Of a stretch of DNA of 64,000 bases, positions 1 to 64,000 are shown in pieces (positions within the stretch are counted from its first letter, which is position 1; each line of letters begins with the position of its first letter). This stretch comes from Ehretia macrophylla (taxonomy: Eukaryota; Streptophyta; Magnoliopsida; Boraginales; Ehretiaceae): assembly GCA_037974665.1 (NCBI GenBank), contig CM075775.1, forward strand, positions 40,016,152 to 40,080,151, written 5' to 3'. The notes below the pieces were generated by a model. That model worked only from the letters and a program-made list of their open reading frames with translations. It made no database searches and was not told the origin of the DNA. The position numbers were made by a program, and so were the translations under genes.

Positions 1-445
1 TTGTGTGGACTGTTTTTATTGATTGAGGATGTTTAATTAATCGATGCATGGCTTTGGTTTAAGTATGTGACAAGTTGTGGCTTAATCGCACGGGTAAGCA
101 TGAACTGAAACCCTAATGACTATTAAAACTCACTAAGTGTTGATCCTATGGTTATCGTGTCTAATTATGTGATTATTGGGCTGCCCGTTGTTGTCCTTAT
201 AGCCCTAAATGTGATTTCCGATGATTACATGTTGTCAAGTAGGCCTTTCTTGCATCCAGTCCCACGTAGACGTCGTTGCATGTTGTATAAACTTATTATT
301 TGATTACGTGAACCCCGAAATGAGTTATATGACTTGATTTACGTGTGTTACATGGCTGCCCGTTTAATATTCATATAACTCCATGTGCTTTACAAGCGAA
401 ATTACGTGTCAAAGCATGCCTCGCGTTTTTACTTGTCAATGTGCA
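1..445 (+). mobile_element. Family-1 LTR fragment (Tekay-like)
   Basis: This stretch aligns without large gaps to the middle of the family-1 LTRs, for example to about 19847-20275 and 37520-37965. Both contain the landmarks 'ggctgcccgt', 'catataactccatgtgc' and 'cttgtcaatgtgca'. It enters from outside the window and stops in mid-LTR at about 441-445, where satellite sequence begins. The two sequences share only 'gca' at the joint, so this is a rearrangement breakpoint rather than an LTR terminus. No coding sequence lies in it. Confidence 0.9.
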
Positions 446-3400
446 TTGGAGCGACAGAGACCAGGTCCCAAGCCCCACGCCCTTGGTTTGCGGGCCCAGC
501 CTCTATGTGAAGCAAAGTTGTCTTGCCCAAGGTACCGTGGGATTCGGTAATAGAAATGTGATGGATTACGTTATCGTCCTTTTCGTGGCTCACGACAAAC
601 GATCTAGGGCCGAAAAGCAGCATAAAAGAAGAAAAGTATCACAAAATTGAAGAAAACGTTCAATTTTGGGCTCAAAAAATAGGTGTAGCTGAGCAGACTT
701 GCTGCCCCCGTCGTAGAGCTCTCAGAAAGCTTTCCAACGGTATACTGTGCATCGCGTAACTCCTTATGGATCAAAAGTTATGGGCACCGGACCGACAGAG
801 ACCTGGTCCCAAGCCCCACGCCCTCGGTTTGCGGGCCCAGCCTCTACGTGAAGCGAAGTTGTCATGCCCAAGGTGCCATAGAATTCGATTATAAAAATGC
901 GATGGATTAGGTTGTCGTCCTTTTTTAGGCTCACGACGTACGATCCGGGATAGAAAAACATCGCAAAAGAAGAAAAGTATCCCGAAATTGATGAAAATGT
1001 TCAATTTTTGGCTAAGAAAATAGGCACTGCTAAGCAGGCTAACTGCCCTTGTCGTAGAACTCTCGGAGAGCTTTCCAACGGTATGCTGTACATCGCGTAA
1101 CTCCATACGGATCAAAAGTTATGAGCACCGGAGCGATGAAGACCTGGTCCCAACCCCCACGCCCTTGGTTTGCGGGCCCAACCTTTACGTGAAGCGAAGT
1201 TGTATTGCCCAAGGTACCGTGGAATTCGTTAATAGAAATGTGATGGATTAGGTTGTCGTCCTTTTCGCGGCTCACGATGTACGATCCGGTACGGAAAAAT
1301 AGCACAAAAGAAGAAAAGTGTCCCCAAACTGATGAAAACATTCAATTTTGGGCTTTGAAAATAGGCGCAGCCGAGTAGACTTGCTGCCCCCTTCGTAGAG
1401 CTCTTGAAGAGCTTTGCAACGGAATGCTGTGCGCCGCGTAACTCCTTACGGATCAAAAGTTTTGGGCACTTGAGCGATGGAGACCTGGTCCCAAGCCCTA
1501 CACCCTTGGTTTGCGGGCTCAGCCTCTAAGTGAAGCGAAGTTGTCTTGCCCAAGGTGCCGTGGGATTCAGTAATAGAAATGCGATGGATCAGGTTGTCGT
1601 CCTTATCGCAGCTTACGATGTACGACCTGGAACGGAAAAATAACGGAAAAGAAGAAAAGTATCCCAAAACTAATGAAAACGTTCAATTTTGGGCTTCGAA
1701 AATAGGCGCAGCATAGCAGGCTTGTTGCCCCTGTCGTAGAGCTCTCGGAGAGCTTTCCAACGGTATCTTGTGCGCCGCGTAACTCCTTACGGATCAAAAG
1801 TTATGGGCACCGGAACGATGGAGACCTGGTCCCAAGCCCTACACCCTCAGTTTGCGGGCCCAGCCTCTACGTGAGGCAAAGTTGTCTTGCCCAAGGTGCC
1901 GTGGGATTCGATAATAGAAATGTGAGGGATTAGGTTGTCGTCCTTTTCGCGGCTCACGACGTACGATCCGGGACAGAAAAACAACGAAAAAGAAGAAAAG
2001 TGTCCAGAAACTGATGAAAATGTTCGATTTTGGGATCCGAAAATCGGCGCAGCTGAGTAGGCTTGCTGCCCTCATTGTGGAGATCTCGGAGAGCTTTCCA
2101 ACGGTATGTTTTGCGCTGGGTAACTCCTTACGGATCAAAAGTTATGTGCACTGGAGCGACGGAGACCTGGTCCTAAGCCCCACGCCTTCGGTTTGCGGGC
2201 CCAGCCTCTACGTGAAGTGAAATTGTCTTGCCCAAGGTGCCGTGGGATTCGGTAATAGAAATGTGATGGATTAGGTTGTCATCCTTTTCGCGGCTCACGA
2301 GTTTCGATCCGGGACGGAAAAACAGCGCAAAAGAAGAAAAGTGTCCCAAATCTGATGAAAACGTTCAATTTTGGGCCCCAAAAATAGGTGCAGCCAAGCA
2401 GGCATACTGGCCCCATCGTAGATCTCTCGGAGAGCTTCACGTAACTCCTTACGGATCAAAAGTTGTGGGCCCCGAAGCGACAGAGACCTGGCCCCAAGCC
2501 CCACACCCTGGGTTTACGGGCCTATCCTTTACGTGAGGCGACGTTGTCTTGCCTAAGGTACCGTGGTATTCAGTAATAGAAATGTGATGGATTAGGTTGT
2601 CGTCCTTTTCGCGGCTCACGATGTACGATCCGGGATGGAAAAATAGTGCAAAAGAAGAAAAATGTCCCAAATCTGATGAAAAAGTTTAATTTTGGGCTCC
2701 GAAAGCAGGTGCAGCCAAGCAGGCTTACTGCCCCCGTCGTAGATCTCTCGGAGTGCTTTCCAACGGTATGCTGTGCACCGCGTAACTCTTTACGGATCAA
2801 AAGTTATGGGCACCGGAGCGATAGAGACTTGGTCCCAAGCCCCACGCCCTCGGTTTGCGGGCCCAGCCTCTACATGAAGCAAAGTTGTCTTGCCCAAGGT
2901 GCCGTGGGATTCGATAATAGAAATGTGATGGATTAAGTTGTCATCCTTTTCGCGGCTCACGACTTTCGATCCGAGACGAATAAACACCGCAAAAGAAGAA
3001 AAGTGTCCCAAAACTGATGAAAACATTCAATTTTGGACTCTGAAAACAGTCGCAGCCGAGTAGGCTTGGTGCCCACATCGTAACGCTCTCGGAGAGCTTT
3101 CCAACGGTATGTTGTGCTCCACGTAACTCCTAAAGGATCAAAAGTTATGGGCACCGGAACGACGGCGACCCAGTCCCAAGCCCCACGCCCTCGGTTTACG
3201 GGCTTAACCTCTACGTGAAGTGAAGTTGCCTTGCCCAAGGTGCCATGGGATTCGATAATAGAAATGTGATGGATTAGGTTGTCGTCCTTTTCACGGAGTA
3301 CGACGTATGATCCGGGATGAAAAAACAGTGCAAAATAAGAAACATGTCCCAAAACTGATGAAAATGCTAGATTTTGGTCTCCGAAAACAGGTGCAGCCGA

Positions 3401-4857
3401 GCAGGCTTGCTGCCCCTGTCGTAGAGCTCTCAGAGAGCTTTCCAACAGTATGTTGTGCGCCGTGTAACTCCCTAAGGATCAAAAATTATGTGCACTTGAG
3501 AGACGAAGACCGGGTCCCAAGCCCCAAGCCCTCGGTTTGGGGGCCCGGAGCGACGGAGACCTGGTCCCAAGCCCTACTCTCTTTGTTTGCGGGCCCAGCC
3601 TCAACGTGAAGTGAAGTTGTCTGGCCCAAGATGCCGTGGGATTAAGCAATAGAAATGTGATGGATTAGGTTGTCGTCCTTTTTACGGCTCACGACGCACG
3701 ATCCGGGACGAAAAAACAGTGCAAAAGAAGAAAAGTGTCCTGAATTTGATGAAAAAGTTCGATTTTGGGCCCCGAAAACAGGTGCAGCTGAGCAAGCTTG
3801 CTGCCCCCGTCGTAGAGCTCTCAGAGAGCTTTCCAACGGTATGTTGTGCGCCGCGTAACACCATACGGATCAAAAGTTATGGGCACCGGAGCGAGACCTA
3901 GTCCCAAGCCCCACGCCCTCGGTTTGCGGGCCCAGCCTCAACGTGAAGTGAAGTTGTCTTGCCCAAGGTGCCGTGGGATTTGGTAATAGAAATGTGATGG
4001 ATTAAGTTGTCGTCCTTTTCGCTGCTTACGACGTACGACCCGAGACGAAAAAACAGCGTAGAAGAAGAAAAATGTCCCAAAACTGAAGAAAACATTAGAT
4101 TTTTGGGCTCCGAAAACAGGCGCAGCGGAGTAGGCTTTCTACCCCAGTCGTAGAACTCTCGGAGTGCTTTCCAACGTTATGATGTGCGCGCGCATAACTC
4201 CTTGCGGATCAAAAGATATGGTCACCGGAGCGACGGAGACCTGGTCCTAAGGCCCACGCCCTCGGTTTGGGGGCCCAGCCTCTACATTAAGTGAAGTTGT
4301 CTTGTCCAAGGTGCCGTGGGATTCGGTAATAGAAATATGATGGATTAGGTTGTCATCCTTTTCGCGGCTCAAGACATACGATCCGGGACTGAAAAATAGC
4401 GCAAAAATAAGAATATTGTCCCAAACTAATGAAAACGTTCCATTTTGGGCTTTGAAAACAGGTGCAGCCTAGCAGGCTTGCTGCCCCCATCGTAGAGCTC
4501 TCGGAGAACTTTCCAACGGTATGTTGTGCGCCACGTAACTCCATACGGATTAAAAGTTATGGGCATCGGAGCGACGGAGACCTGGTCCCAAGCCCACGTC
4601 CTCGGTTTGCGGGCCCAGCCTCTTTGTGAAGCGAAGTTGTCTTGCCCAAGGTACTGTGGGATTCGGTAATAGAAAGGTGATGGATTAGGTTGTCGTCCTT
4701 TTAGTGGCTCGCGACGTACCACCCAGGACGGAAAAACAGAGCAAAAGATGAAAGGTGTGTCGAAACTAATGAAAACGTTCGATTTTGGACTCCAAAAATT
4801 GGCATAGCTAAGTAGGCTTGTAGCCCCCGTCGTAGAGCTCTCGGAGAGCTTTCCAAC
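446..4857. repeat. 341-bp satellite, block 1
   Basis: Tandem monomers run head to tail. Using 'gacctggtccc' (or its variants) as the register mark, monomers start at 459, 800, 1141, 1482, 1823, 2164, 2485, 2826, 3167, 3508, 3894, 4238 and 4579. The spacing is 341 bp except for a 321-bp monomer at 2164 and a roughly 50-bp partial repeat of the register mark at 3508/3558. Each monomer carries the dyad AGCTCTC-N-GAGAGCT, an 'aactccttacggatcaaaag' segment and a 'gtgatggattaggttgtcg' segment. The monomer at 4579 is the distinctive type (three c's in 'aagcccacg', 'cctctttgtg') that marks the 12-monomer period. Open frames here are by-products of the repeat. Confidence 0.97.
4853..4857. repeat. Target-site duplication ccaac (solo LTR)
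   Basis: The 5-bp sequence ccaac at 4853-4857 is repeated perfectly at 8449-8453 on the other side of the solo LTR. Removing the LTR and one copy restores an ordinary satellite monomer ('tttccaac' followed by 'agcatgctatgcgccgcg'). Confidence 0.95.
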
Positions 4858-7800
4858 TGTCATGCCCCAACCCGACCTATAGAGGTTAGACTAGGGTGTG
4901 ATCTAAACATTCAAGTCATTCACGTACTTAATCGTTCATGAAGGTTTAACACTTAACGTTTAGCCTAAACTCCATAGATTCTCCGGAAAACCAGCAGAAT
5001 AACGGCTGTAATTGGGCTTTTTAGTTTGACCTAATTCTCTAAACACCTCGATACTTTCAGTCTCAAATTCATTCCCAACTAAGATTACTATTTATCACCA
5101 ATTGAAACGCCTACTAGTTATCTCGATGTCTCGTTTGATTAACAACCTAGCATGATAACTCTGTCTCATTTGTTTGTTAATCCTTGTTACAAAAGTACCT
5201 ATTGATCTTAGTCTACCAATGTGTACCTGCTTAAGATTGGATAGATTCAATTTACTTAATCCTTTACTTGATACTTCATAAGCCTGCGATAGATACTAAT
5301 CAGTAGCAATAGCAAAAACGACCATAAGGGTGTCTAACTAGTTATGATCAGTACAAGCCAAAATTTGACCCCAAATTACAACGGGGGTCATTTACAATAC
5401 AATAACAAGCAACATAAGAAATAGTCTTCAAGCAACATATCGTTCACAAAATGGCGATAGTCACGTAAGGCACGTAGGGCAAGCAATCATTCCAAGGAAT
5501 CATCAAAAGACACGTTGTCCTTGGGTACCTATTCCTTGTCTTCTTCACCTGAGATGATAAAAGAGGGCGAGTCCTTATGAACTCAGCGAGGGGGAACGAT
5601 AAATAAGTTTTGAAACTCCTTTTTCGGTTCAACTTATGAAACCCCTTTTTGCAAGCATGACATATATCACAAATAAGTTCATAATGTAATATAAAAGTAA
5701 AAGAACACGATTACCCGTCTTTCCTTCCCGAGGTCCTCTAGGAACCAAGCGAGAGTACTTATACACATAGTGAAAAGGATACGGTGAGCTTTTGCTCTCA
5801 GTTCATTTCTAGTATCAGTTGTTGCGGCCGACTTCAAATCATCCCCTTATCACGCCAAATGGGTGTACTCCAGATGTACCCCGAAATCCTACGACCCAAC
5901 TCTCCGAGGAAGTCTAGCCCCCAAGCAAGAGAGGGAATTGGACAATGGTAGTCACGGTTGCACCGGCAAGCCCGATGCTGCCCGGTGTGCGTGAACGCTA
6001 CCACGCCAGAATGAAAGGTTGCAACCTTGTATGCAATGCACATTTATGACATTTAATATATCACATTAGGAGGACAACAAAGTAGGTTGCCTCCGAACAG
6101 TTATAAGATTGCACATTGACAAGTAAACACGCGAGGCATGATATGACAGGTAATTTCACTTGTAAAGCACATGGAGTCATATAAATATTAAACGGGCAGC
6201 CATGTAACGCATGTAAATCAAGTCATATAACTCATTTCGAAGTTCACTTAATCAAATAATAAGGTCATACAACATGCAACGACGTTTACGTGGGACTGGG
6301 CGCAAGAAAGGTCTACTTGTCAACGTGTAATTATCGGAATCACATTTAAGGCTATAAGGGAAACTACGGGCAGCCTACTAATCATATAATTAAACACGAT
6401 ATCCATAAGATCAACACTTTGCGAGTTTTCCTAGTCATTAGGGTTTCAATTCATGGTCACCCGTGCGATTAAGCCCTAAGTTGACACGTAATTAAACTCA
6501 AGCCATGTATCGATTAATTGAAACACCCTCAAGCATTCAAAACAGTCCACACAACATCCAAGTGCCACAATCCCAAGCATTTAATACAACAAGAGAAGTT
6601 ACAATAATTTTCAAAGCAAATCACTAGATGAAAACCTCACTGCAATGGTCTGTATTCTCACAATCATTGAGACAAGCAAACAATCTCCAATTCCAGTGAA
6701 CAAAATATCAAATTAAATCTTAAGGAGTGAACTAAATCCAGAAACAAACCTCACATCATTTGGAGTTCGGGTTCAAGAGTTATCGCCAAAACCGTGAGAC
6801 TACGCAAAACTGTCCAGATTTGCACACATTTCAATACTTGTTGTTTTTGAGAACCTTAGGGTCAGATTTAGCCTTAGTCTATTTCTGACAAAAATGTCCA
6901 GAACAAAAATAATCTAGCAGCATGCCAAATTTCATGCATTTTGGACATCATTTACTAAGTCAAAACTGGTTCGTTCTACAAGGACAGTGAATCTGCCAAA
7001 ACCTGCTTCATTTTCCAGATTTTCCAGATTTGGACATCTTTCGATATTTTGCCATTTTGGGGACCTTAGAGTCAAAATTAGCTTTGGCCTATTTCTATGA
7101 AAAATTATTAGAACTGGAAAAACTAGTCACCTACCAATTTTCACGCATTTTCAATATCATTTACCTGGTCAAATCACTTCGCACCAACAAGTCAGAAGAC
7201 TGTCCAATACGCGATTTCATCTATCATCACATTCTAGCCAAATATCTTGCCATGCATGTTTACAAAAGCTTGTGTACACACATATATCACAAGTACAAAG
7301 GTAAAAATAGAGATTTAAAGGTATGCATGTGGTTTTTGAAAGCTTTTCAAAGGAGTTTTAGCCCTCACCCTAGCAAGACAACAATGAAGATGCACAAAAC
7401 TCTTGATGAAGCACAAAATTGACTTTTCTCCTTGCTTAGCCGAGAGACAACTTGAGATTATTTAATTCCTAGCTAAGTTACCATGTTCTTAGAAGGTGCA
7501 TGTGGTTAGAACAAAAAGAAAATGAAATAGGAGCTATCAAACTTACCAAAGCCGAAATGAAGGTTCTATAAGCTTGCATGTGTGTCTTTTTGTATTCTAG
7601 TTTTCTTGGTCGCGTTCCTTAGTAACTTGCATGTCTTGAAGAACCTTTGGATGATGAACTTAAGCTATGGAGTCTATAATTGCAGCTAGGGCCGAGAGAG
7701 AGAGAAGAATTGAGAGAAAGAATGAGAGAAATAAGAGAAAGAGAGAAAGAATGAAAGAAAATGAAAAGCTTGAAGAGTTGATGCATGTGTCAACCTAGGG

Positions 7801-8448
7801 CCTTGAAAATTCTGATTTGTGTCTTCAAGGAGCATGTTTTTGAATCACCTAGCATGGGCATTTGCATGTGTCGAGATTTTGGGTGCATTGGGTAAGGTTT
7901 TGGGTTATTTTTTTTTTTGCTTTGTGTCATAACTTGTCATAGAATGTCTAGGAATAAATTTGAAATTGCAATGCTTGTTTAAATGCTCCATGTGGTCGGC
8001 CAAGCTTGTGCAAGATTCTGAATTTTTGTTTTGGTTGAGCAATATAATATTGTGTGTTTGGGATGTGCAAAAGAATAAGGAATAAAGAATAAAGAATGCT
8101 CAGCTTTTGGTGCAATTTCGTCTTCTAATGAGTTGAATTAGCATTTTAATATTAGTTAGTGGAGTTTGTAGGATTAATTAATGATCTAGTGCTTCGTGTA
8201 AAATGCTTTCTTGATTAGCATGCGGGCAAGCATTCCTAGGTTTAGGGCATGCACTACGAGGTAAGACACGAACTACGAGACGAAAGTACATTTCCCAAGT
8301 AAATGCACACAACCCTAAATGTATGCACGTAATTCAATGCAAGCCACACAAAATGAAACACAACTCTTAAACCTACGTCAAGGAACGCAAATCTAGGTCA
8401 GGGCACACGAAATAAGGTATCGCACGCAAATCAAGGTCGGACCTCACA
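4858..8448 (-). mobile_element. Family-1 solo LTR, minus strand
   Basis: This is a complete 3,591-bp LTR of the same family as the elements at 18015-29950 and 35648-47665, in reverse orientation. On the plus strand it opens with 'tgtcatgccccaaccc', the reverse complement of the family's 3' terminus. It closes with 'aaggtcggacctcaca', the reverse complement of its 5' terminus. It is bounded by a perfect 5-bp duplication and has no internal domain, so it is the product of recombination between the two LTRs of a former full element. It contains the family's GA/CT-rich tract (about 7685-7765), the leader module (about 5860-6050) and the small hairpin (5569-5585). An open frame at 7030-7422 is antisense to the LTR and is not considered a gene. 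Confidence 0.95.
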
Positions 8449-10079
8449 CCAACAGCATGCTATGCGCCGCGTAACTCGTTACGGATCAAAAGTTATGGGC
8501 ACCGAAGCGACGGAGACCTGGTCCTAATCCCCACGCTCTCGGTCTGCAGGCCCAACCTCTACGTGAAGCGAAACTGTCTTGCCCAAGGTGCCGCGGGATT
8601 CAGAAATAGAAATGTGATGGATTAGGTTGTCGTTCTTTTCGCGGCACACGACGTACGACCCGGGATGGAAAAATCAGCGTAAAATAAGAAAAATGACCCG
8701 AAACTGACGAAAACATTCAATTTTGGGCTCCGAAATAGATGCAGCCTAGTAGGCTTGCTACCCTCATCGTAGAGCTCTCGAAGAGCTTTCCAACGGTAAG
8801 CTGTGCGCCGCGTAACTCCTTACGGATCAAACGTTATGGGCATCAGAGCGATGAAGACCTGGTCCTAAGCCCTACGCCCTCGGTTTGCGGGCCTAGACTC
8901 TACATGAAGCGAAGTTATCTTGCCCAAGGTACTGTGGTATTCGGTAATAGAAATGTGATGGATTAGGTTGTCGTCCTTTTCGCGGCTCACAACGCACGAT
9001 CCGTGACGAAAAAATAGAGCAAAAGAAGAAAAATATCTCGAAACTGATGAAAACATTTGATTTTGGGCTATGCAAATAGGCGCGGCCAAGCAGGCTTGCT
9101 GCCACTGTCGTAGAGCTCTTGGAGAGCTATCCAACGGTATGCTGTGCACCGCGTTACTCCTTACGGATTAGAAGTTATGGGCACCGGACCGACGGAGACC
9201 TGGTCCCAAGCCCCACACCCTCGGTTTGCGGGCCCAGCCTCTACGTGAAGCGGTGTTGTCTTGCCCAGGGTACCATGGGATTCGGTAATAGAAATGTGAT
9301 GGATTAGGTTGTCGTCCTTTTCGCAGCTCACGACGTACGACTCGGGACAGAAAAACAGCGCAAAAGAAGAAAAGTGTCACTAAATTGATGAAAATGTTCG
9401 ATTTTGCGCGGCGCAGCTGAGTAGGCTTGCTGCCCCTATCGTAGATCTCTCAGAGAGCTTTCCAACGATATGTTGTGCACTGCATAACTCCTTACGGATC
9501 AAAAGTTATGGGCACCGGAGCGACGGAGATCTGGTTCCAAACCCCACACCCTTAATTTGCGGGCCTAGCCTCTACGTGAAATGAAGTTGGCTTGCCCAAG
9601 GTGCCGTGGGATTCGGTAACAGATATGTGATGGATTAGGTTGTCGTCCTTTTCGCGGCTCACGACGTACGACCCGAGATAGAAAAATAGTGCAAAAGAAG
9701 AAAACTGTCCCGAAACTGATGAAAACGTTCGATTTTGTGCTATGAAAACAGGCGCAACTGGGTAGGAATTTTGCCCCCGTCGTACAGCTCTCGGAATGCT
9801 TTCTAACGGTATGTTGTGCGTCATGTAACTCCTTAAAAATCAAAAGATATGGGCACCGGAGCGACGGAGACCTGGTCCCAAGCCCCACGGCCTCGGTTTA
9901 CGGGCCCAGCCTCTACGTGAAGTGAAGTTGTCTTGCCCAAGGTACCGTGGGACTCGGTAATAGAAATGTGATGGATTAGGTTGTCGTCCTTTTCGCGGCT
10001 CACGAAGCACGATCAGGGACAGAAAAACAGCGCAAAAAAAGAAAAGTGTCCTGAAATTGATGAAAACATTCGATTTTGG

Positions 10080-12100
10080 GCTTTGAAAATTGGCGCGGCC
10101 GAGTAGGCTTACTATCGCTACCGTATATCTCTCGGAGAGCTATCCAACAGTATGTTGTGCACCACGTAACTCCTTACAAATCAAAATTTATTGGCACCGG
10201 AGTGACGGAGACCAGGTCCAAAACCCCACGCCCTCGGTTTGCGGGCCCAGCCTCTACGTGAAGCCAAGTTGTTTTGTTCAAGGTACCATGGGATTCGGTA
10301 ATAAAAATGTGATGGATTAGGTTGTTGTCCTTTTCGTGGCTCACGACATACAACCCGGGACGGAAAAACACCGCAAAAGAAGAAAATTATCCCAAAAATG
10401 ATGAAAACATTCGATTTTGCGCTCCGAAAACAGGTGCATCCTAGTAGGCTTGCTGCCCCCGTTGTAGACCCCTCAGATAGCATTCCAACGGTATGCTATG
10501 AGCCGCGTAACTCGTTACTGATCAAAAGTTATGTGCACTGGAGCGATCGAGACCTGGTTCCAAGTCCCACGCCCTCGGTCTACGGGCCCAGCCTCTACGT
10601 GAAGCGAAGTTGTCTTGCCCAAGGTACCGTGGGATTCGGTAATATGTGATTGATTAGGTTGTCATCCTTTTTGCGGCACACGACGTACGACCCGGGATGA
10701 AAAAATAGCGCAAAAGAAGAAAAATGTCCCTAAGCTGATGAAAATGTTCAATTTTGGGCTTCAAAAATAGCCGTAGCTGAGTAGGCTTGCTGCCCTCGTC
10801 ATAAAGCTCTCAGAGAGCTTTCCAACGATATGTTGTGCGTCGCGTAACTCCTTACAGATCAAAAGATATGGGCACCGGAGCGACGGAGACCTGGTCCAAA
10901 GCCCCACGCCCTCGGTTTGCGGGCCCAGCCTCTATGTGAAGTGAAGTAGTCTTGCCCAAGATGTCATAGGACTCGGTAATCGAAATGTGATGGATTAGGT
11001 TGTTGTCCTTTTCGCGGCTCACGAAGCACGATCCGGGACAGAAAAATAGCGCAAAAGAAGAAAAGTGTCCCGAAACTGATGAAAACATTCAATTTTGGGG
11101 TTTGTAAATAGGTGCGGCTGAGCAGGCTTGCTATCGCTACCGTATATCTCTCGGAGAGCTATCCAGCGGTATGCTGTGCACCGTGTAACTCCTTACGGAT
11201 CAAAAGTTATGGGCACCTGAGCGACGGAGATCTGGTTCAAAGCCCCACGCCCTCGGTTTGCGGGCCTAGCTTCTACGTGAAGCGAAGTTGTTTTGTTCAA
11301 GGTACCATGGGATTCGGTAATAGAAATGTGATGGATTAGGTTGTCGTCCTTTTCGCGGCTCACGACGTACAACCCGGGACGGAAAAACACCGCAAAAGAA
11401 GAAAATTATCCCGAAAATGATGAAAACATTCGATTTTGCACTCCGAAAATAGGCACAGCCGAGTAGGCTTGGTGCCCCCGTCGTAAAGCTTTCACAGAGC
11501 ATTCCAACGGTATGCTGTACGCCGCGTAACTCGTTACGGATCAAAAATTATGTGCACCGGAGTGACGGACACTTGGTTCCAAGCCCCACGCCCTCGGTTT
11601 GCGGGCCTAGCCTCTACGTGAAGCGAAGTTGTCTTGCCCAAGGTACCACGGGATTCGGTAATAGAAATGTGATGGATTAGGTTGTCGTCCTTTTTGCGGC
11701 TCACGACGCACGATCCGGGATGAAAAAATAGTCCAAAAGAAGAAAAGTGTCCCGAATCTAATGAAAATGTTCGATTTTGGGCTCATAAAACAAGTGCAGC
11801 CAAGCAGGCTTGCTGCCCCCATCGTAGAGCTCTCAGAGAGCTATCCAACGGCTTGCTGTGCGCCGCGTAACTCCATACGGATCAAAAGTTATGGGCACCG
11901 GAGCAACGGAGGCCTGGTCCCATGCCCCACGCCCTCGGTTTGCGATCCCAACCTCTACGTGAAGTGAAGTTGTCTTTCCCAAGGTGTAATGGGATTCGGT
12001 AATAGAAAAGTGATGGATTAGGTTGTCGTCCTTTTCGCTGGTCACGACATACGATCCGGGACAGAAAGACAGCACAAAAATAAGAAAAGTGTCCCAAACA
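10080..12100. repeat. Three-monomer duplication in satellite block 2
   Basis: Monomers around 10.08-11.08 kb and 11.10-12.10 kb share private variants at the same offset of about 1,019-1,020 bp, which is three monomers. The register marks pair as 10210/11229 and 10551/11570. The shared variants include 'tatcgctaccgtatatctc' at about 10110 and 11131 and the 'ttttgttcaaggtaccatgg' segment. Neighbouring monomers lack them. This is a local higher-order repeat made by unequal exchange. The right-hand limit is approximate. Confidence 0.7.
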
Positions 12101-12320
12101 GATGAAAACGTTCGATGTTGGGCTCTGAAAACAGGCGCAGCGTAGCAGGCTTACTGCCCTCGCTGTAGAGCCCTCTAAGAGCTTTCTAACGGTATGCTGT
12201 GCGTCGCGTAACTCCATATGGATCAAAAGTTATAGGCACCGAAGCGACAGAGACTTGGTCCCAAGCCCACGTCATCGGTTTGCGAGCCCAGCCTCTTCGT
12301 GAAGCGAAGTTGTCTTGCCC

Positions 12321-12325
12321 AAGGT
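12321..12325. repeat. Target-site duplication aaggt (family-3 solo LTR)
   Basis: aaggt at 12321-12325 is repeated perfectly at 14536-14540. Joining the two flanks restores the usual satellite segment 'ttgcccaaggtactgtggg'. Confidence 0.95.
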
Positions 12326-12850
12326 TGTAATACCCGATCCCGACCATGCATTTACAAGTATTTATTTATATTTATTAATCTGTTATTTTTGAAAAATTTG
12401 TCTTTATGATTATTTATTTGCATTTAATTTATAATTAATTGTCTTATTATTTTAAAATCAATTAGTATTCCGATTAATAGTAACATATTATTAGGTATTC
12501 TTATAACATGAATTAACATTAAGCTTAGAGTCATTACAGGGATATAAAGCTCCATATCATGACTAAATAAAACTTTTCAGCTGCTTACAAGAGTATAGGT
12601 GATTTCCTTTAACTTTTCGAGTTATTTCGGCTATTTTTCCGAATTTAGGGGTTTTTGTCCAGAAAAGGGGTTTCACTTCGGGGCCAATTATAGAAAAATC
12701 GAGACCCCGCCGCGAAAAAAGGGGCATACACCATTGGGTTTCTTTTAACTAGTATTACTTAACGGTGAAGTTTGCCAAAATTGCATTCCGGCCCGAAAAT
12801 ACAAAAATTAGGACACCTACACGCAAAATGAGTAAAAACTGGAACATTGG

Positions 12851-12871
12851 TGTCACTCTCGGAGAGTGACA
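12851..12871. repeat. 21-bp perfect palindrome in family-3 LTR
   Basis: The sequence reads TGTCACTCTC-G-GAGAGTGACA: two 10-bp arms around one central base, just upstream of the ACACGTGT cluster and about 180 bp before the TATA box. It could be a factor-binding site or a DNA cruciform. The core CTCTCGGAGAG also occurs in the satellite dyad, perhaps by chance. Confidence 0.85.
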
Positions 12872-12880
12872 TGTGTCTTA

Positions 12881-13013
12881 GGACACGTGTCATACATGCG
12901 TGGACGTGCCACGCATGTAAGACACATGGAGGGACACGTGTCACGCATGCGTGACACGTAGAGGGACACGTGTCATACATGCGTGGACGTGCCACGCATG
13001 TAAGACACGTGGC
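12881..13013 (+). promoter_or_regulatory. G-box (CACGTG) cluster upstream of family-3 TATA box
   Basis: The 10-bp palindrome GACACGTGTC occurs at 12882-12891, 12933-12942 and 12965-12974, with a near match GACACGTGGC at 13004-13013. A unit of about 49 bp carrying GACACGTGTC and two CATGCGTGG/CCACGCATG inverted arms appears at 12881-12929 and again at 12964-13012. CACGTG with flanking GAC/GTC is the classical plant G-box/ABRE core bound by bZIP and bHLH factors. Lying about 40-170 bp before a TATA box, the cluster looks like the enhancer of the LTR promoter. Hormone or stress control is inference. Confidence 0.7.
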
Positions 13014-13049
13014 GGGACACTTGTCCTGCATGCGTCAACTTTGAAAAAC

Positions 13050-13057
13050 TATATAAA
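13050..13057 (+). promoter_or_regulatory. TATA box of family-3 LTR
   Basis: 'tatataaa' sits in the context 'aactatataaagggg', directly downstream of the CACGTG cluster. By normal plant spacing, transcription would start at about 13080-13090. This places the leader module and the hairpin downstream in the transcribed R-U5 part of the LTR. Confidence 0.7.
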
Positions 13058-13604
13058 GGGGTCACTTGACCCCCTGAAATCAAACAGACAGACATTTTTT
13101 TCTGACCCGATTTTACTAAATTATATCGATTCAGTTTAGTTAACTTTCCGAAAGTTTCAAAACAGGTCCGAATCTTTTTCAATTTTCGGCATTTTGAGGT
13201 GAGGAGATTTTATTAAAAATAGCATCTTATTTGTTTATATAATTATTATATAATATGATTTGTTATTTTAATACTCTAGCTTAAGATATATAACATGTCT
13301 GTTAATATTCTTTATTTGTTACATTTGAACTATGATTAATTTTAATAATGTATTGTTTCAAAATTATTAGCTGAGAGCTAATTGTTTATGAAATTAATAC
13401 TCTTTGTGGCTACTTGGTATGATACGACTTTATTCAGTTATTTGAACTTTTAGTGAATTAATATTGTTAAAGGTACTTAATCTGAGACAAACTCTTTTGT
13501 TGTTTTCCACCTACGTGTTTATCAAAGCGCGTAATCATAAATTGTACAAATAATTATCAATTGTGTGTTATGTGAATACGTGTGCATGCTTGTGTGAAAT
13601 TAGG

Positions 13605-13830
13605 GGTTGCAACCTCAGGCACGATAGTATTCGGACGCCGGGCGGCGTAGGGCTTGCCGGTGCTCACGTGACTATCGTGGTCCTATTCCCTCTTCTTGCT
13701 TGGGACCCCTACCGCCCTTGGAGAGTTTCTCTCGCTTGGGACCAGGTTCGCCCTCGGAGATGTTGGGTCGTAGATTTTGGATACAATCCGGAGTATCCTC
13801 TTGGGAGAGATAAGAAGTTGAAATTGAGAT
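13605..13830 (+). other. Shared LTR leader module, family-3 copy
   Basis: This segment is recognisably related to segments in the family-1 and family-2 LTRs, although the surrounding LTR sequence is not. In order it holds 'ggttgcaacct', 'gggcttgccggtgc', 'tcctattccctcttc', 'gcttgggacc', 'ccctcggaga', 'gttgggtcgtagattt' and a small hairpin at 13779-13798 (GGATAC/GTATCC arms). A 95-codon open frame at 13563-13850 crosses it but is not kept in the other families, so an RNA role fits better than a peptide. The function is unknown. Confidence 0.65.
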
Positions 13831-14148
13831 CAAGGCTGGCCACCTCATGAAATACTTGACTTGTTCCTACTCTCACTTAGTACCACCCTCAGAGAGTAAT
13901 GTCCTAATCTCGCTTGGCATTCCACCCTCGGAGAGTAGGCTGATATCTGTTGTGGATATATGCCACTATTGTTTACCTAAATGTCATTTTTGTTATTATA
14001 TATGACTCAAATGTAATTTACTACTAGTTATCATATGTATTTATATCTTATATGGACAATTTGTTATACCACCGTACGTGATTTGCATCTTGATTTACAA
14101 AAGAGACCGACCATAAATGTTTTCAAAACTCTTCTATTCTATCCTCAC

Positions 14149-14166
14149 TGAGCTTCCCAGAGCTCA
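14149..14166 (+). other. Conserved small hairpin, family-3 copy
   Basis: TGAGCT and AGCTCA form a perfect 6-bp stem around the loop tcccag, directly after 'atcctcac'. A pyrimidine run follows and ends in 'cccag' and 'tacag' 20-25 bases on. The same arrangement (CCTCRCTGAG, stem-loop, pyrimidines, CAG) occurs in families 1 and 2 with different stem bases that still pair. The CAG after pyrimidines resembles a 3' splice site, but no splicing is shown. Confidence 0.6.
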
Positions 14167-14535
14167 CCGTTTTTTCTCCTCCCAGTACAGGTGCAGCTTA
14201 GCTTGAAATGGAAATTAACTTTGAATGTTTACATGCTCGAAGCATTTTGCTGTCATAGTTGGATCTAAGTTGTAAAAATTAGAGTTTGTTGTATTAATTT
14301 CGGAAAAAGGGTAGTTGCGTTGAAACCTCAGTTTGTATAATAGTTGGGTAGTTATCAGATCTCAAATATTGTAACACCCTTTTGTACTTAAATTATTATA
14401 TAAAAATTTATTATTGAATAGTTTTATGTATTTTCTTTCTCGTAAGGTTACCATTAATTATTTACTTGAGACCGCTGCAACAGTAAACACAGACTTTGAC
14501 CTAGTCTTGAGAAGGGCCGGGTTGGGGTCGTTACA

Positions 14536-15036
14536 AAGGTACTGTGGGATTCAATAATAGAAATGTGATGAATTAGGTTGTCGTCCTTTTTGCGGCTCAC
14601 GACGTACGACCCGGGATGGAAAAACAGTGCAAAAGAAGAAAAGTGTCCCGAAACTAATGAAAATGTTAGATTTTAGGCTACGAAAATAGGCGCAGTAGAG
14701 TAGGCTTGTAGCCTCCATCGTAGAGCTCTCAGAGAGCTTTCCAACAGCATGCTGCGCGCCGCGTAACTCCTTTCGGATCAAAAGTTATGGGCACTGGAGC
14801 GACGGAGACCTGGTCCCAAGCCACACGCCCTCGGTTTGCCGGCCCAGCCTCTATGTGAAGTGAAGTTGTCTTGCCCAAGGTGTCGTGGGATTCGGTAATA
14901 GAAATGTGATGGATTAGGTTGTCGTCCTTTTCGCAGCTGACGACGTACGATCCGGGATGGAAAAATAGTGCAAAAGAAGAAAAGTGTCCCGAATCTGATG
15001 AAAAAGTTCGATTTTGGGCTCTGAAAACAGGTGCTT
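14536..15036. repeat. 341-bp satellite, block 3
   Basis: About one and a half monomers continue block 2 in register after the family-3 LTR, with a register mark at 14807. The block stops at 'gaaaacaggtgc' (15034), plus two extra bases 'tt', where the family-2 LTR begins. Confidence 0.95.
15030..15034. repeat. Target-site duplication ggtgc (family-2 element)
   Basis: ggtgc at 15030-15034 is repeated at 33858-33862, beyond the far LTR. On the left, two bases (tt) lie between the duplication and the first base of the LTR, so the match is good but not textbook. Confidence 0.75.
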
Positions 15037-16789
15037 TGATAACCCGAACCTGGCATGCATTTAATAGCATTTGACTACATTTAATTAGGTGTTTAATTAG
15101 TTACTCATCCATTTTTGCACTATTTTGATATTTCTTTTAGAAGCATTCAATAATTTTTTTTATATTGATTAATTAAAAGATTATCACATATTTTTAATTT
15201 TTATAGAAATTGGATTTACTTTCTTGTATTTAGTTAAGTGTCATCTTAAATGTTAGTATTTAATTGCATTTGATTACGTGTTTATATTAACTTGTTCATT
15301 CGTATCTTAGCATTAATTTCATAATTATTTAAAATATTCTAGAAATAGTTAATTTAATTATTTTTAAATGAATATTGATTTTTTTAATTCTTTTAATAAT
15401 TGGTTTTATTTTCTTACAATTAATTACTCGGTTTTCAATTAAATGAGAAAAGTAACTCCGAGCCGGAGTGAATTTTAAACTATTCTACTATTCTACTTTT
15501 CAAAAATTATAGTTTTATATTATTGCTCATCATTTGATTAGCAATCGTTTCTTGACCGTTCGATCGTAGCATTTCGAAAATAGAAGTTAGAAGAATATTT
15601 CTCGGATTTCGTGAATAGTGTTTTTAGTTTAATTTAGCTAGTTTTAGTTAGTTTTCATTAAAATTGCATTGTTTTAACTTGGATTAGATTAAATGGCATC
15701 AAAATAAGCTAATTTGACCATTTTTAACTTGATTTTTGACCAAGCATTTAGCCTTTGACCATTTTACCCCTTTGTGTCATCTTTTAAACAAAAGAAAAGA
15801 AAAAAATAAAATAAAACAAGGCAAAAAATCAGCCCATGGGCGAAACTCAAGGGAAAAGAAAGAAAAAAATTTCTTTTGCATTTTTTTCTCCAATCTTGCG
15901 TGGAATCGGACGAGGATCGTGGCTCGGGTCCTTGCGGGTCTTGATCTTCAATCTCTGTGAGGGTTTTCACGTTTTTGTGTATTTTTATTTGAATTTGATT
16001 TTTGATTCAATTTTTCAGATTTGATATTTATTGCGTTATAATGCCTGTTATTGCTTGAAATAACTTCCTTAGGGTTCGTAGAGCATTGCTTGTTAGTTAT
16101 TTAGTGATTTTTACAGCTAGAAATGCAAATTTGAAATTGGGGAAGAATAATGAATAGTGATTTTAAATAGTAAAACCCTAGAATTTTGGATTTTGATCCG
16201 AATTCGATTTCTTGATTTGGATATGTGTCATTAGTGATAGAAAGATAAAGTGTGCAATAAAAACGGAACGACCTTTGTTAAAATTAGAAATTAGACAAAG
16301 AAACGTAAAGGGGTCGTTTGACCAAGTGTTAACCGTGCTCGAATTGAGTTGGGGGTTTTGCTATTGAGGGCATGAAAGCACTTTTGGCGCTGTTGTGGCA
16401 TTGATTGAGTGTCCGGTTGATATAGCTGTAGTTCAAATGCAGTAGGTGGACTTTCGGGCTTCGGTTGGGAAAGTGAAGTTTCGTGATATAGAAACGTGCC
16501 TTGTAGTACCTAAGTGAATGTAGTGAAATCGGTTTCTTAATCCCGTAGCTCATTTGCTCGTAATTGCCTTTGGAAGTTAGAGATTGAATAGTGATATTTG
16601 TCGTTTTCGTGTTTGAACTGCTATTACTTGTTTGATTGATGTTATTGTTGATATTAATGATAATCATGCTTGAAAAGTTAATTGATTGCTAATATGGATT
16701 GTAAATGCTTGATATCTTGTTTATCGCCACTAATCTGCATTTTCGTGCTATCACTCGTTTATTGCTTGTATCTCGTATTGCATTACATA

Positions 16790-16960
16790 GTGTTAGGCGC
16801 GTGAGTGATGGGCCTCTCTGGGCAGTCTCGGGCTGCCAGGGTTGGTTGCTCTAGCTCCGTGTCCTATTCCCATTCTCGCTAGGGGTGCCGCCCTGGGAGA
16901 TTTGGGTCGTAGATGTGTCGGGGTACATCAGGAGTACACCCAGTGGATGTTATAAGGTGG
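16790..16960 (+). other. Shared LTR leader module, family-2 copy
   Basis: It contains 'gtcctattcccattctcgct', 'gccctgggaga', 'tttgggtcgtagatgtg' and 'gggtacatcaggagtacacc', in the same order as the family-1 and family-3 LTRs. The last piece folds into a small hairpin at 16921-16941 (GGGTAC with GTAC-A-CCC). The second family-2 LTR repeats it at about 32875-33045. The flanking LTR sequence is unrelated to the other families, so this segment stands out as conserved. Confidence 0.65.
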
Positions 16961-17219
16961 TTGCGCGCTTATTGTCATCGTTGTCAACATCAAGCTCGAG
17001 ACTGATGTATCGTTCATGAAATGGTACATTGCTCGTATGAGTGAACAGTGACCTTCAAAGTGTGGTATAGCTTTGAATGGTTTTGTTAATACTTTCTTTA
17101 TTTGTTTATTGTATTGTCGTTTATATTGAATGCTTTCTTATTGATTATATTGCTTGATTGTACCTATTTGCATTGCATGATCTTTTTTCTCTTCACCTCG
17201 ATATCTGTTTCGCCCTCAC

Positions 17220-17244
17220 TGAGTATACGTGTTGTGTATACTCA
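17220..17244 (+). other. Conserved small hairpin, family-2 copy
   Basis: TGAGTATAC and GTATACTCA form a perfect 9-bp stem with a short GT-rich loop, after 'cgccctcac'. It is followed by 'cttctcaccaccac' and 'ttcag'. The copy in the 3' LTR is at 33303-33327. Compared with family 1 (TGAGTTC/GGACTCA) and family 3 (TGAGCT/AGCTCA), the inner stem bases differ on both sides while pairing holds. Confidence 0.65.
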
Positions 17245-17775
17245 CTTCTCACCACCACATTTCAGGAAATGCCATGTTAGTTGAAAAGTTAGTGGTTACG
17301 TGAATGATCGTGCTTGAAGAGTTGTCTTGCGTGTTATGTGGCTGAGTTGTAGGAAGATGCAAAGATGTATGTTTTCATGTATTGTGTGTATTTAGTGTTA
17401 AAAGTTATGTAATTAACTTAACTAGGTCTATTAGAATGGTATGATAGTCTATTTTATGCAATAGGTTAGTATAGTTTAATTGCCAAGCATGAATGTACTT
17501 GTCAAAGATGAGAAGAGATAAGTTAGCTTTTAAACTGGAAATGTATATTTACTTGTGTTCGCTTGTTGAGAACCAGGGCTCGGATGGCCTTGAGGTGTTT
17601 GTATGGTTGGACACGGTGCTGGTCCACTTATATGCTGCCACAGGTTTTTGCATTTTGCCTAAAAACAGGGGAGACTCCGTCCGTTTTCCCTAAAATTTAT
17701 GCCCGGGTTTGGAATTGGGTTGCGATTAGATTGATTGATATAACTTCCGGTCTCGAGAGGGATCGGGGTGTTACA

Positions 17776-18014
17776 GGTGGTATCAGAGCTTGTTTAGCTC
17801 ATAAGCCAGGATAGGGTCCTCGGTCTGTTGGGTAGTAACCCTTGGTTGTATGCTTGTTAAGTGTGTCTTGAAAGTGTGTGCTTGTATGTGAGATCGTGTG
17901 TCTTGACTTGAATGTGTGTACCTATGTGATATAGTTCTGTGATATGTGTTAAAGGTGTGTTACGTGAAGTGAAGTGACTACTCGTGTATCGAATTGGCAT
18001 CGTGAATCGAATCA
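17776..18014 (+). mobile_element. Family-2 interior, left part, with primer site
   Basis: The primer-binding site tggtatcagagc lies at 17778-17789, two bases after the LTR end. It matches the 3' end of plant initiator methionine tRNA, as in most Ty3/gypsy and many Ty1/copia elements. The rest is GT-rich leader without an open frame of note. It runs into the nested family-1 element at about 18015. Confidence 0.85.
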
Positions 18015-18654
18015 ACCTCGTGTGCCCTAACCTAGATTTGCGTGCCTTGACCTAGGTTTAAGAGTCGTGTTTCGTTTTGTGTGCCTTGCATTGAATTATG
18101 TGCATTCATTTAGGGTTGTGAGCATTTACTTGGGAAACGTGCATTCGTCTCGTAGTTTGTGCTTTACCTCGTAGTGCGTGCCCAAAACCTAAGAAAGCGT
18201 GCCCTCACGCTAATCAAGAAAGCATCTTACACGAAGCACTAGATCATTAATTAATCCTACAAATTCCACTAACTAATATTAAATTGCTAATTCAACTCAC
18301 TAGAAGACGAAATCTCACAAAAAGCTAGACATTCTTTATTCTTTATTCTTTATTCTTTGCATATCCCAAACACACAATTAATTATTGCTCAACCAAGACA
18401 AAAATTCAGATTTTAACACACCCTTGGCCGACCACTAGGAGCCATTGTCCATGCATTTTAATTTCAAATTCTATTCCTAAACATTCTATGACAATTCTAT
18501 GACACAAAGCAATAAAAAAAATTAGCTCAAAACCCTCCTCAAAGCTCCAAATCTCGACACAAGCTCCTTGCCCATGCTAGACACTTCAAATGATGCTTCT
18601 TGAAGACACAAAATCTGAATTTGCAAGGCCCTAGGCTGACATATGCATCAATCT

Positions 18655-18740
18655 CTTCAAGGCTTTTCATTTTTCTTTCATTCTTCTTTCTTTCCCTCAT
18701 TCTTCTCTCTTTCCCTCTCATTTCTTCTCTCTCTCAGCCT
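18655..18740 (+). repeat. CT-rich tract in family-1 LTR
   Basis: A run of almost pure pyrimidine (ctttc/tctctc patterns) recurs at the same place in every family-1 LTR: about 27045-27115, 36330-36390, 44750-44800, and as GA-rich sequence at 7685-7765 in the minus-strand solo LTR. Its length differs between copies. The arginine/glutamate-rich frames it creates on the other strand are artefacts. CT-rich patches are common around plant promoters. Confidence 0.7.
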
Positions 18741-20365
18741 TGGCTGAGTTTCTCCACTCCATAGCTTAACTTCATCACTCAATGGTTCATCAAGACATGC
18801 AAGAAGTTTAGGATCTCGACCAAGCAAAACTAGGAGCAAAGAAGCACACATGCAAGCCTTTAGCACATCCATTTCGGTTTAGGTGAGTTTGTTAGCTTCC
18901 ATTTCTTTTCTTCTTGTTCTAACCACATGCACCTACTAAGAACATGGTAACTTAGCTAGAAAATTAGAGAAAATCAAGTGGTCTCTCGGCTAAGCAAAGA
19001 AAAGGCTCGACATTGTGCTTCATCAAGAGTTTGTGCATCTCTTTGTTGTCTTGCTAAGGTGAGGGCTAAAACTTCTTGAAAAGCATTCAAAATCCACATT
19101 CATGCCCTTAAATGTCTATCTTTACTTCTGTACTTCTGATTTATATGTGTTTCATGAGCTTTTGTAAACATGCATGGCAAGATATTTGGCTAGAATGTGA
19201 TGATAGATGAAATCGGGTATGTGACAGCCTTCTGCCTTGTTGGTGCGATATAATTTTGATCAGGTAAATGATGTTTAAAATGCACAAAAATTGGTAGGTG
19301 ACTAGTTTTGCTAGTTGTGAGCATTTTTCACAGAAATGACAAAGCTAATTTTGACTCTAATATCCTCAAAATGGCAAATTCTCAAAATGTGTCCAAATCT
19401 GGAAAGTCTGGAAAAATGAAGCAGGATCTTGTAGAACAAACCAGTTTTGACTTAGTAAATGATATCCAAAATGCATGAAATTTGGTGTGAAGCTATATTT
19501 TTCAGTTCTAGACATTTTTTTCAGAAATGGACAAAGGCTAAATCTGAACCTAAGCCCTCAAAAATGACAAGTATTGAAATGTGTGCAAATCTGGGCAGTT
19601 TTGTGTACTATAACTCTTGAACCCGAACTCCAAATGATACGAGGTTTGTTTTTAAATTTAGTTCACTCCTTAAGATTTAATTTGACATCTTGTTCACTGG
19701 AATTGGAGATTATTTTCTTGTCTCAATGATTGTGAGAAAACAGTCCATTGCAGTGAGGGTTTCACCTATTGATATGCTTAGAAAAATTATTGTAGCTTCT
19801 CTTGTTGTATTAAATGCTTGGGATTGTGGCATTTGGATGTTGTGTGGACTTTTTTGAATGCTTGAGGGTGTTGAATTAATCAATGCATGACTTGAGTTTA
19901 ATTACGTGACAACTTAGGGCTCAATCGCATGAGTGAGCATGAAATGAAACCCTAATGGCTAGGAAAAACTCGCTAAGCATTGATCCTATGAATATCGTGT
20001 TTGATTATGAAATTAGTAGGCTGCCCGTAGTTGCCCTTGTAGCCCTAAACGTGATTTCGATGATTACTTGTTGACAAGTAGGCCTTTCTTGCACCCGGTC
20101 CCACGTAGATGTCGTTGCATGATGAATAATCTTATTATTTGATTACGTGAACTTTGAAATGAGTTATATGACTTGATTTACATGAGTTACATGGCTACCC
20201 GTTTAATATTCATATAACTCCATGTGCTTTATAAGTGAACTTGCCTGTCATATCGTGCCTCGCTTGTTTACTTGTCAATGTGCAATCTTATGACTGTTCG
20301 GAGGCAACCTACTTTGTTGTCCTCCTAATGTGATATATTACATGTCATAAATGTGCATTGCATAC

Positions 20366-20550
20366 AAGGTTGCAACCTTTCATTCTGGCGTGATAGCGTT
20401 CATACACATCGAGTAGCATCGGGCTTGCCGGTGCAACTATGACTACCATTGTCCAATTCCCTCTCTCGCTTGGGGGCTAGACTTCCTCGGAGAGTTGGGC
20501 CGTAGGATTTCAGGGTACATCCAGAGTACACCCATTTGGCGTGATAAAGG
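20366..20550 (+). other. Shared LTR leader module, family-1 copy
   Basis: In order it holds 'ggttgcaacctttcattctg', 'gggcttgccggtgc', 'ccaattccctctctcgctt', 'cctcggagagttggg', 'cgtaggatttc' and a hairpin at 20513-20533 ('gggtacatccagagtacacc'). Copies in the other family-1 LTRs lie near 28780-28960, 38050-38235 and 46465-46650, and on the minus strand at 5860-6050. Related segments occur in families 2 and 3. Confidence 0.7.
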
Positions 20551-20808
20551 GATGAACTGAAGCCGGCCGCAACAACGGATACTGGAATTGAACTAAGAGC
20601 GAAAGCTCACCGTATCCTTTTCACTATGTATATAAGTACTCTTGCTTGGTTCCTAGAGGACCTCGGGGAGGAAAGACGGGTAATTGTTTTCCTTTACTTT
20701 TACATTACGTTATGTACTTACTTGTGATATATTCATGCTTGCAAAAAGGGTTTTCAGAAATTGAACCGAAAAAATGAGTTTCAAAACTTATTTCTCGTTC
20801 CCCCTCGC

Positions 20809-20826
20809 TGAGTTCATAAGGACTCA
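20809..20826 (+). other. Conserved small hairpin, family-1 copy
   Basis: TGAGTTC and GGACTCA pair over seven positions with one G-T wobble, around loop ATAA, after 'cccctcgc'. Then follow 'cactcttttatcat' and 'ctcag'. The other copies are at 29221-29238, 38490-38507 and 46906-46923, and at 5569-5585 on the minus strand. Confidence 0.65.
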
Positions 20827-21540
20827 CACTCTTTTATCATCTCAGGTGAAGAAGACCAAGAACAGGTACCCGATGATGATGTGCCTATTGATGATTCCTT
20901 GGAATGATTTCTTGCCTTACGTGCCTTGCTTGACTATGGCCATTTTGTGAACAATATGTTCCTTGAAGACTATTTCATTTCTTATGGTGCTTGTTGTTGT
21001 AATGTAAAAGACCCCCATTATAATTTGTGGTCTAATTTTGGCTTGTACTGATAATAACTAGATGGACACTACTATGGTCGTTTTTGCTATCGTTATTGGC
21101 TAGTATCTATCATAGGATTATGAAGTATCATGTAAGGACTAAGTAAAATTAACCTATCCAATCTTAAGCAGGTGCTCATTGTTAAGCTAAGATCAACATG
21201 TACTTTTGTAACAAGGACAAACAAACAAACGAGACATAGTATCATGCTAGGTTCTTAATCAAATGAGACTTCGAGATAACTGGTAGACGTTTCGATTGGT
21301 TATAAATAGTAATCTTAGTTGGAAATGAAATTGAGATTGGAAATTTTGTGGCATTTAAAGAATTAGGTCAAACTAAAGAGCCCAATTACAGCCGTTATGC
21401 TGCCAGTTTTCCGAAAAATTGTGGAGTTTAGGCTAAAACATTAAGTGCTAAACTTTCATGAACGATTAAGTACGAGATATGACTTGAATGTTTAGATTAC
21501 ACCCTAGTCTAACCTTTATAGGTCGGGTTGGGACGTGACA

Positions 21541-21810
21541 CCTTATAGAAAGAATGGTATCAGAGCTTAGATTGCTTAAGCCGGGTTTAACTCTCGGACA
21601 ATGGGTAGAAGCCCTTAGGTAATTAGGATGACTTGTTATTGTGTGATAATGTTAATTATGCCTTCTATGTTCTATGTGCTTATGTGAATAACTTGTCTTA
21701 ATTGTTTCTAGAACTATGTGTTTATGTAAAATTGTATGTTGTATACCTCATACATTAAATTCTTGTTTGTCGTATTTCAATAAATTGTGCATCGTAATTT
21801 GTGCCTATAG
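21541..21810 (+). mobile_element. Family-1 leader with primer-binding site (nested copy)
   Basis: The primer site tggtatcagagc is at 21555-21566, 14 bases after the LTR end, and is complementary to the 3' end of initiator Met-tRNA. The remaining leader to the gag start codon at 21811 is AT-rich and non-coding. Confidence 0.85.
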
Positions 21811-22640
21811 ATGGCTGTCCCTGGTACCCGCACTACTAATAAGAGCGGTGAGACCCAAGAGACCAGGGATGCTTATCAAACTAATCCTGGCATGGCTATG
21901 TTTAACATGATGGCAAATGCCATGGATCACGTGTCACGAGTGATGGAACGGCAAGATGCACGTGAAACAAACAACAACAACAACAACAACAACAACAGGA
22001 ATGATGGTAACCATGGGAGACATAGCAGAATGCGGGAGTTCCTTGACTTTCGCCCATCCAAATTCCACGGAGAAGCTGATGATGAGAAATCAGAGGCTTG
22101 GCTGTCTGATATCGAGAGGATTTTCTGGCCACTTGACAATATTGATGAAGAAAAGGTGGAGTTTGCTGTGTTTCTGTTGCACGGGGATGTTGAGCATTGG
22201 TGGCACACTATGGAGGCACTGTGGGAAACTGATCATACACCTCACTTGTGGGGTAATTTCGTTAAGGCATTCAAGGAGAAATATGTACCTGCAGTGTCCA
22301 AGCAGAGGCGGATTGAGGAATTCATGCACTGGAACCAAGGTAACATGACGGTGGCCCAGTACGAGGCTCGTTTTGACCGACTGTTCGGCTATGCTCAATA
22401 CATGGTCAGTACCCTTGAGGCAAAGATGTGGAAATTTATGACTGGATTGAGGCCAGAGATTCAGGACCAGTTGGCTTCACATGACTTCGATACCTATTCT
22501 GCTATCTTTGCTGCTACTTCCCGAGTTAAGAAGAAGAAACTTGATAGAGCCGGTTCGAGTCAGCCGAACAAGAAACCATACCAGCCTCCAGGTCAACAGA
22601 GGAAATTTCAGAGCCAGAATCGTAGTCAAGGCTAGAGCCA
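21811..22640 (+). pseudogene. gag: gag capsid region fossil (nested family-1 copy)
   Basis: This encodes the capsid part of a Ty3/gypsy Gag. After a basic, polar N-terminus with an asparagine run (an AAC microsatellite at about 21967-21997), the retrotransposon Gag core is clear. It includes 'FRPSKFHGEADDEKSEAW', 'EHWWHTMEALWE' and 'FVKAFKEKYVPAVSKQRRIE', followed by 'EARFDRL' and 'GLRPEIQDQLASHDF'. A basic glutamine-rich tail leads to the nucleocapsid part. Gag packages element RNA into cytoplasmic particles. The region is treated as a fossil, since the polyprotein as a whole is broken. Confidence 0.9.
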
Positions 22641-22649
22641 GAACAGACT

Positions 22650-22870
22650 AGTTAATAACCATGGCCCTACTAAAGCACCATCAGCCTCTTCTACCAGCGG
22701 ATCCACAGGTAGTTCGCCTGCTGCTCAGTCTGTCAACTATTCTTACTGTGACAAGAAGGGGCATACTGAGGCCCAGTGCTAGAAGAAGTCAGGACAATGT
22801 GTGCGGTGTGGCAGTGATCAGCATCAGATCAAGGATTACCCTAAATGGCAAGCAGGACAAAATCAAGTTA
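22650..22870 (+). pseudogene. Nucleocapsid zinc-knuckle region fossil (nested copy)
   Basis: Two CCHC-like stretches can be seen, around 'CDKKGHTEAQC' and 'CVRCGSDQHQIKD', in the place where chromovirus Gag has its RNA-binding zinc knuckles. Serine/proline-rich linkers surround them. Confidence 0.75.
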
Positions 22871-22899
22871 AACCATCTGGTAGAGGCAAGACTCCAGTT

Positions 22900-23340
22900 C
22901 CTAGAGTTCAGGCTCGAGCTTATGCTATTGAGTGCGAGGAGCTTCCGGACGAGACCGCTGTTGTTGAAGGTACATTCTTCATACTGAGTCAACCTGTTAG
23001 GGTGCTAATTGATCTAGGTGCTTCTCATTCATTTATTACTCCCTTATGTGTGCAACGTGTGAAACTGAGAGTTGTATGTTTGCCTTACGAAGTAGAAGTT
23101 GGTACTCCGATGGGTTCTAAACTTGTTACTAGCTCAGCTTGTAAAGCATGTAAAATCCAAATTAAAGATAGGGAATTCTCAGACAATCTTATTGTATTAC
23201 CCTTTATTGACTATGAAGTCATTTCAGGGATGGACTGGTTGGCAAAGCATCCTGTCCAACTAGATTGCCGGACGAAGATTGTAACATTCCGAATACCTGG
23301 TCAACCAATACTGGAGGTAATGGGTTGAAGAGATTTCACC
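22900..23340 (+). pseudogene. Aspartic protease fossil (nested copy)
   Basis: The retropepsin active-site region reads 'VLIDLGASHSFI', close to the DSGA/DTGA signature of Ty3/gypsy proteases. It is followed by the typical 'EVISGMDWLAKHP' segment, where 'GMDWL' is a conserved hallmark. The enzyme matures Gag-Pol. The region lies between nucleocapsid and RT, as expected. Confidence 0.85.
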
Positions 23341-23439
23341 AGGAGTTCTATCATTTCATCTACGAAAGCAGTGAAGTCCTTGAGAAAAGGGTGTAGTGGA
23401 TACTTAGCTTACCTCATTAACAAGCCGTCGGACAAAGCT

Positions 23440-24260
23440 AACTTGGAAGAGATGCTAGTGATCAAAGACTATGCGGATGTGTTTCCAGAAGAATTTCCTG
23501 GTAGACCCCCAAATCGAGAGATCGAGTTCATTATAGAATTACTGCCTGGCACCCAACCGATATCTAAAGCTCCCTATCATATGGCACCAGCCGAGCTACA
23601 AGAATTGAAGGACCAATTGCAAGGATTGTTGAAGAAGGGGTTCGTTCAACCAAGTTCTTCTCCATGGGATGCACCAGTCCTATTTGTAAAGAAAAAAGAC
23701 GGAACGTTGAGGCTATGCATCGATTACCGATGATTGAACCAAGTGATCGTCAAGAATAAAAACCCACTTCCACTGATCGACGAATTGCTTGATCAACTTC
23801 AAGGAGCCAAAGTATATTCGAAGCTCGACTTGAGGCAAGGGTACTATCAGTTGTGGATCAAAAAGGAGGATGTGCCTGAAAGGCGTTCAGGACGAGATAT
23901 GGGCATTATGAGTATGTGGTGATGCCATTTGGGCTAACTAATGCCCCTGCAACTTTTATGGACTTGATGTACAGGGTGTTTCAACCCTACTTGGACCAAT
24001 TTGTGGTGATCTTCATTGATGATATTTTGGTATACTCGAAATCTGAGGCTGAGCATGAACAACATCTGCGATTGGTATTGCAGAAACTTCGAGAGCATCA
24101 ATTGTATGCAAAGTTTAGCAAATGTGAATTTTGGTTGCAGCAGATTGCATTTTTGGGGCATATCATATCCCAAGAGGGAATAGCAGTGGATCCAGCAAAG
24201 ATAGAAGCGGTGATGTCTTGGAAGAAGCAGGAAAACGTTACAGAGGTTCGGTGTTTTCTT
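23440..24260 (+). pseudogene. Reverse transcriptase fossil (nested copy)
   Basis: RT motifs appear in order: 'DVFPEEFPG' and 'RPPNREIEF' at the start, '[20 protein letters not shown]', 'LRLCIDYR', '[13 protein letters not shown]', '[16 protein letters not shown]', and the catalytic 'FIDDILVYS' with its double aspartate. '[11 protein letters not shown]' and '[11 protein letters not shown]' lead into RNase H. The pattern is that of plant chromoviruses. The region is part of a broken polyprotein. Confidence 0.92.
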
Positions 24261-24399
24261 GGTCTAGCAGGCTATTATCGGTGGTTCGTGAAGGATTTCT
24301 CAAAGATCGCAGGACCGCTTACGAAGCTCACTCAAAAGAAAACAAAGTTCGTATGGGATGAAAAGTGTGAGAACAATTTCCAAGAATTGAAGAAAAGAT

Positions 24400-24800
24400 T
24401 GACTACTACACCCGTTCTTGCATTGCCTGAAGGGAGTCAAGGTTTTGTAATCTATAGCGATGCTTTGAAGGAAGGACTAGGTTGTGTGTTGATGCAAAAT
24501 GGTAGAGTGATTGCATATGCTTCTAGGAAACCGAAGCTGTATGAATTGAACTACCTGAGGCATGATTTGGAGTTAGCGGCTATTGTGTTTGCACTCAAGA
24601 AATGGAGGCACTATCTGTGGGGTAACAAGTTCGAGGTGTTTACTGATCACAAGAGCTTGAAATACTTGTTCTCAAAAAAAGAGTTGAACATGAGGCAAAG
24701 ACGATGGATGGAGCTTTTGGATGATTATAACTGCACAATCAATTATGTGCCTGGTAAAGCAAATGTAGTTGCAGATGCCTTAAGTCGGAAAGCGAGCATG
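24400..24800 (+). pseudogene. RNase H fossil (nested copy)
   Basis: The RNase H domain of Ty3/gypsy Pol is seen as '[18 protein letters not shown]' and 'VIAYASRK', then '[18 protein letters not shown]', '[11 protein letters not shown]' and 'VVADALSRK'. It degrades the RNA of the RNA-DNA hybrid during reverse transcription. Confidence 0.9.
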
Positions 24801-24899
24801 GCAAAACTGGAAGTCAAGGTACAAGAGTTGTTAGAGGAAACATTCTTGTGGAAACCACAATTAACTCAAAAAGGGTTACTTTTTGCCACTACATAAGTT

Positions 24900-25840
24900 C
24901 AATCGACCTTGTTGTCTGAATTAAGAGAGGCTCAACAGAAGGACCAACAGTTTCAGAAGATTAAAGAAAGCAACACAGATTTTAAGTTTCATGATGATGG
25001 TATTTGGAGGTTTAGGAATCGGATTTGTGTTCCTAATGAGCCAGAGTTGAAAAAGAAGATTATTGAAGAAGCCCATAATTCAAGATACACTATCCACCCC
25101 GGTGGAACAAAGATGTAATGGGATTTGAAGCAACACTATTGGTGGAATAACATGAAGAGAGAGATTGCGGAGTTTGTGGCACGGTGGTTGACTTGCCTGA
25201 GAGTCAAAGCAGAACATCAACGACCAGCATGTTTACTTCAGCCATTGGAAATCCCTCAATGGAAATGGGAACGTATAACTATGGACTTTGTTATGGACCT
25301 GCCCAGGTCACAAAAAGGTCATGACGCCGTTTGGGTCATAGTGGATAGATTGACTAAGTCAGCGCATTTCTTACTGATGAACATGGAGGATAATCCTGAG
25401 AAATTGGGAGATATGTATGTGGTGGAGATTGTAAGAGTGCACGGGATGCCTGTCAGTATTGTATTGGATAGGGATCCTCGTTTCACTTCCCGATTTTGGA
25501 AGAGATTGCAAGAAGCTTTGGGAATGAAGTTGGGTTTCAGCACGGCTTATCACCCTCAGACTGATGGACAATCAAAGAGAACTATTCATATTCTGGAAGA
25601 TATGCTGAGGGCGTGTGTTTTAGACTTCGGGAAAGGTTGGGAAAAATATCTGTCTCTAGCGGAGTTCGCTTATAATAATAGTTATCAGGCCACTATCGGA
25701 ATGGCCCCATTTGAGGCGTTGTATGGACGTATGTGTCGATCCCCAATTTACTGGGATGAAGTAGGTGAGACGAAGACTTTTGACCCGACCCTTCTACCTG
25801 AACTTATGAAGACTGTTGATAATATCTACCTCATCCGGAA
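24900..25840 (+). pseudogene. Integrase fossil (nested copy)
   Basis: The N-terminal zinc-binding part is visible around 'HNSRYTIHPGG' and 'LTCLRVKAEH'. The catalytic core follows, with 'WERITMDFVMDLP', 'VWVIVDRLTKSAHF', 'DRDPRFTSRFWK', '[20 protein letters not shown]' and 'FAYNNSYQATIGMAPFEALY'. The D-D-E residues lie in the usual blocks. The family inserts into nuclear DNA with 5-bp duplications, as seen for its relatives in this window. Confidence 0.9.
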
Positions 25841-25899
25841 ACGGATGCTTACCGCCCAAAGCAGGCAGAAAAGTTATGCAGACCGACGGAGACAGAGTC

Positions 25900-26340
25900 T
25901 AGAGTTTGAGGTCGGCGACAAGGTGTTCTTGAAGATATCACCCAGGAGGGGACTGATTAAACACAGCAAGGGAGGAAAGTTGAGCCCGAGGTTTGTAGGA
26001 CCATTTGAGATAATTGAGAATGTTGGCAGATTGGCGTATCGCCAGGCACTACCCCAAAACCTCTCCAATATTCACGACGTCTTTCATGTTTCAATGCTAC
26101 GGAAGTATCACCCTGATCCATCGCATATCTTGGAGCCAGAGCCGTTGCAACTTCGAGAGAACTTGTCTTATGAAGAGAAGCCCATTCGGATCCTAGACCA
26201 GTAAGATCGGGAGTTGCGCAACAAATCTATACCGATGGTGAAAGTGTTATGGGATCACCATGAAGTTGAAGAAGCGACGTGGGAAAGGCGAGACCAGATG
26301 GAGCAACAATATCCAGCATTATTTCAAAGGTTATATTGAA
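25900..26340 (+). pseudogene. Integrase C-terminus with chromodomain-like tail (nested copy)
   Basis: The GPY/F-type segment reads 'GKLSPRFVGPFEIIENVG', followed by 'DVFHVSMLRKYHPDP'. The last part holds 'IPMVKVLWDHH' and 'EEATWERR', which corresponds to the degenerate (group II) chromodomain of the Tekay/Del clade. In chromoviruses this tail is thought to steer integration to heterochromatin, which suits the satellite setting here. Confidence 0.8.
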
Positions 26341-26360
26341 TTTTGGGAAAAAATTCTTTT

Positions 26361-26373
26361 AAGGAGGGGAGGA
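26361..26373 (+). other. Polypurine tract (nested family-1 copy)
   Basis: 'aaggaggggagga' lies directly before the 3' LTR and is the expected plus-strand primer. The same tract is at 44071-44083 in the other family-1 element. Confidence 0.85.
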
Positions 26374-29300
26374 TGTGAGGCCCGAACTCGATTTGCGTGC
26401 GATACCTCGTTTTGTGTGCCCTAACCTAGATTTGCGTGCTTTGACCTAGGTTTAAGAGTCGTGTTTCATTTTGTGTGCCTTGCATTGAATTACGTGCATT
26501 CATTTAGGGTTGCGTGCATTTACTTGGGAAACGTGCATTCGTCTCGTAGTTCGTGCCTTACCTCATAGTGCGTGCCCTAAACCTAGGAAAGCGTGCCCTC
26601 ACGCTAATCAAGAAAGCATCTTACACGAAGCACTAGATCATTAATTAATCCTACAAATTCCACTAACTAATATTAAATTGCTAATTCAACCCACTAGAAG
26701 ACAAAATCTCACAAAAAGCTAGACATTCTTTATTCTTTGCATATCCCAAACACACAATAAATTATTGCTCAACCAAGACAAAAATTCAGATTTTAACACA
26801 CCCTTGGCCGACCACTCGGAGCCATTGTCCATGCATTTTAATTTCAAATTCTATTCCTAAACATTCTATGACAATTCTATGACACAAAGCAATAAAAAAA
26901 ATTAGCTCAAAACCCTCCTCAAAGCTCCAAATCTCGACACAAGCTCCTTGCCCATGCTCAACACTTCAAATGATGCTTCTTGATGACACAAAATCTGAAT
27001 TTGCAAGGCCCTAGGCCGACATATGCATCAATCTCTTCAAGGCTTTTCATTTTTCTTTCACTCTTCTTTCTTTCCCTCATTCTTCTCTCTCTCCCTCCCA
27101 TTTCTCTCTCTCTCTCGGCCTTGGCTGAGTTTCTACACTCCATAGCTTAACTTCATCACTCAATGGTTCATCATGACACGCAAGAAGCTCAGGATCTCGA
27201 CCAAGCAAAACTAGGAGCAAAGAAGCACACATGCAAGCCTTTAGCACATCCATTTTAGTTTAGTTGAGTTTGTTAGCTTCCATTTCTTTTCTTCTTGTTC
27301 TAACCACATGCACCTACTAAGAACATGGTCACTTAGCTAGGAAATTAGAGAAAATCAAGTGGTCTCTCGGCGAAGCAAAGAAAAGCCTCGACATTGTGCT
27401 TCATCAAGAGTTTGTGCATCTCTTTGTTGTCTTGCTAAGGTGAGGGCTAAAACTTCTTGAAAAGCTTTCAAAATCCACATGCATGCCCTTAAATGTCTAT
27501 CTTTACTTCTGTACTTGTGATTTATGTGTGTTCATGAGCTTTTGTAAACATACATGGCAAGATATTTGGCTAGAATGTGATGATAGATGAAATTGGGTAT
27601 GTGACAGCCTTCTGGCTTGTTGGTACTAGGTGATTTTGACCAGGTAAATGATGTTAAAAATGTACGAAAGTTGGTAGGTAACTAGTTTTGCCAGTTTTGA
27701 GCATTTTTCACAGAAATTGGCCAAAGCTAATTTTGACTCTAAGTCCTCAAAATGGCAAATTATCAAAATGTATCCAAATCTGGAAAGTCTGGAAAAATGA
27801 AGCAGGTTTTGGCAGATTCACTGACTTTGTAGAACGAACCAGTTTTTGACTTAGTAAATGAAATCAAAAATGCATGAAATTTGGTGTGCATCTATATTTT
27901 TCAGTTCTGGACATTTGTGTCAGAAATGGACTAAGCTAAATCTGACCCTAAGGCCCTCAAAAACGACAAGTATTGAAATGTGCGCAAATCTAGATAGTTT
28001 TGTGTAGTCTCACTGTTTTGGCTATAACTCTTGAACCCGAACTCCAAATGATGTGAGGTTTGTTTCTAAATTTAGTTCACTCCTTAAGATTTAATTTGAC
28101 ATCTTTTTCATTGGAATTGGAGATTGTTTGCTTGTCTTAATAATTTTGAGAAAACAGTCCATTGCAGTGAGGGTTTCACCTATTGATATGCTTAGAAAAA
28201 TTACTGTAGCTTCTCTTGTTGTATTAAATGCTTGGGATTGTGGCATTTGGATGTTGTGTGGACTGTTTTGAATGCTTGAGAGTGTTGAATTAATCAATGC
28301 ATGGCTTGAGTTTAATTACGTGACAACTTATGGCTCAATCGTACAGGTGAGCATGAAATGAAATCCTAATGGCTAGGAAAAACTCGCTAAGCGTTGATCT
28401 TATGAATATCGTGTTTGATTATGAAATTAGTAGGCTGCCCGTAGTTGCCCTTGTAGCCCTAAACGTGATTTCGATGATTACATGTTGACAAGTAGGCCTT
28501 TCTTATACCCGGTCCCATATAGATGTCGTTGCGTGATGAATAATCTTATTATTTGATTACGTGAACTTTGAAATGAGTTATATGACTTGATTTACATGTG
28601 TTACATGGTTACCCATTTAATATTCATATAACTCCATGTGCTTTTCAAGTGAACTTGTCTGTCATATTGTGCCTCGCTTGTTTACTTATCAATGTGCAAT
28701 CTTATGACTGTTCGGAGGTAACCTACTTTGTTGTCCTCCTAATGTGATATATTACATGTCATAAACGTGCATTGCATACAAGGTTGCAACCTTTCATTCT
28801 GGCATGGTAGCGTTCATGCACACCAAGCGGCATGGGGCTTGCCGATGTAACCGTGACTACCATTGTCCAATTCCCTCTCTCGCTTGGGGGCTAGACTTCC
28901 TCGCATAGTTGGGTCGTAGGATTTCAGGGTACATCCGGAGTACACCCATTTGGCGTGATAATGGGATGAACTGAAGCTGGCCGTAGCAATTGATACTGGA
29001 ATTGAACTAAGAGCAAAAGCTCATCGTATCCTTTTCACTATGTGTATAAGTACTCTCACTTGGTTCTTAGAGGACCTTGGGGAGGAAAGACGGGTAATTG
29101 TGTTCCTTTACTTTTATATTACGTTATGTACTTACTTGTGATATATTCATGCTTGCAAAAAGGGTTTTAAGAAATAACCGGAAAAATGAGTTTCAAAACT
29201 TATTTCTCGTTCTCCCTCGCTGAGTTCATAAGGACTCACCCTCTTTTATCATCTCAGGTGAAGAAGACCAGGAACAGGTACCCGAGGACGACGTGCCTAA

Positions 29301-29950
29301 CGATGATTCCTTGGAATGATTGCTTGCCCTACGTGCCTTGCTTGACTATGGCCATTTTGTGAACAATATGTTGCTTGAAGACTATTTCATTTCTTATGAT
29401 GCTTGTTGTTGTAATGTAAAAGACCCCCGTTGTAATTTAGGGTCAAATTTTGGCTTGTACTGATAATAACTAGATAGACACTACTATGGTCATTTTTGCT
29501 ATCATTATTGGCTAGTATCTATCATAGGATTATGAAGTATCAGGTAAGGACTAAGTAAAATGAACCTATCCAATCTTAAGTAGGTACTCATTGTTAAGCT
29601 AAGATCAACATGTACTTTTGTAACAAGGACAAACAAACAAACGAGACATAGTATCATGCTAGGTTGTTAATTAAACGAGACTTCGAGATAACTGGTAGAC
29701 GTTTCGATTGGTTATAAATAGTAATCTTAGTTGGAAATAAAATTGAGATTGGAAATTTTGAGGCGTTTAGAGAATTAGGTCAAACTAAAGGGCCCAATTA
29801 CAGCCGTTATGCTCGGTTTTCCAGAAAATTGTGGAGTTTAGGCTAAAATGGTAAGTGCTAAACTTTCATGAATGATTAAGTACGAGATATGACTTGAATG
29901 TTTAGATCACACCCTAGTCTAACCTTTATAGGCCGGGTTGAGGCGTGACA
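26374..29950 (+). repeat. Family-1 3' LTR (nested copy)
   Basis: It is 3,577 bp long, from 'tgtgaggcccgaactcg' to 'gaggcgtgaca'. It carries the same parts as the 5' LTR: CT tract at about 27045-27115, old direct repeats at 27640-28000, leader hairpin at 28927-28947 and small hairpin at 29221-29238. It ends against family-2 interior sequence at 29951. Confidence 0.95.
27640..28000 (+). repeat. Old direct repeats of about 200 bp inside family-1 LTR
   Basis: Segments from about 27650 and about 27850 align with each other. Both run through 'gtaaatga', 'aaatg', 'cattt', 'cagaaat', 'ctaa', 'ctcaaaa', 'aaatgt' and 'caaatct' at an offset of 200-210 bp, with perhaps two thirds identity. All family-1 LTRs have the pair, so the duplication predates them. 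Confidence 0.7.
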
Positions 29951-31117
29951 TAATGTGTGTATTAGAATGTCTTGAATTGGTTGTGCCGTGATTTGAACTG
30001 ATTATGTTGTGCTTGACTTGATTGTCGTGCTTGAGTGACTTTGTTGAATAAATTGTTTTATAAACTGTTTTACAAACATGCTTGCATAATAGATTAAGGC
30101 ATATATGTATAAATGTGATATATTGGCATTCATACATGTCCCGTTGGAATGGTAAGAAAGACTTCTTCCTTCCCCTGAAGAGAAGTGGTTAGTAGCAGGC
30201 CCTCCAAGTCATATGGATTGACGGGAATGAGCAGTATTTGACTAGCCTTTATTTGGGAGTTGGTGTTTGCTTTTGGAGCTTGGCTATTGGCGAATCTCTA
30301 AGGTCCTCCTCTGTGCTTAACAGTTGTGAAAGAGTAGCTTTCTTTTGGGGTTCTATTTGGTTGTTCTATGGAGCATTCTTTGGTTTTCTTATTGGGTATT
30401 CTTTGGAGCTTCTGTTGGCGCTTCTTGGTAGACTTGGCTATTGGGGTTCCAATCGGACTTACTGCATGGTATTATCTATGGTATATGTGTCTCGCTCTTT
30501 ATTGGTGTTTTACTGGCATTCTTTATTGGCAATTCTTCAATAGTATATGGTGCACCTGTACGACATTCGCTATGGTATTTTACCCAATATTCGGTAGCAA
30601 TACTATTTTGGGAATCTACTTGGTTATTCAGCTTGGTGTTCATTCATGGACTTTTGATAAGTATATATATGTTGGCGTACATTTTGGATTCCCTATTCAG
30701 ATACTTCTTGAGCTATATTTTGGAAGACTTCCTTGACACTTCTGTAATATGATTGACTAGATTTCTTGTTTGGAGTCTTCCTGAGCAGTACTTGGGTTCT
30801 CGTTTAGACTCTACTTCAGACTGTTTATTGGTATGTTCTCGGTACTTTTAGTTGGGATTCTATTATGGCATTCATGTCTAGTAAGATTTTTATTTGGAGC
30901 TCTATTTGGTATTCTCTAGAGCCTTTATTTGGCCTTATTATTTTGGAATTTTTGGGCAGTACTACTCGGGTTTCTTAGATTGGTTTTCTTCAGATGTCCT
31001 TAAGTAGTGTCTTGCTCAGCAACTGATGAAGATTAGTCAAATTTGGATGTCAGATGATGCAGAGTCCTATTGGAAGAAGAATTGCGAGGACGCAATTGTT
31101 TTAAGGGGGGAATGATG
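29951..31117 (+). mobile_element. Family-2 interior, right part, with polypurine tract
   Basis: This is non-coding interior of the family-2 element. After a GT/TG-rich start, 30235-31020 is a T- and G-rich stretch of loosely repeated 'tttgg', 'ggagct' and 'attctt' words. Three overlapping frames of 101-122 codons here (30238-30752) are hydrophobic by composition and resemble no known protein. The polypurine tract 'aaggggggaa' is at 31103-31112, just before the 3' LTR at 31118. No gag or pol motif was found on either strand. Confidence 0.8.
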
Positions 31118-33857
31118 TGATAACCAGAATCTGGCATGCATTTAATAGCATTTGACTATATTTAATTAAGTGTTTAATTAGTTAATCATCCATTTTTGCA
31201 CTATTTTGATATTTCTTTTAGAAGCATTCAATAATTTTTTTATATTGATTAATTAAAAGATTATCACCTATTTTTATTATTTATAGAAATTGGATTTACT
31301 TTCTTGTATTTAATTAAGTGTCATCTTAAATGTTAGTATTTAATTGCATTTGATTACATGTTTATATTAACTTGTTCATTCGTATATTAGCATTAATTTC
31401 ATAATTATTTAAAATATTCTAGAAATAGTTAAATTAATTATTTTTAAATGAATATTGATTATTTTGATTGTTTTGATTATTTTAATAATCGGTTTTATTT
31501 TCTTGCAATTAATTACTCGATTTTCAATTAAATGAGAAAAGTAACTCCGAGCCAGAGTGAATTTTAAACTATTCTACTATTCTACTTTTCAAAAATTATA
31601 GTTTTATATTATTGCTCATCATTTGATTAGCGATCGTTTCTTGACTATTCGATCGTAGCATTTCGAAAATGGAAGTTAGAAGAATATTTCTCGGATTTCG
31701 TGAATAGCGTTTCTAGTTTAATTTAGCTAGTTTTAGTTGGTTTTTATTAAAATTGCATTGTTTTAACTTGGATTAGATTAAATGACATCAAAATAAGCTA
31801 ATTTGACCATTTTTAACTTGATTTTTGACCAAGCATTTAGCCTTTGACCATTTTACCCCTTTGTGTCATCTTTTAAACAAAAGAAAAGAAAAAAAAATAA
31901 AACAAGGCAAAAAATCAGCCCATGGGCGAAACTCAAGGGAAAAGAAAGAAAAAAATTTCTTTTGCATTTTTTTCTTCAAACTTGCGTGGTATCGGACGAG
32001 GATCGTGGCTCGGGTCCTTGCGGGTCTTGGACTTCAATCTTTGTGAAGGTTTTCACGTTTTTGTGCATTTTTATTTGAATTTGATTTTGATTCAATTTCC
32101 TAGATTTGATATTTACTGCGTTATAATGCCTGTTATTGCTTGAAATAACTTCCTTAGGGTTCGTAGAGCATTGCATTTTAGTTATTTTACAATTTTTATA
32201 GCTAGAATTGCAAATTTGAAATTGGGGAAGAACAATAATAGTGATTTTTAATAGTAAAACCCTAGAATTTCGGATTTTGATCCGAATTGCGATTTTTTGA
32301 TTTGGATATGTGCCATTAGTGATAGAAAGATAAAATGTGTAATGAAAATGGACCGGCCTTTGTTAAAATTGAAAATTAGACAAAGAAACAGAAAGGGGTC
32401 GTTTGACCAACTGTTGACCGTGCTCGAATTGAGTTGGAGGTTTTGTTATTGAGGGCATTGAAGCGCATTTGGCGCTGTTGTGGCATTGATTGAGTGTCCG
32501 GTTGATATAGCTGTAGTTCAAACGCAGTAGGTGGACTTTCGGGCTTCGGTTGGGAAAGTGAAGTTTCGTGATATAGAAACGTGTCTTGCAGTACCTAAGT
32601 GAATGTAGTGAAATCGGTTTCTTAATCCCGTAGCTCGTTTGCTCGTAATTGCCTTTGGAAGTTAGAGATTGAATAGTGATATTTGTCGTTTTCGTGTTTG
32701 AACTGTTATTACTTGTTTGATTGATGTTATTGTTGATATTAATGATAATCATGCTTGAAAAGTTAATTGATTGCTAATATGGATTATAAATGCTTGATAT
32801 CTCGTTTATCGCCACTAATCTGCACTTTCGTGCTATCGCTCATTTATTGCTTGTATCTTATTGCATTGCATAGTGTCAAGCGCGTGAGTGATGGGCCTCT
32901 TTGGGTAGTCTCGGGCTGCCAGGGTTGGTTGCTCTAGCTCCGTGTCCTATTCCCATTCTCGCTAGGATTGTAGCCCTGGGAGATTTGGGTCGTAGATGTG
33001 TCGGGGTACATCCGGAGTACATCCAGTGGATGTTATAAGGTGGTTGCGCGCTTATTGTCATCATTGTCAACATCAAGCTCGAGATTGATATATCGCTCGT
33101 GACATGATACATTATTCGTATGAGTGAACCGTGACCTTCAAAGTGTGGTATAGCTTTGAATGGTTGTGTTAATGCTTTCTTTAATTGTTTATTGTATTGT
33201 CGTTTATATTGAATGCTTTCTTATTGATTATATTGCTTGACTGTACCTATTTGCATTGCACGATCTTCTTTCTCTCCACCTCGATATCTGTTTTGCCCTC
33301 ACTGAGTATACGTGTTGTGTATACTCACTCATCACCACCACATTTCAGAAAATGCCATGTTAGGTAGAAAGTTCGTGGTTACGTGAATGATCGTGCTTGA
33401 AGAGTTGTCTTGCGTGTTATGTGGCTGAGTTGTAGGAAGATGCAAAGATGTATGTTTTCATATATTGTATGTATTTAGTGTTAAAAGTTATGTAATTAAC
33501 TTAACTAGGTCTATTAGAATGGTATGATAGTCTATTTTATGTATAGGTTAGTATAGTTTAATTGCCAAGCATGAATGTACTTGTCAAAGATGAGAAGAGA
33601 TAGGTTAGCTTTTAAACTGTAAATGTATATTTACTTGTGTTCGCTTGTTGAGAACCAAGGCTCGGATGGCCTTGAGGTGTTTGTATGGTTGGACACGGTG
33701 CTGGTCCACTTATATGTTGTCACAGGTTTTTGCATTTTGCCTAAAAACAGGGGAGACTCCGTCTGTTTTCCCTAAAATTTATGTCCGGGTTTGGAATTGG
33801 GTTGCAATTAGATTGATTGATAGAACTTCCGGTCTCGAGAGGGATCGGAGTGTTATA
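31118..33857 (+). repeat. Family-2 3' LTR
   Basis: It is 2,740 bp long, from 'tgataaccagaatctgg' to 'ggatcggagtgttata'. It carries the leader module (about 32875-33045) and the hairpin (33303-33327). It ends against satellite, with ggtgc as the first bases. Confidence 0.95.
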
Positions 33858-34832
33858 GGTGCAGCCGAGCATACTTGCTACCCCCGTCGTAGAGCTCTCG
33901 GAGAGCTTTCCAACGGTATGCTGTGCGCCGCGTAACTCCTTACGGATCAAAAGTTATGGGCACCGGAGCAACGGAGACCTGGTCCCAAGCCCCACGCCCT
34001 CGGTTTACGGGCCCAGCCTCTACGTGAAGCGAAGTTGTCTTGCCCAAGGTGCCGTGGGATTCAATAATAGAAATGTGATGGATTAGGCTGTCGTCCTTTT
34101 CACGGCTCACAACGTATGATCCGGGACGAAAAAACAGCGCAAAAGAAGAAAAGTGTCCCAAAACAGATGAAAACATTCGATTTTGGGCTCCGAAAACAGG
34201 CGCAGTCGAGTAGGCTTGGTGCCCTTATCGTAGAGCTCTCAGAGAGCTTTCCAACGATATGTTGTGCTCCGCGTAACTCCTCAAGGATCAAAAGTTATGG
34301 GCACCAGAACGACGGCAACCCGGTCCTAAGCCCCACACCCTCGGTTTACGGGCTCAACCTCTATGTGAAGCGAAGTTGTCTTGCCTAAGGTGCCATGGGA
34401 TTCGATAATAGAAATGTGATGGATTAGGTTGTCGTCCTTTTCGCGGCTCACGACGTACGATCTGGGACGAAAAAATAGTGCAAAATAAGAAACATGTCCC
34501 GAAACTGATGAAAATGATCGATTTTGGGCTCCGAAAACAGGTGCAGCCGAGCAAGCTCATTGCCCCCGTCTTAGAGCTCTCGGAGAGCTTTCCAACGGTA
34601 TGTTGTGCGCCGCGTAACTCCTTACAGATCAAAAGTTATGTGCACCGGAGTGACGAAGACGGGGTCCCAAGCCACACGCCCTCGGTTTGTGGGCCCAGCC
34701 TCAACGTGAAGTGAAGTTGTCTTACCCAATATGCCATGGGATTCGGTAATAGAAATGTGATGGATTAGGATGTCGTCCTTTTTGCGGCTCACGACGCACG
34801 ATCCGGGACGAAAAAATAGTGCAAAATAAGAA
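33858..34832. repeat. 341-bp satellite, block 4
   Basis: Almost three monomers follow the family-2 LTR, with register marks at 33976, 34317 and 34658. Variant types and their order resemble 2.7-3.7 kb of block 1, for example the 'gtaggcttggtgccc' monomer followed by the 'aaaataagaaacatgtccc' monomer. The block stops at about 34832, where LTR sequence reappears. Confidence 0.95.
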
Positions 34833-35298
34833 GATGCAAAGAGTTGTCTTGCGTGTTATGTGGCTGAGTTGTAGGAAGATGCAAAGATGTATGTTTTCAT
34901 GTATTGTATGTATTTAGTGTTAAAAGTTATGTAATTAACTTAACTAGGTCTATTAGAATGGTATGATAGTCTATTTTATACAATAGGTTAGTATAGTTTA
35001 ATTGCCAAGCATGAATGTACTTGTCAAAGATGAGAAGAGATAGGTTAGCTTTTTAAACTGGAAATGTATATTTACTTGTGTTCGCTTGTTGAGAACCAAG
35101 GCTCGGATGGCCTTGAGGTGTTTGTATGGTTGGACACGGTGCTAGTCCACCTATATGCTGTCACAGGTTTTTGCATTTAGCCTAAAAACAGGGGAGACTC
35201 CGTCCGTTTTCCCTAAAATTTATACCCGGGTTTGGAATTGGGTTGCGATTAGATTGATTGATAGAACTTCCGGTCTTGAGAGGGATCGGGGTGTTACA
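34833..35298 (+). mobile_element. Second copy of family-2 LTR tail, co-amplified with satellite
   Basis: 34841-35298 matches the last 456 bp of the family-2 3' LTR (33402-33857), including the terminus, which is again followed directly by 'ggtgcagccgagc'. The LTR-satellite joint is therefore present twice, about 1,441 bp apart, at the same base. A few bases at 34833-34840 ('gatgcaaa') look like filler copied from the LTR. A separate insertion would not give the same joint, so this is a duplication of LTR end plus satellite. Confidence 0.88.
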
Positions 35299-35647
35299 GG
35301 TGCAGCCGAGCAGGCTTGCTGCCTCCGTCGTAGAGCACTCGTAGAGCTTTCCAACGGTATGTTGTGCGCCGCGTAACTCCTTACGGATCAAAAGTTATGG
35401 GCACCGGAACGACGGCAACCCGATCCCAAGCCCTACGCCCTCGGTTTACGGGCTCAGCCTCTACGTGAAGCGAAGTTGTCTTGCCTAAGGTACCATGGGA
35501 TTCGATAATAGAAATGTGATGGATTAGGTTGTCGTCCTTTTCGCGGCTCACGACGTACGATCCGGGACAAAAAAATAGTGCAAAATAAGAAACATGTCCC
35601 GAATTTGATGAAAAAGTTTGATTTTGGGCTCCGAAAACAGGTGCAGC
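35299..35647. repeat. 341-bp satellite, block 5
   Basis: About one monomer (register mark 35417) follows the duplicated LTR tail. It matches the second rather than the first monomer after 33857: both have 'cggcaaccc', 'ttacgggctca' and 'aaaataagaaacatgtcccg'. The duplication joint has thus been shuffled by one monomer. The block ends with TSD gcagc at 35643-35647. Confidence 0.93.
35643..35647. repeat. Target-site duplication gcagc (family-1 element)
   Basis: gcagc at 35643-35647 is repeated perfectly at 47666-47670. The joined flanks give the regular satellite segment 'aggtgcagccgagc'. Confidence 0.95.
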
Positions 35648-38600
35648 TGTGAGGCCCGACCTCGATTTGCGCGTGATACCTCGTTTCATGTGCCCTAGCC
35701 TAGATTTACGTGCCTTAACCTAGATTTAAGAATCGTGTTTTATTTTGTGTGACTGGCATTGAATTACGTGCATTCATTTAGGGTTGCGTGCATTTACTTG
35801 GGAAACGTGTATTCGTCTCGTAGTTCATACTCTACCTCGTAGTACGGTCCCTAAACCTAAGAAAGCGTGTCCTCACGCTAATCAAGAAAGCATCTTACAC
35901 GAAGCACTAGGTCATTAATTAATCCTACAAATCCCACTAACTAATATTAAATTACTAATTCAACCCACTAGAAGACAAAATCTCACAAAAAGCTAGACAT
36001 TCTCATTCTTTATTCCTTATTCTTTTGCACTTTCAAAACACACAATTAAATAATGCTCAAAAGATGACAAAGATTCAGATTTTTCAAGCCTTGGCTGACC
36101 ACCTTGTGTGCCTTGTGATTGCTTTGCATAATTCAAATCTTATTCCCAAACATTCTATGACATTCTATGACACAAAGCAATAAAAAATTAGCTCAAACCC
36201 TCCTCAAAGCTCTAATTCTCGACACAAAGCTCCTTGCCCATGCTAGGAAATTCAAAAACCATGCTTCTTCAAGACACAAATCTAAAATTTGTATGCCCAA
36301 GGCCGACACATGCTTCATCAATTGCAAGGCTTTCATTTTTCTTTCATTCTTCTTTCTCCCTCTCATTCTTCTCTCTCTCTCTCTCTCGGCTTTGGCTGAG
36401 TTTCTACACTCCATAGCTTATCTTCATCACTCCATGGTTCATCAAGGCAAGCAAGAAGGTAGGGAGCTCGACTAAGCAAGCTAGGTTGCAAAAAAAACTC
36501 ACATGCAAGCTTATTAAACATCCATTTCGGCTTCAATGAGTTTGCTAGCTTCCATTTCTTTTCTTCTTGTTCTAACCACATGCACCTACTAAGAACTTGG
36601 TCACTAAACTAGGAAAACTAGAGAAAAATCGAGTGGTGCCTCGGCTAAGCAAGGAAGAAGATCAACTTTGTGCTTCACCAAGAGTCTTGTGCATATTCTT
36701 GAAAATCTTTCAAAAAAAACTTCTTGAAAATCTTTCAAAAAAACCACATGCATGTCCTTAAATGTCTATCTTTACTTCTGTACTTGAGATATATGTGTGT
36801 TCATGAGCTTTTATAAACATGCATGGCAAGATTTTTGGCTAGAATGTGATGATAGATGAAATCGTGCATGTGACAGCTTTCTTTCTTGTTGGTGTAAGGT
36901 GATGTTCTCTAGGTAAATGATGTTGAAAATATATGAAAATTGGTAGGTAACTATTTTTTCCAGTTCTAAAAATTTTCTGCAGAAATAGGCCAAAGCTAAT
37001 TTTGACTCTAAGGTCCTCAAAATGGCAAATCATTAAAATGTGTCCAATTTGGAAAGTCTGAAAAAATGAAGCAGGTTTTGGCAGATTCACTGACCTTGTA
37101 GAACGAACCAGTTTTGACTTAGTAAAGGACATCCAAAATGCATGAAATTTGGTGTGCTGCTATATTTTTCAGTTCTGGACATTTTTTTCACAATTGGACT
37201 AAGTCAAAATCGGAACCTAAGGACATCATAAACGACAAGTATCGAAATGTGTGCAAATCTAGACAGTTTTGTGCAGTCCCACTGTTTTGGTTATAACTAT
37301 TGAACCCGAACTCCAAATGATGCCAGGTTTGTTTCTGAATTTAGTTCACTTCTTAAGCTTTAATTTGACATCTTATTCACTGTAATTGGAGATTTTTTGC
37401 TTGTCTTAACGATTGTGAGAATACAACCCATTGCAGTGAGGGTTTCACTTAGTGATATGCTTAGAAAAATTATTGTAGCTTCTCTTGTTGTATTAAATGC
37501 TTGGAATTGTGGCATTGGGATGTTGTGTGGACTGTTTTGAATACTTGAGGGTGTTTGAATTAATTGATGCATGGCTTAAGTTGATTTCGAGATGACTTGG
37601 GGCTTCATCGCACGGGTGAGCACGAATTGGAACCCTAGTAACTAGGTGAATTTGCTAAGTGTTGATCCTTTGGATGTTGTGTTGGATTATGTGTTTAGTA
37701 GGCTGCCCGGAGTTGCCCTTGTAGCCCTAAATATGACTTCAATGATTTCATGTTGATAAGTAGGCTTTTCTTGCACCCAGTCCCACGTAGATGCCGTTGC
37801 ATGATGAATAATCTTATTATTTGATTACGTGAACTTTGAAATAAGTTATATGACTTGATTTACGTGCGTTACATGGCTGCCCATTTAATGTTCATATAAC
37901 TCTATGTGCCTTTCAAGTCAAATTACTTGTCTTATCGTGCCTCGCTTGTTTACTTGTCAATGTGCAATCTTATGACTGTTCGGAGGCAACCTACTTTGTT
38001 GTCCTCCTATTGTGATATATTAAATGTCATAAATGTGCATTGCATACAAGGTTGCAACCTTTCATTCTGGCATGGTAGCGTTCACGCACACCGGGCGGCA
38101 TCGGGCTTGTCGGTACAACCGTGACTACCATTGTCTAATTCCCTCTCTCGCTTGGGGGCTAGACTTCCTCGGAGAGTTGGGTTGTAGGATTTCAGGGTAC
38201 ATCCGTAGTACACCCATTTGGCGTGATAAGGGGATGATTTGAAGTCGACCACAACAACTGATACTGGCAATGAACTGAGAGCAAAAGCTCACCGTAATCT
38301 TTTCACTATGTGTATAAGTACTCTCGCCTGGTTCCTAGAGGACCTCGGGGAGGAAAGACGGGTAATTGTATTCCTTTACTTTTATATTTTGTTATGTACT
38401 TATTTATGATATATTCATGCTTGCAAAAAGGGTTTTCATAAGTTGAACCGGAAAATGAGTTTCAAAACCTATTTCTCGTTCCCCCTTGCTGAGTTCATAA
38501 GGACTCATCCTCTTTTATCATCTCAGGTGAAGAAGATCAAGAACAGGTACCTGAGGACGACGTGCCTAACGATGATTCCTTGGAATGATTGTCTGTCCTA

Positions 38601-39252
38601 TGTGCTTTGCTTGATTATGGCCATTTGTGAACACTATGCTGCTTGAAGACTATTTCTTTTCATGTTGCTTGATTTTTTTAATGTAAAAGACCCCCGTTGT
38701 AATTTGGGGTCGAATTTTGGCTTGTACTGATAATAACTAGATAGACACTACTATGGTCGTTTTGCTATCGTCATTGGCTAGTATCTATCATAGGATTATG
38801 AGATATCAGGTAAGGACTAAGTAAAATGAACATGTCCAATCTTAAGCAGGTATTAATTGTTAAGCCAAGATCAACAGGTACTTCTGTAACGAGGACAAAC
38901 AAACAAACGAGACATAGCATCATGCTAGGTTATTAATCAAACGAGACATAGCATCATGCTAGGTTATTAATCAAACGAGACTTCAAGATAATTAGTAGGC
39001 GTTTCAATTGATGATAAATACTAATCTTAGTTGGAAATGAATTTGAGATTGTAAATTTTGAGGCGTTTAGAGAATTAGGTCAAACTAAGGAGCCCAATTA
39101 CAGCCGTTATGCTGTCGGTTTTCCGGAGAGTTTGTGGAGTTTAGGCCAAAATGTTAAGTGTTAAACCTTCATAAACGGTTAAGTATGTGATATGACTTGA
39201 ATGTTAGATCACACCCTAGTCTAACCTTTATAGGCCGGGTTAGGGCGTGACA
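35648..39252 (+). repeat. Family-1 5' LTR (satellite copy)
   Basis: It runs from 'tgtgaggcccgacctcg' to 'tagggcgtgaca'. CT tract at about 36330-36390, leader module at 38050-38235, small hairpin at 38490-38507, and the subfamily tandem duplication around 'gacatagcatcatgctagg' at 38904-38975. Confidence 0.95.
38904..38975 (+). repeat. Tandem 35-bp duplication marking an LTR subfamily
   Basis: The word 'gacatagcatcatgctagg' with 'ttattaatcaaac' occurs twice in a row. The 3' LTR has the same pair at about 47326-47390, but the nested copy has it once per LTR (about 21233 and 29644). The duplication therefore predates this insertion and separates two family-1 lineages. Confidence 0.8.
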
Positions 39253-39525
39253 CCTTATAGTAAGAATGGTATCAGAGCTTAGATTGCTTAAGCCGGGTTT
39301 AACTCTCGGACCATGGGTAGAGCCCTAAGATAATTAGGATAACTTGTCTATATGTTATTGTGTGATAATGTTAATTGTGCCTTCTATGTTCTATGTGCTT
39401 AAGTGATTAATATGTCTTAATTGTTTCTAGAATTGTGTATCTGTATTATGTTGCATATCTCATGCATTAAATTCTTGTTCGTCGTATTTCAATAAATTGT
39501 GCATTGTAATCTGTGCCTATAGGTA
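39253..39525 (+). mobile_element. Family-1 leader with primer-binding site (satellite copy)
   Basis: The primer site tggtatcagagc is at 39267-39278, 14 bases after the LTR end, as in the nested copy. The rest is AT-rich leader up to the gag region. Confidence 0.85.
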
Positions 39526-40330
39526 GCTGGCCCTAGTACCCGCACCACTAATACGAGCGGTGAACCCCAAGAGACTGGAGATGCTTATCAAACTAATCCC
39601 GGCATGGCTATGTTTAACATGATGGCAAATGCCATGGATCGCGTGTCGCGGGTGATAGAACGTCAAGATGCACGTGAAGCTAATAAAAACAACAACAACA
39701 GGAATTATGGTAACCATGGGAGACATAGCAGAATGAGAGAGTTCCTTGACTTTCGCCCGTCCAAATTCCACGGGGAAGTTGATGATGAGAAAGCAGAGGC
39801 TTGGATGTTTGAGATCGAGAGGATTTTCAGGCCACTTGATTATACTGATGAAGAAAAGGTGGAGTTTGCTATGTTTCTCTTGCACAGGGATGCTGAGCAT
39901 TGGTGGCACACTGTGGAGGCACTGTGGGAAACTGATCAGACGCCTCGCTTGTGAGGTAATTTCGTTAAGGCATTCAAGGAGAAATATGTACCTGCAGTTT
40001 CCAGGCAGAGGCGGATTGAGGAGTTCATGTACCTAAACCAGGGTAACATGATGGTGGCCCAGTACGAGGCTCGTTTTGACCGACTATCCCGCTATGCTCA
40101 ATACATGGTTAGTACTACAGAGGCGAAGATGTGGAAATTTACTACGGGATTGAGACCAGAGATTCAGGACCAGTTGGCTTCGCATGACTTCGATACCTAT
40201 TCTGCTCTCTTTGCTGCTGCTTCCTGAGTTGAGAAGAGGAAACTTGATAAAGCCGGTTCGAGTCAGCCGAACAAGAAACCATACTAGCCTTCAGGTCAAC
40301 AGAGGAAATTCCAGGGCCAGAGTCGTAATC
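39526..40330 (+). pseudogene. gag: gag capsid region fossil (satellite copy)
   Basis: It is homologous throughout to the gag region at 21811-22640. Shared core segments include 'FRPSKFHGEVDDEKAEAW', 'EHWWHTVEALWE' and 'TGLRPEIQDQLASHDFDTYS'. The asparagine run is shorter than in the nested copy. It is a clear Ty3/gypsy Gag and is broken. Confidence 0.88.
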
Positions 40331-40339
40331 AGGGCCAGA

Positions 40340-41050
40340 GCCAAAACAAACCAGTTAATAACCGTGGCCCGACTAAAGCGCCATTTGCCTCTTCCACCTG
40401 CAGATCCACAGGTAGTTCACATGCTACTCAGTCTATCAACTATTCTTATTATGACAAGAAATGACATACCAAGGCCTAGTGCTGGAAGAAGACAGGACGA
40501 TGTGTGCGGTGTAGAAGTGATCAGCATCAGATCAAGGATTGCCCTAAATGGCAAGCAGGACAAAATCAGGGTAAACCAGCTGGTAGAGGCAAGACTCTAG
40601 TTCCTAGAGTTCAGGCTCGAGCTTATGCTATTGAGTGCGAGGAGCTTCCAGAGGATACCGCTGTTGTTGAAGGTACATTCTTCATACTGAATCAACTTGT
40701 TAGGGTGCTAATTGATCCGGGTGCTACTCATTCATTTATTACTCCCCTATGTGTGCAACGTGTGAAACTATGAGTTGTATGTTTGCCTTACGAAGTAGAT
40801 GTTGGTACTCTGATGGGTTCTAAACTTGTTACTAGCTCAGCTTGTAAAGCATGTAAAATTCAAATTAAGGATAAGGAATTCTTAGCCAATCTTATTGTAT
40901 TACCTTTTCGAGGCTATGAGGTCATCTTAGGGACGGATTGGTTGGAAAAACATCATGCCCAACTAGATTGCCGGACGAAGTTTGTAACATTCCAGGTACC
41001 TGGTCAACCAATACTGGAGGTAATGGGTCGAAGAGATTTCACCGAAAGTT
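40340..41050 (+). pseudogene. Nucleocapsid and protease fossil (satellite copy)
   Basis: The zinc-knuckle region (about 40440-40560) is followed by the aspartic protease, with 'VLIDPGATHSFI' at its active site and 'EVILGTDWL' further on. Order and spacing match the nested copy. Broken. Confidence 0.82.
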
Positions 41051-41149
41051 CCATCATTTCATCTACGAAAGCAGTGACGTCCTTGAGGAAAGGGTGTAGT
41101 AGATACTTAGCTTACCTCATCAACAAGCCGTCAGACAAAGCTAAGTTGG

Positions 41150-41990
41150 AGGAGATGCCAGTGATCAAAGACTGTGTGGATGTGTTTCCAGAAGAATTGC
41201 CCGGTTTACCCCAAATCGAGAGATCGAGTTCATTATAGAGTTACTGCCTGGCACCCAGCCGATATCTAAAGCCCCTTATCGTATGGCAGCGAGCTACAAG
41301 AATTGAAGGACCAATTGCAAGGATTGTTGAAGAAGGGGTTTGTTCAACCAAGTTCTTCTCCGTGGGGTGCACCAGTCCTATTTGTAAAGAAGAAAGACGG
41401 AAGGCTGAGGCTATGCATCGATTACCAAGGATTAAACCAAGTGACTGTCAAGAATAGATACCCACTTCCACTGATCGACGAGTTGTTTGATCAACTTCAA
41501 GGAGCTAAAGTGTATTCGAAACTCGACTTGAGGCAAGGGTACTATCAGTTGCGGATCGAAAAGGAGGATGTGCCTAAAACGGCTTTCAGGACAAGATATG
41601 GGTATTATGAATATGTGGTGATGCCATTTGGACTAACTAATGCCCCTGCAGCTTTTATGGACTTGATGCACGGGGTGTTTCAAGGTGTTTCAACCCTAGT
41701 TGGACCAATTTGTGGTGATCTTCATTGATGATATTTTGGTATACTCGAAATCCGAGGCTGAGCATGAACAACATCTACGGTTGGTACTACAGAAACTTCG
41801 AGAGCATTAATTGTAAGCAAAGTTTAGCAAGTGCAAATTTTGGTTGCAGCAGATTGCATTTTTGGGGCATATCATATCCCAAGAGGGAATAGCAGTGGAT
41901 CCAGCAAAGATAGAAACAGTGATGTCTTGAAAGAAGACGGAAAACGTTACGGAGGTTCGGAGTTTTCTTGGTCTAGCTGGCTATTATCGG
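41150..41990 (+). pseudogene. Reverse transcriptase fossil (satellite copy)
   Basis: Recognised by '[20 protein letters not shown]', 'LRLCIDY', '[15 protein letters not shown]', '[16 protein letters not shown]' and the following catalytic aspartate block with its downstream connection segment. Same clade as the nested copy. Broken. Confidence 0.9.
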
Positions 41991-42099
41991 AGATTCGTTA
42001 AGGATTTCTCTAAGATTGCTGGACCACTTACAATGCTCACTCAAAAGAAAACAAAGTTCATGTGGGATGATAAGTGTGAGAACAGCTTCCAAGAATTCA

Positions 42100-42520
42100 A
42101 GAAAAGATTGACTACCACGCCTGTTCTCGTATTGCTTGAAGGGAGTCAAGGTTTTGTAATCTATATCGATGCTTCGAAGGAAGGACTAGGTTGTTTGTTG
42201 ATGCAAAATGGTAGAGGGATTGCGTATATTTCTAGGAAACCGAAGCCGTATGAATTGAACTACCAAACGCATGATTTGGAGTTAGCGGCTATTGTGTTTG
42301 CACTCAAGAAATAGAGGCACTATCTATGGGATAACAAGTTCAAGGTGTTTACTGATCACAAGAGCTTGAAATACTTGTTCTCACAAAAAAAGTTGAATAT
42401 AAGGCAAAGGCGGTGGATGGAGCTTTTGGATGATTATAACTGCACAATCAATTATGTGCCCGGTAAAGCAAATGTAGTTGCAGATGCCTTAAGTAGGAAA
42501 GCGAGCATGGCAAAACTGGA
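42100..42520 (+). pseudogene. RNase H fossil (satellite copy)
   Basis: It shows '[18 protein letters not shown]', '[11 protein letters not shown]', '[11 protein letters not shown]' and 'VVADALSRK', colinear with the nested copy. Broken. Confidence 0.88.
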
Positions 42521-42619
42521 AGTTAAGGTGCAGGAGTTGTTGGAGGAAGCATTTTTGTGGAAACCACAATTAACTCGGAAATGGTTACTTTTTGCCACTA
42601 CACAAGTTAAATCGACCTT

Positions 42620-44045
42620 GCTGTCTGAATTACGAGAGGCTCAACAGAAGGTTTAACAGTTTCAGAAGATAAAAGAAAGCAACACAGATTTCAAGTTTCA
42701 TGATGATGATGGTGTTTGGAGGTTTAGGAATCGGATTTGTGTTCCTAATGAGCCAGAGCTGAAAAAGAAGATTCTTGAAGAAGCCCATAATTCAAGATAT
42801 ACTATTCACCCCGGCGGAACAAAGATGTACCGGGATTTGAAGCAACACTATTGGTGGAATAACATGAAGAGAGAGATTGTGGAGTTTGTGGCACGGTGTT
42901 TGACTTGCCAGAGAGTCAAAGTGGAACATCAACGACCAGCAGGTTTAGTTCAGTCGTTGGAGATTCCTCAATGGAAATGGGAACATATAACTATAGACAT
43001 TGTTATGGACCTGCCCAGGTCACATAAAGGTCATGACACCGTTTGGGTCATAGTGGATAGATTGACTAAGTCGGCGCACTTCTTACCGATGAACAAGGAG
43101 GATAGTCCTGAGAAATTGGGAGATATGTATGTGGCGGAGATTGTAAGATTGCACGGGATGCCTGTCAGTATTGTATCAGATAGGGATCCTCATTTTACTT
43201 CCTGATTTTGGAAGAGATTGCAAGAAGCTTTAGGAACGAAGATGAGTTTCAGCACGGCTTATCACCCTCAGACTGATGGACAATCGGAGAGAACTATTCA
43301 GATTCTAGAGGATATGCTGAGGGTGTGTGTTTTAGACTTCGGGAAAGGTTGGGAGAAATATGTCTCTAGCGGAGTTCGCTTTTAATAATAGTTACCAGGC
43401 CACTATCGGGATGGCCCCATTTGAGACGTTGTATGGACGTAAGTGTCGATCCCCAATTTACTGGGATGAAGTAGGTGAAATGAAGACTTTTGACCCGATC
43501 CTTCTACCTAAACTTATGAAGACTGTTGATAATATCCACCTCATCCAGAAACGAATGCTTACCGCCCAAAGCAGGCAGAAGAGTTATGCAGACCGACGGA
43601 GATGGAGCTTAGAGTTTGAGGTTGGCGACAAGGAGTTCTTGAAGATATCACCCCGGAGGGGACTGATTAAAAACGGCAAGGGTGGAAAGTTGAGCCCGAG
43701 ATTTGTAGGACCATTTGAGATAATTGAGAAGGTTGGCAAATTGGCGTATCGCCTGGCACTACCCCAAAACCTCTCCAATATTAACGACGTCTTTCATGTT
43801 TCGATGCTGCGGAAGTATCACCCTGATCCATTGCATATCTTGGAGCCAAAGCCGTTGCAGCTTCGAGAGAACTTGTCTTACGAAGAGAAGCCCGTTAGGA
43901 TCCTAGACCAGCAAGATCGGGAGTTGCGCAACAAATCTATACCGATGGTGAAAGTGTTGTGGGATCATCATGGAGTTGAAGAAGCAACGTGGGAAAGGCG
44001 ATACCAGATGGAGCAACAGTATCCAGCTTTATTTCAAAGGTAATA
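42620..44045 (+). pseudogene. Integrase and chromodomain-like tail fossil (satellite copy)
   Basis: The zinc-binding N-terminus ('HNSRYTIHPGG', 'LTCQRVKVEHQRPAG'), the catalytic core ('VWVIVDRLTKSAHFLPM', 'DRDPHFTS', 'NNSYQATIGMAPFETLYG') and the C-terminal GPY/F segment ('LSPRFVGPFEIIEKVG') are all present. The tail 'IPMVKVLWDHHGVEEATWE' is the Tekay/Del-type degenerate chromodomain. Broken as a whole, though the C-terminal third is well preserved. Confidence 0.9.
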
Positions 44046-44070
44046 TTGAATTTCGGGACGAAATTCTTTT

Positions 44071-44083
44071 AAGGAGGGGAGGA
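44071..44083 (+). other. Polypurine tract (satellite copy)
   Basis: 'aaggaggggagga' lies directly before the 3' LTR at 44084, identical to the nested copy. Confidence 0.85.
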
Positions 44084-47000
44084 TGTGAGGTCCGACCTCG
44101 ATTTGCGTGCAATACCTTATTTCGTGTGCTCTAGCCTAGATTTCCATGCCTTAACCTAGATTTAAGAATCGTGTTTCGTTTTTTGTGCCTGGCATTGAAT
44201 TACGTGCATTTACTTGGGAAACATGCATTCGTCTCGCAGTTCGTGCCCTACCTCGTAGTACGTGCCCTAAACCTAGGAAAGCGTGTCCTTACGCTAATCA
44301 AGAAAGCATCTTACACGAAGCACTAGGTCATTAATTAATCCTACAAATTCCACTAACTAATATTAAATTACTAATTCAACCCACTAGAAGACAAAATCTC
44401 ACAAAAAGCTAGACATTCTCATTCTTTATTCCTTATTCTTTTGCACTTTCCCAACACACAATTAAATAATGCTCAAAAGATGACAAAGATTCAGATTTTT
44501 CAAGCCTTGGCCGACCACCTTGTGTGCTTTGTGCTTGCTTTGCATAATTCAAATCTTATTCCCAAACATTCTATGACATTCTATGACACAAAGCAATAAA
44601 AAATTAGCTCAAACCCTCCTCAAAGCTCTAATTCTCGACACAAAGCTCCTTGCCCATGCTAGGAAATTCAAAAACCACGCTTCTTGAAGGCACAAATATG
44701 AAATTTGTATGCCCAAGGCCGACACATGCTTCATCAATTGCAAGGCTTTCATTTTTCTTTCATTCTTCTCTCTCCCTTTCATTCTTCTCTCTCTCTCTCA
44801 GCTTTGGCTGATTTCTACACTCCATAGCTTATCTTCATCACTCCATGGTTCATCAAGGCAAGCAAGAAGGTAGGGAGCTCGACTAAGCAAGCTAGGTTGC
44901 AAAAAAAACTCACATGCAAGCTTATTGAACATCCATCTCGGCTTAGGTGAGTTTGCTAGCTTCCATTTCTTTTCTTCTTGTTCTAACCACATGCACCTAC
45001 TAAGAACTTGGTCACTAAGCTAGGAAAAATAGAGAAAATCGAGTGGTGTCTCGGCTAAGCAAGGAAGAAGATCAACTTTGTGCTTCACCAAGAGTCTTGT
45101 GCATCTTCTTGTTGTTTTGCTAAGGTGAGGGCTAAAACTTCTTAAAAATCTTTCAAAAAAACCACATGCATGCTCTTAAATGTCTATCTTTGCTTCTGTA
45201 CTTGAGATATATGTGTGTTCATAAGCTTTTACAACCATGCATGGCAAGATTTTGGGCTAGAATGTGGTGATAGATGAAATCGTGCATGTGACAGCTTTCT
45301 ATCTTGTTGGTGCGAGGTGATTTTGACTAGGTAAATGATGTTTAAAATGCGTGAAAATTGGTAGGTAAAAAGTTTTTCCAGTTCTGAACATTTTTTACAG
45401 AAATAGTCCAAAGCTAATTTTGAATCTAATGTCCTCAAAATGGCAAATCATTAAAATATGTCCAAATGTGGAAAGTCTGGAAAAATGAAGCAAGTTTTGG
45501 CAGATTCACTGACCTTGTAGAACGAACCAGTTTTGACTTAGTAAATGACATACAAAATGCATGAAATTTGGTGTGCTGCTAGATTTTCAGTTTTGGACAT
45601 TTTTGTCAGAAATGGACTAAGGCTAAATCTTACCCTAAGGACCTCAACAACGACAAGTATTGAAATGTATGCAAATTTGGACAGTTTTGTGCAGTCCCAC
45701 TGTTTTGGCTATAACTATTGAACCCGAACTCCAAATGATGCGAGGTTTGTTTCTGAATTTAGCTCACTTATTATTTAATTTGACATCTTATTCACTGGAA
45801 TTGGAGATGTTTTTCTTGTCTTAATGATTGTGAGAAGACAGCCCATTGCAGTGAGGGTTTCACTTAGTGATATGCTTAGAAAAATTATTGTAGCTTCTCT
45901 TGTTGTATTAAATGCTTGGGATTGTGGCATTGGGATGTTGTGTGGACTGTTTTGAATACTTAAGGGTGTTTGAATTAATTGATGCATGGCTTAAGTTGAT
46001 TTCGAGATGACTTGGGGCTTCATCGCACGGGTGAGCACGAATTGGAACCCTAGTAACTAGGTGAATTTGCTATGTGTTGATCCTTTGGATGTTGTGTTGG
46101 ATTATGTGTTTAGTAGGCTGCCCGTAGTTGCCCTTGTAGCCCTAAATATGACTTCGATGATTTCATGTTGATAAGTAGGCTTTTCTTGTACCCGGTCCCA
46201 CGTAGATGCCATTGCATGATGAATAATCTTATTATTTGATTACGTGAACTTTGAAATAAGTTATATGACTTGATTTACGTGCGTTACATGGCTGCCCGTT
46301 TAATTTTCATATAACTCCATGTGCCTTTCAAGTGAAATTATTTGTCTTATCGTGCCTCGCTTGTTTACTTGTCAATGTGCAATCTTATGACTGTTCGGAG
46401 GCAACCTACTTTGTTGTCCTCCTAATGTGATATATTAAATGTCATAAATATGCATTGCATACAAGGTTGCAATCTTTCATTCTGACGTGGTAGCGTTCAC
46501 GCACACCGGGCGGCATCGGGCTTGCCGGTGCAACCGTGACTACTATTGTCCAATTCCCTCTCTCGCTTGGGGGCTAGACTTCCTCAGAGAGTTGGGTCAT
46601 AGGATTTCGGGGTACATCCAGAGTACACCCATTTGGCGTGATAAGGGGATGATTTGAAGTCGGCCGCAACAACTGATACTAGAAATGAACTGAGAGCAAA
46701 AGCTCACCATATCCTTTTCACTATGTGTATAAGTACTCTCGCTTGGTTCCTAGAGGACCTCGGGAAGGAAAGACGGGTAATTGTGTTCCTTTACTTTTAT
46801 ATAATTGTTATGTACTTATTTGTGATATATTCATGCTTGCAAAAAGGGTTTTCAGAAGTTGAACCGGAAAATGAGTTTCAAAACCTATTTCTCGTTCCCC
46901 CTCGATGAGTTCATGAGGACTCACCATCTTTTATCATCTTAGGTGAAGAAGATCAAGAACAGGTACCCGAGAATGACGTGTCTAACGATGATTCCTTTGA

Positions 47001-47665
47001 ATGATTGCCTGTCCTATGTTCTTTGCTTGATTATGGCCATTTGTGAACACTATGCTGCTTGAAGACTATTTCTTTTCATGTTGCTTGATGTTTGTAATGT
47101 AAAAGACCCCCGTTGTAATTTGGGGCCTAATTTTGGCTTGTACTGATAATAACTAGATAGACACTACTATGGTCATTTTGCTATCATCATTGGCTAGTAT
47201 CTATCATAGGATTATGAGGTATCAGGTAAGGACTAAGTAAAATGAACATGTCCAATCTTAAACAGGTATTCATTGTTAAGCCAAGAACAACAGGTACTTC
47301 TGTAACGAGGACAAACAAGCAAACGAGACATAGCATCATGCTAGGTTAATCAAACGAGACATAGCATCATGCTAGGTTATTAATCAAATGAGACTTCAAG
47401 ATAATTAGTAGGCGTTTCAATTGATGATAAATAGTCATCTTAGTTGAAAATGAATTTGAGATTGTAAATTTTGAGAAGTTTAGAGAATTAGGTCAAACTA
47501 AGGAGCCCAATTATAGTCGTTATGCTGCCGGTTTTTCGGAGAGTTTGTGGAGTTTAGGCCAAAATGTTAAATGTTAAACCTTCATAAAAGGTTAAGTATG
47601 TGATATGACTTGAATGTTAGATCACACCCTAGTCTAACCTTTATAGGCTGGGTTAGGGCATGACA
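44084..47665 (+). repeat. Family-1 3' LTR (satellite copy)
   Basis: It is 3,582 bp long, from 'tgtgaggtccgacctcg' to 'ttagggcatgaca'. Leader module at 46465-46650, small hairpin at 46906-46923 and subfamily tandem duplication at 47326-47390. It is followed by TSD gcagc and satellite. Confidence 0.95.
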
Positions 47666-48120
47666 GCAGCCGAGCAAGCTTGCTGCCCTCGTCGTAGAGC
47701 TCTCGGAGAGCTTTCCAACGGTATGTTGTGCGCCGCGTAACTCCTTACGGATCAAAAGTTATGGGCATTGGAGCAACGGAGACCTGGTCCCAAGCCTCAC
47801 GCCCTCGGTTTGCGGGCCCAGCCTCAACGTGAAGTGAAGTTATTTTGCCCAAGGTGCCGTGGGATTTGATAATAGAAATGCGATTGATTAGGTTGTCGTC
47901 CTTTTCGCTACTTACGACGTACGACCTGAGATGGAAAAACAGCGCAAATGAAGAAAAGTGTCCCAAAACTGATGAAAACATTCGATTTTGGGCTCTGAAA
48001 ATAGGTACAGCCTAGCAGGCTTGCTGCCCCTAACGCAGAGCTCTAGGAGAGCTTTCCAACGGTATGCTATGCGGAGCGTAGCTCTTTACGGATCAAAAGT
48101 TATAGGACCGGAGTGACGGA

Positions 48121-51100
48121 GACCTGGTCCCAAGCCCACGCCATTGGTTTGCGGGCCCAGCCTCTTCGTGAAGCGAAGTTGTCTTGCCCTAGGTACTGTG
48201 GGATTTGGTAATAGAAATGTGATGGATTAGGTTGTCGTCCTTTTCGCGGCTCACGACGTACGACCCGGGACAGAAAAATAGCGCAAAAGATGAAAAGTGT
48301 CTCAAAATTGATGAAAACATACGATTTTGGGCTCCAAAAATTGGCGCAGTAGAGTAGGCTTGTAGCCCCCATAGTAGAGCTCTCGGAGAGCTTTCCAACG
48401 GCATGTTGTGTGCCGTGTAACTCCTTACGGATCAAAAGTTATGGGCACCGGAGCGATGAAGACCTGGTCCTACGCCCTACGCCCTCGGTTTGCAGGCCCA
48501 GCCTCTACGTGAAGCGAAGTTGTCTTGCCCAAGGTGCCGTGGGATTCGGTAATAGAAATGTGATTGATTAGGTTGTTGTCCTTTTCGCGGCTCACGATGT
48601 ACGACCCAGGACGGAAAAATAGCGCAAAAGAAGAAAAGTGTCCCTAAACTGATGAAAACGTTTGATTTTGGGTTCCGAAAAGCAGCGCAACCGAGTAGGC
48701 TTTCTGCCCCCATCGTAGAGCTCTCGGAGAGCTTTCCAACGTTATGCTGTGCACCACGTAACTTCTAAAGGATCAAACGTTATAGGTACCAGAGCGACGG
48801 AGACCTGGTCCCAAGCCCTACGCCCTCGGGTTGCGGGCACAGCCTCTGTGTGAAGCGAAGTTGTCTTGCCCAAGGTACCGTGGGATTCGGTAATATAAAT
48901 GTGATGGATTAGGTTGTTGTCCTTTTCACGGCTCACGACGTACGATCCGGGATGAAAAAATATCGCAAAAGAAGAAAAGTATCTCAAAACTGATGAAAAT
49001 GTTTGATTTTGGGCTCCAAAAATAGGCGCAGCCGAGCAGACTTGCTGCCGCTGTCGTAGAGCTCTCGGAGAGCTATCCAACAGCATGCTGTGCACCATGT
49101 AACTCCTTACAAATCAAAAGTTATGTGTACCAGAGCGACGGAGACCTGGTCCCAAGCCCCACACCCTCGATTTGCGGGCCCAGCCTCTACGTGAAGCGAA
49201 GTTGTCTTGTCCAAGGTACTGTGGGATTCGGTAATAGAAATGTGATGGATTAAGTTGTCGCCCTTAACGCAACTCACGACGTACGACGCGAGACGAAAAA
49301 ACGGTGCAAAGGAAGAAAAGTATCCCGAAACAGATAAAATCATTTGATTTTGCCCTCTGAAAATAGGCGCAGCCGAGTAGACTTGCTGCCCCCATCGTAG
49401 AGTTCTCAGAGAGCCTTCCAACGGTATACTGTGAACCGCGTAACTCCTTACGGATCAAAAGTTATGGGCACAGGAGCAACGAAGATCTGGTTTCAATCCC
49501 CATGCCCTCGGTTTGCGGGCCCAGCCTCTACGCATAGTGAAGTTGTCTAGCCCAAGGTACTGTGGGATTCGGTAATAGAAATGTAATGGATTAGGTTGTC
49601 GTCCTTTTCGCGGCTCACGACGTCCGACCCGGGACGAAAAAACAGTCCAAAAAAAGAAAACTATCCCGAATTTGATGAAAACGTTTGATTTTGGGCTCCG
49701 AAAATAGGTGCAGCCGGGCAAGCTTGATGCCCCCGTCGTAGAGCTCTCGGAGAGATTTCCAACAGTATATTCTGCGTCGCGTAACTCTTTGCGGATCAAA
49801 AGTTATGGACACCAGAGCCACAAAGACTTTGTCCTAAGCCCCACGACCTCGGTATGCTGCCCAACCTCTACGTGAAGCGAAGTTATCTTGCCCAAGGTGT
49901 CGTGAGATTCGGTAATAGAAATGTGATAGATTAGGTTGTCGTCCTTTTCGCCGCTCACGACGTACTACCCGAGACGGAAAAACAGCGCAAAAGAAGAAAA
50001 ATATCCCGAAACTGATGAAAATGTTCGATTTTGTGCTCCAAAAATAGGAGCAACCGAGTAGGATTTCTGCCCCCATCGTAGAGCTCTCGGAGTGCTTTCG
50101 AACGGTATGCTGTGCGTCACGTAACTCCTTACGGATCAAAAGATATGGGCAACGAAGTGACGGAGACCTAGTCCCAAGCCCCACGCCCTCAAATTGCAGG
50201 CCCAGCCTCCACGTGAAGCTAAGTTGTCTTGCCCAAGGTACCATAGGATTCAGTAATAGAAATGTGATGGATTAGGTTGTCGACCTTTTCGCAGCTCCCG
50301 ACGTACGACACGGGACGAAAAAATAGCGCAAAAGAAGAAAAGTGTCTCAAAATAGATGAAAACGTTCAATTTTGCGCTCGAAAAACGGGCGTAGCTGAGT
50401 AGGCTTGCTGCCCACGTCGTAGAGCTCTCAGAGTGCTTTCCAACGGTATGCTGTGCACCGCGTAACTCCTTACGGATCAAAAGTTATGTGCACTGGAGCG
50501 ACGGAGACTTGGTTCCAAGCCTCACGCCCTCGGTTTACCGGCCCAGCCTCTACGTGAAGCAAAGTTGTCTTCCCCAAGGTACCGTGGGATTCGGTAATAG
50601 AAATGTGATGGATTAGGTTGTTGTCCTTTTCGCGGCTCACGACGCACAATCCTGGAAGAAAAAATAGTCCAAAAGAAGAAAAGTGTCCTGAATCTGATGA
50701 AAACGTTCAATTTTGGGCTCTGAAAAATTTTGCAGCAGAGCAGACTTGCTGTCCCTGTCGTAGAGCTCTCGGAGAGCTTTCCAACGGTATGTTGTGCGCC
50801 GCGTAACTCCTTACAGATCAAAAGTTATGGGCACCGAAGCTATGGAGACCGGGTCTGAAGCCCCACGCCCTCGGTTTGCTGGCCCAGCCTCTACGTGAAG
50901 TGAAGTTCTCTTGCCCAAGGTGCCATGGGATTCGGTAATAGAAATGTGATGGATTAAGTTGTCGTCCTTTTCACGGCTCATGACGTACGATCTGGGACGG
51001 AAAAACCGCGTAAAAGAATAAAAGTGTCCCGAAATTGATGAAAATGTTCGATTTTTGCTCCGAAAATAGGTGCAACCACATAGGCTTTTAGCCCTCGTCG

Positions 51101-54100
51101 TAGAGCTCTCGGAGAGCTTTCTAACGGTATGCTGTGCACCGCATAACTCCTTACGAATCAAAAGATATGGGCACCGAAGCAATGCAGACATGGTCCCAAG
51201 CCCTACGCCCTCTGTTTGGGGGCCCAGCCTCTACATGAAGTGAAGTTGTCTTGCCCAAGGTACCATGGGATTCGGTAATAGAAATGTGATGGATTAGGTT
51301 GTCATCCTTTTCGCTGCTTACGACGCACGACCTGAGACAGAAAAACAGCGCAAAAGAAGAAAAGTGTCCCAAAACTGATGAAAACGTTCGATTTTGGGCT
51401 GTGAAAATAGGCGCGGCTGAGTAGGCTTTTTACCCCGGTCGTAGAGCTCTCTCAGGGCTTTCAAACGGTATGCTGTGCGCTGCGTAATTCCCTACGAATC
51501 AAAAGATATAGGCACCGGAACGACGGAGACTTGGTCCTAAGCCCCCCGTCCTCTGTTTGGGGGCCCAGCCTCTACGTGAAGTGAAGTTGTCTTGCCCAAG
51601 GTGCTGTGGGATTCGATAATAGAAATGTGATGGATTAGGTTGTCGTCCTTTTAGCGGCTCACGATGTACTATCCGGGATAGAAAAACAGTGCAAAAATAT
51701 GAAAAGTGTCCCAAAACTGATGAAAACGTTCGATTTTGGGCTCTGAAAATAGGCGCGGCTGAGTAGGCTTTTTACCCCGGTCGTAGAGCTCTCGGAGTGC
51801 TTTCAAACGGTATACTGTGTGCTGCGTAATTCCCTGCAGATCAAAAGATATAGGCACCGGAGTGACGGAGACTTGGTCCTAAGCCCCACGTCCTCTGTTT
51901 GGGGGCCCAGCCTCTACGTGAAGTGAAGTTGTCTTGCCCAAGGTGCTGTGGGATTCGATAATAGAAATGTGATGGATTAGGTTGTCGTCCTTTTAGCGGC
52001 TCACGATGTACTATCCGGGATAGAAAAACAGTGCAAAAATATGAAAAGTGTCCCAAACTGATGAAAACGTTCTATTTTGGGCTCTGAAAACAGGTGCAGC
52101 CTAGCAGGCTTGCTTCACTTGAAGCAAAGCTCTAGGAGAGCTTTCCAACGGTATGCTATGCGCCGCGTAGCTCTTTACGGATCAAAAGTTATGGGCACCG
52201 GAGTGACGGAGACCTGGTCCCAAGCCCACGCCCTCGGTTTGCGGGCCCATCCTCTTCGTGAAGCGAAGTTGTCTTGCCCTAAGTACTGTGGGATTCGGTA
52301 ATAGAAATACGATAGATTAGGTTGTCGTCATTTTTGCCACCACGACGTACGACCCGGGACGGAAAAACAGCGCAAAAGATGAAAAGTATCCCAAAACTGA
52401 TGAAACCGTTCAATTTTGGGCTCCGAAAATTGGCGCAATAGAGTAGGCTTGTAAACCTTGTAGTAGAGCTCTAGGAGAGCTTTCCAACAACATGCTGTGC
52501 ACCACGTAACTCCTTACGGATCAAAAGTTATGGACACCGGAGCGAAGGAGACCTGGTCCCACACCCCACGCCCTCGGTTTGCAGGCCCAGCCTCTACGTG
52601 AAGCGAAGTTGTCTTGCCCAAGGTGCCGTGGGATTCGGTAATAGAAATGTGATTGATTAGGTTGTTGTCCTTTTCGCGGCTCACGATGTACGACCCAGGA
52701 CGGAAAAATAGCGCAAAAGAAGAAAAGTGTCCCTAAACTGATGAAAACGTTTGATTTTGGGTTCCGAAAAGCAGCGCAACCGAGTAGGCTTTCTGCCCCC
52801 ATCGTAGAGCTCTCGGAGAGCTTTCCAACGTTATGCTGTGCACCACGTAACTTCTTACGGATCAAACGTTATGGGCAACGGAGCGACGGAGACTTCATCC
52901 CAAGCCCTACGCCCTCGGTTTGTGGGCCCAGCCTCTACGTGAAGCGAAGTTGTCTTGCCCAAGGTACTTTGGGATTCGGTAATAGAAATATGATGGATTA
53001 GGTTGTTGTCCTTTTCGAGGCTCACGATGTACGACCCAAGACGGAAAAATAGCGCAAAAGTAGAAAAGTGTCCCTAAACTGATGAAAACGTTCAATTTTG
53101 GGCTCCGAAAAGCGGCGCAACGGAGTAGGCTTGGTGCCCCCGTAGTAGAGTTCTCGGAGAGCTTTCCAACGTTATGTTGTGCGCCACGTAACTTTTTACA
53201 GATCAAAAGTTATGTGCACCGGAGCGACGGATACCTGGTCCCAAGCCCTATACCCTCAGTTTGTGGGCCCAGCCTCTATGTGAAGCGAAGTTGTCTTGTC
53301 CAAGGTACCGTGGGATTCGGTAATAGAAATGTGACGGATTACGTTGTCGCCCTTTTCGCAACTCACGACGTACGACCCGGGACAAAAAAACTGTGCAAAA
53401 GAAGAAAAGTATACCGAAACAGATGAAATCATTCGATTTTGAGCTCTGAAAATAGACGCAGCCGAGTAGGCTTGCTGCCCCTGTCGTAGAGTTCTCAGAG
53501 AGCTTTCCAACGGTATGTTGTGAGCCGCGTAACTCCTTACGGATCAAAAGTTATGGGCACCAGAGCAACGGAGATCTGGTTCCAAGCCCCATGCCCTCGG
53601 TTTGCGGGCCCAGCCTCTACGCAAAGTGAAGTTGTCTTGCCCAAGGTACTGTGGGATTCGGTAATAGAAATGTGATGGACTAGGTTGTCGTCCTTTTCGC
53701 AGTTCACGACGTATGACCCGGGACGGAAAAACAATCCAAAAGAAGAAAAGTGTCCCGAATATGATAAAAACATTCGATTTTGGGATCCGAAAATAGGTGC
53801 AGCAGAGCAAGCTTGATTCCCCCGTCGTAGAGCTCTCGGAAAGCTTTCCAACGGTATGCTGTGCGCTGCGTATCTCCTTACGGATCAAAAGTTATGGACA
53901 CCAGAGCGACAAAGACCTCGCTCCAAGCCCTACGCCCTCGGTTTGCTGGCCCAGCCTCTGCGTGAAGTGAAGTTGTCTTGCCCAAGGTGCCATGGGATTC
54001 AGTAATAGAAATGTGATGGATTAGGTTGTCGTCCTTTTTAAGGCTCACGACGTACGACCCAAGACGGAAAAACAGCGCAAAAGAAGAAAAGTATCCCAAA

Positions 54101-56300
54101 ACTAAAGAAAATGTTCGATTTTGTGCTCTGAAAACAGGCTCAGCCGTGTAGGCTTTCTACCCCAGTCGTAGAACTCTCGGAGTGCTTTCCAATGGTATGC
54201 TGTGCGTCGCGTAACTCCTTACGGATCAAAAGATATGGGCAACGAAGTGACGGAGACCTAGTCCCAAGCCCCACGCCCTCGATTTGTAGGCCCAGCCTCT
54301 ACGTAAAACGAAGTTGTCTTGCCCAAGGTACCGTGGGATTCGGTAATAGAAATGTGATGGATTAGGTTGTCGCCCTTTTCGGAGCTCGCGACGTACGACC
54401 CGAGACGAAAAAATAGCGCAAAAGGAGAAAAATGTCTCGAAATAGATGAAAACGTTCAATTTTGTGCTCGGAAAACAGGCGCAGCTGAGTAGGCTTGCTG
54501 CCCACGTAGTAGAGCTCTCAGAGAGCTTTCCAACGGTATGCTGTGCGCCGCGTAACTCCCTATGGATCAAAAGTTATGTGCACCAGAGCAATGGAGACCT
54601 AGTTCCAAGCCCAACGCCCTCGGTTTGTGGGCCCAGCCTCTACGTGAAGCGAAGTTGTCTTGCCAAAGGTACCGTGGGATTCGGTAATAGAAATGTGATA
54701 GATTAGGTTCTCGTCCTTTTCGTGGCTCACGACGCACAATTCAGGACGTAAAAACAGTCCAAAAGAAGAAAAGTATACCGAATCTGATAAAAACGTTCGA
54801 TTTTGGGCTCCAAAAATAGGTGCATCCGAGCAGACTTGCTGTCCCAGTCGTAGAGCTCTTGGAGAGCTTTCCAACGGTATGCTGTGCGCCACATAACTCC
54901 TTATGGATCAAAAGTTTTGGGCAACGGAGCGATGGAGGCCCGGTCCCAAGCCCCACGCCCTCGGTTTGTGGCCCCAACCTCTACTTGAAGCGAAGTTGTC
55001 TTGCCCAAGGTGCTGTGGGATTCGATAATAGAAATATGATGGATTAGGTTGTCGTCCTTTTCATGGCTTATGACATACGACCCGGGACGGAAAAACAGCG
55101 CAAAAGAAGAAAAGTGTCGCGAAAATGATGAAAATGTTCGATTTTTGCTCCGAAAATAGGTGCAACCACATAGGCTTTTAGCCCTCGTCGTAGAGCTCTC
55201 GAAGAGCTTTCTAACGGTATGTTTTGCGACGCGTAATTCCTTAAGAATCAAAAGATATGGGCACCGGAGCGACGGAGACCTGGTCCCAAGCCCCACGCCC
55301 TCTGTTTGTAGGCCCAGCCTCTACATGAAGTGAAGTTGTCTTGCCCAAGGTACCATGGGGTTCGGTAATAGAAATATGATGGATTACGTTGTCGCCCTTT
55401 TTGCAGCTCACGAAGTACGACCCGGGACAGAAAAACAGCGCAAAAGATGAAATGTATCCTGAAACAGATGAAATCGTTCGATTTTGCGCTTTGAAAATAG
55501 GCGCAACAAATTAGGCTTGCTGCCCGCTGTAGAGTTCTCAGAGAGCTTTCCAACGGTATGTAGTGAGCCGCGTAACTCCTTACGGATCAAAAGATATGGG
55601 CACCGGAGCGACAGAGATCTGGTTCCAAGCCCCATGCCCTCGGTTTGCGGGCCCAGCCTCTACGCAAAGTGAAGTTGTCATGCCCAAGGTACTATGGGAT
55701 TCGCTAATAGAAATCTAATGGAATACGTTGTCGTCCTTTTTGCGGCTCACAATGTAAGACCCGGGAAGGAAAAATAGTACAAAAGAAGAAAAGTGTCCCG
55801 AATCTAATGAAAACATTCGATTTTGGGCTCCGAAAATAGATGCAGTCGAGCAGGCTTGTTTCCCCCATCGTAAAGCTCTCGGAGAGCTTTCCAACGGTAT
55901 GCTGTGTGCCGCGTAACTCTTTACGGATCAAATGTTATGGGTACCGGAGCGACAAAGACTAGGTCGCAAGCCCCACGCCCTCGGTTTGCTGGCCCAGCCT
56001 CTACGTGAAGCGAAGTTGTCTTGCCCAAGGTGTCGTGGGATTCGGTAATAGAAATGTGATGGATTAGGTTGTCTTCCTTTTCGCGGCTCACGACGTATGA
56101 TCCGGAATGAAAAAACAGCGCAAAAGAAGAAAAGTATCACAAAATTGATGAAAATGTTTGATTTTGGGCTCCGAAAACAGGCGCAGCCGAGTAGGCTTTT
56201 TCCCCCATCGTAGAGTTCTCGGAGTGCTTTTCAATGGTATTCTGTACGTCACGTAACTCTTTACGGATCAAAAGGTACCGTGGGATTCGGTAATAGAAAT
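48121..56300. repeat. 12-monomer higher-order repeat (about 4.09 kb)
   Basis: Monomers at 48121, 48461, 48802, 49143, 49484 and 49825 correspond to those at 52211, 52550, 52891, 53232, 53573 and 53914 at an offset of 4,089-4,090 bp, which is 12 monomers. They share private variants such as 'gggttccgaaaagcagcgc' (48660s and 52750s) and 'caacgttatgctgtgcacc'. Monomers at 50165, 50506, 50847 and 51187 go on matching 54255, 54596, 54937 and 55277. The right limit is approximate because the later 8-monomer repeat overlaps. Confidence 0.8.
51395..52056. repeat. Two adjacent near-identical monomers
   Basis: 51395-51714 and 51737-52056 differ at only a handful of places. They share rare variants such as 'gtactatccgggatag' and 'gtgcaaaaatatgaaaag'. 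At an offset of 342 bp they are the most alike neighbouring monomers noticed in the window and mark a recent single-monomer duplication. Confidence 0.8.
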
Positions 56301-59300
56301 GTGATAGATTAGGTTCTCGTCCTTTTCGTGGCTCACGACGCACAATTCAGGACGTAAAAACAGTCCAAAAGAAGAAAAGTATACCGAATCTGATAAAAAC
56401 GTTCGATTTTGGGCTCTGAAAATAGGCACAGCGGAGTAGACTTGCTGTCCCCATCGTAGAGCTCTTGGAGAGCTTTCCAACGGTGTGTTGTGCGCCACAT
56501 AACTTCTTACGGATCGAAAGTTATGGGCACCGGAGCGACGGAGGCCTGGTCGCAGGCCCCACGCCCTCGGTTTACGGGCCCAGCCTCTGCGAGAAGCTAA
56601 GTTGTCTTGGCCAAGATGCCGTGGGATTCAATAATAGAAATGTGATGGATTAGGTTGTCGTTCTTTTTAAGGCTTACGACGTACGACCCGAGATGGAAAA
56701 ACAGCGCAAAAGAAGAAAAGTATCCCAAAACTAAAGAAAATGTTCGATTTTGTGCTCTGAAAACAGGCTCAGCCGTGTAGGCTTTCTACCCCAGTCGTAG
56801 AACTCTCGGAGTGCTTTCCAATGGTATGCTGTGCGTCGCGTAACTCCTTACGGATCAAAAGATATGGGCAACGAAGTGACGGAGACCTAGTCCCAAGCCC
56901 CACGCCCTCGATTTGTAGGCCCAGCCTCTACGTAAAACGAAGTTGTCTTGCCCAAGGTACCGTGGGATTCGGTAATAGAAATGTGATGGATTAGGTTGTC
57001 GCCCTTTTCGGAGCTCGCGACGTACGACCCGAGACGAAAAAATAGCGCAAAAGAAGAAAAGTATCTCGAAATAGATGAAAACGTTCAAGTTTGTGCTCAA
57101 AAAATAGGTACAGCTGAGTAGGCTTGCTGCCCACGTCGTAGAGCTCTCAGAGAGCTTTCCAACAGTATGCTGTGTGCCACGTAACTCCCTACGGATCAAA
57201 AGTTATGTGCACCGGAGCAACGGAGACTTGGTTCCAAGCCCAACGCCCTCAGTTTGCGGGCCCAGCCTCTACGTGAAGCGAAGTTGTCTTGCCAAAGGTA
57301 CCGTGGGATTCGGTAATAGAAATGTGATGGATTAGGTTGTCGTCCTTTTTGCGGCTCACGACGTACAATCCGGGACGTAAAAACAGTCCAAAAGAAGAAA
57401 AGTATACCGAATTTGATGAAAACATTCGATTTTGGGCTCCAAAAATAGGTGCATCCGAGCAGACTTGCTGTCCCCGTCGTAGAGCTCTTGGAAAGCTTTC
57501 CAACGGTATGCTATGCGCCACATAACTCATTACGGATCAAAAGTTATGGGCACCGGAGCGACGAAGACCTGGTCCCAAGCCTTACGCCCTCGGTTTACGG
57601 GCCCAGCCTATACTTGAAGCGAAGTTGTCTTGCCCAAGGTGCTGTAGGATTCGGTAATAGAAATGTGATGGATTAGGTTGTCGTCCTTTTCATGGCTTAT
57701 GACATACGACCCGGGACGGAAAAACAGCGCAAAAGAAGAAAAGTGTCGCGAAAATGATGAAAATGTTCGATTTTTGCTCCGAAAATAGGTGCAACCACAT
57801 AGGCTTTTAGCCCTCGTCGTAGAGCTCTCGGAGAGCTTTCTAACGGTATGCTGTGCGCCGCGTAACTCCTTACGAATCAAAAGATATGGGCACTGGAGCG
57901 ACGGAGACCTGGTCCCAAGCCTCACGCCCTCTATTTGGGGGCCCAGCCTTTACATGAAGTGAAGTTGTCTTGCCCAAGGTACCGTGGGATTCGGTAATAG
58001 AAATGTGATGGATTACGTTGTCGCCCTTTTTGCAACTCACGAAGTACAACATGGGACGGAAAAACTGCGCAAAAGATGAAATGTATCCTGAAACAGATGA
58101 AATCATTCGATTTTGCACTCTGAAAATAGGCGCAGCCGAGTAGGCTTGCTGCCCCCGTCGTAGAGTTCTCAGAGAGCTTTCCAACGGTATGTAGTGAGCC
58201 GCGTAACTCCTTACGGATCAAAAGATATGGGCACCGGAGCGACAGAGATCTGGTTCCAAGCCCCATGCCCTCGGTTTGCGGGCCCAGCCTCTACGCAAAG
58301 TGAAGTTGTCATGCCCAAGGTACTATGGGATTCGCTAATAGAAATCTAATGGAATACGTTGTCGTCCTTTTTGCGGCTCACAATGTAAGACCCGGGAAGG
58401 AAAAATAGTACAAAAGAAGAAAAGTGTCCCGAATCTAATGAAAACATTCGATTTTGGGCTCCGAAAATAGGTGCAGCGGAGCAAGCTTGATGTCCTCGTC
58501 GTAAAGCTCTCGGAGAGCTTTCCAACGGTATGCTGTGTATCGCATAACTCCTTATGGATCAAAAGTTATGGACACCAGAGTGATAAAGACCTGGTCCCAA
58601 GCCCCACGCCCTCGGTTTACTGGCCCAGCCTCTACGTGAAGTGAAGTTGTCTTGCCCAAGGTGTCGTGGGATTCGATAATAGAAATGTGATGGATTAGGT
58701 TGTCGTCCTTTTCGTGGCTCACGACGTACAAACCGAGATGAAAAAACAGCATAAAAGAAGAAAAGTGTCCCGAAACTGATGAAAATGTTCAATTTTGTGC
58801 TCCGAAAACAGGCGCAGTCGAGTAGGCTTTTTACCCCTGTTGTAGAGTTCTCATAGTGCTTTCCAACGGTATGCTGTGCGTCACGTAACTCCTTACGGAT
58901 CAAAAGGTACCGTGGGATTCGGTAATAGAAATGTGATAGATTAGGTTCTCGTCCTTTTCGTGGCTCACGACGCACAATTCAGGACGTAAAAACAGTCCAA
59001 AAGAAGAAAAGTATACCGAATCTGATAAAAACGTTCGATTTTGGGCTCTGAAAATAGGTGTAGCGGATCAGACTTGCTGTCCCCATCGTAGAGCTCAAGG
59101 AGAGCTTTCCAACGGTATGTTGTGCGCCACATAACGCCTTACGAATCAAAAGTTATGGGCACCGGAGGGACGGAAATCTGGTCCCAAGCCTCACGCCCTC
59201 AGTTTGCTGGCCCAGCCTCTACGTGAAGCGAAGTTGTCTTGCCCAAGGTGCTATGGGATTCGGTAATAGAAATGTGATGGATTAGGTTGTCGTCATTTTC

Positions 59301-61124
59301 ACGGCTCACGACGTACGATCCGGGATGTAAAAACAATCCAAAAGAAGAAAAGTATACCGAATTTGATGAAAACATTCGATTTTGGGCTCCGAAAATAGGT
59401 GCATCCGAGCAGACTTGCTGCCCCCGTCGTAGAGCTCTTGGAGAGCTTTCCAACGGTATGCTGTGCACCACATAACTCCTTACGGATCAAAAGTTATAGG
59501 CACCAGAGCGACGGAGACCTGGTCCCAAGCCCCACACCCACAGTTTGCGGGCCCAGCCTCTACTTGAAGCGAAGTTGTCTTGCCCAAGGTGCCATGGGAT
59601 TTGGTAATCGATATGTGATGGATTAGGTTGTCGTCCTTTTCATGGCGTAGGACATACGACCCGGGACGGAAAAACAGCGCAAAAGAAGAAAAGTGTCGCG
59701 AAAATGATGAAAATGTTCGATTTTTGCTCCGAAAATAGGTGCAACCACATAGGCTTTTAGCCCTCGTCGTAGAGCTCTCGGAGAGCTTTCTAACGGTATG
59801 CTGTGCGCCGCGTAACTCCTTACGAATCAAAAGATATGGGCACCGGAGCGACGGAGACCTGGTCCCAAGCCTCACGCCCTCTATTTGGGGGCCCAGCCTT
59901 TACATGAAGTGAAGTTGTCTTGCCCAAGGTACCGTGGGATTCGGTAATAGAAATGTGATGGATTATATTGTCGCCCTTTTCGCAGCTCACGAAGGACGAC
60001 CCGGGACGGAAAAACAGCGCAAAAGATGAAAAGTATCCTGAAACAGATGAAATCATTCAATTTTGCGCTCTGAAAATAGGCGCAGCCGAGTAGGCTTGTT
60101 GCCCCCGTCGTAGAGTTCTCAGAGAGCTTTCCAACGGTATGTAGTGAGCCGCGTAACTCCTTACGGATCAAAAGTTATGGGTATTGGAGCGACGGAGATC
60201 TGGTTCTAAGCCCTATGCCCTCGGTTTTCGGGCCCAACCTCTACGCGAAGTGAAGTTGTCATGCCCAAGGTACTGTGGGATTCGGTAATAGAATCTGATG
60301 GAATACGTTGTCGTCCTTTTCGCGGCTCACGATGTAAGACCCGGGAAGGAAAAACAATCCAAAATAAGAAAAGTTTCCCGAATCTGATGAAAACATTTGA
60401 TTTTGGGCTCCGAAAATAGGTGCAGCGGAGCAAGCTTGATGCCCCCGTCGTAGAGCTCTCGGAGAGCTTTCCAACGGTATGCTGTGTATCGCATAACTCC
60501 TTACGGATCAAAAGTTATGGACACCAGACCAATAAAGACCTGGTCCCAAGCCCCACGCCCTCGGTTTACTGGCCCAGCCTCTACGTGAAGCGAAGTTGTC
60601 TTGCCCAAGGTGCCATGGGATTCGGTAATAGAAATGTGATGGATTAGGTTGTCATCCTTTTCGCGTCTCACGACGTACTAACTGAGATGAAAAACCAGCA
60701 TAAAAGAAGAAAAGTGTCCCGAACCTGATGAAAATGTTCAATTTTGTGCTCCGAAAACAGGCGCAGTCGAGTAGGCTTTTTACCCCTGTTGTAGAGTTCT
60801 CATAGTGCTTTCCAACGGTATGCTGTGTGTCACGTAACTCCTTACGGATCAAAAGGTACCATGGGATTCAGTAATAGAAATGTGCTGGATTAGGTTGTCG
60901 TCCTTTTCGCTGCTCACGACGCACAATTCGGGACGTAAAAATAGTCCAAAAGAAGAAAAGTGTACCGAATCTGATAAAAACGTTCGATTTTGGGCTCCGA
61001 AAATAGGTGCAGCCGAGTAGACTTGCTGTCCCCATCGTAAAGCTCTTGGAGAGCTTTCCAATGGTATGCTGTGCGCCACATAACGCCTTACGGATCAAAA
61101 GTTATGGGCACTGGAGCGACGGAG
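53914..61124. repeat. 8-monomer higher-order repeat with a short monomer (2.63 / 2.63 / 1.95 kb)
   Basis: The joint 'gatcaaaaggtacc', where about 96 bp of a monomer is absent, occurs near 56271, 58903 and 60852. The spacings are 2,632 and 1,949 bp, which differ by two monomers (683 bp). Other private words recur at the same spacings: 'gtgtcgcgaaaatgatg' at 55114, 57743 and 59693, and 'gtatcccaaaactaaag' at 54091 and 56720. The unit is seven full monomers plus one of about 245 bp. The third copy lacks two full monomers. Confidence 0.82.
56270..56543. repeat. Short satellite monomer (about 245 bp), first of three
   Basis: A full-monomer phase is skipped from 'gatcaaaag' straight to 'gtaccgtgggattcgg', removing about 96 bp including the usual 'gacctggtccc' register mark. 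Sister copies begin near 58903 and 60852. The same joint in all three shows that one event was then amplified. Confidence 0.85.
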
Positions 61125-64000
61125 ACCTGGTCTCAAGCCCCACGTCCTCGGTTTACGGGCCCAGCCTCTACTTGAAGCGAAGTTATCTTGCCCGAGGTGC
61201 TATGGGATTCGGTAATAGAAATGTGATGGATTAGGTTGTCGTCCTTTTCACGGCTCATGATGTACGACCCGAGACGGAAAAACAGCGCAAAAGAAGAAAA
61301 GTGTCTCGAAACTGATGAAAACGTTCAATTTTTGCTCCAAAAACAGGTGCAACCATGTAGGCTTTTAGCCCCCATCGTAGAGCTCTCGGAGAGCTTTCCA
61401 ACGGCATGTTGTGCGGTGCGTAACTCCTTACGAATCAAAAGATATAGGCACCAGAACGACGGAGACTTGGTCCAAGCCCCACGCCCTCTGTTTGGGGGCC
61501 CAGCCTCTACATGAAGTGAAGTTGTCTTGCCCAAGGTGCCATGGGATTCGGTTATAGAAATGTGATGGATTAGGTTGTCGTCCTTTTCGCTGCTTACGAC
61601 ACACGACCTGAGATGGAAAAACCGCGCAAAAGAAGAAAAGTATCCCAAAACTGATGAGAACGTTTGATTTTGGGCTCGGAAAATAGGCGCGGCTGAGTAG
61701 GCTTTCTACCCCAGTCATTGAGATCTCAGAGTGCTTTCAAACGGTATGTTGTGCGCCGCGTAATTCCCTACGGACCAAAAGATATAGGCACCGGAGCGGT
61801 GAAGACCTGGTCCTAAGCCCCACGCCCTCTGTTTGGGGGCCCAGCCTCTAAATGAAGGGAAGTTGTCTTTCCCAAGGTGCCGTGGGATTCGGTAATAGAA
61901 ATGTGATGGATTAGGTTGTCGTCCTTTTTGCGGCCCACGACGCACAATCCGCGACGAAAGAACATTGCAAAAATAAGAAAAGTGTCCCAAATTGATGAAA
62001 ACGTTCTATTTCGGGCTCTAAAAATAGGTGCAGCCTAGCAGGCTTGCTGCCCCTGACGCAAAGCTCTAGGAGAGCTTTCCAACGGTATGCTATGCGTCGC
62101 GTAGCTCTTTACGGATCAAAAGTTATGGGCACTGGAGTGACGGAGATCTGGTCCCAAGCCCATGCCCTCGGTTTGCGGGCCCAGCCTCTTCGTGAAGCGA
62201 AGTTGTCTTGCCCTAGGTACTGTGGAATTCGGTAATAGAAATGTGATGGATTAGGTTGTCGTCCTTTTCGCGGCTCACGACGTACGACCCGGGACGGAAA
62301 AACAACGCAAAAGATTAAAAGTGTCCCAAAACTGATGAAAACGTTCGATTTTGGGATCCAAAAATTGGCGCAGCAAAGTAAGCTTGTAGCCCCCATAGTA
62401 GAGCTCTCGGAGAGCTTTCCAACGACATGTTGTACGCCGCATAACTCCTTGCGGATCAAAAGTTATGGGCATTAGAGCGACAAAGACCTGGTCCCCCGCC
62501 CCACGCCCTCAGTTTGCTGGCCCAGCCTCTACGTGAAGCGGAGTTGTCTTGCCCAAGGTGCCATGGGATTCGGTATTAGAAATGTGATGGATTAGGTTGT
62601 TGTCCTTTTCGCGGCTCACGATGTACGACCCAGGATGAAAAAATAGCGCAAAAGAAGAAAAGTGTCCCTAAACTGATGAAAATGTTCGATTTTGGACTCC
62701 GAAAAGAGGCGCAACCAAGTAGGCTTGCTGCCCCGATCGTAGAGCTCTCGGAGAGTTTTCTAACGTTATGGTGTGCGCCACGTAACTTCTTACGGATCAA
62801 ACGTTATGCGCATCGGAGTGACGGAGACCTGGTCTCAAGCCCTACGCCCTCTGTTTGTGGGCCCAGCCTCTACGTGAAGCGAAGTTGTCTTGCCCAAGTT
62901 ACTGTGGGATTCGGTAATAGAAATGTGATGGATTAGGTTGTTGTCCTTTTCGCGGCTCACGACGCACGATCCGGGATGGAAAAATATCGCAAAAGAAGAA
63001 AAGTGTCTCGAAACTGATGAAAACATTTGATTTTGGGCTCTAAAAATAGGCGCAGCTGAGCAGGCTTGCTGCCGTTGTCGTAGAGCTCTCAAAGAGCTAT
63101 CCAACGGCATGTAGTGCACAACGTAACTCCTTACAGATAAAAAGTTATATGCACCAGAACGATGGAGGCCTGGACCCAAGCCCCAAACCCTCGGTTTGTA
63201 GGCCCAGCCTCTATGTGAAGCGAAGTTGTCTTGTCCAAGGTACCGTGGGATTCGGTAATTGAAATGTGATGGATTACGTTGTCGCCCTTTTTGAAGCTCA
63301 CGATGTACGATCCGGGATAGAAAAACAGCGCAAAAGAAGAAAAGTATCCTGAAACATATGAAATCGTAAGATTTTGCACTCTGAAAATAGGCGCAGCCAA
63401 GTAGGCTTGCTGCCCTCGTCGTAGAGTTCTCAGAGAGCTTTCCAACGGTATGTAGTGAGCCGCGTAACTCCTTACGGATTAAAAGTTATGGGTATTGGAG
63501 CGACGGAGATCTGGTTCTAAGCCCTATGCCCTCGGTTTTCGGGCCCAGCCTTTACGCGAAGTGAAGTTGTCTTGCCCAACGTACTATGGGATTCGGTAAT
63601 AGAAATCTGATGGAATAGGTTGTCGTCCTTTTCGCGGCTCATGACGTACTACCCGGGAAGGAAAAACAGTCCAAAAGAAGAAAAGTGTCCCGAATATGAT
63701 GAAAACGTTCAATTTTGGGGCTCCGAAAATAGGTGCAACGGAGCAAGCTTGATGCCCCCGTCGTAGAGCTCTCGGAGAGCTTTCCAACGATATGCTGTGT
63801 GCTGCGTAACTCCTTACGGATCAAAAGTTATGGACACCAGACCAATAAAGCCCTGGTCCCAAGCGCCACACCCTCGGTTTGCTGGCCCAGCCACTACGTG
63901 AAGCGAAGTTGTCTTGCCCAAGGTGCCATGGGATTCGGTAATAGAAATGTGATGGATTAGGTTGTCATCCTTTTCGCGGCTCACGACGTACGAACCGAGA

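Follow-up and report, generated by a model that had tools for sequence, protein, structure and literature searches.

The locus, its two joints and the scar

The window, i.e., the whole stretch of 64,000 nucleotides analyzed here (C12:40016152-40080151, from a genome of 1.58 Gb in 20 contigs), holds arrays of a 341-bp satellite and LTR retroelements nested in them, and presumably lies near a centromere. Its features are the following:

15030-15034, +, TSD GGTGC (5 bp), left of element E
15035-33857, +, element E (family 2), LTRs of ~2.74 kb, K2P 0.050
15035-17775, +, 5' LTR of E (family 2), ~2.74 kb, K2P to the 3' LTR 0.050
18018-29950, +, family-1 LTR element nested in E, with gag, protease, RT/RNaseH and integrase fragments
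31116-33857, +, 3' LTR of E, of which the terminal 458 bp (33400-33857) are tail 1
33858-34832, +, satellite monomers m1 (33858-34198) and m2 (34199-34539) and partial m3 (34540-34832)
33858-33862, +, right-hand TSD copy of E, GGTGC
34830-34842, +, repair scar with the 13-nt filler GAAGATGCAAAGA, identical to LTR 33436-33448
34839-35298, +, tail 2, a truncated LTR-end copy without the rest of the element
35299-35647, +, satellite monomer m4 plus 8 bp
35648-47665, +, second family-1 LTR element in the same array, with a perfect TSD GCAGC
47666-48700, +, satellite m5-m7, right of the second family-1 element, which served to test the duplication model

With two LTRs at a K2P of 0.050 and GGTGC on both sides, E has the make-up of an LTR insertion; the LTR starts with TGTGATAACC in another copy (L046), the 5' LTR of E has TT in place of TG, and GGTGGTATCAGAGC, which we take to resemble a tRNA-Met primer site, comes directly after it. 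The remaining interior of E has been lost or replaced by the nested family-1 element, and a Pfam scan of three forward frames and one reverse frame returned no match in 29951-31116.

Two LTR-end/satellite joints, 1,441 bp apart and at the same satellite base, are present as the first-pass annotation of this DNA had claimed: at joint 1 (33857/33858), GGAGTGTTATA of the LTR is followed by GGTGCAGCCGAGCA of the satellite, and at joint 2 (35298/35299), GGGGTGTTACA is followed by the same GGTGCAGCCGAGCA. An offset scan found 602 of 799 positions agreeing at 1,441, versus 186-319 at 24 other offsets (1,430 to 1,454), and tails 1 and 2 are 96.5% identical over 456 columns. That the joint is repeated “base for base” holds for its position and for the first 14 satellite bases, but not for the LTR side, where two of the last 11 bases differ; a different LTR terminus at the second copy, which the same annotation had taken as a sign of separate insertion, is absent, both copies stopping at the normal LTR end.

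A third junction, absent from that annotation, lies at the left end of tail 2 (34830-34842), where satellite meets LTR interior: the satellite runs to 34832, the filler occupies 34830-34842, and the LTR resumes at 33400, the filler sharing 3 nt with the satellite (GAA, 34830-34832) and 4 nt with the LTR where it resumes (AAGA, 34839-34842 = 33400-33403). With a filler copied from nearby and microhomology (3 and 4 nt) at its junctions, the left end of tail 2 is, by its pattern, end joining with a templated insertion; any 10-mer of the scar junction was matched in 52 of 20,000 shuffled tails. Of the TSD, tail 2 has the right-hand GGTGC only, its left end being gone at the scar, and, with m3 broken off at 293 of its 341 bases and m4 starting from base 0, taking out the inserted piece would restore the register of the array almost fully.

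A repair patch as a tentative origin of tail 2

Rearrangement after the arrival of E is the likeliest origin of joint 2, and the scar shows break repair, so that this much of the earlier claim of post-insertion recombination stands; the identical joint position, offered as direct proof of it, does not serve as such, because, across the genome, related LTR ends are found again and again at certain satellite bases, including this one (phase 0). The reading we tentatively prefer, at less than even confidence, is that tail 2 is a break-repair patch, made by copying from m1 and the LTR and closed by end joining with filler. E inserted with the TSD GGTGC, which is present on both of its sides; soon after, a double-strand break would have arisen in the satellite some three monomers rightward, and its right end, in m4, would have paired with the homologous m1 beside E and been extended leftward past joint 1, taking in the 456 bp at the end of the LTR. 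The released strand would then have made one short template switch inside the LTR, giving the 13-nt filler, and have been joined to the left break end in m3 via the 3-4 nt overlaps preserved in the scar, by enzymes that can only be presumed. Such a sequence of events would give a joint at the same base, a shortened LTR and a resident monomer to its right, with ~48 bp of satellite lost overall.

A patch of this kind is favored because the joint base is the same and the filler is templated with 3- and 4-nt overlaps, because the satellite right of joint 2 was not copied from the right of joint 1, because the array is nearly in register once the patch is removed, and because, among the best 40 of 5,328 candidates, the best genome matches of tail 2 beyond its own paralogue are the LTRs of E (the 5' LTR, the paralogue's 3' LTR and the 3' LTR, in this order). 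The next match in the same set, a C16 copy, is 7 bits below the 3' LTR of E, which, together with the placement of one further copy (L080) among the tails, counts against the patch, as does the repeated origin of same-base joints, phase 0 included; furthermore, of the window's full-length monomers, m2 and m1 are the closest to m4, and a pure patch predicts no such closeness.

As to the ancestry of the tails, there are 11 differences between tail 2 and the 5' LTR and 14 between tail 2 and the 3' LTR, compared with 13 between the two LTRs (of ~455 positions). Polarization against 28 further genome copies showed each of the 23 differing columns to be private, none being common to two of the three against the rest (11 in the 3' LTR, or 10 once column 33857, a trimming artefact, is discounted, seven in tail 2 and five in the 5' LTR); the three therefore seem to have split nearly simultaneously. 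No change is common only to tail 2 and the 3' LTR, and the copying must therefore have been very early, or the source a sibling of E. The first tree had the trio of tails monophyletic (ultrafast bootstrap 98), and in the second, to which seven copies (L075-L081) were added, the trio plus L080 (C1) was set apart (98), with L080 inside the trio at weak support; the divergent tails L013, L017 and L019 were excluded from both the polarization and the second tree. As L080 falls among the three tails, monophyly of the trio was dropped as proof: these comparisons favor the tails being close kin of E, with descent from E not proven by the tails.

Recurrent joints, block duplication and assembly as rivals

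The main rival, possible if somewhat doubtful and not far behind the patch, is an independent insertion, in which a sibling of E would have landed at the same preferred base, a later deletion with filler leaving its 3' end only; the star-like tails, the small distance by which the L080 and C16 copies fall short, and the resident satellite right of joint 2 speak for it, as do the recurring bases at which related LTR ends meet this satellite. Further LTR-end/satellite joints sought in the assembly were present at several satellite phases and on different chromosomes. Searches with the satellite rotated by 0, 68, 136, 205 and 273 bases, 40 candidates being scored in each, returned at least 13, 11, 15 and 15 rows across the joint for the first four phases (own locus and paralogue excluded) and at least one for phase 273. 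A single genome-wide joint position could thus be rejected as an artefact of queries built on that joint, since rotated queries found joints too. Placement by script succeeded for 53 of the 54 rows of the first four phases, L025, with 72 satellite bases only (by eye near phase 8), being left out.

The related LTR ends recur at joint bases 3, 63, 72, 133/134, 202 and 218, and 58 of 1,273 between-chromosome pairs are same-phase, versus 7.2 expected for joints spread evenly up to 20 bases from the query; for L023, L091 and L118 the placement in this count was manual, L104 and L108 were kept despite poorly defined LTR ends, and the count becomes 61 with L118 at 134 and 56 with the scripted placements. 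With joints clustering on recurring satellite bases, the shared base can no longer be treated as a 1-in-341 coincidence. Seven of the 12 joints examined for the phase-0 query are at phase 3, and this group, with LTRs in several lineages and satellite flanks 67-85% identical, therefore looks like insertion preference, the same two facts leaving dispersal of one chimera unsupported there; the four phase-134 joints (all on C7) and the phase-218 pairs (C2, C10) may be dispersed copies of one chimera.

Nor is phase 0 a rare position. The phase-0 joint pattern, with up to three mismatches allowed, had 30 matches versus eight in the control, four of the 30 belonging to the window or its paralogue. 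Of the remaining 26, to which L024 also belongs, a further 12 were picked for letters resembling LTR ends, and comprised six family-2 ends followed by satellite, four family-1 ends, another end (L140) and a family-2 end without satellite (L135). At least seven other family-2 LTR ends (L024, L132, L133, L134, L136, L137 and L138, of which L132-L134 have satellite letters in common and are perhaps not independent) and at least four family-1 ends thus sit at phase 0, and this recurrence is why independent insertion is given more weight, and the break-repair patch less. Against it, coincidence between chromosomes is ~4-5% even with preferred bases (a separate element hitting the base of joint 1 has odds of some per cent), a second insertion less than 1.5 kb away in the same orientation is required, and the closest matches of tail 2 among the best 40 of 5,328 candidates are E's own LTRs, by a small margin.

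The first-pass annotation had in effect a duplication in mind, and had the satellite after joint 2 matching the second monomer after joint 1, “one monomer out of register”. Duplication of the tail and satellite as a single block is not supported by their divergence: the tails differ at 14 of 454 positions (3.1%), as opposed to 36 of 341 (10.6%) for m4-m1 (Fisher p = 2e-5), 55 of 341 (16.1%) for m5-m2 and 47 of 291 (16.2%) for m6-m3. When calibrated on the four monomers beside the tails in the paralogue, the satellite (31/1334) changes 1.26 times as fast as the LTR (39/2111), a ratio at which 13 m4-m1 mismatches would be expected and 36 are seen (Poisson p = 2e-7); adding the satellite pieces L084 and L085 (91/2637) raises the ratio to 1.87 and the expectation to 20 (p = 6e-4). 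Flank divergence being well above tail divergence, the flank was therefore not duplicated together with the tail. The proposed match to the second monomer is weak as well, m4-m2 having 30 mismatches in 341 (8.8%) compared with the 36 of m4-m1, and is about as distant as older relations in the array (m1-2708, 32 mismatches, 9.4%; m2-3049, 32, 9.1%), which leaves m4 as a recent copy of m2 unsupported; judging by these distances, the out-of-register signal is most likely older array structure.

A less direct version, in which the LTR tail and several monomers were duplicated as a block (in one step, as a 1.44-kb tandem duplication with filler, or by unequal exchange and a subsequent deletion) and conversion or loss of monomers then overwrote the satellite copies, is unlikely. 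It would account for the same joint base, and the filler scar also fits duplication by template switching; m2 and m1 are nearer to m4 than any other full-length monomer of the window, and m4 could be a mosaic, its first 100 bp nearer m1 and the rest nearer m2 (22/341 in total, for a breakpoint set post hoc). Satellite patches do turn over, m1 differing between the paralogous segments at 14 of 341 positions, clustered, versus three of 456 in the adjoining tail; however, m4-m1, m5-m2 and m6-m3 should then be ~4-6% apart, well below what is found, and overwriting would have had to strike three or more monomers in a row and spare the tail.

Retroelement sequence being drawn into an amplified repeat unit, as had also been proposed, finds no counterpart in the genome. 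In the 1.58 Gb, the exact scar pattern is present twice, in the window and in the paralogue at +104,242, a third match having three mismatches (the control gives one such match), and a 200-bp probe over the scar spans it at two of the best 40 of 2,494 candidates; a chimeric unit in several tandem or dispersed copies was therefore not found, the scar being at these two exact genome places only. Among 25 other family-2 LTR ends, picked by interior similarity with the flank disregarded, two border this satellite, five have primer-site-like sequence next, and 18 have other DNA.

The paralogue lies on the same contig, 104 kb away, and contains joint 1, joint 2 and the exact scar again. Between the two segments, the LTR body diverges by 2.1%, tail 1 by 0.7%, tail 2 by 2.4%, the monomers by 0-4.6%, and the family-1 LTR, over its first 1.3 kb, by 4.3%. 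The segments are colinear over at least window 1820 to ~48,400; of seven probes outside the 5-kb piece compared, two were colinear, one was ambiguous and four were not. In the second segment, a 7.8-kb deletion fuses satellite (9539) to the interior of the 5' LTR of E (17370), a satellite/LTR-interior junction indicating that break repair acted on the same element. As both joints and the scar are present in a diverged paralogue, the feature predates that duplication rather than being a one-off misjoin, so that a one-off assembly slip seems unlikely from the sequence comparison. An artefact in general, with joint 2 a misjoin or polishing product in a repeat, is very improbable: the patchy differences between the paralogues (11/455 in tail 2, all before 35105, then 0/349 in m4) might suggest it, but joints and an identical scar in segments ~2-5% diverged, the 7.8-kb deletion, and a templated filler, which is a repair signature and unusual as an assembly error, speak against it.

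Known systems and what tail 2 may mean

Tail 2 is a well-preserved case of an already known class of rearrangement. For maize centromere 10, the relevant part of Wolfgruber et al. (2016, PMC4806543) describes partial LTR elements, adjacent segmental duplications, microhomology junctions and chimeric monomers in CentC/CR arrays, explained by double-strand-break repair with alternative end joining; partial elements and microhomology junctions place tail 2 in the same class of events, but the neighboring duplications in maize involve whole blocks, and that part contains no example in which, as proposed for tail 2, an LTR end was copied with its joint and the satellite beside it remained resident (PMC4806543). 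A mechanism of the kind suggested for the break-repair patch is outlined by Kamp et al. (2021, PMC8654963), in whose account of polymerase-theta end joining of aborted strand-synthesis intermediates an end is extended on a homologous template, freed and joined, and according to which most such outcomes in plants carry templated insertions, often patchwork; the outcome in the worm system presented there is a tandem duplication, whereas the template for tail 2 would be a neighboring satellite monomer (PMC8654963). Satellites derived from retrotransposon tandem repeats are given as common in a legume in the pertinent passage of Vondrak et al. (2019, PMC7004042), and, as in the window, material is exchanged there between retroelements and satellite arrays; the legume case involves tandem amplification of a retroelement unit, in contrast to the window, with its one extra LTR end and no amplification found (PMC7004042). 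Duplication of centromeric elements after integration in Brachypodium is mentioned in PMC10910784. The configuration of tail 2 itself was not found among the listed titles and abstract openings on satellites, centromeres and LTR elements, which is not proof of absence.

An identical LTR/satellite joint alone is no proof of common descent, as ends from two LTR families keep turning up at identical satellite bases in this genome. The comparison of tail and flank divergence separates block duplication from one-sided repair copying as routes of retroelement spread, and is applicable to any assembled array. With some hesitation, it may be proposed that satellite homology turns inserted retroelement ends into templates, breaks in the array copying an element's end elsewhere via the adjoining monomer; if this were true, chimeric units would be seeded without transposition and without array duplication.

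A second copy of the segment

The segment has a second copy 104 kb away on the same contig (C12, +104,242), and the divergence between these two segments is uneven, being 0/349 in m4, the satellite monomer to the right of the second LTR/satellite joint, and 14/341 in m1, that to the right of the first, as if conversion or polishing had acted on them. The second segment carries a deletion junction:

L069 (a piece of the second segment) ~2861, C12:40137760: satellite joined to the 5' LTR of E, the family-2 element at 15035-33857; 7.8 kb lost

In LTR coordinates, its breakpoint in that 5' LTR and the scar of the window (34830-34842, where satellite meets LTR interior) are ~50-55 bp apart, one short LTR stretch holding both breakpoints.

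Organization of the satellite

Monomers at 47666-64000 set 12 apart differ by a mean of 46 mismatches (minimum 20, n=11), whereas those at lags 1-11 are less alike (means of 60-66), and perhaps form a 12-monomer higher-order repeat of ~4.1 kb. At 9 of the 11 dispersed satellite loci (L089-L099), in-register satellite comes after a block of 336-343 bp that does not match the monomer of the window; the unit there is perhaps a 682-bp dimer.

Family 2 and the satellite bases joined by LTR ends

Family 2 looks non-autonomous, because a pair of its LTR ends at C16:77666951-77671908, spaced ~4.5 kb apart, leaves an interior of ~1.8 kb, and the interior piece kept in E (29951-31116) has no Pfam match in three forward frames and one reverse frame.

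Genome-wide (L013-L024, L089-L143), family-2 and family-1 LTR ends join the 341-bp satellite at recurring bases, numbered here as phases from E's own joint (phase 0): phase 0 itself (seven family-2 and four family-1 joints, E excluded), phase 3 (7/12 among those read), phase 218 (n=7) and phase 133/134 (n=8). The window's second family-1 element (TSD GCAGC) likewise sits at phase 3, and a monomer-linked insertion preference is possible for these LTR elements.
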